Source of the DNA: Nocardioides alkalitolerans DSM 16699
Lineage (GTDB): Bacteria > Actinomycetota > Actinomycetes > Propionibacteriales > Nocardioidaceae
Direction of reading: 5' to 3'
DNA: 64,000 bases
NCBI RefSeq assembly: GCF_000426525.1
Contig: NZ_AUFN01000013.1
Span: 62,001 to 126,000 of the forward strand
In this document: positions 1-64,000 of the stretch, piece after piece
Position numbering within the stretch: position 1 is the stretch's first letter
How the letters are laid out: every line of letters starts with the position of its first letter
Notes under the pieces: generated by a model
What the model was told of the DNA's origin: nothing
Database searches by the model: none
Seen by the model: the letters and a program-made list of their open reading frames with translations, nothing else
Made by a program: the position numbers and the translations under genes

Positions 1-2
1 AC

Positions 3-992
3 CCGCTCGTGGTGGCACCCGACCAGGCCCGGATGGTCGAGGGCCTGAGCCGTGACGACCTGTTCACCGTCGTCAGCGAGCAGTTCATGACCGACACGGC
101 GCGCTACGCGGACATCCTGCTGCCGGCCACGACCCAGCTCGAGCAGGAGGACATCATGTTCTCCTGGGGCCACCTCTACGTGACCTACAACAACCCGTCG
201 ATCGCCCCCCTCGGTGAGGCGGTGCCCAACACGGAGCTGTTCCGGCGCCTCGCCCGGGCCATGGGGTTCGACGACGACCCGATCTTCACGCGCACCGACG
301 AGCAGATGATCGCCGAGGCCTTCGACTGGTCGTCGCCCGCGATGGAGGGGATCACCGTCGACTCCCTCAAGGAGCAGGGCTTCTCGCGCCTCAACCTCCC
401 GCCGTCCGACGAGTACGCGCCCCACCGCGACGGCAACTTCCGCACGCCGTCAGGCAAGACCGAGTTCGTCTCCTCCGCGGCGGCCGGGGGCAACTTCGTC
501 GTGCCCCTCTTCCGCCAGGGGTCCAACGACCACCAGCCCGGCCAGCCGGTCGACCCCCTGCCCCACTACATCCCGCCGCGCGACAACGCCGCCGCCGACC
601 CCGAGCTCGCCGCCCGCTACCCGCTCAACCTGATCTCGCCGAAGTCGCACGCGTTCATCAACTCGAGCTTCGCCAACATCGAGATCCACCAGCGGGTGCA
701 GAAGCCGGCCACGCTCCTCATCAACCCCGCCGACGCCGAGGCGCGCGGGATCACCACCGGGAGCGTCGTCCGCGCCTTCAACGACCGCGGGAGCGTCGAG
801 CTGCTCGCCAAGGTCGACGCCTCGACCATGGCGGGGGTGACCGTCTGCCACGTCGGGCACTGGCGCTCCGACGCGCTCGGCCTCTCGACGCTCTCCCAGC
901 TCAACCCCACGACCTTCGCCGACCTCGGCAACGCCCCGACCTTCTCCGACACCCTGATCGACGTCGAGCCGGTCGCGGCGCAGGAGGGCTGA
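3..992 (+). CDS. Molybdopterin oxidoreductase, C-terminal part (5' end outside window)
   Basis: This is the last 329 residues of a large molybdopterin-dependent oxidoreductase that enters the window in frame with no start. The early part has the family pattern DLFTVVSEQFMTDTARYADI followed by LPATTQLEQED. The last 120 residues form the molybdopterin-dinucleotide-binding domain, with LNLISPKSHAFINSSF and later GSVVRAFNDRGSVELLA. The active-site ligand and any N-terminal iron-sulfur site lie outside the window, so the substrate cannot be named; formate-dehydrogenase-like and assimilatory-reductase-like enzymes share this tail. A ferredoxin starts 3 bp after the stop and a ferredoxin-NADP reductase overlaps that, which suggests an NADP(H)-linked electron chain. 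Cofactor genes lie 2.6 kb downstream. Confidence 0.9.
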   Translation, partial: PLVVAPDQARMVEGLSRDDLFTVVSEQFMTDTARYADILLPATTQLEQEDIMFSWGHLYVTYNNPSIAPLGEAVPNTELFRRLARAMGFDDDPIFTRTDEQMIAEAFDWSSPAMEGITVDSLKEQGFSRLNLPPSDEYAPHRDGNFRTPSGKTEFVSSAAAGGNFVVPLFRQGSNDHQPGQPVDPLPHYIPPRDNAAADPELAARYPLNLISPKSHAFINSSFANIEIHQRVQKPATLLINPADAEARGITTGSVVRAFNDRGSVELLAKVDASTMAGVTVCHVGHWRSDALGLSTLSQLNPTTFADLGNAPTFSDTLIDVEPVAAQEG

Positions 993-995
993 GCC

Positions 996-1322
996 ATGGC
1001 CTACGTCATCACCGAGGCCTGCATCGACGCCGCCGACAAGGCCTGCCGCGAGGAGTGCCCCGTCGACTGCATCTACGAGGGCGACCGGATGCTCTACATC
1101 CACCCGGACGAGTGCGTCGACTGCGGCAAGTGCGTCACCGCCTGCCCCAACGGCGCGATCTCGTCGGAGTACAAGCTGGCGGCGGAGGACGAGCGCTTCC
1201 GCGACATCGCCGTCGAGTTCTTCGACGCCTTCCCCGACGCGAACGGCGGCGCCGAGGACCTCGGACCGGTCGGCGCCGACCACCCGACGGTGGCGGCGTG
1301 GGAGACGGGAGGCCGGACGTGA
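996..1322 (+). CDS. fdxA: 7Fe ferredoxin, FdxA-like
   Basis: This 108-residue electron carrier starts at ATG 996, 3 bp after the molybdoenzyme. Its cysteines are C9, C17, C21, C25 and then C40, C43, C46, C50, the spacing of the seven-iron (3Fe-4S plus 4Fe-4S) ferredoxins typical of actinobacteria. The block CPVDCIYEGDRMLYIHPDEC is close to mycobacterial FdxA. The C-terminal 55 residues are the acidic tail usual for the group. It probably carries electrons between the upstream molybdoenzyme and the reductase encoded next, which overlaps its stop codon by 4 bp. Confidence is high for the family and moderate for the partner. Confidence 0.95.
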   Translation: MAYVITEACIDAADKACREECPVDCIYEGDRMLYIHPDECVDCGKCVTACPNGAISSEYKLAAEDERFRDIAVEFFDAFPDANGGAEDLGPVGADHPTVAAWETGGRT

Positions 1323-2338
1323 GCGGGGCCGTGAGCGGGGCCGTGAGCGGGCTCGTGACCCGTGAGGTCGTCGAGGTCGACCTCGTCGTCGTGGGCGCGG
1401 GCCCGGTGGGCCTCTACGCCGCGTACTACGCAGGCTTCCGTGGGATGACGGTCGCGGTCGTCGACGCGCTCGACCAGGTGGGCGGCCAGACCACCGCGAT
1501 GTATCCCGAGAAGCTCGTGTACGACGTCGCCGGCTACGCCGCCGTGAAGGGCCAGCACCTCGTCGACGCCCTGAGCGAGCAGGCCGCCGGGGCCAAGCCG
1601 CACTACGTGCTGGGCGAGCAGGTCGTCGATCTCGTCACGGCCCCCGACCACGTGCTGCTGACCACGTCGGAGGGCACGACGCTGCGCGGCCGGGCGGTGC
1701 TCCTCGCGGCGGGGATCGGCAGCTTCAGCCCGCGTCCGCTGCCCACGGGCGGGGAGTACGTCGGACGCGGCCTGGTGCACTTCGTGCCCCGACCGGACGA
1801 GTTCGCCGGTGCGGACGTCGTGGTGGTCGGCGGGGGTGACAGCGCGGTGGACTGGGCGGTCACGCTCGAACCGGTGGCGCGGCGGGTCACCCTGGTGCAC
1901 CGGCGGGACGACTTCCGGGCCCACGAGGCGAGCGTGGCCCGGCTGCGGGCGAGCACGGTGGAGATCCTGACCCCGCTCGAGGTCGGCGCCGTCCACGGCG
2001 GCGACCGCGTCACCGGCGTCACGCTGGTGGGGGCCGACGGCGCGACGGTGCACCGGGACGCCGACGTCGTCGTGGCCGCGCTCGGGTTCAAGGCCGACCT
2101 GGGCCCGCTGAAGCGGTGGGGGCTGGACCTCGACCGGCGGCAGGTCGCCGTCGACCGGGCCCAGCGGACCTCGTTGCCGCGCGTCTTCGCGGCCGGCGAC
2201 TGCTGCGGCCACCCCGACAAGGTGACGCTCATCAGCGTCGGCTTCGGGGAGGCCGCCACGGCCGTCAACCATGCCGCGCCCCTCGTGCACGCGGGCGCTC
2301 CCGTCGTACCGGGTCACTCCAGCGACGACCAGCAGTGA
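1319..2338 (+). CDS. Ferredoxin-NADP reductase, thioredoxin-reductase-like (type 2)
   Basis: This 339-residue flavoprotein should transfer electrons between NADPH and ferredoxin. The FAD-binding GAGPVG lies at residues 26-31, a second dinucleotide motif GGGDSAVDWA near 170-179, and the FAD-closing AAGDCC near 293. It lacks the CxxC redox pair of true thioredoxin reductases, as expected for YumC-type ferredoxin reductases. I place the start at GTG 1319 because GGAGG at 1308-1312 is well spaced and the start overlaps the ferredoxin stop. GTG 1331 and 1343 are alternatives within a repeated VSGA tract. Translational coupling to the ferredoxin supports a shared job with the molybdoenzyme. Confidence 0.92.
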   Translation: MSGAVSGAVSGLVTREVVEVDLVVVGAGPVGLYAAYYAGFRGMTVAVVDALDQVGGQTTAMYPEKLVYDVAGYAAVKGQHLVDALSEQAAGAKPHYVLGEQVVDLVTAPDHVLLTTSEGTTLRGRAVLLAAGIGSFSPRPLPTGGEYVGRGLVHFVPRPDEFAGADVVVVGGGDSAVDWAVTLEPVARRVTLVHRRDDFRAHEASVARLRASTVEILTPLEVGAVHGGDRVTGVTLVGADGATVHRDADVVVAALGFKADLGPLKRWGLDLDRRQVAVDRAQRTSLPRVFAAGDCCGHPDKVTLISVGFGEAATAVNHAAPLVHAGAPVVPGHSSDDQQ

Positions 2339-2350
2339 CCCACGCCGGTC

Positions 2351-2373
2351 GTCCGCGCCACCCGGGCGCGGAC
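2351..2373. terminator. Hairpin between convergent genes
   Basis: The 9-bp arms GTCCGCGCC (2351-2359) and GGCGCGGAC (2365-2373) enclose a 5-base loop. The hairpin sits between the stop of the ferredoxin reductase and the stop of the convergent AraC gene. There is no U tract, which is common for terminators in this GC range. It could act in both directions. Confidence 0.5.
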
Positions 2374-2380
2374 GGCCGGT

Positions 2381-3373
2381 TCACCGCCGTGGACGCACCA
2401 CGGCCCGGGGGTCGTCGGAGGCCCGGCACAGCATCTGGCGGTACTCACGGGGGCTCATCCCGAACTCCTGGCGGAACAGCCGCCCGAACACGTCGAGGTC
2501 GACGAACCCCCAGTTGCGCGCGATCTCGCGCAGCGAGCGGTCCCGCGCCAGGCTGCTGCGGATCTCGCGCCGCGCGCCCTCCAGCCGACGCGTCCGGATC
2601 GTCTGGGCGACCGTCCGGTCGCGGGAGGCGAAGTGACGGTGCAGCTGGCGCGTCGAGATGGCCACCGCCGCCGCGACCTGGTCGGGGTTGAGGTCCGGGT
2701 CGGCGAGGTGCTCGTCGATGTAGGCGTCGACCTGGTGGAGCAGGCTCTCCGGCGCCGAGCGCATGGGCATGGCCGGCAGGGCCTCCGCCGCCACGGCGAC
2801 GAGCTCGCCCACGTGGTCGGCGACCGCGGCGGCCTGCCCGAGCGCCAGCGAGGACGACTCCGTGAGGAGACCGCAGAGCATCTCGCTCATCACCCGGCCC
2901 ATGCCCTCGTTCCCCTTGAAGGCGCGGGCCGTCACGTCCCGCGACCGGGCCTCGCCGAGCCGGAACGCGCTCCGCTTCCAGGTGAAGACGGACAGCTCCC
3001 AGTGCGGCGACCGGGCCGGCGAGCGCAGCCGCCACTCGAAGGGGCGCGAGGTCTCGTAGACGACGAAGTCGCCCGGGCCGAGCTCGGCGCTGCGGCTGTC
3101 CTGCTCCACGAGCGCACGCCCCGAGCGCATCACGGCGACCTGGAGCAGCGACTCTCCGTCGCGGAGCAGGTGAGGCGGGCGGATCACGTCCTGGTCGACC
3201 GACGCCACCGTCGACATCTGGACGTGGCCCAGCATGCGGCTCTCGACGGCGCCGCGGAGGTCGCGGGCCCCCTTCTCGACGTCGAGGCGCACGAAGTGCT
3301 CGCGCAGGGTGGTGCGCCACTCGTCGGCGTCGCGGGCGTGCACGGAGGTCTCCGGGGCGAACTCGTGGAGCAT
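2381..3373 (-). CDS. AraC/XylS-family transcriptional regulator
   Basis: This 330-residue regulator has an N-terminal sensor half of the AraC-binding-like type, with a cupin-like GDFVVYETSRPFEW near residue 105, and a C-terminal double helix-turn-helix. The DNA-binding part runs from about residue 215, with QLHRHFASR in the first motif and the family hallmark WGFVDLDVFGRLFRQEFGMS in the second. The ATG at 3373 is preceded by a purine-rich AGGAAG stretch. It is divergent from the molybdenum cofactor operon and convergent with the ferredoxin reductase, so either could be a target, but no operator is evident. The ligand is unknown. Confidence 0.92.
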   Translation of the reverse strand: MLHEFAPETSVHARDADEWRTTLREHFVRLDVEKGARDLRGAVESRMLGHVQMSTVASVDQDVIRPPHLLRDGESLLQVAVMRSGRALVEQDSRSAELGPGDFVVYETSRPFEWRLRSPARSPHWELSVFTWKRSAFRLGEARSRDVTARAFKGNEGMGRVMSEMLCGLLTESSSLALGQAAAVADHVGELVAVAAEALPAMPMRSAPESLLHQVDAYIDEHLADPDLNPDQVAAAVAISTRQLHRHFASRDRTVAQTIRTRRLEGARREIRSSLARDRSLREIARNWGFVDLDVFGRLFRQEFGMSPREYRQMLCRASDDPRAVVRPRR

Positions 3374-3581
3374 GGGGACCTACTTCCTGCGGGCCGTGCC
3401 GCGGTGGATCGCCCGACCATAGACCCGCCGTCGGGCCCGCTCAAGACCTTCGCGCCGGAGGAAACAGGACCGTCACAGACGAGCCCGCCGATGTCGCCAG
3501 ACGTCGACTTCCGGTCGCGGATCGCCGGTCGGGGGCGTCCGTCGGGGTCGATCCTGGGGCCTCGAGCCAAGGAGGCAGCCC

Positions 3582-4172
3582 GTGCCCACGTCGTCGTACC
3601 CGTCGGACCTGACCGAGCCCCGCACCGCGCCGCACCGGGCGTCGGAGCACCTCACCGCGCGGCAGTGGTGCCTCGTCGCCCCGGAGCTCCCGGACGCCGC
3701 GGCGGCGACCGCGTGGGCCGTCCGCCCGGGCACGGGCGCGGTCGTGACGTTCCACGGCGTCGTGCGTGACCACGCCCCGGGCCACACGGGCGTGCGGGCG
3801 GTCTCCTACGAGGCGTACGACGCGGTCGTCCTCGACCGGCTGTCCCAGGTGGCCGAGGCGGCGCACGCGTCGTGGCCCGGACTCGGCGGCGTCGCGCTCT
3901 GGCACCGCACCGGTCTCGTCGACCTCGGCGCGGCGAGCGTGAACGTCACCGTGGGCGCGGGCCACCGCCACACGGCGTTCGACGCCGCCCGCTTCTGCAT
4001 CGACGTCCTCAAGGCCTCGGTGCCCGTGTGGAAGCTGGAGCACACGGCGGACGGTCCGGACTGGTCGCGGAGCGGCACCGCGGCGGTGTCGGTGGCCGAG
4101 GCCGCCCGGTCGTGGTGGGCGGGCCGGTCGTCCGACCCCGGCCGCGGCGGCGCCGACGGGTGCTGCCCGTGA
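3582..4172 (+). CDS. moaE: Molybdopterin synthase catalytic subunit MoaE
   Basis: MoaE forms the large subunit of molybdopterin synthase, which uses thiocarboxylated MoaD to put the dithiolene sulfurs into precursor Z. The 196-residue protein has FHGVVRDHA near residue 56, HRHTAF near 128 and VPVWKLEH near 147, where the lysine corresponds to the catalytic lysine region. It is about 45 residues longer than E. coli MoaE through an N-terminal extension and a Gly/Cys-rich tail. GTG 3582 follows AAGGAGG closely. It opens a moaE-moaA-moaD-moeA operon and overlaps moaA by 4 bp. The preceding 208 bp show no recognisable riboswitch. Confidence 0.95.
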   Translation: MPTSSYPSDLTEPRTAPHRASEHLTARQWCLVAPELPDAAAATAWAVRPGTGAVVTFHGVVRDHAPGHTGVRAVSYEAYDAVVLDRLSQVAEAAHASWPGLGGVALWHRTGLVDLGAASVNVTVGAGHRHTAFDAARFCIDVLKASVPVWKLEHTADGPDWSRSGTAAVSVAEAARSWWAGRSSDPGRGGADGCCP

Positions 4173-5176
4173 CGCCGCTCCTGGACCGACGGGCGCGACC
4201 GCTGCGCGACCTCCGGATCTCCCTCACCGACCGGTGCAACTTCCGCTGCGGCTACTGCATGCCGCGGGACCTCTTCGGCGCCGACCACGCGTTCCTCGAG
4301 CGCGACGAGCTCCTGTCGTTCGACGAGATCGAGGAGGTCGTCCGCGCCGCCGCCGATCTCGGGGTGACGACGGTCCGGCTCACGGGCGGCGAGCCCCTGA
4401 TGCGGGCCGGCGCGCCCGGCCTCGTCGCCCGGCTGGCGGCGATCGGCGGGCTGGACCTCGCCATGACCACCAACGGGGTCCTGCTCCCCCGCCACGCCGG
4501 CGCGCTCGCCGCGGCCGGCCTGTCACGGCTCACCGTCAGCCTCGACGCCATCGACGACGTCGTCTTCCGCCGCGCGAGCGACAGCCCGTTCGCGGTGTCG
4601 GCCGTCATGGCCGGGATCGACGCCGCGGTCGCGGCCGGGTTCGACACCGTCAAGGTCAACGCCGTCGTGCGCCGCGGCGTGAACGAGCACCAGGTGGTGC
4701 CGCTCGTGGAGCACTTCCGGGGCACCGGGCACGAGCTCCGCTTCATCGAGTTCATGGACGTCGGCGCGACCAACGGCTGGACCGGGTCCGAGGTCGTCCC
4801 CGCCGCCGAGATCCGCGCGGCCATCGAGACACGGTGGCGCCTCGAGGACCTGCCCGCCCGCCGCCACGGCGAGGTGGCCCGCCGGTTCCGGCTCGCCGAC
4901 GGCACCGCGCAGGTGGGCATCATCAGCTCGGTCTCCTCGCCCTTCTGCGGCACCTGCACCCGGGCCAGGGTCACCGCCGACGGGCGCGTGCACACCTGCC
5001 TGTTCTCCTCCCGCGGCACCGACCTGCGTCCGCTGCTGCGGGGTGCCCGCCACGAGGGCGACCTGCGGCGGGCGCTCGCCGGTCTCTGGAACCGGCGCGA
5101 CGACCGCTACTCGGAGCTCCGTGCGGCCGGCGGACGGGTGGAGGCACCCGTCGAGATGTCCTACATCGGGGGCTGA
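4169..5176 (+). CDS. moaA: GTP 3',8-cyclase MoaA (radical SAM)
   Basis: MoaA converts GTP to 3',8-cyclo-7,8-dihydro-GTP, the first step of molybdenum cofactor synthesis. The 335-residue protein carries the radical-SAM CNFRCGYC at residues 23-30, the SAM-binding LTGGEP near 71-76 and the second 4Fe-4S site with cysteines near 260, 263 and 277 (CGTC then HTC). It ends in the Gly-Gly required in this family (MSYIGG). The GTG at 4169 overlaps the moaE stop as GTGA. Length and motifs match the family fully. A separate moaC is not in the window. Confidence 0.97.
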   Translation: MTPLLDRRARPLRDLRISLTDRCNFRCGYCMPRDLFGADHAFLERDELLSFDEIEEVVRAAADLGVTTVRLTGGEPLMRAGAPGLVARLAAIGGLDLAMTTNGVLLPRHAGALAAAGLSRLTVSLDAIDDVVFRRASDSPFAVSAVMAGIDAAVAAGFDTVKVNAVVRRGVNEHQVVPLVEHFRGTGHELRFIEFMDVGATNGWTGSEVVPAAEIRAAIETRWRLEDLPARRHGEVARRFRLADGTAQVGIISSVSSPFCGTCTRARVTADGRVHTCLFSSRGTDLRPLLRGARHEGDLRRALAGLWNRRDDRYSELRAAGGRVEAPVEMSYIGG

Positions 5177-5232
5177 GCGGTGGTCCGCCGTCGCCGTCGC
5201 TGCTCCCCCGTCCCGACCACCGAGGAGGTCCC

Positions 5233-5472
5233 GTGGCCCACCTGCTGATGTTCGCCACCGCCCGCGACGCCGCGGGGCGCTCGCGCGACGTGTTCGAGCT
5301 CGGCACGGTCGCCGAGCTCGTCGTCGCCGCCGAGCAGAGGTACGGCGCCGGCTTCGGCCGCGTGCTGAGCGGTTGCCGCGTGTGGGTCAACGGCGAGGAC
5401 GTCGACCCGGAGACGTGCGTGCTGGGCGAGCGGGACGAGGTGGCGGTGATCCCGCCGGTCGCCGGTGGGTGA
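5233..5472 (+). CDS. moaD: Molybdopterin synthase sulfur carrier MoaD
   Basis: This 79-residue ubiquitin-like carrier ends in Ala-Gly-Gly, the tail that is adenylated and thiocarboxylated before sulfur transfer to MoaE. It begins FATARDAAGRS and continues with the VWVNGEDVD segment typical of MoaD. The GTG at 5233 has GAGGAGG a few bases upstream. It follows moaA after 56 bp and overlaps moeA by 8 bp if moeA starts at 5465. The adenylating enzyme MoeB/MoeZ is not encoded here. Confidence 0.92.
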   Translation: MAHLLMFATARDAAGRSRDVFELGTVAELVVAAEQRYGAGFGRVLSGCRVWVNGEDVDPETCVLGERDEVAVIPPVAGG

Positions 5473-6742
5473 CCACCGGGCACCCGGCAGCGGGTGCTGC
5501 GACGACGACGTCGACGGGATGCGCACCGTCGCGGACGTCCGGCACGACGTCGTCGCGCAGGTGGACCCGACGCCGTCCACGACGGTCCCGCCCGTGTCCG
5601 CCGCCGGCCTCGTGCTGGCCGCCGACGTCGTCGCCCGGATCCCCCTGCCGCGCTTCGACAACGCCGCGATGGACGGCTACGCCGTGCACCACGAGGACGT
5701 CGACGGCGCGCAGCACGACCGTCCGGCGCGGATCCCCGTGGTCGCGTCCGTCGCCGCCGGGGCCGGGCGCGGGGTGCGGCTCCGCGGGGGCGAGGCCGCC
5801 AGGATCATGACCGGAGCGCTCCTTCCTGCCGGTGCCACCGCGGTCGTGCCCCACGAGTGGACCGACCGGGGCTCGACGGTGGTGGCGGTCCACCGTTCCG
5901 TCGCGCCGGGGCGGCACGTCCGACGGGCCGGCGAGGACCTCCGGGAGGGGGACCTCGCCGTCCGCGCGGGCACGGTGCTGCGCTCGCGGCACCTGGGCGT
6001 GCTGGCCGCCCTCGGCGTCACCGACGTCCCGGTCCACCCGGCCCCTCGGGTGGGGGTCGTCGCGACCGGGTCGGAGCTGCGTCGCCCGGGCGAGCCCCTG
6101 CTCGACGACGGGATCCACGACTCGAACTCGGTGACCGTCGCCGCCGCCGTGCGGGAGGCGGGCGGCGTGGTGACGGTCGTGCGCACGGTGGGCGACGACA
6201 TCGGTCTGCTCACCGCCACCCTCGACGCCCTCGCGTCCGACGTCGACGTGGTCGTCACGACGGGCGGTGTCTCGGAGGGCGACCACGACGTCGTACGCCT
6301 CGCCCTCACCGGGCGCGGCACGATGTGGTTCGGCACGGTCGCCATGCAGCCCGGCAAGCCGCAGGGGTTCGGACGGCTGAAGGCCGGCGGGCCGCTCGTG
6401 TGCTGCCTCCCCGGCAACCCCGTCGCCGCCACCACGTCGTTCCACGTCTTCGTCCGTCCCGCGCTGCTCCGCCTGCGGGGGCTGGCGCCGAGCTGGCCCA
6501 CGAGCGTCGGCATCCTGACCGAGGACGTGCGCTCGCCCGCCGGTCGCACGCAGTTCGTGCGGGGCGCGCGGGTGCCGGGAGTCCAGCAGGACCGGGACCA
6601 CGTCGTCCCCCGCGGCACGGGCTCCCACATGGTGGCCGCGATGGCGGGCAGCGACGTGCTCGTCGTCGTCCCGGCGGCCACCACCCTGCTGCGCGCCGGC
6701 GACGAGGTCACCCTCCTGCACCTGGACCCGGACGACGGGTGA
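5465..6742 (+). CDS. moeA: Molybdopterin molybdenumtransferase MoeA
   Basis: MoeA inserts molybdate into adenylated molybdopterin. The protein has the family markers FDNAAMDGYAV near residue 65, TGGVSEGDHD near 268, MQPGKPQGFG near 296 and CLPGNPVAA near 317, giving a complete MoeA. GTG 5465 overlaps moaD by 8 bp and yields 425 residues. ATG 5519 would give 407 and begins where homology to the family begins (MRTVADV), so it may be the true start. It is the last gene of the operon and supports maturation of the molybdoenzyme encoded upstream. Confidence 0.95.
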   Translation: MGDHRAPGSGCCDDDVDGMRTVADVRHDVVAQVDPTPSTTVPPVSAAGLVLAADVVARIPLPRFDNAAMDGYAVHHEDVDGAQHDRPARIPVVASVAAGAGRGVRLRGGEAARIMTGALLPAGATAVVPHEWTDRGSTVVAVHRSVAPGRHVRRAGEDLREGDLAVRAGTVLRSRHLGVLAALGVTDVPVHPAPRVGVVATGSELRRPGEPLLDDGIHDSNSVTVAAAVREAGGVVTVVRTVGDDIGLLTATLDALASDVDVVVTTGGVSEGDHDVVRLALTGRGTMWFGTVAMQPGKPQGFGRLKAGGPLVCCLPGNPVAATTSFHVFVRPALLRLRGLAPSWPTSVGILTEDVRSPAGRTQFVRGARVPGVQQDRDHVVPRGTGSHMVAAMAGSDVLVVVPAATTLLRAGDEVTLLHLDPDDG

Positions 6743-6844
6743 CCGCAGCCCACCCACTTTCCTGGTCTACTGGGCGGCCGGACCGGCACGACCTGCGACA
6801 GAGAGTGGTGGACGACGATCGACGCACTGGACCTCGACCCGTAC

Positions 6845-9274
6845 GTGCGGGTGCGCGGCGCGAGCGAGCACAACCTCCGCGACGTCGACGTCGACCTCCC
6901 GCGCAACGCCCTGGTCGTCTTCACCGGGGTGTCGGGCTCGGGCAAGTCGTCGCTCGCCTTCGGCACGATCTACGCCGAGGCGCAGCGTCGCTACTTCGAG
7001 TCGGTCGCGCCGTACGCCCGGCGGCTGCTGCAGCAGGTCGGGGCACCCCACGTGGAGGAGATCAGCGGGTTGCCGCCCGCCGTCGCGCTCCAGCAGCGCC
7101 GCGGGTCGGCGAGCTCGCGCTCGACCGTCGGCACCATGACGACGCTCTCCAACCTCCTGCGTGTCCTCTACTCGCGCGCGGGTGACTACCCCGCCGGCAG
7201 CGACCGGCTGGCGGCGGAGGCCTTCTCGCCGAACACCACCGCCGGCGCCTGCAGCGAGTGCCAGGGCCTCGGGGTCACGCACGATGTCACCGAGGAGCTG
7301 CTCGTCCCGGACCCGTCGCTCAGCATCCGCGAGGGCGCGATCGCGGCGTGGCCGGGCGCCTGGCAGGGCCACAACCTGCGGCGCATCGTGACGAACCTGG
7401 GCATCGACGTCGACCGGCCCTGGCGCGAGCTGGCGCCCGAGGACCGCTCGTGGCTGCTGTTCACCGACGAGCGACCGTCGGTGCTCATCCGCCCGCAGGA
7501 CAAGGACGGCGGGGGCGGCCGCGACTACCACGGCACCTTCCGCAGCGCCCGGAGCCACGTCCGCAACGTGCTGGCGACGTCGTCGAGCGAGAGCGCGCGC
7601 GCCAAGATGGCGCCGTACGTCGCCAGCGCGATCTGCCGGGCCTGCCACGGGAGCGGGCTGCGGCCCGAGGCCCTGGCCGTCACGTTCGCCGGCGTGTCCA
7701 TCGCCGCGATGAACGCCCTGCCCCTGGCGGACGTCGCCGAGAAGCTGCGGCCCGGGGCCGGCGGCGACCCCGACGACCCCGCCGCGCGCATCAGCGCCGA
7801 CCTCGTCGCCCGTATCGAGGTGCTGCTCGACCTGGGGCTGGGCTACCTGACGCTGGCCCGCACCTCGACGACGCTCTCCCCCGGCGAGGCCCAGCGGCTG
7901 CGCATCGCCACGCAGCTGCGGGCCGGGCTCTTCGGGGTCGTCTACGTGCTCGACGAGCCGTCGGCGGGTCTCCACCCCGCGGACGCCGAGCCGCTCCTGG
8001 CGGTGCTCGACCAGCTCAAGGCCGCCGGCAACTCGCTCTTCGTCGTCGAGCACGACCTGGACGTCGTGCGGCGGGCCGACTGGATCGTCGACATCGGCCC
8101 GGGCGCCGGGGCGGGTGGCGGGTCGGTGCTCTACTCCGGGCCGGTCCCGGGGCTGGAGGCCGTGCACGACTCCCCCACGAGCGACTACCTCTTCGGGCGG
8201 TCGGTGCGCCAGGTGCACGCCCCGCGCACCCTCACCGACCGGATCCGGATGTCCGGCGTCACCCGCCACAACCTCCGCGACGTCTCCCTCGACCTCCCGC
8301 TCGGGGCCATGACGGCCGTCACCGGCGTCTCGGGTTCCGGCAAGTCGACCCTCGTCGTCCGGGTGCTCGCCGACGCCGTGCGGCACCACCTGGGCACGAC
8401 GGCGCCCGAGACGGACGACGAGGACGACCGCCCGTCGCCCGTCGACGTCACGCACCCGCGGATCTCCGGCGTCGACGCGCTCGACCGGCTCGTCGTGGTC
8501 GACCAGCGCCCGATCGGCCGCACGCCGCGCTCCACGCTGGCGACGTACACAGGCCTGTTCGACGTGGTCCGACGGGTGTTCGCCGCCACCCCGTCGGCCA
8601 AGGAGCGCGGGTACGGCGTGGGGCGCTTCTCGTTCAACGTCGCCGAGGGCCGGTGCGAGACGTGCCAGGGCGAGGGGTTCGTCTCGGTCGAGCTGGTCTT
8701 CCTGCCCGGCACCCACGCGCCCTGCCCGACGTGCGGCGGCGCCCGCTACAACGCCGAGACGCTCGAGGTGACCTACCGCGACCGGAACGTCGCCGACGTG
8801 CTGACCATGTCCGTCGACGCGGCCGCGGAGTTCCTCGCCGACGTGCCCGCCGCCGCCCGCAGCCTGGGCACGCTGCAGGAGGTCGGGCTGGGCTACCTCT
8901 CGCTCGGGCAGCCCGCCACCGAGCTGAGCGGCGGCGAGGCCCAGCGCATCAAGCTGGCCACCGAGCTGCAGCGCGTCAGCCGGGGGCACACCCTCTACCT
9001 CCTGGACGAGCCGACCGCCGGCCTGCACCCTGCCGACGCCGACCTGCTCCTCACCCAGCTGCACCGCCTCGTGGACGCCGGCAACACCGTCGTCCTGGTC
9101 GAGCACGACCTCCCGACCATCGCCGGCGCCGACTGGGTGGTGGACCTCGGACCGGGCGGCGGCGACGCCGGTGGTCGCGTCGTGGCGGAGGGCACGCCCA
9201 CCGAGATCGCCGCCGGGACGGGCGCGACCGGGCGCTACCTCGCCGCGCACCTCGCCCGGCGGACGGGTGCCTGA
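6845..9274 (+). CDS. UvrA2-like excinuclease ABC subunit A family ATPase
   Basis: This 809-residue protein has two ABC ATPase modules. The first Walker A is GVSGSGKSS at residues 28-36 and the second GVSGSGKST near 493, with signatures LSPGEAQR and LSGGEAQR. Zinc-binding cysteine sets CSECQG...CRACHG and CETCQG...CPTCGG follow the UvrA plan. At about 150 residues shorter than UvrA it fits the UvrA2/DrrC class, which lacks the UvrB-binding insertion and is linked to drug tolerance rather than canonical repair. The family usually has a short leader before VRVRGASEHNL; in frame, the upstream codons 6803-6844 contain no ATG, GTG or TTG, so GTG 6845 is the only standard start. Confidence 0.88.
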   Translation: MRVRGASEHNLRDVDVDLPRNALVVFTGVSGSGKSSLAFGTIYAEAQRRYFESVAPYARRLLQQVGAPHVEEISGLPPAVALQQRRGSASSRSTVGTMTTLSNLLRVLYSRAGDYPAGSDRLAAEAFSPNTTAGACSECQGLGVTHDVTEELLVPDPSLSIREGAIAAWPGAWQGHNLRRIVTNLGIDVDRPWRELAPEDRSWLLFTDERPSVLIRPQDKDGGGGRDYHGTFRSARSHVRNVLATSSSESARAKMAPYVASAICRACHGSGLRPEALAVTFAGVSIAAMNALPLADVAEKLRPGAGGDPDDPAARISADLVARIEVLLDLGLGYLTLARTSTTLSPGEAQRLRIATQLRAGLFGVVYVLDEPSAGLHPADAEPLLAVLDQLKAAGNSLFVVEHDLDVVRRADWIVDIGPGAGAGGGSVLYSGPVPGLEAVHDSPTSDYLFGRSVRQVHAPRTLTDRIRMSGVTRHNLRDVSLDLPLGAMTAVTGVSGSGKSTLVVRVLADAVRHHLGTTAPETDDEDDRPSPVDVTHPRISGVDALDRLVVVDQRPIGRTPRSTLATYTGLFDVVRRVFAATPSAKERGYGVGRFSFNVAEGRCETCQGEGFVSVELVFLPGTHAPCPTCGGARYNAETLEVTYRDRNVADVLTMSVDAAAEFLADVPAAARSLGTLQEVGLGYLSLGQPATELSGGEAQRIKLATELQRVSRGHTLYLLDEPTAGLHPADADLLLTQLHRLVDAGNTVVLVEHDLPTIAGADWVVDLGPGGGDAGGRVVAEGTPTEIAAGTGATGRYLAAHLARRTGA

Positions 9275-9315
9275 CGACGTACGCTGCACGACCGACCGCC
9301 GTTCGAGGAGCCCCC

Positions 9316-9666
9316 ATGGCGTACGACGCCCTCGCCGCCCGGATCCGCACCGCCCTGGACGCCGCTGCCGGCCCGGGCGAGTACCGCGAGATCAGGATGT
9401 TCGGCGGCCTGTGCTGGACCGTCAACACCCACATGGTCGTCGGCACCGGCGACGACGACCTGATGGTCCACGTCGGCAAGGACGGTCTCGCCGCGGCGCT
9501 CGAGCACGGCGCCCGGCCGGCGACGATGGGCGGACGCACCATGCACGGCCTGGTGCTGGTCGCGGCGGCCGATCTCCCCGATGCGGCGGCACTCGACGCC
9601 TGGGTGGCGCCGGCGGTCGCGAGGGCACGGGCGAAGGCGCCGAAGAAGCCGAGAGCCTCGCACTGA
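9316..9666 (+). CDS. TfoX N-terminal domain protein
   Basis: This 116-residue protein contains the TfoX/Sxy N-terminal fold, with the diagnostic MFGGLCW at about residues 26-32, and ends in a short basic tail (ARAKAPKKPRASH). ATG 9316 is preceded by GAGGAG at 9305-9310. The full TfoX competence activators have a second C-terminal domain that is absent here, so a competence role should not be assumed; stand-alone versions of this domain are common in actinobacteria and have no assigned function. It follows the UvrA2 gene by 41 bp and may be cotranscribed. Confidence 0.85.
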   Translation: MAYDALAARIRTALDAAAGPGEYREIRMFGGLCWTVNTHMVVGTGDDDLMVHVGKDGLAAALEHGARPATMGGRTMHGLVLVAAADLPDAAALDAWVAPAVARARAKAPKKPRASH

Positions 9667-9705
9667 CGGGCGGCGCTGGTACGGCGGGGAGTGGGAGTCC
9701 GTGCG

Positions 9706-10085
9706 GTGGTTGAGGAGCGAGCGCCTGCCCGACCTGGTGGTTGAGGAGCGAGCGCCAGCGAGCGTCTCGAAACCACGCGCCCACGGTGGTTGAGCAGGAC
9801 CGCCAGCCCGCCGGTGGTTGAGGAGCGAGCGCCAGCGAGCGTCTCGAAAGCACGCGCCCGCGGTGGTCGAGCAGGACCGCCAGCCCGCCGGTGGTTGAGG
9901 AGCGAGCGCCAGCGAGCGTCTCGAAACCACGCCCAGGGGTGGTGGAGGAGGGCCGCCAGCCCGCCGGTGGTTGAGGAGCGAGCGCCAGCGAGCGTCTCGA
10001 AACCACGGCCCCGGTGGTGGAGAGGAGGGTCGGCAGGCCCGTGCCGGCGTTGGTTGAGGAGGGCCGCTAGGCCCGACTCGAAACC
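9706..10085. repeat. Cluster of 40-bp interspersed palindromic repeats
   Basis: Four near-identical 40-bp copies lie at 9737-9776, 9814-9853 (one mismatch in the last arm), 9891-9930 and 9967-10006, with period 76-77 bp. Each begins GTGGTTGAGGAGCGAGCG and ends GTCTCGAAACCAC, so the ends GTGGTT and AACCAC are complementary. The 37-bp spacers are themselves alike (CACGGTGGTTGAGCAGGACC). A partial copy starts at 9706 and a degenerate one (10052-10085) abuts the downstream HNH unit. The 523-bp gap between genes here holds only this cluster and the HNH promoter. It resembles REP/RAYT-type extragenic palindromes, not CRISPR. Confidence 0.85.
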
Positions 10086-10160
10086 ACCCCCTTTTCGGCA
10101 ATCGAAGGCCTCTTGACCTGGTCAAACAGTTATCCCCAGATCACTTGCCGACCCTGGCGA

Positions 10161-10176
10161 TCGAACGCGTGATCGA
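10161..10176. promoter_or_regulatory. SOS (LexA) box of 13E12 gene 1
   Basis: TCGAACGCGTGATCGA differs by one base from the actinobacterial SOS box TCGAAC-N4-GTTCGA. It lies 14 bp before the ATG and directly abuts the probable -10 hexamer, so bound LexA would block transcription. The same 16-mer occurs before the second copy. Confidence 0.75.
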
Positions 10177-10177
10177 A

Positions 10178-10183
10178 TAGAAT
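10178..10183 (+). promoter_or_regulatory. Probable -10 element, leaderless promoter
   Basis: TAGAAT ends 6 bp before the ATG at 10190. A start site 6-7 nt after it would coincide with the A of the ATG, giving a leaderless mRNA, and indeed no ribosome-binding site is present. The identical element lies at 46104-46109 in the second unit. Confidence 0.55.
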
Positions 10184-10189
10184 CAGGGC

Positions 10190-11653
10190 ATGAGCCCGAC
10201 CACCGCCACCTCTGAGCGCACCGCCTCCCCGGCCGTGCTGCTCGACGGTGCCCGGGCGGCTCTGGCGCGTCAGCGGGTCGCTGAGGTCGAGGTCCTCCTG
10301 GCGGTCGCGGACTGGGCCGACGCCCACACCGAGGACGGCGTGGTGGCCGACCAGTACGGGCCGTTCGGGTTGCTCCGCGGCGATGCGCATCTCCTGCCGG
10401 GTGCGGACGTGTTCGGCGAGCTCGGTGGTCCGGGCGCGCCGTTGGTGTCGGAGTTCTGCGTCGTGGAGATCGCGGCCGCACTCGGCCTGTCGACCGACTC
10501 CGGTCGCCGGCTGCTCGGTGACGCGGTCGAACTGCGCCACCGCCTCCCGCGGCTGTGGAACCGAGTGACCGCTGGCGTATTGCCCGTGTGGCGGGCTCGG
10601 AAGATCGCGCAGGAGACGACCCAGCTCACGGTCGAGGGCGCGGACTTCGTCGACCGTCACCTCGCACCCGTGGCGCACAAGACCGGGATGGTCACCGCGC
10701 AGAAGCTCGTGGCCGAGGCGATCGCGAGGTTCGACCCCGAGAAGGCCGAGCTCGACCGCGCCGACTCCGACGCCACCCGCCGCTTCGACATCGACCTCCA
10801 GGGCCAGATCGACCCCGCCCGAGGGGTCGTGCCGGTGTCGGGCACCCTCGACCTCGCCGACGCCCTCGACCTCGAGAACGCCGTGTCCCGCGTGGCCGCC
10901 GACCTCGCGCTCGCCGGGTCGCTGGACTCCCTCGACGCACGGCGATCATCCGCGGTCGGTGAGATCGCGCGGCGCCAGACGACGCTCGACCTCAGCGGCT
11001 GCGACAACGCCGACGCTGTGCGGACCACGACGGGCGAGGCCAGCAAACAGACCGGCAGCGACACCGCGCCGGCCGCGACGCGATCGAAGGCCCGCCAGGT
11101 CGTGCTCCACGTCCACCTCGCCGAAGCCGCCCTCACCGACCTGGACCCCAACGCCTGCGGCGGCGTCGACCTCGCCCGTGTCGAGGAGACCCGCAGCTTC
11201 GTGCTCGCCGAGCAGGTCCGCGAATGGTGCAGGTCATCCTTGATGCACGTGGTGGTGAAGCCCGTCATCGACCTGCGCGACCAGGTCGCGGTCGACGCCT
11301 ACGAGATCCCCGACCGGATCGCCGACCGCGTCCGCCTCACCCGACCGACCTGCGTCTTCCCGCACTGCACCCGACCCGCGCGGGGCTGCGACCTCGACCA
11401 TGTCGACGAGTACGTCCCGCCCGACCCGCACCACCCGGGCGGCGGCGGGCCACCAGGTCAGACCTCCACTGCGAACCTCGCCCCACTCTGCCGCCGACAT
11501 CACCGCGTGAAGACCCACCCCTCGCTGAGCGGCACGGGACCCGAGAGACGGTGGCGCTACCGGCGCCTGCCCGACGGATCGTTCGTCTGGACGAGCCCGC
11601 ACGACCAGCAGTACCTCGTCGACCCCCACGGCACGATCGCGCTCCCCGCTTGA
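10190..11653 (+). CDS. 13E12 repeat family DUF222-HNH endonuclease protein, copy 1
   Basis: This 487-residue protein has an N-terminal DUF222 helical domain (about residues 20-330) and a C-terminal HNH nuclease motif with CVFPHCTRPARGCDLDHVDE, then LCRRHHRVKTH, which supplies the Zn-binding cysteines and catalytic histidines. Members of this family are multicopy in actinobacteria and several mycobacterial ones belong to the LexA regulon. Here an SOS box overlaps the promoter. The gene is paralogous to 46116-47597 and shares both flanks with it. A stretch around 10943-11103 is nearly identical between the two copies while neighbouring sequence differs by over 10 percent. The substrate is unknown. 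Confidence 0.93.
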   Translation: MSPTTATSERTASPAVLLDGARAALARQRVAEVEVLLAVADWADAHTEDGVVADQYGPFGLLRGDAHLLPGADVFGELGGPGAPLVSEFCVVEIAAALGLSTDSGRRLLGDAVELRHRLPRLWNRVTAGVLPVWRARKIAQETTQLTVEGADFVDRHLAPVAHKTGMVTAQKLVAEAIARFDPEKAELDRADSDATRRFDIDLQGQIDPARGVVPVSGTLDLADALDLENAVSRVAADLALAGSLDSLDARRSSAVGEIARRQTTLDLSGCDNADAVRTTTGEASKQTGSDTAPAATRSKARQVVLHVHLAEAALTDLDPNACGGVDLARVEETRSFVLAEQVREWCRSSLMHVVVKPVIDLRDQVAVDAYEIPDRIADRVRLTRPTCVFPHCTRPARGCDLDHVDEYVPPDPHHPGGGGPPGQTSTANLAPLCRRHHRVKTHPSLSGTGPERRWRYRRLPDGSFVWTSPHDQQYLVDPHGTIALPA

Positions 11654-11670
11654 ACCTGCCCGCCTGACCG

Positions 11671-11702
11671 CACACCCCGGACGCCAGCGTCCCTGGGGTG
11701 TG
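11671..11702 (+). terminator. Terminator-like hairpin after 13E12 copy 1
   Basis: Outer arms CACACCCC (11671-11678) and GGGGTGTG (11695-11702) enclose inner arms GGACGC and GCGTCC, forming a long GC-rich stem 18 bp after the stop. The corresponding place after copy 2 keeps only a weaker CAGCG/CGCTG stem. Confidence 0.65.
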
Positions 11703-11746
11703 CCGTCATGCCCGAAGAATCGTGACTTCGAGACACTCGCTGCGCC

Positions 11747-11885
11747 CGCTCCTCACCCACCGGACGCACCGCGCCCGCTCCTCACCCACCGGACGCGCTG
11801 CGCTCGCTCCTCACCCACCGGACGCGCTGCGCTCGCTCCTCACCCACCGGCAGCACTGCGCTCGCTCCTCACCCACCGGCCCGAC
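11747..11885. repeat. 29-bp tandem repeat, five copies
   Basis: The unit beginning CGCTCCTCACCCACCGG recurs at 11747, 11776, 11805, 11834 and 11863 with an exact 29-bp period and few changes. It is contiguous with no spacers. Read on the opposite strand each unit is GGTGGGTGAGGAGCGAGCGC, a close relative of the repeat cluster at 9.7-10 kb, so the two arrays belong to one repeat family. It fills the space between the HNH gene and the 3' end of the dedA-like gene. Confidence 0.85.
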
Positions 11886-11899
11886 CCGCGAGCGCGACG

Positions 11900-12511
11900 T
11901 CAATTCCCGCCCACGGCTGCCGCGGCCGCGGCGCTGCGCCGCGTCAGCACCCGGTCGATGACGACCCCCGCCGTGAACCCGACCCCCATGCCGATCACCA
12001 TCGCCAGGATCGGGCGATCGCTGAGCCCGAAGCCGGCGACGGCGCCGATGACGACCGTGAAGGCCGCCCACAGGGAGCAGCCGGCCGTGGCGAGGGGCAG
12101 CCAGGTGCGGTAGCGGAGGGCACCGCCGGCGACGAGGTTGACGCCGATCCGGACGACGGGGAGGAACCGGGCGGTCACGATGACGTGGGGCCCGCGGTCG
12201 CGCACGAGCCGTTCGGCCAGGTCGAGGCCCCGGCCCAGGCGCCGACGTCGGCGCAGCCGCTCCCGGGGCAGCCGGCCACCGATCCAGAACCCGGTGCTGT
12301 CGCCCAGCAACGCTCCGACCACTCCGGCCGCGAACAGGCCCGGCAGCACCCACTGCTCGTCGGAGGCCACCGCGAGCGCAGCGACGGAGATCAGCACCTC
12401 GTCGCTCGGCACGAGCGGGACGAAGCAGTCGGCGTACGTCAGCAGCGCGACCACGACGTACAGCCACGGCGAGTCGAGCAACCCCCGCGCGACGTCGAGC
12501 AGCCCGTCCAT
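11900..12511 (-). CDS. DedA family membrane protein
   Basis: This 203-residue SNARE-associated (DedA/VTT) protein has the family features FVPLVPSDEVLI near residue 29, the GDSTGFWIGGRL segment near 70, and FLPVVRIGVNLVAGG near 117, within about five hydrophobic segments. DedA proteins are membrane proteins tied to lipid carrier flipping and membrane homeostasis. The ATG at 12511 has GGAGGTGGG just upstream. An Ala-rich tail ends in VGGN close to the 29-bp tandem repeat array. It is divergent from the PPOX gene. Confidence 0.9.
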   Translation of the reverse strand: MDGLLDVARGLLDSPWLYVVVALLTYADCFVPLVPSDEVLISVAALAVASDEQWVLPGLFAAGVVGALLGDSTGFWIGGRLPRERLRRRRRLGRGLDLAERLVRDRGPHVIVTARFLPVVRIGVNLVAGGALRYRTWLPLATAGCSLWAAFTVVIGAVAGFGLSDRPILAMVIGMGVGFTAGVVIDRVLTRRSAAAAAAVGGN

Positions 12512-12665
12512 GCGCCCACCTCCGGCGCCAGCATCCCAGGGCGCCCTAGGGCGGACCCGGCGGCCAGGGTGCCCCAGGCAGACCCGGTCCCGGGGACGCA
12601 CTGCGGCCGGGGTCCCTCCCCTACCGTGGAGGACCCACGCCACCGACCGACCGACGGAGACCCCC

Positions 12666-13085
12666 GTGCCCGACTCCCCGCTCACCCCCGACGCCCGCGC
12701 CATGCTGGCGAAGCCGAACCCCGCCGTCATCGCGACCGTGCGCCGCGACGGCCAGCCCGTCTCGGCGGCGACCTGGTACCTCCTGCGCAACGACGACCGC
12801 ATCCTCGTCAACATGGACGAGGGCCGGGTGCGCCTCAAGCACCTGCGCAACGACCCTCGCATCACGCTCACCGCGATCGACGAGGCGAACTGGTACACCC
12901 ACGTGACCGTCATCGGCCGCGTCGTCGAGATCTACGACGACCCCGACCTGGTCGACATCGACGCGCTCTCCCGCCACTACGGCGGCAAGCCCTACCCCCG
13001 CCGCGACCGCCTCCGCGTCAGCGCCCTCATCGAGGTCGACCGCGTGCATGGCTGGGGCGAGCAGAAGAACAACGACCAGGCCTAG
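12666..13085 (+). CDS. PPOX-class flavin/F420-dependent split-barrel protein
   Basis: This 139-residue split beta-barrel protein begins with the family pattern NPAVIATVRRDGQPVSA and has the WYLLRNDDRILVNMDEGR strand-loop that binds a flavin or F420. The usual Rv1155-like arrangement RLKHLRNDPRITL follows near residue 58. The physiological substrate of such proteins is generally unknown. GTG 12666 is the only well-placed start. Its TAG stop shares the CTAG at 13082-13085 with the stop of the convergent P-type ATPase, so the two genes overlap by 4 bp tail to tail. Confidence 0.87.
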   Translation: MPDSPLTPDARAMLAKPNPAVIATVRRDGQPVSAATWYLLRNDDRILVNMDEGRVRLKHLRNDPRITLTAIDEANWYTHVTVIGRVVEIYDDPDLVDIDALSRHYGGKPYPRRDRLRVSALIEVDRVHGWGEQKNNDQA

Positions 13086-15256
13086 GCGTCGGCCCTCGCC
13101 GGCTCCAGCCGGTAGCGCGTGGTCCGGCTCGAGTTCGCCACGACGGCGATCGAGGACGCGTTGTGGAGCAGTGCGGCCACGACCGGCGACAGGGCCCCGC
13201 CGGCGCTGACGACCAGCCCGACCGAGTTCACCGCGATCGACATGCCGTAGTTCTGGCGGATCACGCGGACGGCCTGGCGCGAGAGGTCGCGCAGCTCGAG
13301 CAACCGGTGGAGGTCGTCCCCGGCGAGAGCGATCTGGGCGGTCTCGAGGGCGACGTCGGTGCCGCCGACACCCATCGCGATGCCCACGTCGGCCAGCGCC
13401 AGCGCCGGCGCGTCGTTCGTGCCGTCGCCGACCATGGCGACCGTGTGGCCCGCGGCCTGCAGCGCGGCGACGACGTCCTGCTTCTCCTCGGGCATCACCT
13501 GGGCCCGCCACTCGTCGATGCCGAGCTCGGCGGCGACGGCGGCGGCCGTGAGCGGGTGGTCGCCGGTGAGCATGACGATGCGTCGTACGCCGTCGGCGCG
13601 CAGCGCCTCCACGACCTCGCGAGCCTCCGGACGCACGGTGTCGCGCAGGCTGACGAGCCCGGTCAGCACGCCGTCGACCGCCAGCAGCAGCGGCGTCTCG
13701 GCCTCCTGCTGCAGCTGCCGCACCCAGCCGGTCGCGACCTCGTCGACGGCGACGCCCTCGCGCTCGAGCAGGGGCAGGTTGCCGAGCAGGAGCGTCCGAC
13801 CGTCGGCGATGGTGCGCATCCCGAGGCCCAGCAGCACCTCGCACTCCTCGTGGGGAGGGATCGCGATGTGGCGCTCCTCGGTGGAGCGGATGACGGCCTG
13901 CGCCAACGGGTGCCGGGAGTGGATCTCCGAGCTGGCGACGTACGCGAGCACCTGCTCGGGCTCCCAGGCGTCGTCGAACGAGACCACGTTGGTGACGACG
14001 GGCCGGCCCACCGTCAGCGTGCCGGTCTTGTCGAAGACGAACGCGTCGACCTGGGCGGCGGCCTCCAGGTGGGAGCCGCCCTTCACCAGGATGCCGCGGC
14101 GCGCCCCGTTGCCGATCGCGGCGCTGATGGCCGTCGGGGTGGCGAGTCCGACCGCGCAGGGGCAGGCGACGAGCAGCATGGTCATCGCGCGTCGTACGTC
14201 GCGGGTGACCAGGAACGTCGCGGCGGCCAGGGCGAAGGACGCGGGCACGAAGCGGCGGGAGAAGTTCTCGCCGACGGTCTGGATGGGCGCGCGGTCGGTC
14301 TGCGCCTCCTCGACCCGGCTGATCACCCGCCCGATGGCGGTGTCGCGCCCGACCGCGGTGGCGCGCACGACCACACGGCCCTTCATCAGGACGCTGCCGG
14401 CGTGCACCCGCTGACCCAGCACGATCGCCACCGGCAGGGTCTCGCCGGTGATCGCGGACTGGTCGAGCACGCCGTCACCGTCGACCACGACGCCGTCCAC
14501 CGGCACGGCCACGTGCTCGTGCACGACGACCTCGTCGCCCACGGCGAGCCGGTCGATGTCGACGAGCTCCTCGGTCGTGACGCCGGCGGCGTCGGTGCGC
14601 CGTACCCACGCGTCGGCCTGCGTGCCGGTGAGCAGGTCGCGGATGGCGTGGCGCGTACGACGCAGCGTGAGGTCCTGGAGGTACTCGCCGATGTTGAGCA
14701 GCCAGAGCACCGTCAGGGCGACGATGTTCTCGCGCAGCAGCAGGCTCGCGACCGTGGCCGCCGAGACCAGCGCGTCGGTGCCGGCGGCGCGGCGACCGGC
14801 CAGGCCCCGCAGCGCGCCGCGCAGGAACGGGTAGCCGGTGAAGATCGTGACGCCGGTGGCGAAGGTGCGGCTGGTGGGGCCGAGCACCGGCGGGCGCCGC
14901 AGCACGTAGCGCCGTCCGCCCAGCAGCAGGAGCGCGAGGCCGCCGACCACCATGCGGGCGAGGTCGCCGTTCGAGACGTCGGCGGAACGCGGCAGCCGCG
15001 CGGGTACGGCGGACGCGGGCGTCGCCGTCGTGGCCGCACCGATGGCCGCCACGACGTCGTCGAGGTCGCAGCGCTCGGGCCGGAACCACACGACCACGGA
15101 GCCCGTGCGCGGGAACGCCTGCACGGCACGGACGCCCGCGACCCGGTCGACGGCCTCCTCGACCGCGACGGCGCGGCCCGAGGAGGCGAGCAGGTCGGGG
15201 ACCGCGTACCGCGCGCGACCCGCCTGGGCCGCCAGCGCCACCCGGGTGACGACCAC
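13082..15256 (-). CDS. ctpC: P1B-type metal ATPase, CtpC-like
   Basis: This 724-residue heavy-metal translocating P-type ATPase has the transport motif ACPCAVGLATPTAI, the phosphorylation site DKTGTL, the actuator TGET and the hinge GDGTNDAPAL. The N terminus (residues 1-90) looks like a degenerate metal-binding domain with no CxxC. Gene order matches mycobacterial Rv3269-ctpC, where CtpC and its partner PacL1 mediate zinc tolerance, so zinc export is the leading guess, with manganese also proposed for the family. GTG 15256 starts 4 bp after the partner's stop, implying coupled translation. A Fur/Zur-like box lies upstream of the pair. Confidence 0.9.
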   Translation of the reverse strand: MVVTRVALAAQAGRARYAVPDLLASSGRAVAVEEAVDRVAGVRAVQAFPRTGSVVVWFRPERCDLDDVVAAIGAATTATPASAVPARLPRSADVSNGDLARMVVGGLALLLLGGRRYVLRRPPVLGPTSRTFATGVTIFTGYPFLRGALRGLAGRRAAGTDALVSAATVASLLLRENIVALTVLWLLNIGEYLQDLTLRRTRHAIRDLLTGTQADAWVRRTDAAGVTTEELVDIDRLAVGDEVVVHEHVAVPVDGVVVDGDGVLDQSAITGETLPVAIVLGQRVHAGSVLMKGRVVVRATAVGRDTAIGRVISRVEEAQTDRAPIQTVGENFSRRFVPASFALAAATFLVTRDVRRAMTMLLVACPCAVGLATPTAISAAIGNGARRGILVKGGSHLEAAAQVDAFVFDKTGTLTVGRPVVTNVVSFDDAWEPEQVLAYVASSEIHSRHPLAQAVIRSTEERHIAIPPHEECEVLLGLGMRTIADGRTLLLGNLPLLEREGVAVDEVATGWVRQLQQEAETPLLLAVDGVLTGLVSLRDTVRPEAREVVEALRADGVRRIVMLTGDHPLTAAAVAAELGIDEWRAQVMPEEKQDVVAALQAAGHTVAMVGDGTNDAPALALADVGIAMGVGGTDVALETAQIALAGDDLHRLLELRDLSRQAVRVIRQNYGMSIAVNSVGLVVSAGGALSPVVAALLHNASSIAVVANSSRTTRYRLEPARADA

Positions 15257-15260
15257 GGGC

Positions 15261-15539
15261 TCAGTGCTCGTGGTCGTGAGCGGCGATGTCGGCGCCCGGC
15301 GGCGGCGCCTGCTCCCCCACGCGCTGGCGGGCGTCGGCCACGATGTCGCCGGTGGCGAGGCGCACGCGCTCGGCGCCGGCCTCGACACGGCGCTTGCCCC
15401 GCAGGCCGAGCGCGACCGTCGTCACCGCGCTCTCGCGGACGGCGCCGGTCTCGGCCGCCTTCTTGACCCCGTCCCACGCGACGGCGCCGACCAGGCCCGT
15501 GACGATGGTCGAGCCGGCCTTCGCGAACAGTCCGATCAC
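15261..15539 (-). CDS. DUF1490 protein, PacL-like P-ATPase partner
   Basis: This 92-residue protein has a hydrophobic N-terminal segment (VIGLFAKAGSTIVTGLVGAV), the conserved AWDGVKKAA and a C terminus rich in acidic and His residues, DIAAHDHEH. In mycobacteria PacL proteins anchor and stabilise the cognate P-ATPase and bind Zn2+ through such a C-terminal motif. I prefer GTG 15539, which has AGGAG about 8 bp upstream, over GTG 15554, which would place that ribosome-binding site inside the gene. It is directly upstream of the ctpC-like gene on the same strand. Confidence 0.87.
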   Translation of the reverse strand: MIGLFAKAGSTIVTGLVGAVAWDGVKKAAETGAVRESAVTTVALGLRGKRRVEAGAERVRLATGDIVADARQRVGEQAPPPGADIAAHDHEH

Positions 15540-15597
15540 CGGAGTTCTCCTCACTGGTCCACGGCCGCCGGGTGCGGCCGAGGGAGACGATAGACGA

Positions 15598-15612
15598 CGA
15601 CAATGATTCTCA
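15598..15612. promoter_or_regulatory. Fur/Zur-like box upstream of pacL-ctpC
   Basis: CGACAATGATTCTCA matches 13 of 15 bases of the box at 19873-19887. It lies 58 bp upstream of the DUF1490 start and 27 bp after the end of the MFS gene, so the likely target is the efflux pair. A zinc-uptake repressor box before an exporter would be unusual. Confidence 0.5.
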
Positions 15613-15638
15613 TCTGCATCGGGTCGACCGATGGACGC

Positions 15639-16904
15639 TCACTCCGCCCCGAAGGCCCGGTGCCGCAGGCCGGTGCCCGCTCCGGCGACGACGCTCAGCG
15701 CCAGGACGACGGCCGCACCGGCCATCGCGGCCCCCACGCCGACCGTCTCGGCCGCGGCCCCGCCCAGCACCGCACCGAACGGGGTGCCGCCCCAGGCGAT
15801 CATGCGGGCCGTCGTGTTCACCCGCGCCTGGAGGGGGTCCGGGGTGACCCGCTGCCGCGTGGCGATGCCGTTGAGCACCACGAGGGTGTGCGCGCCGGAC
15901 CAGGCCAGCAGCAGCACGAGCACGACGGGGTACGGCGCGGAGCCCGCGAGCCCGGCCACCGCCGGGACCCCGAGGGCGAGGCCGCCGAGCGTCAGCCACC
16001 CGGTCGGCACCCGGCGCGCGAGCCACGGGAGCGCGCTGGCCGCGAGGAACCCGCCCACGGCCACGACGGCGAGCATCACGCCGTACCGCTGCCCCTCCCC
16101 GACCGCGCCCGTGCCCGCCCCGTCCACCGCGAGCACGACGAGCAGCGCGGTGACGGCGCCCCCGGCGACCGAGTTGCCGACCCCGACGAGCGTGAGGTCC
16201 CGCACCACGGGCTGACGGAGCACGAACCGCAGGCCCTCCGCGACGTCGGCACGCAGGGTCGGCCGGGGGGACGGGCCCGCCCCGTCCCGCCCGACCGCCA
16301 GCGGACCCATCGGCGCCGTGACCACGAGCAGCAGCGCGGCCGCCGCGACGTACGCCGCGGCGTCGACCGCCAGCGCCGACGCCGACCCCAGCCACGCGAC
16401 CAGCAGGCCGCCGAGCGCGGGGGCGCCGATGCCGACGAGCGTGGTGCTCGTCCAGACCAGGCTGTTCGCGGCCACGATCCGCTCCCGGCCGACGATCGCC
16501 GGGAGCGCACCGAAGGCGGCCGCGTCGAACCACACGAACGCCGAGGCCACCACGAGCGCCACGACGAGGGCGTGCGTCGAGGTCAGGGCACCCGCGGCCT
16601 GGGCGAGCGGCACGCTGAGCAAGGCCGCCGCCGACGTCAGCTGCGCCGCGAGCATCACCCGGCGCCGGGGCCACCGGTCGGCCATGGCGCCGGCGAGCAG
16701 GCCGAGCACGAGGTACGGCGCGACCTGCGCCGCGGCGACGAGCGCGGCGACGAACGCCGAGCCCGAGAGCTGGAGCACCAGCAGGGGCATCGCGACCCCG
16801 GTCACCGCCGAGCCCGCCACCGCCACGACGCGCGCCGCCGCGAAGAGCAGCAGGTCGCGGTCGTGGAGCAGCGGGCGGGCGGCGACCGGGGGCGCAGTGC
16901 TCAC
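15639..16904 (-). CDS. MFS transporter, EntS-like
   Basis: This 421-residue protein has about twelve membrane segments and the MFS loop motif GAMADRWPRRRVMLAAQ near residue 74. Its plan (LLFAAARVVAVAGSAVTGVAMPLL at the N terminus and an NSLVWTSTTLVGIGAPALGG segment) matches the EntS/drug-exporter branch often found beside siderophore genes. It is the last gene of an operon with a FecCD-type importer and overlaps the binding-protein gene by 4 bp. Export of a metallophore is the simplest role, but no biosynthetic genes are nearby. Confidence 0.85.
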   Translation of the reverse strand: MSTAPPVAARPLLHDRDLLLFAAARVVAVAGSAVTGVAMPLLVLQLSGSAFVAALVAAAQVAPYLVLGLLAGAMADRWPRRRVMLAAQLTSAAALLSVPLAQAAGALTSTHALVVALVVASAFVWFDAAAFGALPAIVGRERIVAANSLVWTSTTLVGIGAPALGGLLVAWLGSASALAVDAAAYVAAAALLLVVTAPMGPLAVGRDGAGPSPRPTLRADVAEGLRFVLRQPVVRDLTLVGVGNSVAGGAVTALLVVLAVDGAGTGAVGEGQRYGVMLAVVAVGGFLAASALPWLARRVPTGWLTLGGLALGVPAVAGLAGSAPYPVVLVLLLAWSGAHTLVVLNGIATRQRVTPDPLQARVNTTARMIAWGGTPFGAVLGGAAAETVGVGAAMAGAAVVLALSVVAGAGTGLRHRAFGAE

Positions 16905-17956
16905 GGGTGCAGGCCCGCCGCGACGTCGCGCACGCCCTCGACGGCGGCCAGCGTGCCGGGCTGGATGAACGTGTTGTCGACGGCCACGAGACGTCCGTCC
17001 CGCACCGCCCTGCTCTCCGGGAACGTCGACGTCAGGTAGTCGATCGTCTCCTGCTCGTGCTCGGGGCTGTTGACGGCGAACACGAACGCCTCGGGGTCCT
17101 CCGCGAGCACGGCCTCGGGGCCGACCTCGGCGGCGAAGAAGTCGGCGAAGAGCCCGTCGCCGGAGTCCCAGACGTTCTCCCCGCCGGCGAGGCGCAGCAC
17201 GTCGACCTCGATGGCCCCGCCGATCGCGTAGACCTTGCCGGCCTCGACGTACACCTGCGCGGCCCGCACGGGCGCCTCGCCCTCGAAGGAGGCCGCCACC
17301 TCGGCGAGCGCGGCCCGCGCCTGCTCCTCCAGCTCGGCGGCCCGCTCCTCGACGCCGAAGACCTCGCCCAGGAAGGCGACGTCGGCGAACGCGTCCTCGA
17401 CGGTGCCGGCGGTCCGCCGGTCGGCGCAGCCCCCCGTGGCCACGTAGGTGACCGCGCCGAGGTCGGCCAGGTCGTCGTACCCCGCGAAGCCCATCTCGGT
17501 GTTGAACTCGTACTCCGTGCCGCTGAGCACGAGGTCGGGCGTCTGCGAGACCAGGGTCTCCTTGTCGGGCGGGCTGTCGCTGCTCAGCGACGGGATGGCG
17601 TCGACCTGCTCGGCGAGCTCGGGGCTCGGCTCGCCCAGGGCGTCCTGCGCCTGGGCGACGACGCGGTCGCCGACACCGAGCTGGATCAGCAGCTCGGTGA
17701 TGCTCGGGTGGAGGCTGACGACCCGCTGCGGCGCCGCGGGCACGCTGATCTCGCGCCCGCAGGTGGTGCCCGTGACGGGGTACGACGCGCCGTCGCCGTC
17801 CGCGGCGTCCTCCGCGCCCCCGGCGTCGGCCGGGGTGACGGTGCCGCAGCCCGTGGCCAGGAGGCCGACGGCCAGGACGGCCGCGAGGGCGGGGCCGGGG
17901 GTACGGCGCCGGCTCCGGGTCGACGTGGGAGTGGGGGTCGGGGTGCTGAGGGACAT
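16901..17956 (-). CDS. Metallophore ABC transporter substrate-binding lipoprotein
   Basis: This 351-residue lipoprotein has a Thr/Pro-rich start, a hydrophobic stretch and a lipobox with the lipidated cysteine at residue 37 (LLATGC). The mature part has the FepB/BtuF features VVSLHPSITELLIQLGVGDR and a single long helix linking two lobes. It should capture a siderophore, heme or corrinoid outside the membrane and deliver it to the permease encoded upstream. Fur/Zur-like boxes before the operon favour a metal chelate. AGGAG precedes ATG 17956. Confidence 0.88.
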   Translation of the reverse strand: MSLSTPTPTPTSTRSRRRTPGPALAAVLAVGLLATGCGTVTPADAGGAEDAADGDGASYPVTGTTCGREISVPAAPQRVVSLHPSITELLIQLGVGDRVVAQAQDALGEPSPELAEQVDAIPSLSSDSPPDKETLVSQTPDLVLSGTEYEFNTEMGFAGYDDLADLGAVTYVATGGCADRRTAGTVEDAFADVAFLGEVFGVEERAAELEEQARAALAEVAASFEGEAPVRAAQVYVEAGKVYAIGGAIEVDVLRLAGGENVWDSGDGLFADFFAAEVGPEAVLAEDPEAFVFAVNSPEHEQETIDYLTSTFPESRAVRDGRLVAVDNTFIQPGTLAAVEGVRDVAAGLHP

Positions 17957-17997
17957 GGTGCTCCTGCTTCTCGGGTGGTCGTGCCGGGTGGGTCGGG

Positions 17998-18782
<785 letters not shown>

Positions 18783-18786
<4 letters not shown>

Positions 18787-19865
18787 GCGACCCCACCCAC
18801 CGGCCGGCGGCGCAGCAGCCAGAGGAAGAACGGGGCACCGACGAGGGCGGTGACCACCCCGACGGGCAGCTCGCGCGGCGCGGCGGCGGTGCGGGCGAGC
18901 GTGTCGACCGCCACGAGCAGCAGGGCGCCGGCGAGCGCAGCGACGGGCAGGAGCCGGCGGTGGTCGGCGCCGACGAGGAGCCGGCAGACGTGCGGCACCA
19001 CCATGCCCACGAACCCGATGCCGCCCGCGACCGCGACCACGCTGCCGACGAGCAGCGACGTGACGAGGAGCGTCTCGATGCGGAACCGGGTGACGTCGAC
19101 CCCCAGCGAGGTCGCCGTCTCGTCGCCGGTCATGACGGCGTTGAGGTGGTCGGTGCGCAGCAGCGCGTACGCCGCGCCCAGGCCCAGCACCAGCGCCGGC
19201 AGGGGCAGCGTCGCCCAGTCGGCCGAGGAGATGCTGCCGAGGAGGAAGAACAGGATCCCCGGCAGCTTGCCGTGCTCGGCCGTCACGGTGATCCAGCTGG
19301 TGACGGCGCTGAAGAGGTAGGAGAGGGCGACCCCGGCGAGCACGAGCCGCAGCGACTCGATCCGGCCGCCGCGGGACGCCAGCAGGTAGACGAGCAGTCC
19401 GGCGAGCACGGCCCCGGCGAAGGCCGACCCCGAGACGAGGAGGCCGGGCACGCTCGCGCCGAGCACCAGGCCGATGACGGCCCCGAGGGCGGCGCCCGAC
19501 GAGGCGCCCAGCACGTACGGGTCCGCCAGCGGGTTGCGGATGACCGCCTGCAGGATCACGCCCACGATCGCCAGGGCCGCCCCCACCACCGCGGCCAGGA
19601 GCACCCGTGGGGTCCGGAACGACCAGACGATGCGGTCCTCGACGAGGGTCCAGGTCGCGACGTGCTCGCCCGGCAGCAGGTGGGCCGCCAGGATGCGCAG
19701 CGTCGTGCCGGGCCCCACCCCGGTGGAGCCGATGCCGATACTCGCGACGACGGCCACCAGCAGGGCGACCACCAGGCCCGCCACGACGAGGACGAACCGG
19801 GGGTGGGTACGGCGGACGGCGGCGGGACGGGCCGGGCTGCCGGGAGGTCGAGGGGATCGGATCAC
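18783..19865 (-). CDS. FecCD-family metallophore permease
   Basis: This 360-residue permease has about ten membrane segments and family motifs FRTPRVLLAAVVGAALAIVG near residue 89, NPLADPYVLGASSGAALGA near 130 and GGIGFVGMVVPHVCRLLVG near 285. It is a full-length FecCD/BtuC-type subunit that should work as a homodimer because only one permease gene is present. It is the first gene of the four-gene minus-strand operon (permease, ATPase, binding protein, MFS). Its GTG start lies only 8 bp from the Fur/Zur-like box at 19873-19887. Confidence 0.93.
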
Positions 19866-19872
19866 GGCTGAA

Positions 19873-19887
19873 TGATAATGATTCTCA
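19873..19887. promoter_or_regulatory. Fur/Zur-family operator, box 1
   Basis: TGATAATGATTCTCA fits the 15-bp palindromic frame TGANAATNATTNTCA of actinobacterial Zur boxes and also looks like a half-length Fur box. It stands between the two divergent metal-transport operons, next to the FecCD start. Confidence 0.65.
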
Positions 19888-19925
19888 TCTTGATGTCGAG
19901 CGGATCCGTCGAATTGCCCTACGAA

Positions 19926-19940
19926 TGAGACTCGTTATCA
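19926..19940. promoter_or_regulatory. Fur/Zur-family operator, box 2
   Basis: TGAGACTCGTTATCA, read on the other strand as TGATAACGAGTCTCA, differs from box 1 by two bases. It ends 9 bp before the GTG of the Opp-type ATPase gene. The two boxes are 53 bp apart in opposite orientation, one per divergent operon. Confidence 0.6.
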
Positions 19941-19949
19941 TTTCCGCTC

Positions 19950-20741
19950 GTGACCTCTCCCCCGTCCGACCTCCCACCGGCGCTCGCCGCCCGCGGCCTG
20001 ACCGTGCGCGTCGGCGGCACGGTGCTGGTCGATGGCCTCGACCTCGACCTGGCTCCGGGTGAGCGGGTCGCGCTGCTGGGCGCGTCGGGGTCGGGCAAGT
20101 CGGTCACGGCGGCGGCCCTCACCGGGTCGCTGCCGCCCGGCCTGGTCGTCACCGGCTCGCTGGTCGTGGGCGGCGAGGTCGTCGTCCCGGCCCCCGGGCG
20201 CCGCCGTTCCGCCCCGCGGACGGCGCTCGTGCCCCAGGACTCGCTCTTCGCCCTCAACCCGCTGGTGCCCGTGGGCCGCCAGCTCACCCGCCCCTGGCGA
20301 CGCCGCGGGCTCGACGCGCACACCGCCCGCTCCCGGGCCGCCGCGTCGCTGGTGTCCGTCGGGTTCACGGACGCGGAGGCCGTGCTGCGCCGCTTGCCCG
20401 CCGAGCTCTCCGGCGGCCAGCGGCAGCGGGTCTGCATCGCGATGGCGGCCGCGTGCGACGTACCGGTGCTCGTCGCCGACGAGCCCACCACCGCCCTCGA
20501 CACGGTCACCCAGCGCCAGGTGCTCGACGCCCTGCGCACGGTCCCCGCGGCACTGCTGCTCATCACCCACGACGTCGCCGTCGCGGCCGAGCTCTGCGCC
20601 CGCGTGCTCGTCGTGCACCGCGGCCTCCTCGTCGACGACCTCGCCACCGACGCCCTGCTGGCCGGTGCCGGCGGGCCCGAGACCCGACGCCTGGTCGGCG
20701 CTGTCGCGGACCCGTCGGCCCCCCGGACGGGCGCCGCGTGA
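19950..20741 (+). CDS. Opp/Nik-type ABC ATPase, DppD-like
   Basis: This 263-residue ATPase of the peptide/nickel uptake class has Walker A GASGSGKS near residue 48, signature LSGGQRQRV near 152 and Walker B VLVADEPTTALD. It lacks the C-terminal 4Fe-4S cysteine set and oligopeptide-transporter tail found in many DppD proteins. It is the first of five genes (two ATPases, MFS, binding protein, fused permease) and starts 9 bp after Fur/Zur-like box 2. Together with the second ATPase it should form a heterodimer driving import. Confidence 0.9.
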   Translation: MTSPPSDLPPALAARGLTVRVGGTVLVDGLDLDLAPGERVALLGASGSGKSVTAAALTGSLPPGLVVTGSLVVGGEVVVPAPGRRRSAPRTALVPQDSLFALNPLVPVGRQLTRPWRRRGLDAHTARSRAAASLVSVGFTDAEAVLRRLPAELSGGQRQRVCIAMAAACDVPVLVADEPTTALDTVTQRQVLDALRTVPAALLLITHDVAVAAELCARVLVVHRGLLVDDLATDALLAGAGGPETRRLVGAVADPSAPRTGAA

Positions 20742-21505
20742 GCGCCGCCGAGCTCCGGGCCGCCCGCGTGAGCGCGCGCCCGCGCGGCGCCCACCGGGAC
20801 GTGCTCGTCGACGTCGACCTCGCCGTCGCGGCGGGCACCACCGTGGGCCTGGTCGGGCGGTCGGGCGCGGGCAAGTCCACGCTCGTCCGGCTCCTCCTGG
20901 GCCTGGAGCAGCCCTCGTCCGGCGCGGTCACCTGGCAGGACGCGCACCTGCCCACCCGGCGCGCCGACCGGCGCGGGTTCCGGCGGGCCGTGCAGTACGT
21001 GCCGCAGGACCCCCTCGGCAGCCTCGACCCCCGCCACGACGTCGATCACCTCGTCCGCGAGCCGTTGCGCTGCCTGGGCGTCGCCGGCGACCACCGGCAG
21101 CGCGTGGCGGCGGCGCTGGCCGCGGTCGATCTCGACCCCTCCCTGGGGCGCCGCCGGCCGCGCGAGCTCTCCGGCGGTCAGGCCCAGCGGGTCGCCGTCG
21201 CCCGGGCGCTGGCCACCGGGCCCTCGCTGCTCGTGGCCGACGAGCCGCTCAGCGCCGTCGACCGTCCGCTGCGCGACGAGCTGGTCGACCTGCTCTCCCG
21301 GTTGCACCACGAGCGCGGCCTCGGCCTCCTGCTGGTCTCCCACGACCTCGGCGCCGTGGCCCGGCTGTGCGGCACGACGGTGGTGCTCGACGCCGGACGC
21401 GCCGTCGAGAGCGGCGCCACCGACCAGCTCCTGCACGAGCCCCGACACCCGGCCACCCGCGCCCTGGTCGAGGCGGCCCCGCGGCTCGATGGTCGAGCCG
21501 CGTGA
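20738..21505 (+). CDS. Opp/Nik-type ABC ATPase, DppF-like
   Basis: This 255-residue ATPase starts at GTG 20738, overlapping the previous stop as GTGA. It has Walker A GRSGAGKST near residue 43, the family block YVPQDPLGSLDPRHDV near 88, signature LSGGQAQRV and Walker B LLVADEPLSAVD. The PQDP-x-SL-x-PR element is typical of DppF/OppF/NikE subunits. Overlap with both neighbours implies fixed stoichiometry with its partner ATPase and the MFS protein. Confidence 0.92.
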   Translation: MSAAELRAARVSARPRGAHRDVLVDVDLAVAAGTTVGLVGRSGAGKSTLVRLLLGLEQPSSGAVTWQDAHLPTRRADRRGFRRAVQYVPQDPLGSLDPRHDVDHLVREPLRCLGVAGDHRQRVAAALAAVDLDPSLGRRRPRELSGGQAQRVAVARALATGPSLLVADEPLSAVDRPLRDELVDLLSRLHHERGLGLLLVSHDLGAVARLCGTTVVLDAGRAVESGATDQLLHEPRHPATRALVEAAPRLDGRAA

Positions 21506-22737
21506 GCGCTGCGCCCCGACCGGCGGTCCTCCTCGGCACCCAGCTCGTCTTCAACGTCGGCTTCTACGCCGTCGTCCCCTTCCTCGCCGTCGTGCTCCGC
21601 GACGACTACCTGCTGGGCGGCGCCGCCGTCGGCCTCGTGCTCGGCGTGCGCACGTTCGCCCAGCAGGGCCTCTTCCTGCTCGGCGGGATCCTCACCGACC
21701 TGCTCGGGGCGCGGCGTCTCATCCTGCTCGGCTGCGCCGTACGTGTCGCCGGCTTCGCGGCGCTCGCCCTGGCGCCCGGGCTGGGCGTGCTGGTGCTCGG
21801 TGCCGTGCTCACCGGGCTCGGCGGCGCGCTCTTCTCCCCCGCGGTCGAGACCCTGGTGGCCCGGGCCGAGGCGGCCCGACCGCCCGGGCCCGCGACCCGG
21901 TCGAGCCTGTTCGCACTGCTGGCGGTCGTGGGCGAGACGGGCGCCGTGCTGGGTCCGCTCCTGGGCGCGGCTCTGTTCGGCTGGGGCTTCACCACGGTCG
22001 CGCTCAGCGGCGCGGCCCTCTTCGCCTGCGTCGGCGTCGCCCTCGTCCGGTTGATCCCCGCGGGCACCGACGCCCCCTCGCACGCGTCCGCCCGCGCCCG
22101 GGCCGACGACCTGCGCTCCGGTCTGAGCCTGCGCCACCGCCGCTTCGTGGCCTTCGCGCTGCTGCACGCGGTCAACCTGCTCGCCTGGAACCAGCTCTAC
22201 CTCGGGCTGCCCGCCGAGCTGCAGCGGGTCGGTGCCGGTCCCGTGGCGCTCGGCGTGCTCCTCGCCGTTGTCTCCGCCGTCACCATCACCCTCCAGATCC
22301 CCGTCGCGCGCCTGGCCCGTCGCCTCGGGCCCCGTGTGGCCCTGCCCGCGGGCTACTGCCTCATCGCCGCGGGCTTCGCCGTGCTGGCCGTCGCCGCCCC
22401 GATGGCCCCGCCCGCCTGGTCGACCGCTCCGGCCCTCGGCGCAGCGGTGCTGCTCACCCTCGGCCACCTCACCGTCGGTCCGACCGCGCTCGACCTCGTT
22501 CCACGCTTCGCGGACGGCCGCCCGCTGGGGTCGTACTACGGCCTGCTCGCCACCTGCGGCGGCGTGGTCGTGCTGCTGCTCAGCGTGCCGCTCGGCGCCT
22601 GGTACGTCGCGGCCAGCACCCCCGGCCCGGGCGCCTCCTTGCCCTGGGCCGTCCTCACGGTCCTCCCCCTCTGCTCGGCCCTCGGCATGGCCGCCCTGCT
22701 CCGCCGCATGCCGACGCGCACCGCCGTACCCGCCTGA
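21502..22737 (+). CDS. MFS transporter within Opp/Nik-type operon
   Basis: This 411-residue protein has about twelve membrane segments, with the MFS loop GGILTDLLGARRLILLG near residue 53 and a matching second-half loop ARRLGPRVALPAGY. It starts at GTG 21502, overlapping the second ATPase. An MFS exporter inside an Opp-type metal importer operon recalls the cnt system for staphylopine, where CntE exports the metallophore and CntABCDF re-imports its metal complex. No CntKLM-like synthases occur in this window, so the analogy covers transport only. Confidence 0.87.
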   Translation: MSAAPRPAVLLGTQLVFNVGFYAVVPFLAVVLRDDYLLGGAAVGLVLGVRTFAQQGLFLLGGILTDLLGARRLILLGCAVRVAGFAALALAPGLGVLVLGAVLTGLGGALFSPAVETLVARAEAARPPGPATRSSLFALLAVVGETGAVLGPLLGAALFGWGFTTVALSGAALFACVGVALVRLIPAGTDAPSHASARARADDLRSGLSLRHRRFVAFALLHAVNLLAWNQLYLGLPAELQRVGAGPVALGVLLAVVSAVTITLQIPVARLARRLGPRVALPAGYCLIAAGFAVLAVAAPMAPPAWSTAPALGAAVLLTLGHLTVGPTALDLVPRFADGRPLGSYYGLLATCGGVVVLLLSVPLGAWYVAASTPGPGASLPWAVLTVLPLCSALGMAALLRRMPTRTAVPA

Positions 22738-22782
22738 CCCGCCCGACCCGCACCACGTCCCCCACCCGATCCAGGAGTGCCC

Positions 22783-24318
22783 GTGACCCACCCCCGTCCG
22801 TCCCCGTCCCCCCGCACCCGCCGGCACCTGCTCGCCGGCGTCTCCGCGCTGGTGCTGGCGTCGACCACCGCCTGCGTCGGCGGCGGCGCCGACAGCACCG
22901 ACGCCGCGGACCGCATCGACCTCGCCATGCTGCAGCCGCCCCGCTCCGGGATGTCGCCGCTCAGCGACGACGCGTTCAAGCTGGCCCGCTGGAGCACCGC
23001 CGAGACGCTGGTGCGCCTCGACGCGGACGGCAACGCCGAGCCCTTCCTGGCCACCGCCTGGGAGCAGGTCGAGCCGACCGTGTGGCAGGTCGACGTGCGC
23101 GAGGGCGTGCAGTTCCACGACGGCAGCGCGCTCGACGCCGCCGCGGTCGTCGGCTCGCTGGAGGCGGCGACCGAGGCCTCCCCTGTGCCGCGCATCCTCG
23201 ACGGCGTCGACCTGACGGTGAGCGAGGTCGACGCCGACACCGTCGAGATCCGCACCGCCACGGCCGACCCCCTGCTGCCCCAGCGGCTCTCGAGCCCCCA
23301 GCTGTCGGTGCTCTCCCCCGCGGCCTACGGCGAGGGGTCCGTCGACCCGGTCGGCACCGGGACCGGGCCGTTCGAGCTCGTCGACGTCGACGGCACCGCC
23401 GGCGCTACCCTCGACCGCTTCGACGACTACTGGGGAGAGACGGCCGCGGCGGCCGGCATCGACGTCTCCTTCGTGCCCGACGGCACGGCCCGCGCGGCCG
23501 CGCTGCGCACGGGCGAGGCCGACGTCGTGGAGGCGATCCCGGTCGGCCAGGCGGGCCTGCTCGACCCCGAGCTGGTGCACGAGGTGCCGATGCCGCGCAC
23601 CAACACGCTCTACCTGAACACCGCCGAGGGACCCTTCGCCGACCCGGCCGTCCGTGCCGCGGCCCGGGCGGCGATCGACCGGGCCCGCCTGGTCGCCGAC
23701 GTCTACGAGGGGCGCGCCGACGAGGCCGCGGGGCTGCTGGGCCCCGCGCTGCCCTGGGCGGCCGACCTGCGCGGCGACCCGTCGTACACGGCGCTCGTCG
23801 CGGAGCAGGCGACGCCGGCCGAGGTCGACGGCGCCCGCATCACGCTCGGCACCTTCACGGACCGCTCCGAGCTGCCCGAGGTGGCGGTGCTGATCGAGCA
23901 GTCCCTCGAGGCGGCGGGCTTCGTCGTGGAGCAGGACGTCCGGGAGTACCAGTTCATCGAGGCCGACGCGCTCGACGGCGCGTTCGACGCCTTCATCCTG
24001 TCGCGGGCGACGGTGCTCGACTCCGGCGACCCGGTCGCCTACCTCTACAGCGACTTCGCCTGCGAGGGCTCGTTCAACCTCTCGCAGTTCTGCGACCCCG
24101 CGGTCGACGCGGCGATCGAGGCCGCGGCCGCCGAGCCCGCGGGCCCGGGCCGGCAGGCGGCGATCATGCGCGCCGAGGCCGAGATCCTCGCCCGTGACGC
24201 CGCCGTGCCGCTCCTGCACGAGCGCGTCATCCAGGGCGAGGCGGCCGGCGCCGGCGAGATCGCCCGCGACCCCCGGGAGCGCGAGCTGATCGGCGTCGCG
24301 AGCACGCCCGGTGACTGA
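22783..24318 (+). CDS. Opp/Nik-type substrate-binding lipoprotein
   Basis: This 511-residue SBP_bac_5 protein has an RTRRHLLAG signal start and a lipobox cysteine at residue 31 (STTAC). The mature part shows the DppA/NikA plan, with WQVDVREGVQFHDGSALDA near residue 100, a GTGPFELVDVD segment near 198 and LYLNTAEGPFADPAVR near 275. AGGAG at 22773-22777 selects GTG 22783 over GTG 22777, which lies in the ribosome-binding site. Ligands of the family are peptides, nickel, opines or metallophores; the operators upstream favour a metal chelate. It overlaps the permease gene by 8 bp. Confidence 0.9.
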   Translation: MTHPRPSPSPRTRRHLLAGVSALVLASTTACVGGGADSTDAADRIDLAMLQPPRSGMSPLSDDAFKLARWSTAETLVRLDADGNAEPFLATAWEQVEPTVWQVDVREGVQFHDGSALDAAAVVGSLEAATEASPVPRILDGVDLTVSEVDADTVEIRTATADPLLPQRLSSPQLSVLSPAAYGEGSVDPVGTGTGPFELVDVDGTAGATLDRFDDYWGETAAAAGIDVSFVPDGTARAAALRTGEADVVEAIPVGQAGLLDPELVHEVPMPRTNTLYLNTAEGPFADPAVRAAARAAIDRARLVADVYEGRADEAAGLLGPALPWAADLRGDPSYTALVAEQATPAEVDGARITLGTFTDRSELPEVAVLIEQSLEAAGFVVEQDVREYQFIEADALDGAFDAFILSRATVLDSGDPVAYLYSDFACEGSFNLSQFCDPAVDAAIEAAAAEPAGPGRQAAIMRAEAEILARDAAVPLLHERVIQGEAAGAGEIARDPRERELIGVASTPGD

Positions 24319-26176
24319 GCGGGCCCTCGCACGGGTCCCGGTGGTCGCGCTCTCCCGGGCCCTGGCCGTCGCGCTCCTCCTCGGCCTGGTCGGGGCCCTG
24401 CCGTGGCTCTCGGACCGCGACCCCGCCTACACGATCCTGCGGGCCCGGTACGCCGACCGCGAGGCCACCCCGGAGGCGCTGGCCGCCGTACGCACCGACC
24501 TCGGCCTGGAGGGCGGTCCCCTCGGGGCGCTGCGCGTCTGGCTCGGCGGGCTGCTGCGGGGCGACCTCGGCACCTCGTGGGTGAGCGGCAACCCGGTCGG
24601 TCCCGGCACGTTCTCGGCCCTCGGCGTCTCCCTGACGTTGATGGGGTTCGCGCTGCTCGTCGCGGGGGTCGTGGCCGCGCTCGTGGTGCTGCCGGCGCTG
24701 CGGCGCGGGCTGCGGGGTCGGCCCTCCCGGGGCGCCGGGGCGGGGGCGGCGACCCTCACGGCGCTGCCCGAGTTCCTGCTCGCGGTGGTGCTCCTGCTGG
24801 TCGGCGCCGTGTGGCTGGGCTGGTTCCCGCCGTACGGCTGGGACGGCCTGCGCCACGTCGTGCTGCCCGCCCTCGCGCTGGGGTTGCCGGCCGGCGGCCT
24901 GCTCGGCCGCCTGCTGGCCACCGCCGTCGCCGCCACGTTCTCCGAGCGCTGGGTGACGACGTGGCGCCTGGCGGGGTACGGCGAGCGCGAGGTCGCGGTC
25001 GCCGTCCTGCGCCGCACGCTGCCCTCCGTCGTCGACCAGGTCGGCCTCGTCGTCGTCGGCCTCACCGGCGGCGCCGTCGCCGTCGAGGAGGTCTTCGCGA
25101 TCCCCGGCCTGGGCCGTGCGACCCTCGGCGCCGCGGCGGCGCAGGACCTGCCGGCCCTGCAGGCGGGGGTGCTCGTCCTGGTCGGCCTCGCGCTCCTGGT
25201 CGGCGGGCTGGCCGCGCTCGGACGTCGGCTGCTGCTCGGCCGGGCGGCCCGTCTCGGCAGCCTGCCGCTGCCCGACCCGGTCCTCGTGCGACGCCGCCGG
25301 GACCTGGTGCTGCCGCTCACGTGCGCCGCCCTGCTCCTGCTCCTCCTGCTCACCGGGCTGCCCCGCGACCCGTACGCCGCCACCCACGACCGCCTCGCCG
25401 CCCCCGGGCCCGACCTGCCCCTCGGCGCCGACGCCAGCGGCCGCGACCTGCTCGCCCGCGTGGGCCACGGTGCGCTCGCCACCGTGGGCACGGCGCTCGC
25501 CGTCGTCGCGGTCTGCCTCCTCGTCGGTGTGGCGCTGGGCTGCCTCACCCGGGCCAGCACCGGGCTGGTCGAGGTCGCCAACGCGACGCCGCCCGTGCTG
25601 GCCGGGCTCGTCGTGGCCGCCGCGTCGGGCCCGTCCCTGACCGGTGCCGCCGTGGCGGTCGCCGCCGTCGGCTGGGCCCCGCTCGCCGCCCACACGGCGG
25701 CCCTCGTCGACGAGGCCCGGGCGCAGCCGCACATCGCGGTGCTGCCCGTGCTCGGGGTGGGCCGCGCCCGTCGCCTCACGCACTACGTGCTGCCGGCGGT
25801 CGTGCCGGCCGTCGCCCGGCACGCCCTGCTGCGCCTCCCCGGAACCGCCCTCGCCCTCGCCGCTCTGGGGTTCCTCGGTCTCGGCTCGCGGCCACCGTCG
25901 CCGGAGTGGGGCCTCGTGCTCTCCGAGGGCGCCGCCTACATCGAGCGTGCGCCCTGGGCCGTGCTCGCCCCGACGACGGCGCTCGTGCTCGTCGCCGTCC
26001 TGGCGGTGTCGTTGTCGGGGTACGGCGGACGGGGGTCGCGACCGGAGCCCGGCTACCGTCGGGACCGTGCCCGAGGGAGACAGCGTCCGCCTGGTCGCAC
26101 GCCGACTGGACCGGTCGCTGCAGGGACGCACGGTGGCCCGGAGCGACCTGCGGGTGCCGCGGCTCGCGACGCGTGA
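24311..26176 (+). CDS. Fused Opp/Nik-type permease (DppB-DppC in one chain)
   Basis: This 621-residue protein holds two complete BPD permease domains that are normally separate. Residues 1-320 match the DppB type, including VEEVFAIPGLGRATLGAAAA near 257. Residues 330-570 match the DppC type, with LPLGADASGRDLLARV near 372 and PGTALALAALGFLGLGSRPP near 513. The usual EAA loops are present as GYGEREVAVAVLRRTLP and GVGRARRLTHYVLP. The first domain's start is short compared with DppB. The last 45 residues are Arg/Pro-rich and overlap the nei gene by 110 bp, so they may be a non-functional read-through tail. Confidence 0.87.
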   Translation: MTERALARVPVVALSRALAVALLLGLVGALPWLSDRDPAYTILRARYADREATPEALAAVRTDLGLEGGPLGALRVWLGGLLRGDLGTSWVSGNPVGPGTFSALGVSLTLMGFALLVAGVVAALVVLPALRRGLRGRPSRGAGAGAATLTALPEFLLAVVLLLVGAVWLGWFPPYGWDGLRHVVLPALALGLPAGGLLGRLLATAVAATFSERWVTTWRLAGYGEREVAVAVLRRTLPSVVDQVGLVVVGLTGGAVAVEEVFAIPGLGRATLGAAAAQDLPALQAGVLVLVGLALLVGGLAALGRRLLLGRAARLGSLPLPDPVLVRRRRDLVLPLTCAALLLLLLLTGLPRDPYAATHDRLAAPGPDLPLGADASGRDLLARVGHGALATVGTALAVVAVCLLVGVALGCLTRASTGLVEVANATPPVLAGLVVAAASGPSLTGAAVAVAAVGWAPLAAHTAALVDEARAQPHIAVLPVLGVGRARRLTHYVLPAVVPAVARHALLRLPGTALALAALGFLGLGSRPPSPEWGLVLSEGAAYIERAPWAVLAPTTALVLVAVLAVSLSGYGGRGSRPEPGYRRDRARGRQRPPGRTPTGPVAAGTHGGPERPAGAAARDA

Positions 26177-26945
26177 CCTCACCGGGCGCACCGTGCTCGA
26201 GCACGCGACCCACGGCAAGCACCTGCTCACGCGCTTCTCCGGCGCCGTGACCCTCCACTCCCACCTGCGGATGGACGGCAGCTGGACCGTGACGGGCGCC
26301 GGCAAGCGCCTCCCGCGGCGACTGATGCACGAGGTGCGGGTCGTGCTGGAGACGACGGAGGGCGCGACCGCGTGGGGCCTGCTGCTGCACGACCTCGCCC
26401 TGGTGCCGACCTCCGAGGAGCACACGCTCGTCGGTCACCTCGGTCCCGACCCGCTGCGCGACGACTGGGACGCCGACGAGGCGGTACGGCGCCTGCTCGC
26501 CCGGCCCGGGACGCCCCTGGTCTCGGCGCTCCTCGACCAGACCCGCATGGCCGGGCTCGGCAACCTGTGGGCGAACGAGCTGGCGTTCGTCGTCGGGCGC
26601 AGCCCGTGGACCCCGGTCGGCGAGCTCGACGTGCCGCGCCTCGTGGCGCGGGCCGCGACCGCGCTGCGGCACTCCGCCTCGGTGCCCGGCGCCTACCAGG
26701 TCACCACCGGGGTCAGCCGTCGCGGCGAGGACCACTGGGTGGCGGGTCGCGCCCGCAAGCCCTGCCTGCGCTGCGGGACGACGGTGCTGATGATGCCCGA
26801 GCTGCCGAACGACCCGGCCCACCGACGTACCTGGTGGTGCCCCCGCTGCCAGCCCGGGCCGGGCCCCGAGACGCGCGTGCCCTCGGTCGTCGACCGACCC
26901 CGCGGCGGGCCCGACCAGGCGGACCCGGTCAGGCCGAGCGGCTGA
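26067..26945 (+). CDS. nei: Endonuclease VIII-like DNA glycosylase
   Basis: This 292-residue Fpg/Nei glycosylase-lyase removes oxidised bases. After the initiator it reads PEGDSV, giving the catalytic Pro2 and Glu3; the HGKHLL lysine lies near residue 51, the helix-two-turn-helix is MAGLGNLWANELAF near 161, and the zinc finger has CLRC near 232 and CPRC near 258. The GTG at 26067 is fixed by the need for Pro2-Glu3. It overlaps the fused permease tail by 110 bp and the convergent arsC-like gene by 17 bp. Confidence 0.95.
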   Translation: MPEGDSVRLVARRLDRSLQGRTVARSDLRVPRLATRDLTGRTVLEHATHGKHLLTRFSGAVTLHSHLRMDGSWTVTGAGKRLPRRLMHEVRVVLETTEGATAWGLLLHDLALVPTSEEHTLVGHLGPDPLRDDWDADEAVRRLLARPGTPLVSALLDQTRMAGLGNLWANELAFVVGRSPWTPVGELDVPRLVARAATALRHSASVPGAYQVTTGVSRRGEDHWVAGRARKPCLRCGTTVLMMPELPNDPAHRRTWWCPRCQPGPGPETRVPSVVDRPRGGPDQADPVRPSG

Positions 26946-27399
26946 CCAGCGACGGCGGCAGCTCGATGCCGGGGACGAGCTCGACGAGCAGGTCGCGCAC
27001 GCGGGTGTCGATGTCGGCGACCACGCGTCGTACGACGGTCTCGTCCTGGCCCTTGGGATCCTCGAGCGGCCAGTCGCGGTAGCGGGCTCCCGGGACGTAC
27101 GGGCAGTTCTCGCCGCAGCCCTGGGTGATCGCCAGGTCGCTCGCCGCGATCATCTCGGAGGTGAGCAGCTTCGGGGACTCGCGGGAGGTGTCCAGGCCCA
27201 GGGACTCCAGGACCCGGGCGACCTCGGGGTGGACGTGCTCACCGGGCTCGGTGCCGGCCGAGATCGCGACCACCCGGCCCCCTGCGTAGTGCTCGGTGAG
27301 CAGCCGCGAGGCGACCGAGCGGCCCCCGTTGGCGCGGCAGGCGAAGACCACGACCGGGGTGTGGCCATGGTCGGTGGTGGCGGCTGCGGTGCTGGTCAT
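26929..27399 (-). CDS. arsC: Arsenate reductase, low-molecular-weight phosphatase type
   Basis: This 156-residue protein has the phosphatase loop C-x5-R at residues 21-27 (CRANGGRS), the acid-loop DWPLEDP near residue 110 and two further cysteines in GCGENCPY near 94-98 that can serve thiol relay. It should reduce arsenate to arsenite, the substrate of the adjacent Acr3. Whether thioredoxin or mycothiol/mycoredoxin is the reductant cannot be told from sequence. It follows acr3 by 63 bp on the same strand and ends inside the convergent nei gene. Confidence 0.88.
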   Translation of the reverse strand: MTSTAAATTDHGHTPVVVFACRANGGRSVASRLLTEHYAGGRVVAISAGTEPGEHVHPEVARVLESLGLDTSRESPKLLTSEMIAASDLAITQGCGENCPYVPGARYRDWPLEDPKGQDETVVRRVVADIDTRVRDLLVELVPGIELPPSLVSRSA

Positions 27400-27462
27400 G
27401 CGGGGCTCCTGGGATGTCGGGCTCGGGGATGCGGGAGGGGCGGTCAGGTGGAGGTGCGGAGG

Positions 27463-28587
27463 TCAGGCGGCGTGGCGCCCGGCGGTGCCGTCCGTCCGGC
27501 GCTCGGCGCCGCGGTCGCGCAGCCACAGCGCGACGTACACGAGCCCGACCAGCACCGGCACCTCGATCAGCGGGCCGACGACGCCGGCCAGGGCCTGGCC
27601 CGAGGTCACGCCGAAGGTGCCGATCGCCACGGCGATGGCGAGCTCGAAGTTGTTGCCCGCCGCGGTGAACGCCAGCGTCGACGTCTTCGCGTAGCCCAGC
27701 CCCAGCCGCGAGCCGGTGAACCACGACACGGAGAACATCAGCACGAAGTAGGCGAGCAGCGGGAGCGCGATCCGGGCGACGTCCCAGGGCTGGGAGGTGA
27801 TGGCGTCGCCCTGGAGCGCGAACAGCATCACGATGGTGAACAGCAGGCCGTAGAGGGCGACCGGGCCGATCTTCGGCAGGAAGGTCCCCTCGTACCACTC
27901 CCGGCCCCTCGCCCGCTCCCCGACGTACCGCGTCAGGAACCCCGCGACCAGCGGGACGCCGAGGAAGATGAGCACGCTCAGCGCGATCGCCCCCACCGAG
28001 AACTCGGCCGAGGTGGTCTCCAGACCGAGCCAGTCCGGCAGCGTCTGGAGGTAGAACCACCCGAGCGCCGCGAACGCCACGATCTGGAAGACCGAGTTGA
28101 GGGCGACCAGCACCGCGGCGGCCTCGCGGTCGCCGCACGCGAGGTCGTTCCAGATGAGCACCATCGCGATGCAGCGGGCGAGGCCGACGATGATGAGGCC
28201 GGTGCGGTACTCCGGGAGGTCCGGGAGCAGCAGCCACGCCAGCGCGAACATCAGCGCGGGCCCGACGAGCCAGTTCAGCACCAGCGACGAGACCAGCAGC
28301 CTGCGGTCGGAGGTGACGCGGGAGGTCTCGGTGTAGCGGACCTTGGCCAGCACCGGGTACATCATCAGCAGCAGGCCGACGGCGATCGGCAGCGAGACGC
28401 CGCCGATCTCGACGGCCTCCAGGGCGTCGTCGAGGCCGGAGAACGAGCGGCCGAGCACGAGCCCGAGCACCATGGCGGCGATGATCCAGACCGGTAGGAA
28501 CCGGTCGAGCAGCGAGAGCTGCCGCATCACGGGCTCCGCGGAGGGTGGTGCGGGCGGGTCGGTCTGCTCGGTCTGCTGCCTGGCCAC
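27463..28587 (-). CDS. acr3: Arsenite efflux transporter, ACR3 family
   Basis: This 374-residue permease has about ten membrane segments and the hallmark GLARCIAMVLIWNDLACGD near residue 135, with the conserved arsenite-binding cysteine, plus TAAGNNFELAIAVAIG near 310. The family exports arsenite as an antiporter. It heads an acr3-arsC operon transcribed away from arsR, and the 82-bp space between them should contain the promoter. A 60-residue N-terminal region up to the first membrane helix is usual. Confidence 0.95.
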   Translation of the reverse strand: MARQQTEQTDPPAPPSAEPVMRQLSLLDRFLPVWIIAAMVLGLVLGRSFSGLDDALEAVEIGGVSLPIAVGLLLMMYPVLAKVRYTETSRVTSDRRLLVSSLVLNWLVGPALMFALAWLLLPDLPEYRTGLIIVGLARCIAMVLIWNDLACGDREAAAVLVALNSVFQIVAFAALGWFYLQTLPDWLGLETTSAEFSVGAIALSVLIFLGVPLVAGFLTRYVGERARGREWYEGTFLPKIGPVALYGLLFTIVMLFALQGDAITSQPWDVARIALPLLAYFVLMFSVSWFTGSRLGLGYAKTSTLAFTAAGNNFELAIAVAIGTFGVTSGQALAGVVGPLIEVPVLVGLVYVALWLRDRGAERRTDGTAGRHAA

Positions 28588-28605
28588 GGCGGGATCTCCT
28601 GCTGC

Positions 28606-28621
28606 TTCGACGGGTCTCGAA
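28606..28621. promoter_or_regulatory. Possible ArsR operator between acr3 and arsR
   Basis: TTCGA-N6-TCGAA forms a perfect 5-bp inverted repeat in the divergent arsR/acr3 space. A second motif TTGCC...GTCAA lies at about 28635-28660. Either could bind the ArsR repressor; I cannot choose between them. Confidence 0.35.
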
Positions 28622-28669
28622 CCAGGAGTGAGACTTGCCGACTGTTTCGACGTCTGTCAACTTAGACCC

Positions 28670-29053
28670 ATGGCGAAGCAGGACATCGACCTCTCGTGCC
28701 GGCCCGACGACGACGCTCCCGTCCCGCCGCTCCCGGCCGAGCAGGCAGCCCGTACGGCGCGCGGCCTCAAGGCGCTCGCCGACCCCGTCCGGCTCCAGCT
28801 GGTCTCGCTCATCGCGGCCCACGAGGGCGCGGAGGCCTGTGTCTGCGACCTCACCGGCGCCTTCGACCTCTCGGGCCCCACGATCTCCCACCACCTCAAG
28901 GTGCTCCGGGAGGCCGGGATCCTCAGCTCCGAGCGCCGCGGCACGTGGGTGCACTACCGACTGGAGGCCGAGGTGCTCGGCGCCCTGGTCTCCCAGGTGG
29001 AGGCGCTGGGAACGCCGGTCGGCGGTCGGACCCTGGTGTCGGCCGCCCCGTAG
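28670..29053 (+). CDS. arsR: ArsR/SmtB-family arsenical repressor
   Basis: This 127-residue winged-helix repressor has the metalloid-sensing C-x-C at residues 57 and 59 (ACVCDL), a third cysteine at residue 10, and a DNA-recognition helix SGPTISHHLKVLREAG. The C57/C59 pair followed by Asp-Leu is the classical arsenical site. It is divergent from acr3-arsC and should repress both directions until As(III) binds. ATG 28670 lacks a clear ribosome-binding site and may be leaderless. Confidence 0.93.
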   Translation: MAKQDIDLSCRPDDDAPVPPLPAEQAARTARGLKALADPVRLQLVSLIAAHEGAEACVCDLTGAFDLSGPTISHHLKVLREAGILSSERRGTWVHYRLEAEVLGALVSQVEALGTPVGGRTLVSAAP

Positions 29054-29087
29054 GTCGGGCGGCTCCCGGTCGTGGAACGATCGTCCG

Positions 29088-29624
29088 GTGACCGACGAGA
29101 CCGCAGCCCCACCGACCTCCCCTCGCGCGGCCGCACCCGACCAGGAAGCCGCGGCGGCCATGTGGGCCGCCTACCGCGCCGCCCACCCCGAGGCGGCCGA
29201 CGCGTGCCCCGAGCACACCGTCGAGCACTTCGGTGACTCGGCACGACTGGCCGACGAGCTGCTCGGGCACGTGCTGTCGGGCCGCAAGCGGGCCACCGCC
29301 GAGCTGGTGGCCGACTTCGTCGCCCGCGGCGACCAGGTGCCGCGCATCGGCTCGCACTGGATCGCCTGCGACAGCACCGGCGCGCCCCGCATCGTCATCC
29401 GGAGCACCGAGCTGCGCGTCGGCCCCTTCACCAGCGCCGACGCGCGCTTCGCCTTCGACGAGGGTGAGGACGACCGCACGCTGGAGAGCTGGCAGCGCGA
29501 GCACCGCCGCTACTGGCGACGGGTGAGCGCGGCCCGCGGCGCCGAGTGGTCGGAGTCCGGCGAGATCGTCTTCGAGCGCTTCGCGGTCGTCTGGCCGCCG
29601 GAGCACGCCGACCCCGTGGCCTGA
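29088..29624 (+). CDS. ASCH domain protein
   Basis: This 178-residue protein has an ASCH fold from about residue 45 to the end, with the G-x-K-x-x-T signature LSGRKRATAEL near residue 67 and the IGSHWIACDSTGAPRIVIRS strand region near 86. ASCH domains bind RNA or modified nucleotides and some have amidohydrolase activity on acylated cytidine; the role here is undefined. It starts at GTG 29088, 34 bp after arsR, and ends 6 bp before a convergent gene. Confidence 0.85.
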   Translation: MTDETAAPPTSPRAAAPDQEAAAAMWAAYRAAHPEAADACPEHTVEHFGDSARLADELLGHVLSGRKRATAELVADFVARGDQVPRIGSHWIACDSTGAPRIVIRSTELRVGPFTSADARFAFDEGEDDRTLESWQREHRRYWRRVSAARGAEWSESGEIVFERFAVVWPPEHADPVA

Positions 29625-29630
29625 CCGGGG

Positions 29631-30074
29631 TCAGGCGACGCCCTCGTCGACGATCTCCCACCGGCCGTCGTCGCCGCGGACCAGGTAGTAGCCCCACCAG
29701 CCGTCCTCCATGCTGATGTCGAAGCCCTCGAAGTCCGCCCGGAACATCACGTGCGTGCCGTTGGGGTCACCTTCGAACGTGTCACCCATCTCCTGGAGGT
29801 GGATCTGACCGGGCCGGTCGAACCGGTCCAGGTCCGACCCCGGACGCCCGTCGATCGCGTTGACGGTGTCGAAGTCGCGGGCGTCGAGCGCCTCGACGTA
29901 CGCGCGGACCACCTGCTCCGGGGTCGCGTCCGGCCCCGGCAGGGCCACCTGGTCACGCGGCGCCGACCAGGCCACGTACGCGACGGGCACCGCGACCACG
30001 GGGGCCAGGACGAGCCCGAGCACGCGCGTACGGCGCGAGAGGCGCGACCGCGAGGTCGGCAGGGTCCGGGTCAC
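29631..30074 (-). CDS. Membrane-anchored hypothetical protein, NTF2-like
   Basis: This 147-residue protein has a basic start, one membrane anchor (LGLVLAPVVAVPVAYVAW) and an extracytoplasmic domain that opens PEQVVRAYVEALDARDFDTV. That opening is typical of SnoaL/NTF2-like proteins, and the end WWGYYLVRGDDGRWEIVDEG fits the same fold. Function is unknown. It overlaps the upstream YdcF-like gene by 4 bp as GTGA, so the two are translationally coupled. Confidence 0.75.
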   Translation of the reverse strand: MTRTLPTSRSRLSRRTRVLGLVLAPVVAVPVAYVAWSAPRDQVALPGPDATPEQVVRAYVEALDARDFDTVNAIDGRPGSDLDRFDRPGQIHLQEMGDTFEGDPNGTHVMFRADFEGFDISMEDGWWGYYLVRGDDGRWEIVDEGVA

Positions 30075-30754
30075 GCGACGGATCCTCCCACCGGGGGCCG
30101 TCCCCAGTCCGGATGAGCGGCGACGAGCGCGTCGTACGCGGCCTCGACCTCGTCGGGCACGTCCACGTGCGCCTGGAACCCGAGCCCGCGGGGGCCGTAG
30201 CCGTGCGCGTCGTCGCGCAGGCGCGGCACCTCCCCCATCACGAGCGCGGTCCACCGCGTGCGCGGCCACGTGTCGCGCCCGTCGGGTCCCGGTCGGTTCA
30301 CGAGCCGCACGCCGGGCCACTCCTGCCGGGCCACGGCGTCCATGCGGCGCTGCATCGTCGGGTCCTGCACGAGCGCGACCGTCGACGGACGCAGGCCGTG
30401 GTCGGCGGCGAGGTCCCGGGCGAGGGTGACGTTGGTGCCGCAGTTGGTCGAGGCCCGCTCGCGCAGCACCCCGGCGATCCCGTGCCGCCGCTCGAGGTAC
30501 GACGCGATGAGGTCCGCCTCGAGGGTCCCGGGCCCGGCCCCGACGAGCTGCCGGAGAACGTCCGTCGTGTGACCCTCTCCCCCGACCACCATCAGGGTCC
30601 CGACCCTCCCCGCCCGCACCGCCGCGGCGGCGGCGTCCCAGCCCGACGGCAACGACCCGCCGAACAGGAGCATGAGGTCGACGTGCGCGGGCTCGGGGTC
30701 CTCCAGGGCCAGCCACGACGCGATCGTGTCGAGGTGCGTGGCGTCGCGGGTCAT
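30071..30754 (-). CDS. YdcF/ElyC-family (DUF218) protein
   Basis: This 227-residue protein matches the DUF218 plan: an LMLLFGGSLPSG opening, TLMVVGGEGHTT near residue 53, and the ERASTNCGTNVTLARDL block near 100, which aligns with the conserved E-x-x-S-x-x-T-x-x-N of the family. Some relatives influence envelope polysaccharide precursors, while others bind SAM; no membrane segment is seen here. It starts at ATG 30754 and precedes a membrane-anchored partner gene. Confidence 0.85.
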   Translation of the reverse strand: MTRDATHLDTIASWLALEDPEPAHVDLMLLFGGSLPSGWDAAAAAVRAGRVGTLMVVGGEGHTTDVLRQLVGAGPGTLEADLIASYLERRHGIAGVLRERASTNCGTNVTLARDLAADHGLRPSTVALVQDPTMQRRMDAVARQEWPGVRLVNRPGPDGRDTWPRTRWTALVMGEVPRLRDDAHGYGPRGLGFQAHVDVPDEVEAAYDALVAAHPDWGRPPVGGSVA

Positions 30755-30841
30755 GGCGCCATCCTGCGCGATCCGGGGCCGACGGGTACGACGTTCCCGG
30801 TTCTGCCCGCCGCGAGGGTGCGGGCGCCGTACCCGCGGGCG

Positions 30842-31249
30842 CTACGAAGGCGGCCTGGCCGCCTCGAAGTGCTCGCCGTCCGACGGCGCGCAGACGAAGA
30901 CCTGCCGGACCTCCGACTGCGTCGCGTTCGCGTAGGTACGGCGCTCGCCCCGCACCGGGCCGTCGCAGGTCGGGCACCGGCTCGGCGTCCTCCAGCTGAG
31001 CACGTCCTGCAGCGTCGCGACGTGCAGGCTCGGGTCGCGACGACGCCGCAGCCACGTGAGCAGGGCCCACGTCAGCATGCCGACACCCACGGACCCCAGC
31101 GCGAGGGCGAGCAGCACCCGCGAGCTCGAACGCGGATCCGAGATCTGGACGACGCCCTGGAGGAGGGCGACGGCCCCCACGAGCGCCATCGTCCTCTGGT
31201 CGGACGTCGACGTGCGGAGCCTCAGCTCCCGACGGTCGAGCTCCCCCAC
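30842..31249 (-). CDS. Small two-helix membrane protein with CxxC
   Basis: I do not recognise this 135-residue protein. It has two hydrophobic segments (about residues 20-36 and 45-66), an RRRR stop-transfer sequence, then a cytoplasmic tail with CPTC near residue 92 that resembles half a zinc ribbon, and a single later cysteine. The GTG start lies in CTCCCCCACC with no strong ribosome-binding site. It sits 13 bp upstream of the convergent-side end of the HATPase gene and shares its strand. Confidence 0.65.
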   Translation of the reverse strand: MGELDRRELRLRTSTSDQRTMALVGAVALLQGVVQISDPRSSSRVLLALALGSVGVGMLTWALLTWLRRRRDPSLHVATLQDVLSWRTPSRCPTCDGPVRGERRTYANATQSEVRQVFVCAPSDGEHFEAARPPS

Positions 31250-31262
31250 CCGGCGACGCCCG

Positions 31263-31841
31263 TCAGGCGTCGAGGTTGACGAGCGCGGTCACGGTCGTGC
31301 CGTCCGGGCCGGTGTGGACGTCCCACGAGCGGCTCATCGCCGCCACGAGGTGCAGGCCACGGCCGCGCAGCGAGCCCGTGTCGACCGGCTCGAGCACCTT
31401 GTCGCGCCAGGCGTCGGCGGCGCTGCTGCCGTCCCGCCCGCCGGCCGGGGCGCACGCGCCGGCGGGCGTGCCGCAGTCGGTGACCTCGATCGTGATGAGG
31501 CCGGCGGTGATCCGCCACGCCACCTTCAGGGTGTGGTTCTCGCAGGGCTCACCGTGGTCGATGCCGTTGCAGATCAGCTCGTGCACCACGAGGAGCGCGT
31601 TCTCGACCGCCACCTGCGGCGCACCGTGCTCGTGCAGGTGGTCGCTCATCGCCCGTCGCGCGATGGTGGCGGTCTCGTCGGTGAACGGCAGCGAGTCCTC
31701 GAACGTCAGGTCGCGGCCGCTGGTGGGCTCCGCCGAGGAGGTCGTGGCACGCCCCCGGTCACCCTCGTCGGCCGCGGCCTCCCCGCCCGTCGGGTAGGGA
31801 GCCGTCATCGAGCCCTGAGGCTCGGAGTGACTGTCGGGCAT
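31263..31841 (-). CDS. RsbW-like HATPase (anti-sigma-type kinase domain)
   Basis: This 192-residue protein has a GHKL ATPase domain: the N-box ENALLVVHELICNGIDH near residue 80, G1 box VTDCGTP near 118 and G2 box GRGLHLV near 164. Stand-alone domains of this type in actinobacteria are usually serine kinases that bind sigma factors or anti-anti-sigma factors. A disordered 45-residue leader contains PYPTGGEAAADEG, echoed in the protein at 60089-60361 (GYPTGGEG). GGAAGG precedes ATG 31841. It might control the SigB-type factor at 50.2 kb, but that is inference. Confidence 0.8.
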   Translation of the reverse strand: MPDSHSEPQGSMTAPYPTGGEAAADEGDRGRATTSSAEPTSGRDLTFEDSLPFTDETATIARRAMSDHLHEHGAPQVAVENALLVVHELICNGIDHGEPCENHTLKVAWRITAGLITIEVTDCGTPAGACAPAGGRDGSSAADAWRDKVLEPVDTGSLRGRGLHLVAAMSRSWDVHTGPDGTTVTALVNLDA

Positions 31842-32032
31842 GCGGGCCTTCCCGGAAGCTGGCGGAGGGGCCCGTCACCGGGCCTCTTCCTCTGCGGTTC
31901 CCATCCAGCGACGGAGCATACGGCCACCGACCACTGTGTCTGGACTAACCGCCCGCAAGCGCTCGACGGCCTTGCGGGGACGTTGAGGGAAAGTCGACCC
32001 GACCCTGAGGCGGCGGGTGCAGAGTGGTGCTC

Positions 32033-32070
32033 AGAACCGCGGTGGAGACCCGAGACTCCACCGCGGTTCT
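32033..32070 (+). terminator. Perfect 15-bp inverted repeat, terminator-like
   Basis: AGAACCGCGGTGGAG (32033-32047) and CTCCACCGCGGTTCT (32056-32070) are perfectly complementary around an 8-base loop. On the plus strand GCTATTT follows. No plus-strand gene ends here: the 450-bp space (31842-32291) separates two divergent genes. The hairpin could end a small plus-strand RNA or be a regulatory element; I see no other gene in the space. Confidence 0.55.
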
Positions 32071-32291
32071 GCTATTTCCGGGCCGCCGACGTGCGCCCGT
32101 GACGACCGGGACCCCGTGATCGGTTCCCTCGATGTGCCGCCGTCCAGACCGGTGCCGCAGAATGTTCGCGAACTCCGCGAGGCGCCTGACCCGGGCGCCC
32201 CCGCCCTGCCAGTCTGTCGCTGGCACCGCACGTCCGGTCGGCACGGGGGCCGCGCGTCATCGCTGTGGACACGACTCGAGAACGGGGAGCC

Positions 32292-33212
32292 ATGCGCACG
32301 ACCAGACCGTTCCGGCCCACCCGGCGCACCGGGGTCCTCGTCTGCATCGTGCTGGCCCTCGTGGTCTGCGCCGCCACCGTCTCGGCCGCCGTCCTGCCGG
32401 ACCGGCCGGGGGCACCCGCACCGTCGGGCACCGCCGCCTCGAGCGCCGGCCCTCGGCCGACCGATCCGACCCGGGACCCGTCCAAGAGCCCCGACCCCAC
32501 GGACGGGACGGCACCCGTGCGCGTCATGCTGGTCGGCGACTCCGTCACGCAGGGCGCGCGCGGCGACGCCACCTGGCGCTACCTCCTCTGGGAGCGGCTG
32601 CAGGCACTCGGGGTCGACGTCGACCTGGTGGGCCCCTATCGCGGCGTGCGCTACCAGGCGCCCGACGGCTCCATCACCCACTACGACGGCGGCTACCGGT
32701 TCCCGGACTTCGACACCGACCACGCCTCCAAGTGGGGCCTGGAGGTCGCCGACATCCCGGGGATCGACGGCTGGATGCGGACCTTCCGCCCGGACGTGGT
32801 GGTCCTCGCCCTCGGGGTCAACGACCTCCTCACGGGCACGACGCCGGAGCAGACCGCCGGGCTCGTGGAGCAGCGCATCGCCACGATGCGATCCGTCGAT
32901 CCCGACGTCGACGTCGTGCTGTCGGCGCCCACCCAGACCTGGGTGGCGGGCGTCCCGGCGTACGCGCGGCTCCTCGCCGACCTGGCGCTGCGGCTCGACA
33001 CCGCGACCTCGCGCGTCGACCTGGCGCCGGCGCCACCCGGCTACGCGCAGGGCGTGCACACCTACGACCTGCTGCACCCGAACCCGGTGGGCGAGGAGCT
33101 GATCATGCGGTCGGTCCTGGACGGGTTGCTGGCCTCCGGGGCCGTCACGCCCACCGCGGTGGCCGACCCCGCCTCCGACGTCAGCGGGTGCTGGCGCGAA
33201 AGATGTCCATGA
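32292..33212 (+). CDS. Secreted/anchored SGNH-type hydrolase
   Basis: This 306-residue protein has an N-terminal membrane or signal segment (VLVCIVLALVVCAATVSAAV), a Pro/Ser/Thr-rich linker to residue 80, and an SGNH esterase domain. The catalytic serine lies in VGDSVTQG near residue 92, the oxyanion asparagine in GVND near 178, and the D-x-x-H pair in DLLHPNP near 260. Such proteins deacylate cell-wall or lipid substrates outside the cell. GGGGAG at 32284 fixes ATG 32292. Its 3' end overlaps the convergent BLUF gene by 32 bp. Confidence 0.88.
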   Translation: MRTTRPFRPTRRTGVLVCIVLALVVCAATVSAAVLPDRPGAPAPSGTAASSAGPRPTDPTRDPSKSPDPTDGTAPVRVMLVGDSVTQGARGDATWRYLLWERLQALGVDVDLVGPYRGVRYQAPDGSITHYDGGYRFPDFDTDHASKWGLEVADIPGIDGWMRTFRPDVVVLALGVNDLLTGTTPEQTAGLVEQRIATMRSVDPDVDVVLSAPTQTWVAGVPAYARLLADLALRLDTATSRVDLAPAPPGYAQGVHTYDLLHPNPVGEELIMRSVLDGLLASGAVTPTAVADPASDVSGCWRERCP

Positions 33213-33636
33213 GCAGGAGGACGGCGTCCTCCGGCGTCGCGTCCGCCGCCCCGGGGCTCCGGGCACCCGAGCGCCGCGCGAAGTAGTCGCTCAGGCCCTC
33301 CACCGCAGCCTCGTCCGGGCCGGCATCCGCACCGGGCGTCGGTCGCACCACGTCGCGGAAGTCCATCCCCCAGTCGGGGAAGACGCGATCGTCGACCTCG
33401 CGGCGCAGCACGACCGTGACGTCGTGGTGCCGGGCGTCCGCCGAGATGGTGGTGAAGAGCCCCTCCACCGCGTCCGGCGGGCCCTCGAGGGTCTGCAGCA
33501 CGTTGCCGCCGCTGTAGAGGAGGAGTCCGGTCACGTCGAGGGACAGGTTGTTCGGGCGCCAGCGTCCGAGGTCGTCGAGGAGCTCCTCGCGGGTGAGCAG
33601 GCGGCTGACGGTGCTGAGGTAGGTGAGGGAGAGCAT
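33181..33636 (-). CDS. BLUF-domain blue-light sensor
   Basis: This 151-residue protein is a short BLUF photoreceptor. The FAD-contacting residues fall in the canonical spacing: Tyr6, Asn30 and Gln48, within LTYLS, NNLSLDVTGLLLY and GNVLQTLEG. After the BLUF fold (to about residue 95) comes a 55-residue tail with no output domain, so it should signal by protein-protein contact. A GGGTAC element lies 10 bp before the ATG. It is convergent with, and overlaps, the SGNH hydrolase gene. Confidence 0.92.
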   Translation of the reverse strand: MLSLTYLSTVSRLLTREELLDDLGRWRPNNLSLDVTGLLLYSGGNVLQTLEGPPDAVEGLFTTISADARHHDVTVVLRREVDDRVFPDWGMDFRDVVRPTPGADAGPDEAAVEGLSDYFARRSGARSPGAADATPEDAVLLLMDIFRASTR

Positions 33637-33646
33637 CCCTTCCTTC

Positions 33647-33652
33647 GTACCC
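33647..33652 (-). promoter_or_regulatory. GGGTAC -10-like element before BLUF gene
   Basis: On the minus strand GGGTAC ends 10 bp before the ATG, followed by GAAGGAAGGG as ribosome-binding site. It resembles SigB/SigF-type -10 sequences. Unlike most others in this window it is not followed by CG. Confidence 0.4.
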
Positions 33653-33687
33653 AGTTCTCCTGCACCCCACTCTCTCGGGAGCGCTCC

Positions 33688-35274
33688 TCAGAGCAGGGTG
33701 GTGTCGCGCAGCTCACGGGGACGGCCGTCGGGGTTGTGGATGCGGTCGAGCAGCACCGTCGCCACGGGTCGCCGGAGCCGCGAGAGGTCGAAGGGCGGCA
33801 GGTGGCGCAGCCGGCCGTCGGGGCGCGGACCGCGGCGACCGCCCCGGTGCCAGGCCTCCAGAGCCTCGGCCTGCTCCGCGTAGCGGTCGAACATCGCGTG
33901 CGGGTCGACGCAGTCCGCCATGACCTCGGCCAGGTCGCCGTGGTCGTCGTCGAGGAGGTCGAGGCGGTCCAGGTGCTCGGCCGCGAGGCGGAGCCGCAGG
34001 TCGCGCGCGTAGTCGGCGTCGAGCACGGCGGCGGTCAGCTCGGAGTCGTGGGTCCAGGAGCGGCGGTTGAAGTTGTCGGAGCCCGTGCTCGCCCACTGGT
34101 CGTCGATGATGCTGACCTTGGCGTGCACGTAGACCGGGCGGCTCTCGCGGTTCTCGAGCCCGTACGCCGCGACGCGTCCCGGGGCGATCTTCCGGAGGGT
34201 GTCGATCGCCTGGTGGCGGCCGAGGGTCTGGGCCGACCGGTTGAGGCCGACGACGTCGGGATGGAGCGGGATGACGACCAGCAGCCGCAGCCCGGGGTTC
34301 CTCCGCAGCTGCGCGCCGAAGATCTCCGCGACGCCGTGACCCCAGAAGTACTGGTCCTCGACGTAGACGAGCGACTCCGCGTTACCGATCGCCTTGCGGT
34401 AGCCGCGCGCGACGCTCCGCTCCCCGCGGGGCGCGAACGGGTAGGACCGTCCCCAGCCCAGGTCGGGGTAGGTGAGCAGGAGCTGCACGGTGTGGTGACC
34501 CACCTCGGGCGGCGCGGGCGCCTGGGGCTGGAGGGGCGCCGGAGTGGTGTCCACCCGTCGTACGGCGTCGATCGCGCGCCGCCACGGAGCCCGCGAGAGC
34601 GCGGACGGGTCGGCCCAGCGCTCGCGGAAGACGGTCTCGACGTCGTGCACCACCGGCCCCTGCAAGCGCACCTGGACGTCGTGCCAGGGAGCATGCGCGC
34701 CGTACTCGGGCGTGAGCTCGCGTCCCTGGGGGTCGCCGGCGTGCGTGTGGTCGTCGCGACGGTTGCGGGCCAGGTCGATGCCACCGATGAAGGCCACGTC
34801 GCGCGCGGGGTCGTCCGCGTGCCGGATCACGACGAACTTCTGGTGGTGCGAGCCGCCGGGCCGCACGCGCATGTCGAGCATGACGGCGACGCCGCGGCGG
34901 TGGAGCTGCTCGCCGAGGTGACGGTTCGCCGCGGCGAAGAAGCCCACCTGGTCTCCGTGGGAGCGCCACACCAGCCCGCGCACGTCCACGCCACGCTCGC
35001 GGGCGGAGGCGAGGACCTCCACGACCTCGGTGCCGGCGTCGCCGGTCAGCCGCTCGCTCGCGTCGCCCTGCCAGTCGGTGAAGAACACCAGGTCGCCGGC
35101 CTTGGTCGCCTCGATCGCCTCGTGGAGCGCGGCGAAGTAGGCGGCCCCGTCGACGAGCGGCTCGGCGATGTTGCCGGACGACCAGGCCCGGCCGTCGCCG
35201 TAGCGCTCGTCGATCGTGGTGTGGGCGTTGTCCCGCTCCGCATGACTCAACAACCAGCTACCGGGCTCGACCAC
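33688..35274 (-). CDS. Phospholipase D-family protein
   Basis: This 528-residue cytoplasmic protein has two HKD motifs, HHQKFVVIRHADD near residue 140 and HAKVSIIDD near 382, each followed by the family's GSDN or GGID element (VAFIGGIDLARN, ASTGSDNFNRRSW). The two catalytic histidines form one phosphodiesterase site. The length and plan fit bacterial PLD/cardiolipin-synthase-like enzymes that act on membrane lipids, although no membrane anchor or signal peptide is seen. GTG 35274 opens the chain just before PGSWLLSHAERDN. Confidence 0.9.
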   Translation of the reverse strand: MVEPGSWLLSHAERDNAHTTIDERYGDGRAWSSGNIAEPLVDGAAYFAALHEAIEATKAGDLVFFTDWQGDASERLTGDAGTEVVEVLASARERGVDVRGLVWRSHGDQVGFFAAANRHLGEQLHRRGVAVMLDMRVRPGGSHHQKFVVIRHADDPARDVAFIGGIDLARNRRDDHTHAGDPQGRELTPEYGAHAPWHDVQVRLQGPVVHDVETVFRERWADPSALSRAPWRRAIDAVRRVDTTPAPLQPQAPAPPEVGHHTVQLLLTYPDLGWGRSYPFAPRGERSVARGYRKAIGNAESLVYVEDQYFWGHGVAEIFGAQLRRNPGLRLLVVIPLHPDVVGLNRSAQTLGRHQAIDTLRKIAPGRVAAYGLENRESRPVYVHAKVSIIDDQWASTGSDNFNRRSWTHDSELTAAVLDADYARDLRLRLAAEHLDRLDLLDDDHGDLAEVMADCVDPHAMFDRYAEQAEALEAWHRGGRRGPRPDGRLRHLPPFDLSRLRRPVATVLLDRIHNPDGRPRELRDTTLL

Positions 35275-35363
35275 GCCGCGAAGTATGGCGGAGCCCGACG
35301 GCCGCCCCGCGGCCGGGCTGCCCGCTGATCGGGCGCGCGGGCGGAAGGGGCCCGCCAGGCCCG

Positions 35364-36146
35364 TCAGGCGGGCGCGGTCCGCCGTACGCCGCGCACCGCG
35401 ACCACGAGGGCCAGGGCGAGCGCGAGGGCGGCGCCCGCGGCGAGCGCCAGGACCGCGGTGTCGCCGTTGTCGGCCCCGGTCACGGCGATGCCGGCCAGCG
35501 CCCAGACACCGGCCGCCGCGTACGCGGGCACCCGGGTGACGAGGGTGAGCGCCAGGAGGGCGACGCCCGCGACGGCCAGCAGCGCGACCTGCCAGCCGAG
35601 CCGCTCGACGTCGAATGCGTCGAGCTCGACCAGCGCCGTGCCCAGGTTGAGGAAGAAGGCGGCCGTGACCCAGCCGGCGTACAGGCCGACGGCGAACCGG
35701 GTGAGCCGCGGGAGCCAGCCCGTGGGCGGGACCTGCCGGCCGGCCGTCAGCACCCCGTCGACCGCGGCGACGAGCATCAGGAGCAGCGCTGCGGCGGTGG
35801 CGAGGCTGCTCTCGAGGGTGGAGGCACCGATCCAGAGGGCGCCCCCGACGTACAGCACCACCTGGTCGACCTGCAGGCGTCGCGGCAGCGAGGTGCAGCC
35901 GCGCACCAGGACCGCCACGGCCTGGACGAGCGCGCCGAGGTAGATGACGCCCCAGATGGCGAACGCCCAGCCCACCGGCGTGATGAGAAGGTCGGGCGCG
36001 GAGCCTGCCCCCGGGGGCTGCCCCGACCCGCCGATGGTGATCGCGGGCGCGACGACCTGCAGAACCGCGGCGCCGAGCACCGCCCAGGCGAGGGGGCGGG
36101 TGCCGGCCCCGGCCTCCGTGGCGACCGCGGGGGTCATCGGGGTCAT
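35364..36146 (-). CDS. TspO/MBR-related membrane protein
   Basis: This 260-residue protein has about seven to eight membrane segments. PVGWAFAIWGVIYLGALVQA near residue 56 is the signature of the tryptophan-rich sensory (TspO/MBR-like) superfamily, and a later YAGWVTAAFFLN segment fits it. TspO proteins bind porphyrins and respond to light or stress; this longer variant has no assigned ligand. It overlaps the upstream Asp23-like gene by 4 bp and so lies in an operon with the ECF sigma factor. Confidence 0.75.
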   Translation of the reverse strand: MTPMTPAVATEAGAGTRPLAWAVLGAAVLQVVAPAITIGGSGQPPGAGSAPDLLITPVGWAFAIWGVIYLGALVQAVAVLVRGCTSLPRRLQVDQVVLYVGGALWIGASTLESSLATAAALLLMLVAAVDGVLTAGRQVPPTGWLPRLTRFAVGLYAGWVTAAFFLNLGTALVELDAFDVERLGWQVALLAVAGVALLALTLVTRVPAYAAAGVWALAGIAVTGADNGDTAVLALAAGAALALALALVVAVRGVRRTAPA

Positions 36147-36685
36147 CCCTCCGAGGGGTCGTCCGGCGTGACGTCCACGACCGCCACGTCGACGAGGCGT
36201 GGGCGGGTCGCCGGACCCAGGGTGGCGTCGAGCAGCACCAGCAGGTCAGCCCGCAGCTCGTCACCCACCCGACGCAGGTCGGTGCCGTAGCGCGCGACGA
36301 CATCGAGCTCGAGGTCGACGTGCTGGGTGGGGGCGCCCGAGGGCGAGGTCCCCTCCTCGACCACCACCCGGAGCCGGTCGGGGGCGACGTCGGGCCCCGT
36401 CACCGCGCGACGCACGGCGGCGCGGAGCACGCGCTCGGCCACGGTCACCCGGGAGCCGGCTGCGTCGTGGGTCGGCGCACCGTCCGGTGCGTGGACCACC
36501 AGCTCGCGGCCCGCGGACACCAGGCCGTGCACGCGCTGCTTCACGGTGCTCGTGATGTCGAAGTGCCGGTCGGGGGGCTCGGCCCGCATGGCGCTGGTGG
36601 CGCGCTCGAGCACGGCGGACCGGAGCGGTCCCGACTCGGGCAGGTCGGTGCGGTCGGGCAGGTCGGTGCCTTCGTCTAGCGCCAT
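36143..36685 (-). CDS. Asp23-like protein coupled to ECF sigma gene
   Basis: This 180-residue soluble protein has a 40-residue acidic leader and an Asp23/Gls24-like core, with HVDLELDVVARYGTDLRRVG near residue 120 and VDVAVVDVTPDD at the end. The place directly after an ECF sigma gene, with a 10-bp overlap, is where an anti-sigma factor is normally encoded. No zinc-binding anti-sigma motif or membrane helix is present, so it is either a novel regulator or a structural member of the Asp23 set encoded divergently. Confidence 0.7.
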   Translation of the reverse strand: MALDEGTDLPDRTDLPESGPLRSAVLERATSAMRAEPPDRHFDITSTVKQRVHGLVSAGRELVVHAPDGAPTHDAAGSRVTVAERVLRAAVRRAVTGPDVAPDRLRVVVEEGTSPSGAPTQHVDLELDVVARYGTDLRRVGDELRADLLVLLDATLGPATRPRLVDVAVVDVTPDDPSEG

Positions 36686-37251
36686 CTCTCGAGCTTCACC
36701 CCCAACGTCGTCCGGGCGCGGTGCAGGTTGCCGCGCACGCTTGCTGCGGTCGTGCCCAGGGTCTCGGCGATCTCCTGGTATCCCATGCCCTCGATCTCCC
36801 TGAGCAGCCACGTGGCCCGCTGCTGCTCCGGCAGCTCCAGCAGGGCCGCTCGCAGGGCGTCGAGCAGCTCCCGGTCCAGCACCGCCTGCAGCGGGTCGGT
36901 GGACGGAGCCGTCCAGCCCAGCGTGACGCTGCCGGGATGGTCGCCCTGGTGGGCGAGCACCTCGTCGTCGACGGGGACCGCACGGCGGACCCGCAGCAGG
37001 TCGACCACACGGCGGTGCGCCAAGCGGTAGAGCCACGTCTTCAGCGTGGAGCGGCCCTCGAACGAGTCGAGGTTGCGCCAGGCCGACACGAAGGCCTCCT
37101 GCACCGCGTCGGCCGCCAGGTCCTGCTCGCCGACCATCCGCATGGCGTAGCGCAGCATGCCCGGGGCGTAGCGGTCGACGATCTCCGCGAACGCGTCCTC
37201 GTCGTCGAGGCGCGCGGCCCGGACGAGTGCGAGGTCGGTGCGTGCGGTCAC
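36676..37251 (-). CDS. ECF-family RNA polymerase sigma factor
   Basis: This 191-residue sigma-70-family protein has region 2 with AADAVQEAFVSAWRNLDSF near residue 52 and region 4 with MGYQEIAETLGTTAASVRGN near 155, separated by a 40-residue linker. GTG 37251 is the best start (VTARTDLAL); longer readings would run through the divergent Asp23 promoter. Its 3' end overlaps an Asp23-like gene, and an envelope-stress operon starts 146 bp away on the other strand, so it probably controls that operon and itself. Confidence 0.92.
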   Translation of the reverse strand: MTARTDLALVRAARLDDEDAFAEIVDRYAPGMLRYAMRMVGEQDLAADAVQEAFVSAWRNLDSFEGRSTLKTWLYRLAHRRVVDLLRVRRAVPVDDEVLAHQGDHPGSVTLGWTAPSTDPLQAVLDRELLDALRAALLELPEQQRATWLLREIEGMGYQEIAETLGTTAASVRGNLHRARTTLGVKLERWR

Positions 37252-37397
37252 GTCGTCATAGTGCGGGAGAGCTCCAAGGAACGGGGCCGGACAGCAAAAG
37301 TGACGCAGGTCACCCATCCGACGCGTGACGAACGGCGAACCAGCCCCGACCAACCACTGTCCGATCCGTTGAGCACGACCCACGAAGGAGTGGCACC

Positions 37398-37841
37398 TTG
37401 CCCGAGAACACCAGCACCAGCACCGCCGTCGCGAAGTCCTCGTCGAACGCACTGACGACCGACCAGGGCCGCACCACGATCTCCGACACCGTCGTGTCGA
37501 AGATCGCCGGCATCGCCACCCGCGAGGTCCACGGCGTGTACAACCTCGGCGGCGGCGCCACCCGCGCGGTCGGCGCCCTCCGCGAGCGCATCCCGGGCTC
37601 GCGCACCAACCACTCCCAGGGTGTCTCGGTCGAGGTCGGCGAGCGCCAGGCCGCGATCGACATCGACATCGTGGCCGAGTACGGCGTCGCGATCGCCGAC
37701 CTGGCCGCCGCCATCCGCCAGAACGTCATCGCCGCCGTCGAGCGCATGACCGCTCTCGAGGTCACCGAGGTCAACGTCGTCGTGCACGACGTGCACCTCG
37801 AGGACGAGGACTCCGAGCCCGCCGAGTCGCGCGTCGAGTGA
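37398..37841 (+). CDS. Asp23/Gls24 family envelope stress protein
   Basis: This 147-residue protein has a clear Asp23 core: ISDTVVSKIAGIATREVHGV near residue 33, VSVEVGERQAAIDIDIVAEY near 77 and VTEVNVVVHDVHLEDE near the end. In staphylococci Asp23 is a peripheral membrane protein recruited by AmaP. It starts at TTG 37398 with GAAGGAG seven bases upstream and heads a plus-strand series of two further Asp23-like genes, a small membrane protein and two AmaP-like membrane proteins. Confidence 0.92.
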   Translation: MPENTSTSTAVAKSSSNALTTDQGRTTISDTVVSKIAGIATREVHGVYNLGGGATRAVGALRERIPGSRTNHSQGVSVEVGERQAAIDIDIVAEYGVAIADLAAAIRQNVIAAVERMTALEVTEVNVVVHDVHLEDEDSEPAESRVE

Positions 37842-38146
37842 CGACCTCCGCAGAGGCACTGCCGCACGGCGAGCTCGTCGCCGCGATCGCCGATGCCGTG
37901 CGTGCCGTCCCGGAGGTCGACGACCTCCACGGCGGCGCGCTCGGCGAGGTCGCGACGCTGCTCCCCGGCGAGCGGATCCCCGGGCTCCGCCTGCGCGACG
38001 ACGCGTGGGAGGTGCACGTGACCCTCGTCTGGGGCGCGTCCGTCGCCTCCTCCGCCGCGTCGGTACGACGTGCGCTCGCCGGCCTCGCCGGCGAACGACC
38101 GATCCACGTGGTGGTCGAGGACTTCGCCCGGCCCGCGACCTCCTGA
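37838..38146 (+). CDS. Short Asp23-like protein
   Basis: This 102-residue protein overlaps the previous gene by 4 bp (GTGA). AVRAVPEVDDLHGGALGEVA followed by LRLRDDAWEVHVTLVWG and a final HVVVEDFAR reproduces the strand order of Asp23 domains in compact form. It lacks membrane segments. A dedicated function is unknown, but the context makes an envelope-stress role very likely. Confidence 0.75.
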   Translation: MTTSAEALPHGELVAAIADAVRAVPEVDDLHGGALGEVATLLPGERIPGLRLRDDAWEVHVTLVWGASVASSAASVRRALAGLAGERPIHVVVEDFARPATS

Positions 38147-38217
38147 TCGCGGCGGGCGAACGACCCACCCACCACCTCCCCCCCACGCCTGATCCACCTC
38201 TTCCCGAGGAGACACAC

Positions 38218-38394
38218 ATGTCCCACGCAGCCACCGGTCTCCTGGCCGGTCTGTTGATCGCGGTCGTCGCGGTCGTCGGCGGCTTCACCGGTTTCCTTCT
38301 GGCCGTCGTCCTCGGCGGCGTCGGTCTCGCCGTCGGCCTCCAGCTCGACGGTCGCGTCGATCTCCGAGAGGTCGTCCGTGGCCGCCCTGAGTGA
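38218..38394 (+). CDS. Small DUF2273-like membrane protein
   Basis: This 58-residue protein is almost entirely two closely spaced hydrophobic helices (residues 5-25 and 27-44) followed by a short charged tail (DGRVDLREVVRGRPE). Small proteins of the DUF2273 kind are regular members of Asp23 operons. GAGGAG precedes ATG 38218 and its 3' end overlaps the next gene by 17 bp. Confidence 0.75.
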   Translation: MSHAATGLLAGLLIAVVAVVGGFTGFLLAVVLGGVGLAVGLQLDGRVDLREVVRGRPE

Positions 38395-38809
38395 GGCCCC
38401 GGTCCCGGGCGGCCTGGGCGGCGCCGGTCTGGTCGCCTCCGACCTGCCCGGTCGCGGCGCCGATCGCCCCGCCGCCGAGCGCGGTGACCTCTCGGTCGCC
38501 GACCGCGCCGTGCAGCACGTGATCGAGCACGTCACCCGCACCGTTCCCGGCACCGTGGTCCACGACCCCGCCCTGCGCCGCCTGGTCGGCACCGCCTACC
38601 CGCACGCCAAGGTGCGGGTCGAGGGTCGCCGTGCCCTGGTCGCCCTCGACGTCGCCGTGGGCTGGCCGAGCTCGCTGACCCAGGTCGCCGCCTCCGTCCG
38701 CGAGGCCGTCGCCACCGAGGGCTCGCGCCTGACCGGCCTGTCCATCGGCGTCGTCGACGTCACCGTCCACGTCGTCGACACCCCCACCACCACGAGGAGG
38801 GTCCAGTGA
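38378..38809 (+). CDS. Asp23/Gls24 family protein, third of plus-strand set
   Basis: This 143-residue protein has a 35-residue disordered leader then an Asp23 core with VADRAVQHVIEHVTRTVPGT near residue 40, VRVEGRRALVALDVAVGW near 79 and GVVDVTVHVVDTP near the end. GTG 38378 lies inside the preceding gene, implying coupled translation, and the stop overlaps the next start as ATGA-type 4-bp overlap. Its acidic residues are fewer than in the first copy, so the paralogues are divergent rather than recent duplicates. Confidence 0.85.
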   Translation: MAALSEAPVPGGLGGAGLVASDLPGRGADRPAAERGDLSVADRAVQHVIEHVTRTVPGTVVHDPALRRLVGTAYPHAKVRVEGRRALVALDVAVGWPSSLTQVAASVREAVATEGSRLTGLSIGVVDVTVHVVDTPTTTRRVQ

Positions 38810-39378
38810 GCAGCACCAACGTCGGATCCCGCCTGCTCGGTGGTCCGCCCCCGCGCCGTACGCCGCTCGCCCGGTTCCTCGGTCCCCTCCTCGCCATCGC
38901 CCTCGTGGCGCTCGGCGTCGTCGGGATCCAGGCGCTCGCCGCCTCCCAGCAGTGGACGAGCGAGCGGTCGTGGATCACGGCCGCCGTCGACTCCCTCGAC
39001 GGGCTCGAGCCCACCACCGGGGTGCTGGTCGTCGTGACCATCGCCGGCGTGATCGGGCTCGTCCTCCTGCTGACGGCGATCGCCCCGCCCCGCCGCAGCC
39101 ACCGCTACGCCGGCGGTGACGGCGGCGCCGAGCTGTGGATCACGGCCGACGCGCTGGCCGAGGTCGCCGCCGACGCCGCGGACCGCGCCGACGGGGTCCT
39201 CACCGCCACCGCCCGGGCCACCCGTCGTGGCGTCCGCGTCACCGCGGTCGCCCGTGGCGCCGAGGACAAGGGCCGTCGCGGGGACATCGAGAAGACGGTC
39301 CGGTCCGCCGTGGCCGACCGCCTCGGCGACCTCCCCGCCGGACGCCTGCACGTGAACGTCAAGGAGGAAACCGCATGA
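38806..39378 (+). CDS. DUF6286-type membrane protein of Asp23 operon
   Basis: This 190-residue protein has two membrane segments (about residues 25-45 and 70-92) and a cytoplasmic C-terminal half that folds like Asp23-associated domains, with LAEVAADAADRADGVLTATA near 117 and GRLHVNVKEE at the end. Such proteins probably anchor the soluble Asp23 paralogues at the membrane. It overlaps both neighbours by 4 bp. Confidence 0.8.
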   Translation: MSSTNVGSRLLGGPPPRRTPLARFLGPLLAIALVALGVVGIQALAASQQWTSERSWITAAVDSLDGLEPTTGVLVVVTIAGVIGLVLLLTAIAPPRRSHRYAGGDGGAELWITADALAEVAADAADRADGVLTATARATRRGVRVTAVARGAEDKGRRGDIEKTVRSAVADRLGDLPAGRLHVNVKEETA

Positions 39379-39968
39379 GGCCTCTGAACGCCCGTCCCGG
39401 CGTCGCCGCCGCGAACCGGATCGTCGTCGCCGTCGTGGGCGCCCTGCTGGTCGCCACCGCCGTCGTGGCCTGGTTCTGGCACGCCGACTACCTGGGCAGC
39501 GCACCCCGCACCCTCGACCTCGCCTCGACGCGCGACGTCGTCGAGGCCGCCTGGTTCGGCTGGGCCGCCGGCGCGGCCGGGCTCGTGCTCGTGGCCGCCG
39601 GGGCCTGGTGGCTCGTGGCCAACGCGACCCCGCCCTCCGCGCCCACCGTGCGCCTGGCCGGCAGCGGCTCCTCCGGCCGCCTGGACGTCGACCTCGGCTC
39701 GGTCGCCTCGGCGATCGCGCCCCGGTTCGAGCGGGCCGCCCCGGTGCGCTCGGCCCGCGCCGTCACCCGGCGCGCCCGCCGCGACAACGTCGTCGAGGTG
39801 CGCGCCGTGATCGATCCCCGTGCCGACGCCACCGCGCTGCACACCGCAGCCGGCGGCCTGGCCGCCGAGCTGGCCCACGCCTTCCCCGACGGGGAGGCCA
39901 AGGGTCGGATCCTCCTGGGCACCGGGCGCACGCGCCTCGCCCGGGACCGCACGCCCCGCGTGCGGTAG
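39375..39968 (+). CDS. AmaP-like Asp23 membrane anchor
   Basis: This 197-residue protein has two membrane segments (about residues 13-34 and 57-80) flanking an extracytoplasmic loop, and a C-terminal domain rich in basic residues, with RRARRDNVVEVRAVIDPRAD near residue 135. This is the layout of AmaP, the membrane anchor of Asp23. AAGGAGGAAA precedes ATG 39375, which overlaps the previous stop. It closes the tightly overlapping six-gene series. Confidence 0.8.
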   Translation: MRPLNARPGVAAANRIVVAVVGALLVATAVVAWFWHADYLGSAPRTLDLASTRDVVEAAWFGWAAGAAGLVLVAAGAWWLVANATPPSAPTVRLAGSGSSGRLDVDLGSVASAIAPRFERAAPVRSARAVTRRARRDNVVEVRAVIDPRADATALHTAAGGLAAELAHAFPDGEAKGRILLGTGRTRLARDRTPRVR

Positions 39969-40038
39969 CCCCACCGCCGGTCGCTCCACCGCACCACCGC
40001 ACATCCATCCGCGCACCACCATCGAGAAGGAGAGCACC

Positions 40039-40212
40039 ATGGGACTCGCAGACAAGGCGAAGAACGCAGCCGAGGACCTCGTCGGGAAGGCCAAGGAGGT
40101 CGTCGGCGACGCGAAGAACGACGACGAGCTCAAGGCCGAGGGCAAGGCCGACCAGACGAAGGCGTCGGCCAAGAAGACCGGCGAGAACGTCAAGGACGTC
40201 TTCAAGGGCTGA
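40039..40212 (+). CDS. CsbD family stress protein
   Basis: This 57-residue, very hydrophilic, Lys/Asp/Ala-rich helical protein begins MGLADKAKNAAEDLVGKAKE, the CsbD pattern. CsbD-like proteins are induced by general stress (sigma-B in Bacillus) but have no known activity. AGAAGGAGAG precedes the ATG at 40039. It lies between the Asp23 operon and a YihY-type membrane protein. Confidence 0.9.
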   Translation: MGLADKAKNAAEDLVGKAKEVVGDAKNDDELKAEGKADQTKASAKKTGENVKDVFKG

Positions 40213-40324
40213 CCCGCCCCGCACCGCGAGGCCGCGAGCGCTCCGCCGTACCCCGGCAGCGGTCGCGGCCTCGTGCCGTGCACCTTCCCCGTCCCCGCAC
40301 CGCCTGCCCCCACAGGACACCGCC

Positions 40325-41374
40325 ATGCCGCAGCAGAGCCTCGTCGACCGCGTAGACGCCTTCCAACGCCGACGTCGCGGGATCGGCCTGCCCATCGGCG
40401 TGATCTACAAGTACGTCGACGACGGCGGGCCCCACCTCGCGGCGCTCATCACCTACTACGGCTTCATCTCGCTGTTCCCGCTGCTGCTCCTCGGCTCCAC
40501 CGTGCTCGGGCTCCTGCTCGTGGACAACCCCGAGCTGCAGGCGCGGATCCTGGGCTCGGCCGTCTCGCAGATCCCCGGGCTCGGCGACGACCTGCAGCAG
40601 CCCGAGCGCATCGGGGGCGGGGTGGCGGGCATCGTGCTGGGTGGGCTCGGCGCCCTGTACGGCGCGCTCGGCGTCGGCCAGGCGATGCAGAACGCCGCCA
40701 ACACCGCCTGGACGGTGCCCCGCAACTCGCGCCCGAACCCGTTCCTGGCGCGGGGCCGCAGCCTCGCCCTCGCGGTCGCGATCGGCCTGGACGTGGTCGC
40801 CACGACCGTCGTCGCCTCCCTCGTCGGCCGCGCGGACTTCCTCGGCCCCGTGACGAGCGTGCTCGCGCTCGTCGCGACCTTCGCGGTGCACACGGGCGTG
40901 TTCTGCCTGGTCTTCCAGATCGCCACCGGCCGCCCGCTGCCGTGGATGGACCTGCTGCCCGGCGCGCTGCTCGCCGCAGCGTCGTGGCTCGGCCTGCAGT
41001 ACGTCGGCGTGGCCTACGTCAACCGCTACGTCAACACCAGCTCGACCACCAACGGTGTGTTCGCCGTGGTGCTCGGCCTGCTCGCGTTCCTCTACCTCAC
41101 CAGCGTGCTGATCGTGCTGAGCATGGAGGTCAACGTGGTGCTGCGCCGACACCTGTGGCCGCGCGCCCTGCTGACCCCGTTCACCGACAACGTCGACCTC
41201 ACCGCCGCCGACCAGCGCTCCTACGTGCAGATCGCGAAGGCCCAGCGGCTCAAGGGGTTCGAGACGATCGACGTGGAGTTCGACCCGCCGCCCCGACCCG
41301 ACGACCCAGCACCGGACGACGCGGGACCGGACGACGCACGACCGGACGACGCGGGACCGGGCCGGACCGACTGA
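40325..41374 (+). CDS. YihY/BrkB family membrane protein, copy 1
   Basis: This 349-residue protein has about six membrane segments in the YihY (formerly ribonuclease BN) arrangement, with ALITYYGFISLFPLLLLGST near residue 40 and the STTNGVFAVVLGLLAFLYLT block near 240. The C terminus is a disordered acidic tail with repeats of P-D-D-A-[GR]. The role of the family is unresolved; a link to virulence or membrane stress has been proposed. A second, distinct copy is at 47909-49009. Confidence 0.9.
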   Translation: MPQQSLVDRVDAFQRRRRGIGLPIGVIYKYVDDGGPHLAALITYYGFISLFPLLLLGSTVLGLLLVDNPELQARILGSAVSQIPGLGDDLQQPERIGGGVAGIVLGGLGALYGALGVGQAMQNAANTAWTVPRNSRPNPFLARGRSLALAVAIGLDVVATTVVASLVGRADFLGPVTSVLALVATFAVHTGVFCLVFQIATGRPLPWMDLLPGALLAAASWLGLQYVGVAYVNRYVNTSSTTNGVFAVVLGLLAFLYLTSVLIVLSMEVNVVLRRHLWPRALLTPFTDNVDLTAADQRSYVQIAKAQRLKGFETIDVEFDPPPRPDDPAPDDAGPDDARPDDAGPGRTD

Positions 41375-41393
41375 GGGGCGCGGTCGGGCGCGC

Positions 41394-41717
41394 TCACCCG
41401 GTGACCGGGCGCCGACGCTCGATCTCGCACCACGCGCGCGGGTCGCTGCCGGCCGCGGCGTCGTCGGTCACGACGAGCACGACCGACGTGAGGTCGTCGG
41501 AGGGCACGGCCAACGAGAAGGGCAGCGTGCGGGGCTCGGCGGTGGCGACGAGGGCGTCGCTGTCTCCGGGCTCGCACCAGAGCACGGTGAGCACCGCACC
41601 GTCCGCGGGCTCGCCCCACGTCCCGGCCCACAGGTCCAGGAGCGACTCGAGGACGTGGATGACCTGCTCGTCGCCCACCTGTGCCGGGACGCTCGTCGTC
41701 ACGCTCACCGTGCGCAC
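41394..41717 (-). CDS. Hypothetical acidic protein, 107 aa
   Basis: I do not recognise this protein. From GTG 41717, with GGAGGTCAC well spaced upstream, it has alternating strand-like segments (VLTVLWCEPGDSD, LTSVVLVVTDDA) with no membrane segment, and a helix VIHVLESLLDLWAGTW near residue 20. It ends 17 bp from the convergent YihY gene and is transcribed in the same direction as the following FAD-oxidoreductase operon. Confidence 0.6.
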   Translation of the reverse strand: MRTVSVTTSVPAQVGDEQVIHVLESLLDLWAGTWGEPADGAVLTVLWCEPGDSDALVATAEPRTLPFSLAVPSDDLTSVVLVVTDDAAAGSDPRAWCEIERRRPVTG

Positions 41718-41770
41718 GCCGTGACCTCCAGTCGGAATCCGGACGGCCAGTGGTTCGGTGCCGACGGCCC

Positions 41771-43396
41771 CTACGGATGGGTCGTCGACCCGCCCCCGGC
41801 ACCGGACCGGCCGACCCGGAGCACGCGCCGCACCCGGCGGTGCGCGACGGCCGCCCGTGCGGCGTTCGAGCCCGGGGCGCCGTGCACGCCGCCCCCGGGG
41901 TGCGCCGAGGCGGAGCCGAGGTAGAGGCCCCGCACGGGCGTCTCGGCCCGGCCCCACCCGGCCACGGGTCGGAAGACCAGCTGCTGGTGCAGCTGGGAGG
42001 TGCCGCCGTTCACGCCGCCACCGGCGAGATTGGCGTCACGGGCCTCGAGCTCGCGCGGCCCAAGCACGCGCCGCGCCACCACCCGGTCGCCGAACCCGGG
42101 GGCGATGCGCTCCATCCGGTCCTGGACGCGGTCGCCGAAGCGCTCGCGGTCGTCGGCGTCCCACACCCCGCGGATCGAGCCGTCGCCGGCATCCCGCCGT
42201 ACCTGCTGGGGCACGTGCGTGTAGGCCCACATCGACTCGGTGCCGGCGGGCGACCGCGTGGGGTCCGTCGTCGTCATCTGTCCGGCGAGCAGGAACGGGT
42301 GGGCGGGAACGGTCTGCGACGAGACCTGGTGCAGCGCCTCCGACATCTGCTCGACGGAGTCGGCGACGTGGACGGTCCCGACGCCGTACGGCGGCTCCTC
42401 GGCCCACGGGACGGGGCCGTCCAGGGCCCAGTCGACCTTGACGGTGCCGGGATCCATCTCGAAGTCACGCATGGCCCGCACCGTGCGCGCGGGCAGGTCC
42501 TCGGGGGCGACGAGCCCGCCGTACAGCTTCGAGGCGACGACGTCGGCGACCACGGCGTGGCGTGCCTCGATGCGGTCCCGGCCACCGTCGACCTCGACCG
42601 CGACGGCGCGCCCGTCCCGGACGACGACCGACGTCACCTCGGCGTCGCAGCGGATCTCGCCGCCGAGGGCGAGGACGCGTCGAGCCAGCGCCTGGGTCAG
42701 CTCACCGGCGCCGCCCTCGGGCACCGGGAACCCGACCGTCTGGCCGAGCATCGTCATCAGCAGCCCCATGAGGCCGGAGCCGGGTGCGTCGAGCGGGATG
42801 TCGGCGTGGCCGGCGTTGCCCGCCAGCAGGGCCCGCGGCCCCTCGCCACCGAAGCGCAGGCGCCCGAGGTCCGCCACGGGGGTCAGCATCGTGCGCACGA
42901 AGTCGAGGCCGCCGACGCTGCGCAGCCGGGCCAGCGCACCGACGCCCGCACGCACCGGGGGGAACGGGGCGAGGAGGGCCCCGACGACCTGGTCGCCGAT
43001 CCGGTCCCACGTTGCGCACAGGTCGAGCCAGGCCGCGCCGTCGCCAGCGTGCTGGGCGTCCATGCGGGACGCGGTGACCTCGCGGTCGCGGTGCAGCGTC
43101 GCCCACCCCGTGCCGGGCAGGTAGTGGCCGAGCACGGCCGGCGCGTGCCGCCACCGCAGTCCGTGCTCCTCGAGACCGAAGCCGCCGATGGTCGGCGAGA
43201 CCGCCGCGAGCGGGTAGAAGGCGCTGAAGGTGTCGTGCACGAAGTCCGGGTGCACCTCGCGGTCGCTGCGCACGGCGCCGCCGACGGTCGGCTGTGCCTC
43301 GAGTACCAGCACGGACCAGCCGGCGTCGAGGAGGCAGTTCGCGGCGACGAGCCCGTTCGGCCCGGCGCCGACGACGACCGCGTCGTACCCGCTCAC
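41771..43396 (-). CDS. Phytoene-desaturase-like FAD oxidoreductase
   Basis: This 541-residue flavoprotein begins with the FAD-binding VVVGAGPNGLVAANCLLDAG and ends with a second FAD segment, GLYLGSASAHPGGGVHGAPG, the hallmark of the CrtI/PYROXD2-like group. The middle has GGAGELTQALARRVLALGG. The substrate is not evident; relatives act on carotenoids, retinoids or other polyenes. It is the last gene of an SRPBCC-SDR-FAD operon, overlapping the SDR gene by 4 bp, and no phytoene synthase is in the window. Confidence 0.9.
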   Translation of the reverse strand: MSGYDAVVVGAGPNGLVAANCLLDAGWSVLVLEAQPTVGGAVRSDREVHPDFVHDTFSAFYPLAAVSPTIGGFGLEEHGLRWRHAPAVLGHYLPGTGWATLHRDREVTASRMDAQHAGDGAAWLDLCATWDRIGDQVVGALLAPFPPVRAGVGALARLRSVGGLDFVRTMLTPVADLGRLRFGGEGPRALLAGNAGHADIPLDAPGSGLMGLLMTMLGQTVGFPVPEGGAGELTQALARRVLALGGEIRCDAEVTSVVVRDGRAVAVEVDGGRDRIEARHAVVADVVASKLYGGLVAPEDLPARTVRAMRDFEMDPGTVKVDWALDGPVPWAEEPPYGVGTVHVADSVEQMSEALHQVSSQTVPAHPFLLAGQMTTTDPTRSPAGTESMWAYTHVPQQVRRDAGDGSIRGVWDADDRERFGDRVQDRMERIAPGFGDRVVARRVLGPRELEARDANLAGGGVNGGTSQLHQQLVFRPVAGWGRAETPVRGLYLGSASAHPGGGVHGAPGSNAARAAVAHRRVRRVLRVGRSGAGGGSTTHP

Positions 43397-44358
43397 CGGC
43401 CCGACTCCGGACGGCGACCGGTGCGGACGGACGTGCGCACGTTGCGGAGGATGCCGACGAGGGCGCTGCCCTGGTCGCCGTGGAGGGCGTTGCGCTCGGG
43501 GCGGGAGGCGAGGACGTTGCCGTCGGTCGGTGGTGTCGGGCGGTCCAGGTCGGTGGCCCCGAGCCGGAACGACGTGGTGATGATCGCGTCGTACAGGCGT
43601 GGGAACGCGGTGAAGCCGAGCCGGATCACCTCGTTGGTGAGGGCGAGCTGGGGGCGGGCGTGCGAGCGTCCGACCCGGGCCAGGACCTGCCGGCCGGTAC
43701 GGCGCGCCGAGGCGACCGGGGGCGGCGGGCGTCCCTCGGTGCCCACGACCGTCGCGGCCTGCTGGTAGATGGGGGTGTCGACGCCGCCGGGCGCGACATA
43801 CGCGACGTGCATGCCCGGACGGTCGCGGTTCTCGATGCGCAGCTGGCGGGCGAGCGCCCGCACGCCCCACTTGCTGACGACGTAGGCCGACATCGTGGGC
43901 ACGGCGATGTGCCCGATCACCGACCCGACCAGCACGAGGGTGCCCTCGTCCTGGCGACGGAGCACGGGGACGACGTGGCGCGCGACCGTCGCCGAACCGA
44001 GGAGGTTGGTGCGCACGACGCCCTCGAAGACCTCGGGCGGGACGTCCTCGGTGCGCCCGTAGGCGACCACACCGGCGGAGTTGACGACCACGTCGAGTCG
44101 GCCGTGGGTCGCGACGACGTCGGCCACGACGCGGGCGATCGCCGGGTCGTCGGCGACGTCGGCGGCGTGGACCTCGACCGTGGCGGCGCCCGCCCGCTCG
44201 CAGGCGGCGCCCGCCGCGTGCAGCGTGACCAGGTCCCGGGCGACGAGCACGACGTGGGCACCGTCGGTGGCGGCCTCGGCCGCCACGGCGAGGCCGATGC
44301 CGCTCGACGCGCCCGTCACGAGCACGACGCGGCCCGCCAGGGAGACCCGTCGCGTCAC
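43393..44358 (-). CDS. Short-chain dehydrogenase/reductase
   Basis: This 321-residue classical SDR has the cofactor motif TGASSGIG near residue 16, NSAG near 93 and the catalytic YVVSK near 158, with a serine in LVGSVIGH near 145. It extends about 70 residues beyond the usual length in an Arg/Pro-rich tail that is probably disordered. An NAD(P)-dependent alcohol/ketone interconversion is expected, with unknown substrate. It overlaps both the SRPBCC gene and the FAD oxidoreductase gene by 4 bp. Confidence 0.9.
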   Translation of the reverse strand: MTRRVSLAGRVVLVTGASSGIGLAVAAEAATDGAHVVLVARDLVTLHAAGAACERAGAATVEVHAADVADDPAIARVVADVVATHGRLDVVVNSAGVVAYGRTEDVPPEVFEGVVRTNLLGSATVARHVVPVLRRQDEGTLVLVGSVIGHIAVPTMSAYVVSKWGVRALARQLRIENRDRPGMHVAYVAPGGVDTPIYQQAATVVGTEGRPPPPVASARRTGRQVLARVGRSHARPQLALTNEVIRLGFTAFPRLYDAIITTSFRLGATDLDRPTPPTDGNVLASRPERNALHGDQGSALVGILRNVRTSVRTGRRPESGR

Positions 44359-44789
44359 GCGCGTCCCTCGACGACGTACGCCAGGCGCCGCAGCGTCTCG
44401 ACGTTGCGCCAGCCGATGGCCACGGCACGCAGGGGCTTCGGCACGAGACGGCCCGGTCCGGCGACGGCGTCCTCGCGGATGTCGACCCGCGTGCCGGCGT
44501 CGTCGGGCTCGAGCGTGATCGTCACCGACGCCTCGCCCGCCGGCCAGCCGCGGGCGCGGAGCACGAGACGCTCGAGCGGGACCGACGCCATGACCTGGGT
44601 GTCGTCGTCGATGAGCAGCGGCCACGCACCGACGGAGTGGTGCAGGCGGGAGCCCTCGGCGGGCCAGGCGGGCTCGACGTCGCGCAGGCGGGAGGCGCCG
44701 ACGACCCAGAGGGGGTACAGCCACCCGTCGGCGAGCACGTCCCAGACCTGGGCGGGCGAGGCGGAGATGACGCGGGAGTTGTGGCTCAT
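44355..44789 (-). CDS. SRPBCC family (polyketide cyclase-like) protein
   Basis: This 144-residue START-like protein opens with ISASPAQVWDVLADGWLYPL, where ligand-binding grip folds of the polyketide-cyclase/dehydratase class begin, and contains SVTITLEPDDAGTRVDIRED near residue 90. It should bind a small hydrophobic ligand. It heads the three-gene operon, and GGGTACCG lies only 8 bp before its ATG, pointing to SigB/SigF-type control of the operon. Confidence 0.87.
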   Translation of the reverse strand: MSHNSRVISASPAQVWDVLADGWLYPLWVVGASRLRDVEPAWPAEGSRLHHSVGAWPLLIDDDTQVMASVPLERLVLRARGWPAGEASVTITLEPDDAGTRVDIREDAVAGPGRLVPKPLRAVAIGWRNVETLRRLAYVVEGRA

Positions 44790-44797
44790 GCGGGTCG

Positions 44798-44803
44798 GTA
44801 CCC
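44798..44803 (-). promoter_or_regulatory. GGGTAC element before SRPBCC-SDR-FAD operon
   Basis: On the minus strand the context is CCGGGTACCGACC, with the ATG 8 bp after the hexamer, so transcription would start at or within a few bases of the start codon. Confidence 0.5.
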
Positions 44804-44845
44804 GGCTCCCCGGGTGGCGACGCGGACGATGCGGACGACGGCGCC

Positions 44846-45499
44846 TCAGGCCACGTCGAGCCCGTGCCGCATGCCCCACACGACGGCGCGGGCCCGCCGG
44901 TCGACACCGATCTTGGCGTAGGCCGACCGCGCGTAGGTCTTGACCGAGTTGACCGAGACGTGGAGCTCGGCCGCGATCTCGTCGTTGGAGTGCCCCCGGG
45001 CGATGAGTCGCAGCACGTCCTTCTCCCGCGGGGTGAGGCCCAGCGCACGAGCCACTCCCCCGGCCGTCGTGGACCGGACCGTCACCCGCGGCCGCCTGCC
45101 GGTCGGCCCCGCCCCCTCGACCGCACGCAGCTGGCGGACGAGCTCGTCGACAGCGGTGCGCTTCGACAACCAGGGCACGGCGAGGCCCCCCATCCCCAGC
45201 GCCACGGGCACGGGCCACGCGGGCGTCCGGGCGGCGTCTGGCCCCGGCGCACGCCACGTGAACACGGCCGGCCTCGCGCCGTCGGCGACCAGGCTGATCA
45301 CCTACGCCCTGCTCGCGGCACTGAGGGCCTCGGGCTCGTAGAGGACGAGGTCCACGGGCGTGGGCAGCCCGACCGCCCGCGCCGGGTCGACGAGGCACAC
45401 GTCCGACCCGGCGAGCACCGCGCCCAGACCGGGCAGGGAGAGCGCGTGGTCGTCCACCTGCGTCAGCCGCAGCGGTCGCGGGGCCTCGAGGGGTTGCAT
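44846..45499 (-). pseudogene. LuxR/NarL-type response regulator split by an in-frame TAG
   Basis: Read through, this is a 217-residue NarL-type regulator. Residues 1-65 give the receiver start (RLTQVDDHAL, then VDLVLYEPEAL). A TAG at 45302-45304 follows SAASRA, and the next codon, GTG 45301, continues in the same frame with the receiver end (VPWLSKRTAVDELVRQLRAV) and an intact LuxR helix-turn-helix (LTPREKDVLRLIARGHSNDE). Total length suits the family. The phosphoacceptor position reads Glu (LVLYE) instead of Asp. Either a nonsense mutation inactivated it, the DNA-binding half is made alone from GTG 45301, or the base is a sequencing error. Confidence 0.75.
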
Positions 45500-45507
45500 T
45501 CGGCGCG

Positions 45508-45513
45508 GTACCC
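45508..45513 (-). promoter_or_regulatory. GGGTAC element before split response regulator
   Basis: CCCGGGTACCGCG on the minus strand ends 8 bp before the ATG at 45499, the same spacing as in front of the SRPBCC operon. Confidence 0.45.
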
Positions 45514-45701
45514 GGGCCGACAGGCCCCGATGCGGCGCCGCCGCCGCCGGTGGACCAGACCGGGACCGCCCGGACCACTCGTCGGGAGGCGAATCGGGTA
45601 TCGGTGTCGGTGGAACACCGCAAGCAGTCGAGGCCGAGTGCCGAGCGCGACCCGTACGAGGGCGCGCCCGTCCCCGGCGAGCGTCGGACTGCGACCCCAC
45701 G

Positions 45702-45848
45702 ATGAACGGCCAGGGCACCACCCGCCGCACCGTCCGCGTCGCCGACCCGCTCTGGACCGATGCCCTCACCCTGGCCGAGCGCCGCGGCGAGACGGTCTCC
45801 GAGATCATCCGCAAGGCGCTGCGCGCGTACGTCGCCGAGCACGCCTGA
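45702..45848 (+). CDS. Small ribbon-helix-helix (CopG-like) protein
   Basis: This 48-residue protein has a beta-strand TTRRTVRVADPLW followed by two helices, ALTLAERRGETVSEIIRKAL, the ribbon-helix-helix fold of CopG/MetJ-type DNA-binding proteins. No toxin gene adjoins it, so an antitoxin role is not supported. It is divergent from the split response regulator and stands just before the repeats that precede 13E12 unit 2. No strong ribosome-binding site is seen before ATG 45702. Confidence 0.7.
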   Translation: MNGQGTTRRTVRVADPLWTDALTLAERRGETVSEIIRKALRAYVAEHA

Positions 45849-45884
45849 CGGGCACGCCGTCCCGCCCTCAGGCTCGCGGCTGCG

Positions 45885-46010
45885 GTGGTCGAGAAGGGCC
45901 GCCGGACCCGTCCCCGGTGGTCGAGGAGCGAGCGCCGGGGACACGGCCCGGTGGTGGAGGAGCGAGCGCCGGCGGTGGTTGAGGAGGGCCGCTAGGCCCG
46001 TCTCGAAACC
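45885..46010. repeat. Repeat cluster upstream of 13E12 unit 2
   Basis: Diverged copies of the GGTGGTTGAGGAGCGAGCGCC family lie here (GGTGGTCGAGAAGGGCC, GGTGGTCGAGGAGCGAGCGCC, GGTGGTGGAGGAGCGAGCGCC). The last, 45977-46010, matches the 34-bp repeat at 10052-10085 with one difference and marks the left edge of the shared unit. Confidence 0.75.
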
Positions 46011-46086
46011 GCGACCCCTCTCGGCAGCCGAAGGCCTCCTGACCTGGTCAAACAGTTATCCGCAGATGACCGTCGGGACCTAGCGT

Positions 46087-46102
46087 TCGAACGCGTGATC
46101 GA
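46087..46102. promoter_or_regulatory. SOS (LexA) box of 13E12 gene 2
   Basis: TCGAACGCGTGATCGA is identical to the box before copy 1, at the same distance from the ATG, and abuts TAGAAT at 46104-46109. Conservation of the box while flanking bases vary suggests it is functional. Confidence 0.75.
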
Positions 46103-46115
46103 ATAGAATCGGGGC

Positions 46116-47597
46116 ATGAGCCCGACCACCGCCACCTCCGACCGCACCGCCTTCCCGGCCGTGCTGCTCGACGGTGCCCGGGCGGCGCTAGCACGCCAGC
46201 GCACGGCGGAGGTCGAGGTCCTCGTCGCCGTCGCGGACTGGGCGAACGCCCACACCGAGGGCGGTGAGGTCGCCGACCAGTACGGCCCGTTCGGGCTGCT
46301 CCGTGGCGACGCGCACCTGCTCCCGGGCGCCGATGTGTTCGGGGAGCTCGGCGGACCGGGCGCTCCGTTGGTGTCCGAGTTCTGCGTCGTCGAGATCGCG
46401 GCAGCCCTGGGTCTGTCGACCGACTCGGGTCGCCGGCTCGTCGGCGAGGCGGTCGAGCTGCGCCACCGCCTCCCGCGTCTCTGGAACCGGGTGGTCGACG
46501 GGGTGCTGCCGGCGTGGCGGGCACGGAAGATCGCCCAGGAGACCACCCAGCTCACCCCGGATGGCGCGGAGTTCGTCGACCGCCACCTCGCCCCGGTCGC
46601 GCACAAGACCGGGATGGTCACCGCCCAGAAGCTGGTCGCCGAGGCGGTCGCCCGGTTCGACCCCGAGAAGGCCGAGCTCGACCGCGCCGACTCCGACGCC
46701 ACCCGCCGCTTCGACATCGACCTCCACGGCCAGATCGACCCCACCCGAGGAGTGGTGGCGGTGTCCGGCACCCTCGACCTGGCCGATGCGCTGGACCTGG
46801 AGAACGCCGTGTCCCGCGTGGCCGCTGACCTCGCAGTGGCAGGGTCGCTCGACTCCCTCGACGCACGACGATCATCCGCGGTCGGTGAGATCGCGCGGCG
46901 CCAGACGACGCTCGACCTCAGCGGCTGCGACAACGCCGACGCTGTGCGGACCACGACGGGCGAGGCCAGCAACCAGACCGGCAGCGACACCGCGCCGGCC
47001 GCGACGCGGTCGAAGGCCCGCCAGGTCGTCCTCCACGTCCACCTCGCCGAGGCCGCGCTCACCGACCTCGACCCCAACGTCTGCGGCGGCATCGACCTGG
47101 CTCGGGTCGAGAAGACCCGGAGCTTCGTGCTCGCCGAGCAGGTCCGGGAATGGTGCCGCGCCACCTCGACGCAGGTGGTGGTGAAGCCGGTGATCGATCT
47201 GCGTGACCGGGTCGCGGTCGACGCCTACGAGGTTCCCGACCGGATCGCCGAACGCGTCCGCCTCACGAAGCCCACCTGCGTGTTCCCGCACTGCACGAGG
47301 CCCGCTCGGGGTTGCGACCTCGACCACGTCGACGAATACGTCGCGCCCGACCCGAACCACCCAGGCGACGGCGGGCCACCGGGCCAGACGGCCAACCTCG
47401 CCCCGCTCTGTCGCAGGCATCACCGCGTGAAGACGCACCCTTCGATGAGCGGTGTAGGGCGAGAACGCAGGTGGCGCTACCGGCGCCTACCCGACGGCTC
47501 CTTCATCTGGACGAGCCCGCACGACCACCAGTACCTCGTCGACCCCCACGGCACGATCCCGCTCGCGCCAGACCGCCAGCCTGACAGCGCAGCCTGA
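46116..47597 (+). CDS. 13E12 repeat family DUF222-HNH endonuclease protein, copy 2
   Basis: This 493-residue paralogue of the 10.2-kb gene has the same DUF222 domain and the HNH motif CVFPHCTRPARGCDLDHVDE with LCRRHHRVKTH. All cysteine and histidine ligands are intact, so it should be active if the family is a nuclease. It differs by a few short indels, such as loss of two residues after GQT, and by a longer C terminus. Like copy 1 it has no ribosome-binding site and an SOS box over its promoter. Its downstream flank appears to cut into another gene. Confidence 0.93.
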   Translation: MSPTTATSDRTAFPAVLLDGARAALARQRTAEVEVLVAVADWANAHTEGGEVADQYGPFGLLRGDAHLLPGADVFGELGGPGAPLVSEFCVVEIAAALGLSTDSGRRLVGEAVELRHRLPRLWNRVVDGVLPAWRARKIAQETTQLTPDGAEFVDRHLAPVAHKTGMVTAQKLVAEAVARFDPEKAELDRADSDATRRFDIDLHGQIDPTRGVVAVSGTLDLADALDLENAVSRVAADLAVAGSLDSLDARRSSAVGEIARRQTTLDLSGCDNADAVRTTTGEASNQTGSDTAPAATRSKARQVVLHVHLAEAALTDLDPNVCGGIDLARVEKTRSFVLAEQVREWCRATSTQVVVKPVIDLRDRVAVDAYEVPDRIAERVRLTKPTCVFPHCTRPARGCDLDHVDEYVAPDPNHPGDGGPPGQTANLAPLCRRHHRVKTHPSMSGVGRERRWRYRRLPDGSFIWTSPHDHQYLVDPHGTIPLAPDRQPDSAA

Positions 47598-47670
47598 CGA
47601 ACTGCGCCGTGCCCACGCCTGACCGCACATCTCAGCGACACCACCGCCGCTGGGGTGCGCCGTCATGCCC

Positions 47671-47879
47671 GGATCCGCGCCGAAGACCCTCCCGGGCCGG
47701 TCGACCCGGGCACGCAGCTGGCGCAGCGCCTCCATCGGCAGGACCACCGTCTCGAGGTCGCGCTCGTCCCGGGGCCGCCCGATCCAGACCAGGGCGGCCC
47801 CGGCAGCGCCCCAGCAGGGCGCGTGCGCACCTGGGTGGACGAGCACCACCGGGTCGGCACGGACTGATCCGGCCGGCAC
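47671..47879 (-). pseudogene. Gene remnant truncated at the edge of 13E12 unit 2
   Basis: From GTG 47879 the minus strand encodes about 69 residues with over 90 percent G or C at third positions, including VVLVHPGAHAPCWGAAGAAL and METVVLP-like helix text (TVVLPMEALRQLRARVDRPG). The frame then runs without a stop into the right flank of the 13E12 unit at 47671, losing protein character. The simplest reading is a gene cut by insertion of the unit. I do not recognise the protein family. It begins 30 bp after the YihY copy 2 stop. Confidence 0.4.
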
Positions 47880-47908
47880 CGGCCCGCAGCCTGCCCGCGC
47901 CGGGCGCG

Positions 47909-49009
47909 TCAGTCCTTCGGACCGTCCTCGTGGCCGTGCGTCTCCCGGACGCGACGGCCGCGGGTGAGGTCGGCCTCGTGCTGCGCGTCGGCCTTCTCGA
48001 TGTTCCGGGTGTCGCGCGGGGGCAGCTGGATGGTGTCCTCCGCGACGATGCCGGCCTGCAGCTCGCGGCCGCGCTCGAGCTCGGCGTCCAGCTCGGCCCC
48101 GAAGAGGAGCGCGAGGTTGGTGATCCACAGCCACAGCAGGAACACCACGACGCCCGCCAGGGAGCCGTAGGTCTTGTTGTAGCTGGAGAAGTTGGCGACG
48201 TAGAAGCCGAACCCGGCGGAGGCGAGCACCCACACGACGATGGCGAGCACCGCGCCGATGCTGACCCAGCGGAACGTCGGCTGCTGCACGTTCGGCGTCG
48301 CGTAGTAGAGCAGCGCGACGATCACCACGACCATCACCAGCATGAGGGGCCACTTCGCGATGGCCCACACCAGCTGGGCGGCGTCGCCGAGCCCGACCGC
48401 GTCACCGACGGCGGTGGCCGCGGGGCCCGTCAGCACGAGGCCCAGCGCGACGACGGCGGCGAGCACCGAGAGGATCGCGGTGAGCAGCAGCATCTGCGGT
48501 CGGAGCTTCCAGATCGGGCGTCCCTCGCGGATCTCGTAGACCCGATTCATCGCGCGGCCGAACGAGCCGACGTACCCCGACGCCGACCACAGCGCGGTGG
48601 CGAGCCCGACGACGAAGGCAACGCCGGCGCCCGGTGTCTCGCTCAGCTGCACGAGGATCGGCTCGACGGTCTCGGCGACCGAGGAGGCGCCCACGTCGCG
48701 CAGGATGTCGAGCAGGGTCTCGACGGTCTGGCGGCCCTGGCCCACGAGCCCCACGAGCGACAGCAGCGCCAGGATCGCCGGGAACAGCGCGAGCACCGCG
48801 TAGTAGGTCAGGGCGGCGGCCAGGTCGGTGCACTGGTCCTTGCTGAACTCGCGGGCGGTACGACGCACGACGTAGCGCCAGGACCCCTTCTCCAGGTCCG
48901 TGACGGAGTCCGCCTTGCGCGGGTCGTCCGGGGACGGGGCGGCCGCGCGGGCCGCCCCGTCGTCCGGGGCCCCGGCGTCGTCGTTGTCGGTCCCGCGGCG
49001 CAGCCTCAT
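47909..49009 (-). CDS. YihY/BrkB family membrane protein, copy 2
   Basis: This 366-residue protein has a disordered 40-residue leader, then the YihY domain with ALTYYAVLALFPAILALLSL near residue 64 and SYNKTYGSLAGVVVFLLWLW near 282, about six membrane segments in all. The C-terminal 60 residues are charged and contain many His/Glu. It is the last gene of a minus-strand operon (YtxH, holin-like, DUF3618, YihY) and overlaps the DUF3618 gene by 4 bp. Confidence 0.9.
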   Translation of the reverse strand: MRLRRGTDNDDAGAPDDGAARAAAPSPDDPRKADSVTDLEKGSWRYVVRRTAREFSKDQCTDLAAALTYYAVLALFPAILALLSLVGLVGQGRQTVETLLDILRDVGASSVAETVEPILVQLSETPGAGVAFVVGLATALWSASGYVGSFGRAMNRVYEIREGRPIWKLRPQMLLLTAILSVLAAVVALGLVLTGPAATAVGDAVGLGDAAQLVWAIAKWPLMLVMVVVIVALLYYATPNVQQPTFRWVSIGAVLAIVVWVLASAGFGFYVANFSSYNKTYGSLAGVVVFLLWLWITNLALLFGAELDAELERGRELQAGIVAEDTIQLPPRDTRNIEKADAQHEADLTRGRRVRETHGHEDGPKD

Positions 49010-49344
49010 CGGCGTCGCCGGACGACGACCACGCTGACCGCGGTCGCGACGAGCAGGAACGCCGCGAGCCCGGCGACGACCGGGGGCTGCGGGCGGCCGC
49101 GCTCGTCGAGGGCGGCGCTGCGCGCCCGGGTGCCGAGGGCGACGGCGTGACCCCGGGCGACGTCGACCTGCTCGCGGCCCTGGTGGACGACGTCGCTCGC
49201 GCGGGTCTTCACCCGGCCCTTGACGTCGAGCTTCGCGGTCAGGGCCTCGACGGTGTCGCTGAGGTCGGCACGCGTGCGCTCGATCTGCGCCTCGATCTCC
49301 TCGACGGTGGGCTCGGGCTCGCTCGAGCGGTCAGGCGTGGTCAC
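49006..49344 (-). CDS. DUF3618 membrane protein
   Basis: This 112-residue protein shows the DUF3618 signature IEAQIERTRADLSDTVEALT near residue 17 followed by AKLDVKGRVKTRA, and one C-terminal membrane helix (VVAGLAAFLLVATAVSVVVV) ending in RRRR. Proteins of this family accompany YtxH and holin-like proteins in actinobacterial stress-membrane operons. It overlaps the holin-like gene by 14 bp. Confidence 0.9.
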   Translation of the reverse strand: MTTPDRSSEPEPTVEEIEAQIERTRADLSDTVEALTAKLDVKGRVKTRASDVVHQGREQVDVARGHAVALGTRARSAALDERGRPQPPVVAGLAAFLLVATAVSVVVVRRRR

Positions 49345-49738
49345 GGTGTCGGCTCTCCTTGAGGGTCTCGATGTCCTGCTGCACGTTCGCGACGGTGCGC
49401 TCGGGCTGCGGCGGCACGGCGTGGCGGACCTTGCCCCGGCCGAACAGCGCCAGGCATCCGGCGACGACGAACAGCCCGACCGTGACGGCCAGGCCGGCCA
49501 ACCAGGTCGGCAGCGCCAGGTCGAGCGCGATGATGGCCGTGGCCACCAGCGCGCCCAGGCCGAGGACGGCGACGAGCGCCGCCGCGGCGAGCGCCCCGGC
49601 CCCGAAGCCGGCGTACTTCGCCTTGTGGGTCATCTCGAGCTGGGCGAGCTTCAGCTCGGCGCGCACGAGCTCGGTGGTCTGCTGGGACAGCCGCGTGACG
49701 AGCGCCGCGGTGGTCTCGTCCCCCCGGACGTCGGTCAT
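49331..49738 (-). CDS. Holin-like (DUF1469/phage holin III) membrane protein
   Basis: This 135-residue protein begins with an amphipathic TTELVRAELKLAQLEMTHKA and has two membrane segments (residues 45-70 and 77-97), the plan of the actinobacterial holin-superfamily/DUF1469 proteins. Despite the family name no phage gene is nearby; such proteins are chromosomal and probably structure the membrane under stress. It starts at ATG 49738, 12 bp after the YtxH stop. Confidence 0.87.
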   Translation of the reverse strand: MTDVRGDETTAALVTRLSQQTTELVRAELKLAQLEMTHKAKYAGFGAGALAAAALVAVLGLGALVATAIIALDLALPTWLAGLAVTVGLFVVAGCLALFGRGKVRHAVPPQPERTVANVQQDIETLKESRHRDHA

Positions 49739-49749
49739 CGTCCGCTCGC

Positions 49750-50163
49750 TCAGCGACGCGTGTCGTCGTCGGCGGACACGTCGTCGGAGACGGCGGTGAG
49801 CCCGGGGGTGCCGTAGCCGAGCGCCGAGCCGGCGCTCGTGCTGATGCCGGTCTCGGCCGCCAGGTCGGGCTCGGGTCGTACGACGGGCTGCGGCGCCGTG
49901 TCGGACCCCGGGGTGGTCTCGGCTGCGTCGTCGGACCCCTTCACCTTCGCCGCGAGGTCGGACGCGACCTGGCCGGCCTTGTCCGCGACCTTCGGCGCGT
50001 TCTGCTCGACGAGGTCCTGCGCGGCGGCGGCCTTCTCCTGCACCCGCGGGTCCTGCCAGGTCTGCTGCGCCTTCGACTTGATCTGCTCGTAGCGCTCGCG
50101 TCCGGCGCGCGACCCCAGCACGTACCCGATCCCGACCCCGGCCAGCAACGTCAGCTTCCTCAT
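49750..50163 (-). CDS. YtxH-like general stress protein
   Basis: This 137-residue protein has a short membrane anchor (LLAGVGIGYVLGSRAGRERY), the YtxH start, then a Gln/Lys/Ala-rich helical region and an acidic Pro/Thr-rich tail ending in DDTRR. YtxH is a general stress protein in Bacillus. It heads the four-gene membrane operon and has GGGTAC 41 bp before its ATG, on the side facing the SigB-type sigma gene. Confidence 0.85.
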   Translation of the reverse strand: MRKLTLLAGVGIGYVLGSRAGRERYEQIKSKAQQTWQDPRVQEKAAAAQDLVEQNAPKVADKAGQVASDLAAKVKGSDDAAETTPGSDTAPQPVVRPEPDLAAETGISTSAGSALGYGTPGLTAVSDDVSADDDTRR

Positions 50164-50203
50164 CGTGCGTCTCCCTCTGTGTACGACATGTGGACGCAGA
50201 CCT

Positions 50204-50209
50204 GTACCC
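50204..50209 (-). promoter_or_regulatory. GGGTAC element before YtxH operon
   Basis: CTCGGGTACAGG on the minus strand lies 41 bp before the YtxH ATG, with GAGGGAG nearer the start as ribosome-binding site. The spacing allows a normal leader. Confidence 0.5.
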
Positions 50210-50243
50210 GAGGCCTCCGGGGCTGACCCGGCGCGGCAGCGGG

Positions 50244-51122
50244 TCAGCCGGCCAGGGGCTCCAGCCGGGACCCGAGGTCGCGGAGCACCCGGTCGAGGTG
50301 GCGCGAGACCTGGGTCTGGCTCATCCCCAGCCGGGCGCCGATCTCGCGCTGGGACAGCTCGTCGTAGAAGCGGAGCTGCACGAGCCTGCGGTCCTGCTGC
50401 GAGAGCGCGCGGACCACGGGGCCCAGCAGCAGCCGCGCGTCGGCGGCTCGGAAGCCGTCACGGTCGCGCTCGTCCTCCTCGCCGGCCACCGGTACGCCGG
50501 TGGTGGCGGGCAGGTCGAGGGTGAGCGGCTGGAAGCAGCCGCTCGCCCGGAGCGCCTCGCCCACCCGGGCGGCGGAGACGCCCAGCTCACGGGCGATCTC
50601 GTCGACCGAGGGCTCCGCCCCGTCGTGGTCGCCGAGCGAGTCGCGCACCCGCACGACCTGGGTCTGCAGCTCCTGGATGCTGCGGGGAGGGCGGATCATC
50701 CACCCGCGGTCGCGGAAGTGCTTCTGCACGCTGCCGCGGATCGTCGGCACCGCGAAGGTGAGGAAGTCGTCGCTGCGGCCCTGGTCGAAGCGGCGGACCG
50801 CCTGGAGCAGGGCGAGCGCCGCGGTCTGCTCGAGGTCGTCGACCGCGAGCCCCCGACCGGCGTAGCGCCAGGCGACGGCCTCGGCGACCCGGAGGTTGAG
50901 GCGGACGAGGCGGTCCTCGATCCCCTCCACGAGCGGGACCGAGGGCTCGCCCGGCGCTGCGGCCGCGCGGACGTCGGCCCGCAGCGCGAAGAGGGAGGCC
51001 GTCAGGACCCGACGCGTCTCCCGCGGCGTGCGGCGGGCGGTCGGGTCGGCGACCAGGGCGTCGTCGACGTCTCCGAGCACGGCGGCCGGAGCGAGCGAGG
51101 GGGTGATGTCGTGCAGGGCCAC
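50244..51122 (-). CDS. SigB/SigF-type RNA polymerase sigma factor
   Basis: This 292-residue group-3 sigma factor has region 2 (RLVRLNLRVAEAVAWRYAGR, then DDLEQTAALALLQAVRRFD), region 3 (SVDEIARELGVSAARVGEAL) and region 4 (LSQREIGARLGMSQTQVSRH). That order and the region 4 sequence are typical of the SigB/SigF/SigH stress and sporulation sigma factors of actinobacteria, which read GGGTA-type -10 elements. GTG 51122 has GGAGG eight bases upstream. No anti-sigma gene adjoins it; the HATPase at 31.3 kb is a candidate controller. Confidence 0.92.
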   Translation of the reverse strand: MALHDITPSLAPAAVLGDVDDALVADPTARRTPRETRRVLTASLFALRADVRAAAAPGEPSVPLVEGIEDRLVRLNLRVAEAVAWRYAGRGLAVDDLEQTAALALLQAVRRFDQGRSDDFLTFAVPTIRGSVQKHFRDRGWMIRPPRSIQELQTQVVRVRDSLGDHDGAEPSVDEIARELGVSAARVGEALRASGCFQPLTLDLPATTGVPVAGEEDERDRDGFRAADARLLLGPVVRALSQQDRRLVQLRFYDELSQREIGARLGMSQTQVSRHLDRVLRDLGSRLEPLAG

Positions 51123-51264
51123 GGTGCGCCTCCGAAGGGCGACGAGGCGGCCTGGCCGGTGGTTGCAGCCAGCAGGGGGACCTCGGGATCCGGTCCTGCT
51201 CCGACCGTAGCCCCCCACGGTCCCCCGCGCCAGGGCAGCCCGTGCCCTCACCCCGGGGAGCGGT

Positions 51265-52305
51265 TCAGTCGACCGGACGGGCCAGGGCGTCGACCGAGCG
51301 CGCGAACACCCCCGGGAGGAGCCGGGCGGCCGGCACGAGCACCCGTCGCCCCACCGCCGGGCGCGTGGCGGCGAGCAGGGCGGTCGTCAGCCAGCGGTAG
51401 CGCCGGGTCACCCGGAGGTAGTCGCGCTCGTAGCGCTCGGGGTCGTCGTCGACCATCGCGGCGACCGCCGCACGGGCCTGGGCGAAGGCGAGCGCCAGCC
51501 CCTCGCCGGTGAGGGCGTCGACGTAGCCGGCGGCGTCGCCGACCAGCACGACCCGACCGGCCACGCGGCGCCGTACCCGTTGGTGCAGGGGTCCGGCGCC
51601 CCGCACCTCGCTGACGGGCTCCGCGCCCCGCAGCCGGTCGGCCAGCTCGGGCAGCTGCCGCAGCCGCTCGTCGTACCCGCCGCCCGTCGCGGCCAGCACG
51701 GCCACGCCGACCACGTCGGGCGCGACCGGGGTGACGTATCCCTCGGCGTGCGCGGCCCAGTGCACCTCGACGAGGTCCGACCACGGGGCCACCCGGAAGT
51801 GCTGCCGCAGGCCGAAGCGCGGGCGCGGCGCCGCCGGCAGGTCGAGCCCCGCCGCCCGGCGCACGGAGGAGTGCAGTCCGTCGGCGCCCACCAGGTACGC
51901 CGCGCGCACGCCGTCGACGAGCACGCCGGTGTCGTCCTGGGTGAACGCGCCCACGCGCCGGGGCACGATGCGGGCGCCGGCCCCGAGGGCCGCCTCGCGC
52001 AGGGCGTCGTGCAGCGTCGTACGACGGATGCCGCGGCCCGGCCCGCGGCGGAAGGCCGCGTCGACCGAGGTGGTGCCGGCGGTGTACCGGATGCCGCGGA
52101 GCGCATGGCCCGCCGGGTCGACGCCGAGCCGGTGCAGCTCGGCCAGCGCCCCGGGCATGAGGCCCTCGCCGCAGGCCTTGTCGACGGTGCCCCCGCGGGG
52201 CTCCCAGACCTCGACGTCGAGGCCCGCCCGCGCGGCGTGCAGCGCGGTCACGAGACCTGCGGGCCCGCCGCCGGCGACCAGCAGGTCGACGCGACGGGCG
52301 CTCAC
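51265..52305 (-). CDS. FAD-dependent hydroxylase, SrsC/geranylgeranyl-reductase-like
   Basis: This 346-residue flavoprotein has the N-terminal FAD motif VAGGGPAGLVTALHAARAG, a mid-chain LVGADGLHSSVRRAAG and the second FAD motif VVLVGDAAGYVDALTGEGLA. The plan fits aromatic hydroxylases and geranylgeranyl reductases. Because it is translationally coupled to an ICMT-like methyltransferase and a type III PKS, the best match in context is the SrsC hydroxylase that oxidises alkylresorcinols to quinones in Streptomyces. It overlaps the methyltransferase gene by 4 bp. Confidence 0.87.
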   Translation of the reverse strand: MSARRVDLLVAGGGPAGLVTALHAARAGLDVEVWEPRGGTVDKACGEGLMPGALAELHRLGVDPAGHALRGIRYTAGTTSVDAAFRRGPGRGIRRTTLHDALREAALGAGARIVPRRVGAFTQDDTGVLVDGVRAAYLVGADGLHSSVRRAAGLDLPAAPRPRFGLRQHFRVAPWSDLVEVHWAAHAEGYVTPVAPDVVGVAVLAATGGGYDERLRQLPELADRLRGAEPVSEVRGAGPLHQRVRRRVAGRVVLVGDAAGYVDALTGEGLALAFAQARAAVAAMVDDDPERYERDYLRVTRRYRWLTTALLAATRPAVGRRVLVPAARLLPGVFARSVDALARPVD

Positions 52306-52823
52306 GCGGCCACCGACCGCAGGGCGCGCTCCTCCGTGCGGATCCGTACGGTCAGCAGGGCGGCGTTGGCGACGGTGAACACGACCGCGGTGATCCAGGC
52401 GCCGTGGACGAGCGGGAGGGCCGCGCCCTCGACCACCACGACGACGTAGTTCGGGTGGCGCAGGAAGCGGTAGGGACCCCGGGCCACGAGCGGGAGACCG
52501 GGCACGACGATGACGCGGGTGTTCCACTGCCGGCCCAGCGCCCCGATGCACCACCAGCGCAGCGCCTGGCTGGCCACGACCAGCGCGAGCATCGACCAGG
52601 CCAGCAGCGGGGACACGGCCCGGTCGGACCACCAGGCCTCCACGAGGCAGCCGACGAGCAGGCCGGTGTGGAGCACGACCATCACGGGGTAGTGGCCCCG
52701 GCCGGACTCCACGCCGCCGCGCTCGAAGGCCCAGGCGGCGTTGCGCTTCGACACCACCAGCTCGGCCAGGCGCTCGAGGCCGACGGCGAGCACCAGCACG
52801 GTGAAGAGGACCTCGCTGCTCAT
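52302..52823 (-). CDS. ICMT-family methyltransferase, SrsB-like
   Basis: This 173-residue membrane methyltransferase has about four hydrophobic segments and the catalytic C-terminal motif GPYRFLRHPNYVVVVVEGAA near residue 116, shared by isoprenylcysteine carboxyl methyltransferases and phenolic-lipid O-methyltransferases. Its place between the type III PKS and the hydroxylase gives the gene order of srsA-srsB-srsC, so SAM-dependent methylation of an alkylresorcinol hydroxyl is likely. It overlaps both partners by 4 bp. Confidence 0.87.
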   Translation of the reverse strand: MSSEVLFTVLVLAVGLERLAELVVSKRNAAWAFERGGVESGRGHYPVMVVLHTGLLVGCLVEAWWSDRAVSPLLAWSMLALVVASQALRWWCIGALGRQWNTRVIVVPGLPLVARGPYRFLRHPNYVVVVVEGAALPLVHGAWITAVVFTVANAALLTVRIRTEERALRSVAA

Positions 52824-53914
52824 GCCGGCACCTGCAGCAGGACCAGCTCGGAGCAGAAGCCGGGGCCCATCGCCAGCATCAGCCCGTGGGAGCCCGGGGC
52901 CGGTGGACGGTCCGCGAGGGTGTCGGCGAGCACGTGCAGCACGGACGCCGAGGAGAGGTTGCCGATCCGCCGCAGCGAGTCCCAGGTGACGGCGAGGGCC
53001 TCCCGGTCGACGCCGAGCGCCTCCTGCATGGCCTCGAGCACCTTGGGGCCGCCGGGGTGGGCGACGTACCAGCCGATGTCGTCGGGGCCGAGGCCGTGGT
53101 CGGCGAGGAACGCGCGCACGTCGTCGCCGACGTAGCGCAGCACCACGTCGGGCACGGAGGCGTCGAGCACGATCTTGAGGCCGCCGGCGCCGACGTCCCA
53201 GCCCATCGTGCGCTCGGAGTCGGGGTAGAGCCGGCTGCGCGCGGCGAGCACGACGGGCTGCGTGCCCGCCCCGGCCTCCGTGCTCCGGCCGGCGAGCGCC
53301 TCGGCCCGGCGCGACCCGGCCGCCACGACGGCCGCGGCCCCGTCGCCGAAGAGCCCGCTCGCCACGAGGTTCGCGACCGAGGCGTCGTCGCGCTGCAGCG
53401 TGAGCGAGCAGAGCTCGACGCTCATCAGCACGGCGACGGCGTCCGGGTGCCCGACGAGGTAGTCGTGGAGGCGCGCGACGCCCGCGGCGCCGGCCACGCA
53501 GCCGAGCCCCACGAGCGGCACCCGCACGACGTCCTGCCGCATGCCGGTCAGCGCCGCCACCCGGGCGTCGAGCGACGGCACCGCGAGGCCGGTGACCGTC
53601 GCCGACACGATGAGGTCGACGTCGGCGGGCTCCAGGCCGACGGCGGCGAGCGCCTCGACGACCGCGCGGGCGCCCAGCACGACGCCCTCCCGGATGAAGG
53701 CGTCGTTGGAGGCGCCGAAGTCGGCCAGCCCGGCGTACGCGTCGAGGGGAAGCGCGGTGTGGCGGGTCTCGACGCCCGCGTTGCGGTGCAGGCGGTCGAC
53801 GACGCCGCGGTCGACGGTCCCGCCGCTCAGCATGGAGGTCGCGAACGCCTCGGTGATGTCCTGCTGGCGGTACCTGTGCTCGGGCAGGACGCCCCGCACG
53901 CTGAGGATGCGCAT
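52820..53914 (-). CDS. Type III polyketide synthase, alkylresorcinol/alkylpyrone type
   Basis: This 364-residue chalcone-synthase-like enzyme has the full triad: Cys139 in VGLGCVAGAAG, His286 in YVAHPGGPKVLEA and Asn319 in RIGNLSSASVL. The sequence resembles bacterial alkylresorcinol and alkylpyrone synthases such as SrsA and the mycobacterial Pks10/11/18 group, which extend fatty acyl starters with malonyl-CoA. It heads a PKS-methyltransferase-hydroxylase operon. A GGGTACCG element lies 50 bp before its ATG. The UbiA gene upstream on the same strand ends 80 bp before it. Confidence 0.93.
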   Translation of the reverse strand: MRILSVRGVLPEHRYRQQDITEAFATSMLSGGTVDRGVVDRLHRNAGVETRHTALPLDAYAGLADFGASNDAFIREGVVLGARAVVEALAAVGLEPADVDLIVSATVTGLAVPSLDARVAALTGMRQDVVRVPLVGLGCVAGAAGVARLHDYLVGHPDAVAVLMSVELCSLTLQRDDASVANLVASGLFGDGAAAVVAAGSRRAEALAGRSTEAGAGTQPVVLAARSRLYPDSERTMGWDVGAGGLKIVLDASVPDVVLRYVGDDVRAFLADHGLGPDDIGWYVAHPGGPKVLEAMQEALGVDREALAVTWDSLRRIGNLSSASVLHVLADTLADRPPAPGSHGLMLAMGPGFCSELVLLQVPA

Positions 53915-53964
53915 CGTCGGCTCGTCTCTGGTCGGGGTCGAGGCGGGAGGTGCCTCGGGGACCG

Positions 53965-53970
53965 GTACCC
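53965..53970 (-). promoter_or_regulatory. GGGTAC element before type III PKS operon
   Basis: GGCGGGTACCGGTCC on the minus strand lies 50 bp before the PKS ATG, in the 80-bp space after the UbiA stop. Confidence 0.5.
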
Positions 53971-53994
53971 GCCGGAGGGGTCGCCGAGAGGCAC

Positions 53995-54834
53995 TCACCG
54001 CGTCACCGCCGCGAGCAGCACGACGTCGACCACCGCGATGAGCAGCGCCGCACGGAACGGGGCGCGCCCCCGGCCCACGAGACCGACGACCGCCAGACCG
54101 ACCACGACCAGGAGCGCGGCCCACGCCCAGGCCGGCGGCGGCCCGGCCGGCCCGAGCACCGCGAGCCCGGAGGCAGCGAGCAGGAGGACGACCGCCAGCG
54201 CCCGCGAGCGCGCAGCTCCGAGGCGGTGCGGGAGACCGCGGACGCCGGTGCGCGCGTCGTCGTCGAGGTCGGGCAGGACGTTGAGCAGGTGCGCGGCGAC
54301 GCCCAGGGTTGCGCCGGCCAGGGTCATCCACCACGGCGCCCACCGGGCGGCGTCCCCGGTCGGACCGGTGTCTGCGAGGAAGGCGACGGACGGGAGCGCG
54401 CCGAAGGCCACGGCGTACGGCGCCCATGACGCCGCCGTCGCCTTCACGCCGAGGTTGTAGGCGTGCGCGCTGCCGACCAGGAGCACGAGGTGGACCAGCG
54501 CGCTGCGCCACCCCAGCGCCGCGGAGAGCGCGACGCACGCGACCGCGGCCAGCAGCAGGGCGACCCGGGCTACCCGCAGAGGGACCTGCCCGGTGGCCAC
54601 CGGCTTGTCGGCACGGCCGACCGCCCGGTCGCGCTCGACGTCGAGGAGGTCGTTGGCCCACCCGACCGTGAGCTGCCCGGCGAGCACCGCGAGGACGACG
54701 AGGGCCACCACGACGGCGGACCGGTCCGCCGCCGAGGCCAGCACACCGGCGACGACGGTGACCGCCAGCGCCGGCCCCGGATGGGCGGCGTCCACCAGGC
54801 CTGCGGCGACCGAGCCACGGGGGCGGTCCGTCAT
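53995..54834 (-). CDS. UbiA-family prenyltransferase
   Basis: This 279-residue protein has about eight membrane segments and both aspartate-rich motifs: N61-D62-x-x-D65-x-x-x-D69 (NDLLDVERD) and D189-x-D191-D192-D193 (DLDDDARTG). These bind the prenyl diphosphate through Mg2+. UbiA enzymes attach prenyl chains to aromatics; the adjacent type III PKS supplies a candidate phenolic acceptor and the divergent idi supplies prenyl precursors. ATG 54834 has GAGGGCGGG upstream. A sugar-type acceptor or chlorophyll-synthase-like role cannot be excluded. Confidence 0.9.
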   Translation of the reverse strand: MTDRPRGSVAAGLVDAAHPGPALAVTVVAGVLASAADRSAVVVALVVLAVLAGQLTVGWANDLLDVERDRAVGRADKPVATGQVPLRVARVALLLAAVACVALSAALGWRSALVHLVLLVGSAHAYNLGVKATAASWAPYAVAFGALPSVAFLADTGPTGDAARWAPWWMTLAGATLGVAAHLLNVLPDLDDDARTGVRGLPHRLGAARSRALAVVLLLAASGLAVLGPAGPPPAWAWAALLVVVGLAVVGLVGRGRAPFRAALLIAVVDVVLLAAVTR

Positions 54835-54928
54835 GATCGACCCGCCCTCTCGTCGTCGGTGCGCCGGATCCTCCGGTGCAGCCTCGCCGGTGCGGGCCGC
54901 GCCACCCCACCGGTGCCCGCCACCACCC

Positions 54929-54953
54929 GGTTCAGGCAGGGTGCCCCGGGTAC
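54929..54953 (+). promoter_or_regulatory. SigB/SigF-like promoter before idi
   Basis: GGTTC (54929-54933), a 14-base spacer and GGGTAC (54948-54953, followed by CG) match the GTTT-N14-GGGTA pattern of this sigma class best among all sites in the window. The idi ATG is 63 bp downstream. Confidence 0.55.
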
Positions 54954-55016
54954 CGACCCCGGCACCACCCCCTGGCTGCACGACCCCCACGTCCGCACGA
55001 CCCCCGAGAGGACCCG

Positions 55017-55562
55017 ATGACGTCGACGGAGGACCTCGTCGTCCTGCTGCACCCGGACGGCTCCCCGGCCGGCACCGCGCCCCGGGCCACGGTGCACGAC
55101 GAGCGGACGCCCCTGCACCTCGCGTTCTCCTGCCACCTCCTCGACGCGGACGGGCGGCTGCTCCTGACCCGGCGGGCCCTTGCGAAGCGCACCTGGCCGG
55201 GGGTCTGGACGAACTCCTACTGCGGCCACCCGCGGCCCGGCGAGGCGATGGAGGACGCCGTGCGGCGTTACGGCCGCCACGAGCTAGGGGTCGACGTCAC
55301 CGGCGTCGAGCTGCTGCTCCCCGACTTCCGCTACCGCGCCGTCGACGCCGGCGGTGTCGTCGAGAACGAGCACTGCCCGGTCTTCGTCGCCCGGGTCGAC
55401 GGGCCCCTGACGCCCCACCCCGACGAGGTGGCCGAGACCGCGTGGACCGCGCCCGCGACCGCGTGGGCGGTCGCCCACCAGGCCCCGTGGGCCCTCAGCC
55501 CGTGGTTCGTCGACCAGGTCGCGGCGCTCGGACCGGACTTCGCCTACCCGCACCCGCAGTGA
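55017..55562 (+). CDS. idi: Isopentenyl-diphosphate delta-isomerase, type 1
   Basis: This 181-residue Nudix-fold enzyme interconverts IPP and DMAPP. The catalytic Cys69 lies in TNSYCGHP and the catalytic glutamate (Glu116, with Glu118) in VVENEHCPVF, and the Nudix-like region is RPGEAMEDAVRRYGRHELG. It is divergent from the UbiA gene across a 182-bp space and would raise the DMAPP supply for prenyl chain synthesis. GAGAGGACCCG precedes ATG 55017. Confidence 0.95.
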   Translation: MTSTEDLVVLLHPDGSPAGTAPRATVHDERTPLHLAFSCHLLDADGRLLLTRRALAKRTWPGVWTNSYCGHPRPGEAMEDAVRRYGRHELGVDVTGVELLLPDFRYRAVDAGGVVENEHCPVFVARVDGPLTPHPDEVAETAWTAPATAWAVAHQAPWALSPWFVDQVAALGPDFAYPHPQ

Positions 55563-55593
55563 GACCCGCCACGGGACTCGCCGCGGGCGACCC

Positions 55594-55599
55594 GGGTAC
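55594..55599 (+). promoter_or_regulatory. GGGTAC element before small acidic ORF
   Basis: CCCGGGTACCGACC ends its hexamer 9 bp before ATG 55609, the close spacing also seen before the SRPBCC and split-regulator genes. Confidence 0.45.
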
Positions 55600-55608
55600 C
55601 GACCTGTC

Positions 55609-55788
55609 ATGACCCCCGACCCGACACCCGGACCCAACGGACGCGACCCGCTCGGGTCCGACCCCGACCACGACCAGGACTCCGAGCCGACGACCGCCGA
55701 CGGCGGCGCCGCGGAGACCGGTCAGCTCGACCCCGACTCGGAGCCGGCGAGCGACCCGGACCCCGCGCCCGGTCGGGCGGACGCGTGA
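55609..55788 (+). CDS. Small Asp/Pro-rich disordered protein
   Basis: This 59-residue reading frame begins MTPDPTPGPNGRDPLGSDPD and is made almost wholly of Asp, Pro, Gly, Ser and Glu, with no hydrophobic core. It is supported by an upstream GGGTACCG element at the same distance as in other genes here and by a GTGA overlap with the next gene, as in a real operon. It resembles small disordered stress-linked proteins of actinobacteria in composition only. Confidence 0.55.
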   Translation: MTPDPTPGPNGRDPLGSDPDHDQDSEPTTADGGAAETGQLDPDSEPASDPDPAPGRADA

Positions 55789-56870
55789 CGACCCCCGCGA
55801 CCGACGCACCCCGCCGCGCCCTCGTCGTCGGCGCCACCGGCATCGTCGGCCAGGCCGTCGCGGCCGCGCTCGTCGAGGCCGGTTGGGAGACCTACGGTCT
55901 CTCCCGCAGCGGCACGAGCGTCCACCCGGACGTCCGGCCGGTGCAGGCCGACCTCCAGGACGCCGACCAGCTGCGCGAGGCCCTCGCCGACGTCGCTCCC
56001 GCGTTCGTCGTCTTCACCGCGTGGACCCGGCGGGAGACCGAGGAGGAGAACATCCGCGTGAACGGGGGCGCCGTGCGCGACCTGCTCGCCGCCCTCTCCC
56101 CCGCCGGCTCGGTGCGCCACGTCGCGCTCATGACGGGGCTGAAGCACTACCTCGGCCCCTTCGAGGCCTACGGCACCGGCGAGATGCCCGACACCCCCTT
56201 CCACGAGGAGGAGCCGCGCAGCTCGACGCCGAACTTCTACTACGCGCAGGAGGACGAGCTGTTCGCCGCCGCCGAGCGCGACGGCTTCACCTGGAGCGTG
56301 CACCGCTCGCACACCGTGCTCGGCTTCGCCACCGGCAACGCGATGAACATGGTGGCGACCCTCTGCGCCTACGCGACGCTGTGCCGCGAGCTCGGGCGCC
56401 CCTTCGTCTTCCCGGGCTCCGAGACGCAGTGGAACGGTCTCACCGACGTCACCGACGCGGGACTCCTCGCCGAGCAGATGCTGTGGGCGGCCGAGTCCGA
56501 GGCCGGTCACGACGAGCCCTTCAACACCGCCAACGGCGACGTCTTCCGCTGGCGCTGGCTGTGGCCGCAGCTCGCCGCGCACTTCGACCTGCCCTGGGAG
56601 GGCTTCGAGGGCGCGCCGCGACCGCTCGAGGAGCAGATGGCCGACGTCGAGCCCGTCTGGGCGCGGGTCGTGGAGCGCCACGGTCTGGTCGAGCCCGACC
56701 TCGCTCGCGTGGCCTCGTGGTGGCACACGGACGCCGACCTGGGCCGCGGGATGGAGGTCGTGACGGACATGAACAAGAGCCGCACGGCAGGCTTCAGCGC
56801 GACCCGCGACACCCGCGCGACCCTCCTCGACTACGTCGAGCAGTACCGGTCGGCCCGGATCATCCCCTGA
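55785..56870 (+). CDS. PRISE-family NAD(P)-dependent reductase
   Basis: This 361-residue extended SDR has the cofactor motif VVGATGIVGQ near residue 14 and the blocks MTGLKHYLGPFEAYG near 117 and STPNFYYAQEDELF near 146, which are characteristic of the progesterone 5beta-reductase/iridoid synthase-like (PRISE) group with its displaced catalytic Tyr-Lys arrangement. These enzymes reduce activated C=C bonds of enones. It starts at GTG 55785 overlapping the small acidic ORF. The natural substrate is unknown. Confidence 0.87.
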   Translation: MTTPATDAPRRALVVGATGIVGQAVAAALVEAGWETYGLSRSGTSVHPDVRPVQADLQDADQLREALADVAPAFVVFTAWTRRETEEENIRVNGGAVRDLLAALSPAGSVRHVALMTGLKHYLGPFEAYGTGEMPDTPFHEEEPRSSTPNFYYAQEDELFAAAERDGFTWSVHRSHTVLGFATGNAMNMVATLCAYATLCRELGRPFVFPGSETQWNGLTDVTDAGLLAEQMLWAAESEAGHDEPFNTANGDVFRWRWLWPQLAAHFDLPWEGFEGAPRPLEEQMADVEPVWARVVERHGLVEPDLARVASWWHTDADLGRGMEVVTDMNKSRTAGFSATRDTRATLLDYVEQYRSARIIP

Positions 56871-56877
56871 CCCGGCG

Positions 56878-57471
56878 TCAGTCCGGCAGGGCCGCCACGT
56901 CGGGCACGACGACCCCGAACAGGTCGGAGATGGCGGCCAGGCTGGCCGCCTGGAGCGCGGGGGCCTCGACGCCCCCGCCTCCGGGCAGCCGCCGGGTCGC
57001 GGTGGCGCCGGCCACCACGGTCGGCGCGAACCCGAGGCTGAACGCGCCGCGGGCCGTCGAGTTGATGCACATGTGGGTCATGAACCCCGCGAGCACCAGG
57101 TTCTCGACGCCCAGGCCACGCAGGCGCTGCTCGAGGTCGGTGCCGACGAACGAGTTCGGGAAGTTCTTCACCACCACGGCCTCGCCGTCGCGGGGCGCGA
57201 CGCGGTCGACGATCTGGCCGATCTCGGCGTTGACGTCGTACGGCGAGCCGACCCCCGCGTCGTGCATGACGTGGATGACGGGCGTGCCGGCGCTCCGGGC
57301 CCGGTCGAGCAGCTCGGCGCCGGCGTCGATCGCCGCCTGCACGCCCTCCAGCTCCATCACGCCGCGCGTGTAGGTGTTCTGCAGGTCCACCATCACCACG
57401 GCGGAGCCCCGCAGCGACGGGGGCGCGTCGCTCATGCCCGTCAGCTCCCGCAGCGTCACGTTCTCGGTCAT
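56878..57471 (-). CDS. Isochorismatase-like cysteine hydrolase
   Basis: This 197-residue hydrolase has the triad in order: Asp in VVMVDLQNTY near residue 29, Lys in VVVKNFPNSF near 102 and Cys in GFMTHMCINSTARG near 135. The fold covers isochorismatases, nicotinamidases and various amidases, and the cysteine implies covalent catalysis, unlike true isochorismatases that often lack it. The substrate is not evident. It is convergent with the PRISE gene, with 7 bp between stops. Confidence 0.9.
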   Translation of the reverse strand: MTENVTLRELTGMSDAPPSLRGSAVVMVDLQNTYTRGVMELEGVQAAIDAGAELLDRARSAGTPVIHVMHDAGVGSPYDVNAEIGQIVDRVAPRDGEAVVVKNFPNSFVGTDLEQRLRGLGVENLVLAGFMTHMCINSTARGAFSLGFAPTVVAGATATRRLPGGGGVEAPALQAASLAAISDLFGVVVPDVAALPD

Positions 57472-57543
57472 CGCGCTCTCCTTCGTCGGACGGGTGTGGA
57501 CCGCCAGGGCACCAGACCGCAGGTTGCGCGAGTGTTGCGCGGG

Positions 57544-58047
57544 TCACAGGTCGCGGACGGTCCGGGCCTCCGGGTCCCAGCGCCGCAGCCGCGTGGCGGC
57601 CACGTCGTACGCCGGGCCCAGCAGGCCCAGGGCCTCGGTGAGCGCCGTCGTGGTGAGCCGTCGCGAGAGCGTCACGTGCGGCAGCCACGCGCCGGGCGCC
57701 GCCCACGGCGGGCCCCCGGGACCGAGGAGCTCCGCCGCCTCCGCGTGCAGCGCCAGCAGCGCGGCGCTCGGCACGACCGAGCGCGCGAGGAACCACCGGT
57801 CGGCGGTGCCCAGCACCACGGGCGGACCGAGGTGGAGCGCCAGCGGCAGCGACGCGACGAGCGTGCCCACCGCGCGCTCGGCCTCGGCCGGCACCTCGTC
57901 ACGCTCGGCGAGCGTGACGTGGGGGCCGTGGGTGGCGTCCTGGCGGTCGCCCGAGCTGGGCAGCCCGGCCTCGCTCAGCAGCCGCCACTCGGCGCGCACC
58001 GCGGCGTCGCCCGACGCGTCCAGCAGGAGGTCGAGGGAGTGACGCAC
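57544..58047 (-). CDS. 2H phosphoesterase superfamily (2'-5' RNA ligase-like) protein
   Basis: This 167-residue protein has two H-x-T motifs, GPHVTLAERDE near residue 42 and LPHVTLSRRLT near 123, which define the 2H phosphoesterase fold. Bacterial relatives (ThpR/LigT) have 2',3'-cyclic phosphodiesterase or 2'-5' ligase activity on RNA. The surrounding sequence is diverged enough that the substrate may differ. It lies 9 bp upstream-side of the CDGSH gene on the same strand. Confidence 0.87.
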   Translation of the reverse strand: MRHSLDLLLDASGDAAVRAEWRLLSEAGLPSSGDRQDATHGPHVTLAERDEVPAEAERAVGTLVASLPLALHLGPPVVLGTADRWFLARSVVPSAALLALHAEAAELLGPGGPPWAAPGAWLPHVTLSRRLTTTALTEALGLLGPAYDVAATRLRRWDPEARTVRDL

Positions 58048-58056
58048 CGGGCCACG

Positions 58057-58302
58057 CTACGACGTACGACGCGGCTTGACGTAGGCGTGCGTGCCGTCGC
58101 ACCAGGGCGCACGCCCCGACCGGCCGCAGGCGCAGACCGCGACCACGGGCCGGGTCACGGGGTGGACGGTCCCGTCGGCCGCGACCACCTCGTCGGCGCC
58201 CCGCAGCAGCAGCGGGCCGTCCGGGCAGAGCCGAGCACGCACGGGCTCGCGCCGCGCGGGCGACCCGTCGACGGGCACGTCCTCGCCACCACGGCGGGTC
58301 AT
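58057..58302 (-). CDS. CDGSH-type iron-sulfur protein
   Basis: This 81-residue protein carries the CDGSH motif with Cys57, Cys59, Cys68 and His72 (CACGRSGRAPWCDGTH), the ligands of a redox-active, labile 2Fe-2S cluster. It lacks a membrane anchor. Its ATG overlaps the stop of the heme-oxygenase-like oxidase gene (ATGA), so the two proteins are made together; the CDGSH cluster may supply electrons to, or receive iron from, that enzyme. Confidence 0.92.
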   Translation of the reverse strand: MTRRGGEDVPVDGSPARREPVRARLCPDGPLLLRGADEVVAADGTVHPVTRPVVAVCACGRSGRAPWCDGTHAYVKPRRTS

Positions 58303-59306
58303 GCCGACCGCACGAGGTCGTCGGCGGAGTCGTGCGCGGCCACGGCCGCCTCGCTCGTCCAGCGGTCCATCAGCGCCGCACCCGCGTCGGCGTCGACGCG
58401 CAGGCAGACGGCGGCCCCGAACAGCACGTCGTCGCGCAGGGACGGGTCGGCGTCGACCGCGTTCGCGCAGATGTCGGTGAGCACCACCTGCTCGTGCACC
58501 GCGTCCGCCTCGACGTGCTCGTGGAAGTAGGCGGCGGCGGCCTCCGGCAGGCCGACCCGCTCGATCCCGGCGGCGATGCGCCGGCACGGGTCGGTGCTCG
58601 TCGTCTCGAAGGCCGCGAGGTGGCCGAGGCTCGCGCCGTGCAGCCGGCGCTGCAGCCCGAGCAGCGACATCACGTTGTTCGACAGCAGCGTCGGGCCCGA
58701 CGCGTTGGCGACGTGGGCGCCGTACGTCGCGTCGATGCCGCAGGAGCGCAGCGCGTCGGCGTAGAGCAGCGAGTGCAGGCGCTCGGGGCGGCCCCCGCCG
58801 TACTCGTCGTAGAGCAGCTCGGCGAGCGCCACCTTGGCGGGGCCGTCGACGCGGGGCAGCACGAAGGCGTGCGGGTCGGACTCCTTGAGGTGGTAGACGC
58901 TGCGCTCGGTGAGGAACTCCAGCACCTGGTCGCGGGTGGCGCTCCGCTGGAGGAACCGGGCGAGCGGAGGGCCGTCGACGTGCGCGACGAGGGCGCGCAG
59001 CTGTCCGACGAGGTCGTCGGAGGCCTCACGGGCGACGGCGACGTCGTCCGCCGTACGGCGACGCAGCCCGGCCTCGATCGCCGTCTCGACGCCCCGGCGC
59101 CAGGCGACCAGCCGGAGGTCCCACTCGGCGTCGTCCGCGGCGTCGTCGAAGCCGCGGTAGGACAGCTCGTAGACGACCCAGAGGGCCAGCTGCGTGTCGG
59201 CGCCGTGCAGGTCGTCGCCGTCGTGGGGCGGCACGGTGGCGTCACCGCCCCGGGCGGCGTCGATCACGGCGGCGCTGACGGGTCCGCGCGATGCGGGCAG
59301 AAGCAT
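58299..59306 (-). CDS. Heme-oxygenase-like diiron oxidase (iron-containing redox enzyme family)
   Basis: This 335-residue protein belongs to the iron-containing redox enzyme, heme-oxygenase-like group. It is nearly all helical, with candidate diiron ligands in SVYHLKESDPHAF near residue 136, LLYDEYGGGRPERLH near 163 and YFHEHVEADAVHEQV near 262. Relatives such as UndA and SznF use a diiron site for O2-dependent oxidations of fatty acids or amines. An approximately 100-residue N-terminal extension has no clear motif. It is coupled to the CDGSH gene, and a GGGTACCG element precedes it. Confidence 0.85.
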   Translation of the reverse strand: MLLPASRGPVSAAVIDAARGGDATVPPHDGDDLHGADTQLALWVVYELSYRGFDDAADDAEWDLRLVAWRRGVETAIEAGLRRRTADDVAVAREASDDLVGQLRALVAHVDGPPLARFLQRSATRDQVLEFLTERSVYHLKESDPHAFVLPRVDGPAKVALAELLYDEYGGGRPERLHSLLYADALRSCGIDATYGAHVANASGPTLLSNNVMSLLGLQRRLHGASLGHLAAFETTSTDPCRRIAAGIERVGLPEAAAAYFHEHVEADAVHEQVVLTDICANAVDADPSLRDDVLFGAAVCLRVDADAGAALMDRWTSEAAVAAHDSADDLVRSA

Positions 59307-59341
59307 GAGACGTCCTCCTCGTGGTCACTGACGGCGGTCCG

Positions 59342-59347
59342 GTACCC
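59342..59347 (-). promoter_or_regulatory. GGGTAC element before diiron oxidase-CDGSH operon
   Basis: ACGGGGTACCGGACC on the minus strand lies 35 bp before the ATG at 59306. It faces a plus-strand twin at 59356-59361, so one 20-bp zone serves both divergent genes. Confidence 0.5.
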
Positions 59348-59355
59348 CGTCCGGT

Positions 59356-59361
59356 GGGTAC
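59356..59361 (+). promoter_or_regulatory. GGGTAC element before methyltransferase gene
   Basis: GGTGGGTACCGCC lies 34 bp before GTG 59396, with GAGGAG as ribosome-binding site between. A GGTCC occurs 15 bases upstream as a possible -35. Confidence 0.5.
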
Positions 59362-59395
59362 CGCCCCGCACAGCCCGACCGAGCCGAGGAGAACC

Positions 59396-60088
59396 GTGAC
59401 CCCACCGCCCCTGGACCACCCCGACCCGACTGCCGACCCGACTGCCGGCCCGACTGCCGACCCGACTGCCGGCCCGACCGAGCAGCGCGTCGACTTCGCG
59501 GGGGTCGACATCGCGTACGACGACCGCGTGCTCGAGCCGCGGGCCTGGACCGTCGCCCAGTCGACCTGGGTCGCCGAGCTCGGCGCCGACGCCCCTCCCG
59601 GCCCGATCCTCGAGCTGTGCAGCGGCGCCGGCCACATGGGGATCGTCGCCGCCCGGGAGAGCGGCCGCGCCCTGCTGCAGGTGGACGCCAACCCGGTCGC
59701 CTGCGACTTCGCCCGGCGCAACGCGGCGACCGCGGGCGTGGTCTCCGACGTGCGGTGCGTGGAGATGACCCGCGCGACCATCGCGCCCGGGTCGTTCCCC
59801 CTCGTGCTCGCCGACCCGCCGTGGGTCCGTCGGGCCGACGTCGGCCGCTTCCCGGAGGACCCGGTCGAGGCCATCGACGGCGGCGACGACGGCACCGAGC
59901 TCGCCGCCCAGTGCCTCACGGTCGCCGCCGACGCGCTGCGCCGCGGCGGCCACCTCGTGCTGCAGGTGGGCGACGAGCGCCAGCTCGCCGCCCTGGAGCG
60001 GCACCCCCGGCTCGTGGCGGGCGACCTCCGGCTGGAGGGCACCCGCCGCTTCGAGCGGGGACTGCTCGCCCACTACGTGCGGGGCTGA
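59396..60088 (+). CDS. SAM-dependent methyltransferase with repeat-rich N terminus
   Basis: This 230-residue protein has a Rossmann methyltransferase core with the SAM motif ILELCSGAGHMG near residue 65, an acidic loop LLQVDANP near 95 and the catalytic DPPW near 140, the N/D-P-P-[YW] of methylases that act on protein glutamine or on nucleic acid nitrogen. The first 30 residues are a Pro-Thr-Ala-Asp/Gly repeat encoded by a 24-bp minisatellite. Relatives include PrmC/HemK, but the N-terminal domain of PrmC is missing. Confidence 0.8.
   Translation: MTPPPLDHPDPTADPTAGPTADPTAGPTEQRVDFAGVDIAYDDRVLEPRAWTVAQSTWVAELGADAPPGPILELCSGAGHMGIVAARESGRALLQVDANPVACDFARRNAATAGVVSDVRCVEMTRATIAPGSFPLVLADPPWVRRADVGRFPEDPVEAIDGGDDGTELAAQCLTVAADALRRGGHLVLQVGDERQLAALERHPRLVAGDLRLEGTRRFERGLLAHYVRG
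59428..59482. repeat. 24-bp minisatellite in methyltransferase 5' end
   Basis: The 12-base words CCGACTGCCGAC and CCGACTGCCGGC alternate, making about two copies of a 24-bp unit. In frame they encode PTADPTAG repeated. The in-frame period means copy-number change would lengthen the linker without a frameshift. Confidence 0.7.
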
Positions 60089-60361
60089 TCAGCCGCCCTG
60101 GTGGGGCGCGGCGTCGGGACCCGCGGTGCCCTCGTCGGGCCGGGTGCCCTCGCCGGCCGACCGGGTCACGGCCTCGCCGTCGTCGGTGCTCTGGGGCGAG
60201 CCCTCGCCACCCGTGGGGTAGCCGGCGGTGGCGTCCTCGGGGTAGATCGTCGCGTCCGCTCCCGCGTCGCCCATGCTGGCGACCTCCGACACCTGGCCCT
60301 CGGACTGCTCCTGCTGCTGGTCGTCCTGCTGGTCGTGCTCGTGCTGGTCCTGGTGGTCCAT
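60089..60361 (-). CDS. Small disordered Gln/His/Asp-rich protein
   Basis: This 90-residue protein starts MDHQDQHEHDQQDDQQQEQS and continues with acidic and Gly-rich text that includes GYPTGGEGSPQSTDDGE. No fold or membrane segment is seen. The His/Asp-rich start could bind metal. The YPTGGE element also appears in the leader of the HATPase at 31263-31841. It is convergent with the methyltransferase (adjacent stops) and divergent from katE, each side having its own GGGTACCG element. Confidence 0.65.
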   Translation of the reverse strand: MDHQDQHEHDQQDDQQQEQSEGQVSEVASMGDAGADATIYPEDATAGYPTGGEGSPQSTDDGEAVTRSAGEGTRPDEGTAGPDAAPHQGG

Positions 60362-60410
60362 GACGCCTCCTGCTCGGCGGGTGCTGCTCGGGGGTGCTGA
60401 CGCCGCCCCG

Positions 60411-60416
60411 GTACCC
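60411..60416 (-). promoter_or_regulatory. GGGTAC element before small disordered protein gene
   Basis: TCCGGGTACCGGGG on the minus strand lies 49 bp before the ATG at 60361, with AGGAGG near the start. Confidence 0.5.
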
Positions 60417-60459
60417 GGACCGGGAGGTCCGACCGCCTCGGGTCGGCCCCCGGAGGCAG

Positions 60460-60465
60460 GGGTAC
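60460..60465 (+). promoter_or_regulatory. GGGTAC element before katE
   Basis: CAGGGGTACCGACG lies 71 bp before the katE ATG. A GGTCG stands about 14 bases upstream as a weak -35. Catalase genes are known targets of SigB-type factors in Streptomyces. Confidence 0.5.
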
Positions 60466-60536
60466 CGACGTCTGCCGCCCTGGCCGTCCCCGGCCGACCG
60501 GCACCCCTGCAGGTCCCTCTTCCGGAAGGCACCACC

Positions 60537-62813
<2,277 letters not shown>

Positions 62814-62819
62814 CCCGGG

Positions 62820-64000
62820 ATGCTCACCTCGCTCTGGGAGGGCCGGCGGGCGCCGGCTGCCGAGCTCCCCTCCCCCCTCGTCCCCGCCGCCACGGCGCAC
62901 CACCAGGTCGTCGTGGTCGGCGGGGGTCTCACGGGCCTCACCACGGCCCTCCTCCTGGCCCGTGCGGGGCGCTCCGTCATGGTCGTCGAGGCCCGCCACC
63001 TGGGCGCGGGCACGACCGGTCGCAGCACGGCGAAGGTGAGCCTGCTGCAGGGCACCCAGCTGTCCCGGATCCGCCGGACGCACGGCACCTCCACCCTGCG
63101 GTCCTACGTCGACGCGAACCGTGACGCGCAGGAGTGGATCGCCGCCTTCGCCGAGGAGGCGGGCATCGTCGTGGAGCGTCGCGCCGCGACCACCTACGCG
63201 AACGAGGCGTCCGGCACCCGTCTCGTACGGCGCGAGCTCGCCGCCGCCCGCGCCGCCGGCCTCCCGGCCACGTGGGTCGACGACGTCGGACTGCCGTTCC
63301 CGACCGCCGGCGCCGTGCGCCTCGACGACCAGCTGCAGCTCGACCCGCTGGCGCTCGTCGAGGAGCTCGCGGAGGCCTGCCGGGTCCTGGGCGTCGTCGT
63401 CGTGGAGGGCTGGCACGTGCGTCGTGTGCACGGACACGACCCCGTGCGTCTCGACGTCTCGCCGGACGGGGCGGACGACGCCCGCCACCGCGCGGAGCTC
63501 ACGGCCGACCGGGTCGTGCTCGCGACCAACACCCCCGTCCTCGACCGCGGCGGGTTCTTCGCCCGCCTCTCCGCGCAGCGGTCCTACAGCATCGCGTTCC
63601 ACACCCCCGGCCCCGTCGTCGACGGGATGCACCTCTCTGCGGACGCCCCCTCCCGGTCGCTGCGCGACGCCCCCGCCGAGGACGGCGGCCGGGTCCTGCT
63701 CGTCGGCGGCGAGGGCCACGCGACGGGACGGTCACGGCCGACGAGCGAGCACCTCGACACGCTGCGCGCCTGGACCGCCGACCACTTCCCGGAGGCCCGT
63801 GAGACCCATGCGTGGTCGGCGCAGGACTACTCGCCCCACCACGCGTTGCCGTACGCGGGAGCGCTCGTGCCCGGACGCGACGACCTGCTCGTCGCGGGCG
63901 GGTTCTCGAAGTGGGGCATGACCGGTGGCGTCGCAGCGGCCCTCAGCATCGCCGGCACGCTGGCGGGCACCGCGCCGCGCTGGTCGACGGCGATGCGGTC
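62820..64000 (+). CDS. FAD-dependent oxidoreductase, DAO family (3' end outside window)
   Basis: From ATG 62820, 6 bp after katE, an open frame runs off the window after 393 codons. It begins with a 30-residue leader and then VVVVGGGLTGLTTALLLARAG, the FAD-binding site, followed by GRSTAKVSLLQGTQLSRIR. Near the window end FSKWGMTGGVAAALSIAGTL matches DAO proteins that often carry a C-terminal Rieske domain, which would lie beyond this window. An amine or amino-acid oxidase-type reaction is expected. Close spacing suggests cotranscription with katE, which would remove the peroxide it makes. Confidence 0.85.
   Translation, partial: MLTSLWEGRRAPAAELPSPLVPAATAHHQVVVVGGGLTGLTTALLLARAGRSVMVVEARHLGAGTTGRSTAKVSLLQGTQLSRIRRTHGTSTLRSYVDANRDAQEWIAAFAEEAGIVVERRAATTYANEASGTRLVRRELAAARAAGLPATWVDDVGLPFPTAGAVRLDDQLQLDPLALVEELAEACRVLGVVVVEGWHVRRVHGHDPVRLDVSPDGADDARHRAELTADRVVLATNTPVLDRGGFFARLSAQRSYSIAFHTPGPVVDGMHLSADAPSRSLRDAPAEDGGRVLLVGGEGHATGRSRPTSEHLDTLRAWTADHFPEARETHAWSAQDYSPHHALPYAGALVPGRDDLLVAGGFSKWGMTGGVAAALSIAGTLAGTAPRWSTAMR

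Follow-up and report, generated by a model that had tools for sequence, protein, structure and literature searches.

Multi-copy DUF222–HNH genes of Nocardioides alkalitolerans are parts of a repeat unit with signs of rare insertion and frequent gene conversion within its edges

The DUF222–HNH genes of the soil actinobacterium Nocardioides alkalitolerans DSM 16699 are best explained as SOS-controlled repeat units that are rarely inserted at new sites and frequently converted within their own edges; for this reading in full, including a break made by the HNH protein itself, we estimate a probability of about 0.55. As judged from sequence comparisons, the unit structure, its dispersal and the edge-limited conversion are very probable, and we infer that the HNH protein makes the initiating break. 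In their behaviour the copies resemble a slowly moving, homing-like element, because some have been inserted between genes that are direct neighbours in relatives and because they copy their sequence onto each other.

The genome comprises 4.85 Mb in 16 contigs (C numbers), and the window is the whole stretch of 64,000 nucleotides that was analysed (C5:62001–126000). A genome search with the unit-1 protein recovered 11 close copies (88–92% amino acid identity), one of which is split over two frames (C4:141063–142512), as well as a solo 3′ fragment with its own right end (C5:36850), a second subfamily of four members (44–49% identity) and two divergent single genes. A DUF222 profile search of the same genome added six genes. 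Both multi-copy status and gene conversion are present in the DUF222–HNH family of this genome. Contigs break in or beside units or arrays at the ends of C1, C3 and C10 and at both the start and the end of C5; the copies counted here are therefore a minimum, and the true number is probably higher. Two units lie in the window, with the following parts (positions within the window).

Unit 1, 9705–10047, + strand: left array of further GGTGGTTGAGGAGCGAGCGCCAGCGAGCGTCTCGAAACCAC-type palindromes (repeat-pattern matches)
Unit 1, 10052–10087, + strand: innermost left palindromic repeat, GGCC-core variant (alignment of copies)
Unit 1, 10130–10138, + strand: TTATCCCCA motif, DnaA-box-like (alignment of copies)
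Unit 1, 10161–10176, + strand: SOS-box-like TCGAACGCGTGATCGA, overlapping the promoter (alignment of copies)
Unit 1, 10178–10183, + strand: −10-like TAGAAT (alignment of copies)
Unit 1, 10190–11653, + strand: DUF222–HNH gene, 487 amino acids
Unit 1, 10945–11077, + strand: gene-conversion tract common with unit 2 (27 consecutive polymorphic sites)
Unit 1, 11670–11703, + strand: right-end hairpin (fold z −3.7)
Unit 1, 11702–11713, + strand: conserved right-end tail GCCGTCATGCCC (alignment of copies)
Unit 1, 11726–11879, − strand: right inverted array, GGTGGGTGAGGAGCG type
Unit 2, 45977–46012, + strand: left palindromic repeat (alignment of copies); degenerate repeats extend left to about 45880
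Unit 2, 46056–46064, + strand: TTATCCGCA motif (alignment of copies)
Unit 2, 46087–46102, + strand: SOS-box-like TCGAACGCGTGATCGA (alignment of copies)
Unit 2, 46104–46109, + strand: −10-like TAGAAT (alignment of copies)
Unit 2, 46116–47597, + strand: DUF222–HNH gene, 493 amino acids, 91% identical to unit 1
Unit 2, 46871–47003, + strand: counterpart of the conversion tract (by offset from the gene start; gap-free up to there)
Unit 2, 47624–47659, + strand: right-end hairpin (alignment of copies)
Unit 2, 47659–47670, + strand: right-end tail GCCGTCATGCCC, with unique sequence directly beyond

Alignment of the two units bore out the proposal of the sequence-only reading that they share a left repeat, TTATCC[CG]CA, an SOS-box-like site, a −10, the gene and a right end (CTGGGGTG[TC]GCCGTCATGCCCG). 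This set of edges is not confined to them: alignment with flanks placed the left palindrome, a TTATCC-like motif, the SOS-box-like site and the −10 in all 11 close copies, nine besides units 1 and 2, and the right end also occurs in the solo 3′ fragment. Read from the left, every copy opens with arrayed GGTGGTTGAGGAG... palindromes, of which the one nearest the gene has a GGCCGCTAGGCC-like core. Next come GACCTGGTCAAACAGTTATCCCCAGATC or a variant of it, the SOS-box-like TTCGAACGCGTGATCGAATAGAAT, the ATG and the gene; a hairpin and GCCGTC[AG][TC]GCCC follow in 12 of 12 right ends. Beyond this tail, eight of the 12 right ends run into an inverted GTGGCTTCGAGACGCTCGCTGCGCTCGCTCCTCACCCACC array, intact or degenerate, and the other four, including that of unit 2, into unique sequence. 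All 15 exact genome copies of the right-type repeat lie, inverted, to the right of units of the unit-1 subfamily. The natural unit is thus array, gene, hairpin and optional inverted array. From the alignment of copies, the right edge of the body falls where the sequence-only reading had put it, and the left edge named there is merely the innermost of several repeats. The accompanying claim that sequence differs at once outside the edges holds to the right of unit 2, but not to the left of either unit, where repeat copies continue (9705–10006 at unit 1), nor to the right of unit 1, where a related inverted array follows (11726–11879).

TTATCC[CG]CA, at 10130–10138 and 46056–46064, resembles a DnaA box (TTATCCACA); its counterpart in most relatives is TCCACAG, 5′ of the SOS box. 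Some relatives carry a perfect SOS box (TCGAAC-N4-GTTCGA). With the SOS-box-like site in 11 of 11 copies of our genome, LexA control is predicted for the family.

On the left the unit has no sharp edge, since its palindrome is one of an array of REP-like repeats. The palindrome pattern had 40 exact matches in the genome against none for a reversed control pattern, so the repeat is not due to chance. For 30 of the 40, a DUF222 gene starts no more than 800 bp downstream, in 30 of 30 cases on the palindrome's own strand (P about 1e-64); when clusters are counted instead, the figure is 15 of 24 (P about 1e-31). Eight palindromes are remote from every DUF222 gene start, in part as inverted pairs, and two are at contig ends. 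In the related genome G218, many of 146 matches are away from units, and in G029 four tandem GGTTGAGGAGCGAGCGCAGCGAGCGTCTCGAAACC palindromes with 61-bp spacing (C13, about 12065–12320) have no DUF222 gene within 1.5 kb. The idea that the palindrome is exclusive to the unit was dropped in view of these solo copies and of others in a DUF222-free region. As palindromes occur without the gene in all three genomes, they may be mere neighbours of the unit.

These gene-free solo palindromes and inverted pairs, the position of unit 1 between inverted arrays and the folding of the palindromes as hairpins (z −4.4 for the innermost left palindrome of unit 1, as single strand) would all suit a passenger resembling REP/REPIN repeats, in which the palindromes are moved by another enzyme and the HNH gene is trapped between inverted arrays. 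Against this stand the very strong association between palindrome and DUF222 gene in our genome and the other subfamilies, in which unlike palindromes accompany a similar layout, and we consider such a passenger improbable. The resemblance to REP/REPIN–RAYT systems extends to inverted palindromic repeats around a DNA-processing gene, with solo repeats and inverted pairs elsewhere; the gene here, however, encodes an HNH protein rather than a Y1 transposase (RAYT) and is multi-copy, and in our genome the repeats are mostly near it.

Dispersal was read from sites that are empty in relatives (one genome per species was sampled). The genes flanking the copy at C2:309406–311455 (L010) are 30–91 bp apart in G218, G047 and G197, and those flanking the copy at C1:329662–332586 (L008) are 0–66 bp apart in the same three genomes (0 bp in G047). 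The latter interval also holds a methyltransferase-like neighbour gene; because copies such as this one came with a neighbouring gene, not every insertion is a bare unit. The site of a third copy (L007) measures 28 bp in G218 and G047, whose own unit is 1.3 kb off. As two or three relatives lack each of these three copies, the simplest reading is insertion in the lineage of N. alkalitolerans. An assignment of L007 as a locus orthologous with G047, G217 and G218 (both flanks matched) was rejected on fine mapping, which placed the unit of these genomes about 1.3 kb away and found the L007 spot empty.

Of these three related species (G047, G217 and G218), two carry a unit that is missing from the third, in which 3 bp separate the flanks; the right junction of this unit directly follows the hairpin and GCATGCCC. 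Two further units are present in one of the three and absent from another, one of the empty sites containing solo array repeats. Empty sites in G047 (L191; C1:3946747–3946835) and G218 (L192; C1:1046355–1046534) contain another inverted repeat (GGAAAGGGKCACGAACG...CGTACGTGACCCTTTCC), and a third palindrome family (GGACGTCATGC...GCATGACGTCC) lies near two of the empty sites of these species. An additional gene of about 0.8 kb follows a unit found only in G218 (L141; C1:4068450–4069318); G047 lacks this gene too, which could have been carried along or inserted beside the unit. At the empty sites read, we saw no target-site duplication and no shared target sequence.

The flanks of unit 1 map to 1.07 and 1.37 Mb in G218 and those of unit 2 to 1.44 and 4.18 Mb; as the two neighbours of each are not adjacent there, no empty site is shown for either unit. 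Several units are at synteny breaks relative to G218 (units 1 and 2, and L002 at C2:870651–879435), and chromosomal rearrangements may stem from recombination between units. The suggestion of a defined dispersing unit stands in part: edges are shared, three sister copies occupy sites that are empty in relatives and similarity stops at the edges, but the left edge has no fixed terminus, the palindrome also occurs gene-free and target-site duplications were not seen.

A constant right end across copies and the existence of empty sites could also point to a classical DNA transposon with the DUF222–HNH protein acting as transposase and the hairpins marking its ends. We saw no target-site duplication, however, the left end is a variable array, the right array is missing at four of 12 ends and turnover in G047, G217 and G218 is slow. 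As the sequence-only reading had noted, the unit holds no transposase gene besides the DUF222–HNH gene, and this protein matched no transposase family or fold; the unit lacks the hallmarks of DDE, Y1 or serine transposons, and we regard a classical transposon as extremely improbable.

The same three species show how the copies change in place. Each carries 10–13 copies, and 12 loci are common to at least two of them (11 by both flanks and the twelfth by its right flank). At these loci, gene identity is no higher for the same locus across species (83.2%) than for different loci (83.3%), and within-genome paralogues reach 86.8%; flanking DNA of the syntenic loci is mostly 88–96% identical. In 35 of 35 cases, the most similar copy came from the same genome rather than from the syntenic locus. 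In the protein tree, copies group by genome, with many weak inner forks. Up to the right tail, paralogues are 85% and syntenic copies 80% identical; beyond it, paralogues fall to background (61–64%) against 70–82% for syntenic copies. On the left, similarity switches at the palindrome, about 200–100 bp upstream of the ATG. Because paralogue similarity stops at the unit edges, gene conversion is confined to the unit.

Conversion has also left traces in N. alkalitolerans, where a permutation test identified over-long shared tracts in three pairs of copies after correction, among them units 1 and 2 with a tract of 133 bp. None of the copy pairs exceeds 92.5% DNA identity, and thus no very recent duplication is visible. 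In the three related species, most units are not products of recent spread but old and syntenic, and gene conversion has kept them alike.

Such old loci raise the possibility of a passive multigene family: ancient paralogues of an SOS nuclease, subject to ordinary RecA-dependent conversion and chance ectopic duplication, in which the HNH protein serves repair or stress responses and not its own spread. The 12 loci syntenic across the three species fit such a family, conversion alone can explain the within-genome similarity, DUF222 genes occur in 215 of the 219 genomes of the genus searched and the M. tuberculosis genes have been suggested to act in repair. It accounts less well for lineage-specific insertions with constant right ends, for unit positions that differ between our genome and G047, G217 and G218, and for palindromes and hairpin ends in multi-copy families: all family copies have the edges, whereas the single-copy DUF222 genes of our genome are without the right-end hairpin element. 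Overall, we judge a passive family to be possible but unlikely.

Assignment to the DUF222–HNH family was based on profiles. Both the unit-1 and the unit-2 gene have a DUF222 domain (PF02720) above the curated cut-off. HNH was matched by Pfam in 16 of 32 aligned members, and cysteine and histidine residues in the C-terminal part are invariant; the unit-1 protein itself scores below the Pfam HNH model, with weak phage HNH profiles spanning residues 379–445. A predicted structure (mean pLDDT 73) had no significant match in a fold search of the PDB, a profile search of PDB sequences yielded nothing significant and neither PADLOC nor NCBIfam gave a match. In-frame TGA codons in several copies of G037 and G153 had suggested recoding, which was rejected after translation showed TGA to be the normal C-terminal stop.

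Similar layouts recur in other species; in several of the searches, scoring covered the few best candidates of each genome. The nearest relatives have families of their own (47–65% identity), and many of these pair palindromes or arrays of their own on the left with a hairpin plus GC[AG][TC]G[CT]CC on the right; families in G102/G016 and G041 are without such a right end. The second subfamily of our genome ends in a hairpin and GGC[AG]CGCCC. Among named GTDB genomes, the unit-1 family has no close relative, the sole relative being one of 42% in Nocardioides halotolerans, and plasmid and phage collections contained no close relative either, so recent transfer by known plasmids or phages is without support. 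A more ambitious interpretation, which we hold only tentatively and consider doubtful, is that of a new kind of homing element acting within actinobacterial genomes: an HNH nuclease induced by the SOS response would recognize lineage-specific palindromes or hairpin ends and drive both spread and homogenization, nuclease and palindrome diverging together by species.

The closest known counterparts are the REP13E12 loci of M. tuberculosis, which are enriched for gene conversion and without defined function (PMC13061034); 13E12 HNH genes are LexA targets there (PMC4181829), and one gene, Rv3776, is strongly induced by moxifloxacin (PMC7911356). Like the units described here, REP13E12 comprises a multi-copy, LexA-linked DUF222–HNH gene that is a hot spot of conversion between copies. 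The present units differ in that palindromic arrays on their left, a hairpin common to their right ends, lineage-specific insertions at sites that are empty in relatives, and homogenized syntenic loci are documented. We found no paper on unit edges, empty sites or palindromic arrays of DUF222–HNH genes (few subscription papers were covered).

Homing endonuclease genes are copied by repair into sites that lack them, and diverge fast and are homogenized; insertion at sites empty in relatives and homogenization, as would be expected of an HNH-type homing endonuclease, are seen here, but our units are multi-copy per genome, lie in no intron or intein and have no interrupted allelic target that we could find. 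In IS200/IS605 elements, IscB is an HNH nuclease whose gene lies near hairpin ends and which promotes retention by recopying; here, unlike in IscB/TnpB systems, no TnpA and no RuvC domain were seen.

For the lineage-specific family of SOS-controlled units that we favour, the following course can be proposed. DNA damage would lift LexA repression of the unit promoter, and the HNH enzyme would then cut a unit or the DNA close to it, or else a related palindrome that has no unit. RecA-dependent repair would copy the fixed body, from the innermost left palindrome to the right hairpin and GCCGTCATGCCC, from another unit. Most events would be conversions that refresh an existing copy; a rare event at a palindrome-only or short-homology site would create a new one. 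This mode would be nearer to homing endonucleases or to the IscB/TnpB retention nucleases than to a transposase.

DUF222 genes, to which the REP13E12 loci of M. tuberculosis also belong, are among the most repeated genes of the genus studied here, but still lack a proven function. Because the units have sharp edges, empty sites that can be read and syntenic loci that homogenize within each species, the 'repeat family' becomes something testable, namely a damage-induced, self-copying nuclease, which, if real, would explain both the conversion hot spots and the assembly breaks at such loci.

What the first reader, a model, noticed from the sequence alone, without database searches (positions are those of the whole stretch)
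15639..26176. Candidate metallophore shuttle: two divergent importers, each with an MFS exporter
A FecCD-type importer plus MFS protein and an Opp/Nik-type importer plus MFS protein face each other across two Fur/Zur-like boxes. Opp importer with MFS exporter recalls the staphylopine cnt system and zincophore loci, but no synthase for a metallophore lies in the window. The set could recover chelates made elsewhere in the genome or by neighbours.
Basis: partly seen in the sequence, partly recalled or inferred. Interest (0 to 1): 0.7.

Follow-up and report, generated by a model that had tools for sequence, protein, structure and literature searches.

The report
Zinc-starvation island with two chelate importers
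This stretch holds two back-to-back uptake systems, each with a membrane transporter of a type that usually exports, whose start sites carry the switch sequence this bacterium uses for zinc starvation; since no known zinc-scavenger synthesis gene was found in its genome, it probably takes up zinc bound to molecules made by other organisms.

Summary
A FecCD-type importer plus MFS protein and a Nik/Opp-type importer plus MFS protein are transcribed away from each other over an 84-bp gap holding two palindromic boxes. A third box precedes the next operon, pacL-ctpC (zinc efflux). The boxes are Zur boxes: the genome's other good sites precede znuABC-zur, aztD, and a ribosomal L28/S14 set with a divergent CobW-type GTPase. 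In relatives the Opp operon is Zur-boxed in 41 of 56 actinobacterial loci (0.5 expected) and, with a different Zur motif, in 14 of 15 proteobacterial loci (0 expected); a sister clade has DtxR-like boxes. FecCD-operon orthologues are Zur-boxed in 6 of 20 (0.12 expected), and some sit in or beside azole-RiPP (SagD/SagB) clusters. The genome lacks detectable CntM, NAS/CntL, NRPS condensation, YcaO and DUF364 proteins, and no good Zur box leads to a synthase. Best reading: a zinc-starvation island importing zinc chelates, probably made by others, with MFS proteins that may re-export ligand and an efflux pump as possible safety valve. Metal, ligand and MFS direction are not shown.

The parts
18783..19865 (-). 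FecCD-type permease
   Evidence: PF01032 E=1.3e-93; nearest NCBIfam TIGR03869, below its cut-off
17998..18786 (-). FecE-like ATPase of the same importer
   Evidence: PF00005; nearest NCBIfam TIGR03873, below its cut-off
16901..17956 (-). FecB-like substrate-binding lipoprotein
   Evidence: PF01497; orthologues 40-48% identical in other families
15639..16904 (-). MFS1, EntS/2A0121-like MFS protein
   Evidence: TIGR00900 and EntS model matches below cut-off; orthologue in the same gene order in L163-L166
19873..19887 (.). Zur box for the FecCD operon, TGATAATGATTCTCA
   Evidence: exact to TGANAATNATTNTCA
19926..19940 (.). Zur box for the Opp operon, TGAGACTCGTTATCA
   Evidence: 2 mismatches, next to the NikD start
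19950..20741 (+). NikD-like ATPase
   Evidence: TIGR02770 best match, below its cut-off
20738..21505 (+). NikE-like ATPase
   Evidence: NikE models best matches, below cut-off
21502..22737 (+). MFS2, MdtH-like MFS protein
   Evidence: PF07690 E=5e-29, MdtH model below cut-off; homologues inside related operons
22777..24318 (+). NikA/OppA-type substrate-binding lipoprotein
   Evidence: PF00496 E=2.5e-57; model pLDDT 90, nearest solved folds include NikA proteins
24311..26176 (+). fused NikB+NikC-type permease
   Evidence: NikB-type models match residues 18-298 and NikC-type models 349-574; fusion shared by relatives
15598..15612 (.). third Zur box, before pacL-ctpC
   Evidence: 1 mismatch
15261..15539 (-). 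pacL, DUF1490 metal-binding partner protein (open frame extends to 15554)
   Evidence: PF07371 E=1.1e-29; start site from a GAGGAG ribosome-binding site
13082..15256 (-). ctpC-like P1B-type metal-efflux ATPase (open frame extends to 15388; start chosen by inference)
   Evidence: TIGR01525 above cut-off; CPC and HN motifs visible in the sequence, as in CtpC

Best explanation
The region is a Zur-controlled zinc-starvation island. When zinc is low, Zur leaves the two boxes between the operons and both are transcribed. The NikA-type binding protein with a fused NikBC permease and NikDE ATPases, and the FecB-FecCD-FecE system, each import a zinc chelate. The ligand is probably made by other organisms, because no known zincophore synthase was found in this genome and no good Zur box leads to one. 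The MFS proteins most likely export ligand, for recycling after zinc release or as remnants of producer loci. The same box before pacL-ctpC suggests that Zur also sets zinc efflux, by activation at high zinc or by repression. Shown in silico: genes, box identity, the genome-wide set of good boxes, conservation in relatives. Inferred: operon structure, metal, ligand class, ligand source, MFS direction, sign of the pacL box.
For: Three boxes in 64 kb against 0.02 expected. The other good sites in the genome precede znuA-znuC-znuB-zur, the L28/S14 set with a divergent MRF-type GTPase, and aztD. Orthologous Opp operons carry a Zur box in 41 of 56 actinobacterial loci, 0.52 expected over all 71 loci, and a different, gamma-type Zur box in 14 of 15 proteobacterial loci, 0 expected, 0 of 57 actinobacterial controls. 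FecCD-operon orthologues carry a box in 6 of 20, 0.12 expected. A sister clade has DtxR-like boxes. Solved-structure neighbours of the binding protein include NikA metal-chelate binders. Synthase families absent. Precedents: Zur-regulated NikA/OppA-like importers in C. diphtheriae; Zur activation of the zinc exporter zitB; PacL1-CtpC zinc efflux.
Against: No expression or binding data. The ligand is unknown and family-5 proteins also bind peptides, opines and glutathione. A non-producer keeping two MFS proteins is odd. Unrecognised synthases cannot be excluded: PALP, LAL-type ATP-grasp, NIS and EDDS genes were not searched in the own genome, and PF10100 rang in no control genome.
Confidence: 0.7

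Rival explanations
1. The strain makes its own zincophore by a pathway not recognised here, and the two MFS proteins are its exporters.
For: MFS proteins next to importers are typical of producers; in Lentzea an MFS2-like gene follows ATP-grasp, DUF364 and PALP genes behind a Zur-type box; MFS1 orthologues adjoin azole-RiPP genes.
Against: No DUF364, YcaO, NRPS condensation, NAS or CntM protein in the genome; all good Zur boxes lead to other zinc genes.
Confidence: 0.2
2. The importers take up simple zinc complexes with environmental ligands (histidine, citrate, small peptides) rather than dedicated zincophores.
For: Nearest solved structures include NikA, one of them in complex with nickel, L-histidine and a thiazolidine dicarboxylate; the proteobacterial loci checked show no MFS2 gene or candidate synthase beside the importer.
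Against: Orthologues of both importers lie beside candidate biosynthetic genes in other genomes; two importers with MFS proteins exceed what simple complexes need.
Confidence: 0.25
3. Ordinary peptide and iron-siderophore importers, with boxes by chance or read by another Fur-family regulator.
For: Family names alone suggest peptide or iron; the genome has three Fur-family genes; a sister clade of the Opp binding protein has DtxR-like boxes.
Against: Box statistics and the identity of the other boxed genes.
Confidence: 0.05

Closest known systems
Staphylopine system CntABCDF-CntE-CntKLM and actinobacterial opine-zincophore clusters (PMC7438024)
   Same: Opp-type importer with MFS protein under metal control; in actinobacterial CntM clusters a FecCD importer, or both FecCD and Opp importers, occur together
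   Different: no CntM or NAS/CntL protein found in the genome; permease fused; Cnt models far below cut-off; MFS proteins not matched by a Cnt exporter model
Zur-regulated NikA/OppA-like importers dip2162-2165 and dip2125-2128 of Corynebacterium diphtheriae (PMC6711530)
   Same: zinc- and Zur-regulated NikA/OppA-like ABC importer in an actinobacterium, ligand unknown
   Different: two separate permease genes there, one fused protein here; one of those loci is divergent from NRPS/PKS genes; no FecCD or MFS partner described in the passage read
NikABCDE nickel importer
   Same: family-5 binding protein, permease pair, NikD/E ATPases, similar fold
   Different: fused permease, Zur boxes, every Nik model below its cut-off
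'F420-0 ABC transporter' models TIGR03868/03869/03873
   Same: best NCBIfam matches of the three FecCD-importer genes
   Different: all three below cut-off; Zur box and zinc context instead
PacL1-CtpC zinc efflux of M. tuberculosis (PMC9374683)
   Same: DUF1490 protein with a P1B ATPase gene
   Different: here the pair carries a Zur-type box and lies directly behind a zinc-starvation operon

Membership tests
Zur regulon of this genome | palindromic Zur box near the promoter, shared with established Zur targets | tested here: met
Zur regulon of this genome | a zur gene in the genome | tested here: met
   Fur-family gene in the znu operon; assigned as Zur by location, the NCBIfam Zur model itself scored weakly
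Zur regulon of this genome | Zur binding and zinc-dependent expression | not testable with these tools
   needs EMSA/ChIP and RT-qPCR
Staphylopine/opine zincophore system (Cnt) | CntM opine dehydrogenase (PF10100) | tested here: inconclusive
   no hit in own genome, but the family rang in no control genome; 0 of 397 phylum genomes over cut-off
Staphylopine/opine zincophore system (Cnt) | CntL / nicotianamine-synthase-like enzyme (PF03059) | tested here: not met
   no hit, control positive
Staphylopine/opine zincophore system (Cnt) | CntA, CntC, CntD and CntF importer models above cut-off | tested here: not met
   CntA 56 of 800 bits, CntC 54 of 440, CntD 127 of 380, CntF 129 of 385
NikABCDE nickel importer | Nik equivalog models above cut-off | tested here: not met
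   NikA 95 of 393 bits, NikD 159 of 319, NikE 215 of 333
F420-0 ABC transporter | TIGR03868/03869/03873 above cut-off | tested here: not met
   109.7 of 392.4, 284.1 of 437.35, 296.7 of 372.4 bits
PacL-CtpC zinc efflux pair | DUF1490 protein encoded with a heavy-metal P1B ATPase | tested here: met
   PF07371 and TIGR01525
PacL-CtpC zinc efflux pair | zinc specificity | not testable with these tools
   the ATPase family also exports other metals
EDDS (aes) zincophore system | aes synthesis genes in the genome | not tested

The most novel reading that the evidence does not exclude
The FecCD half is a receiver for a zinc-binding azole/azoline RiPP (a Zur-controlled TOMM zincophore) made by other actinomycetes. 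Orthologues of FecCD-FecE-FecB-MFS1 form operons with two SagD-type YcaO cyclodehydratases, a leader-binding-like protein and a CocE hydrolase (L163, L166; L165 adds SagB), and in other families similar gene clusters carry Zur-type boxes in their promoter regions. The window's strain has the receptor and MFS protein but no YcaO, so it would use a zincophore class not found in the literature searched.
Probability: 0.2. Interest if true: 0.85.

Novelty: new variant of a known kind. Interest (0 to 1): 0.62.

Why it matters
It defines, by regulation rather than by name, a zinc-linked Opp importer family with a fused permease that apparently crossed between phyla and stands under each host's own Zur motif, with a sister clade that appears switched to the iron regulator. 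It makes uptake of foreign zincophores by a non-producing soil actinomycete directly testable in one strain, and points to two candidate zincophore pathways (ATP-grasp/DUF364/PALP and azole-RiPP) that can be tested through their Zur-type boxes.

Tried and rejected
Peptide or iron importer with chance boxes: rejected on box statistics. Staphylopine membership: importer models and the NAS test not met. One jointly evolved two-importer shuttle: weakened, because no fetched Opp relative is flanked by this FecCD operon and no fetched FecCD relative by this Opp operon; L151 has a different Opp-type set nearby. Two genome-search runs with the permease failed (18, 21) and counted against the cap. A viral-contig search gave no relatives. 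EDDS gene literature was not found in the library. Weak 2-mismatch genome sites: one precedes aztD; one lies at the start of an EamA/RhtA-like gene and matches on one side only, so is probably chance; two have no clear target.

Full report
What is there. Nine genes lie in two divergent sets separated by 84 bp. Leftward: FecCD permease, ATPase, FecB-like lipoprotein, MFS1. Rightward: NikD-like, NikE-like, MFS2, NikA/OppA-type lipoprotein, and a single protein in which the NikB and NikC permease halves are fused. MFS1 is nearest to the 2A0121/EntS group, MFS2 to MdtH. Directly behind MFS1, on the same strand, lie pacL (DUF1490) and a CtpC-like P1B ATPase. On the other side a formamidopyrimidine-type DNA glycosylase gene and arsenic genes follow.

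The boxes are Zur boxes. TGANAATNATTNTCA matches (<=2 mismatches) occur three times in 64 kb, against 0.02 expected: just before the FecCD start codon, just before the NikD start codon, and about 60 bp before the likely pacL start codon. A genome-wide scan (the reversed control pattern gave one hit) found other good sites before znuA-znuC-znuB-zur on contig C2, and between a ribosomal L28/S14 set and a divergent MRF-type CobW GTPase on C9. A weaker site lies at the start of aztD, the zinc metallochaperone, whose model is above its cut-off. These are zinc-starvation genes of the kind Zur controls (PMC6103462). A Fur-family gene ends the znu operon.

The Opp half belongs to a family with a fused permease. 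A scan of genome contigs with the permease alignment returned 80 loci, most of them this family, in Streptomyces, Lentzea, Saccharothrix, Nocardiopsis, Modestobacter, Rhodococcus, Nocardioides, Actinoplanes, Jonesia and others, and in Halomonas, Kushneria, Aureimonas, Cereibacter, Tatumella, Chimaeribacter and Symbiopectobacterium. Binding protein and fused permease are adjacent in the family loci; NikDE and sometimes MFS2 lie nearby. A Zur box lies upstream in 41 of 56 actinobacterial loci; the other 15 of the 71 loci scanned are proteobacterial and none carries this motif; 0.52 hits were expected over all 71. Instead 14 of those 15 carry the gamma-type Zur box TGTTATANNATAACA at -29 to -52, with 0 expected from the rest of the loci and 0 of 57 actinobacterial loci having it. 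That motif is recalled from general knowledge of proteobacterial Zur, not tested here. In a tree of the binding protein the Proteobacteria fall inside a starred, partly actinobacterial set that includes the window, which suggests transfer between phyla; the tree is a quick one and the proteobacterial branch itself is only moderately supported. A separate, fully supported clade (L068, L072, L074 copy, L077 copy, L078, L115) lacks Zur boxes and has DtxR-like boxes near the start, 4-7 mismatches from the consensus. Metal regulators of three motif types recurring before one importer family is the strongest argument that it carries metal chelates.

Ligand clues for the Opp half. In Lentzea (L081, L082) a Zur-type box (2 mismatches) lies before an ATP-grasp gene followed by DUF364, PALP and MFS2-like genes, divergent from a methyltransferase and the binding protein-permease pair; parts of the set recur in L063 and in Streptomyces marokkonensis L057. 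In S. himastatinicus L066 the operon sits among a Fur-family gene, CobW proteins and ribosomal paralogues (read from sequence). These look like candidate zincophore loci; their products are unknown. The AlphaFold model (pLDDT 90) has the family-5 fold; NikA structures, one with a nickel-histidine-containing complex, are among the nearest, with peptide, opine and glutathione binders close behind, so the fold does not name the ligand.

The FecCD half is independent. Its binding protein has orthologues in other actinobacterial families (20 loci fetched). Six of 20 have a Zur-type box at the permease start, 0.12 expected. In L163-L166 the order FecCD-FecE-FecB-MFS1 is as in the window. In L163 and L166 it forms one run of genes with a leader-binding-like protein (weak TIGR03882), a CocE hydrolase and two SagD-type YcaO proteins (TIGR03604); L165 has the set in another arrangement plus SagB (TIGR03605), and L164 has a YcaO gene and the leader-binding-like gene nearby. 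Family matches were run on L164, L165 (SagB), L166 and L147 members; the others are assigned by homology or by reading. In L147, L154, L155, L157, L160 and L161 the FecCD genes lie near YcaO-type, peptidase or leader-binding-like genes, and boxes occur in the promoter regions of that set in L154 (exact), L161 (1 mismatch), L155, L157 and L160 (2 mismatches). No paper found in the library joined YcaO or azole RiPPs with Zur or zinc uptake. The window's system branches between the two groups on a long branch.

No synthase found. The own genome (16 contigs, rated 100% complete) is negative for PF10100, PF03059, PF00668, PF04016 and PF02624. PF10100 rang in no control genome, so that negative is weaker. 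No good Zur box leads to a synthase. The Opp binding protein has no close match in 24 congeners, and the FecB protein none in the congeners sampled, so both sets look acquired or patchily kept.

How it probably works. Under zinc starvation Zur releases both promoters; two importers bring in zinc chelates; the MFS proteins export ligand or are kept from producer loci; zinc then restores repression. The box before pacL-ctpC suggests that Zur also sets efflux. Precedents are Zur activation of zitB in S. coelicolor (PMC5472717) and zinc-induced pacL1-ctpC in M. tuberculosis (PMC9374683). Metal identity, ligand, MFS direction and the sign of the pacL box are inference.

Comparison. A survey of CntM loci (PMC7438024) reports that actinobacterial opine-zincophore clusters carry FecCD importers (14 of 24) or both Opp and FecCD (10 of 24), the combination seen here without the synthase. 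C. diphtheriae has Zur-regulated NikA/OppA-like importers of unknown substrate (PMC6711530). The window's system works like these but is not a member of the Cnt family by the tests made. It is a new variant of a known kind: Zur-controlled chelate import without a recognised producer pathway, with a fused permease.

Noticed in passing
L163, L165, L166 (with L164), and L147, L154, L155, L157, L160, L161: FecCD-FecE-FecB orthologues, in L163-L166 with MFS1, lie in or beside azole-RiPP-type clusters (SagD-type YcaO, SagB, leader-binding-like protein, peptidase or CocE hydrolase); Zur-type boxes occur in the promoter regions of five of the second group. Candidate Zur-controlled RiPP zincophores.
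   Followed up: partly
L081:2100-8400, L082 same region, L057:2400-4800, L063:17700-21700: ATP-grasp, DUF364 and PALP genes with an MFS2-like gene, behind a Zur-type box in L081 and L082, beside or near the Zur-boxed binding protein-permease pair: a second candidate zincophore pathway.
   Followed up: partly
L068, L072, L074:8342-9913, L077:8375-9889, L078, L115: A clade of the same Opp binding protein lacks Zur boxes and has DtxR/IdeR-like boxes near the start, suggesting a switch from zinc to iron control.
   Followed up: partly
window 13082-15612: A Zur-type box directly precedes a zinc-efflux type operon (pacL-ctpC); whether Zur activates or represses it is open.
   Followed up: partly
L083, L100 (Symbiopectobacterium): In these insect-symbiont genomes tblastn hits to the permease are split over different frames or overlapping pieces, suggesting a decaying gene.
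   Followed up: no
L148, L149, L151-L153, L156, L158, L159, L161: ABC-exporter-type proteins (ABC_membrane plus ATPase; confirmed for L148 and L151) accompany the FecCD-FecE-FecB genes instead of MFS1; they could be IrtAB-like importers or exporters.
   Followed up: no
window 26929-29053: Arsenic resistance set next to the island: arsenate-reductase/phosphatase-like protein, Acr3 efflux, and an ArsR-like regulator by sequence.
   Followed up: no
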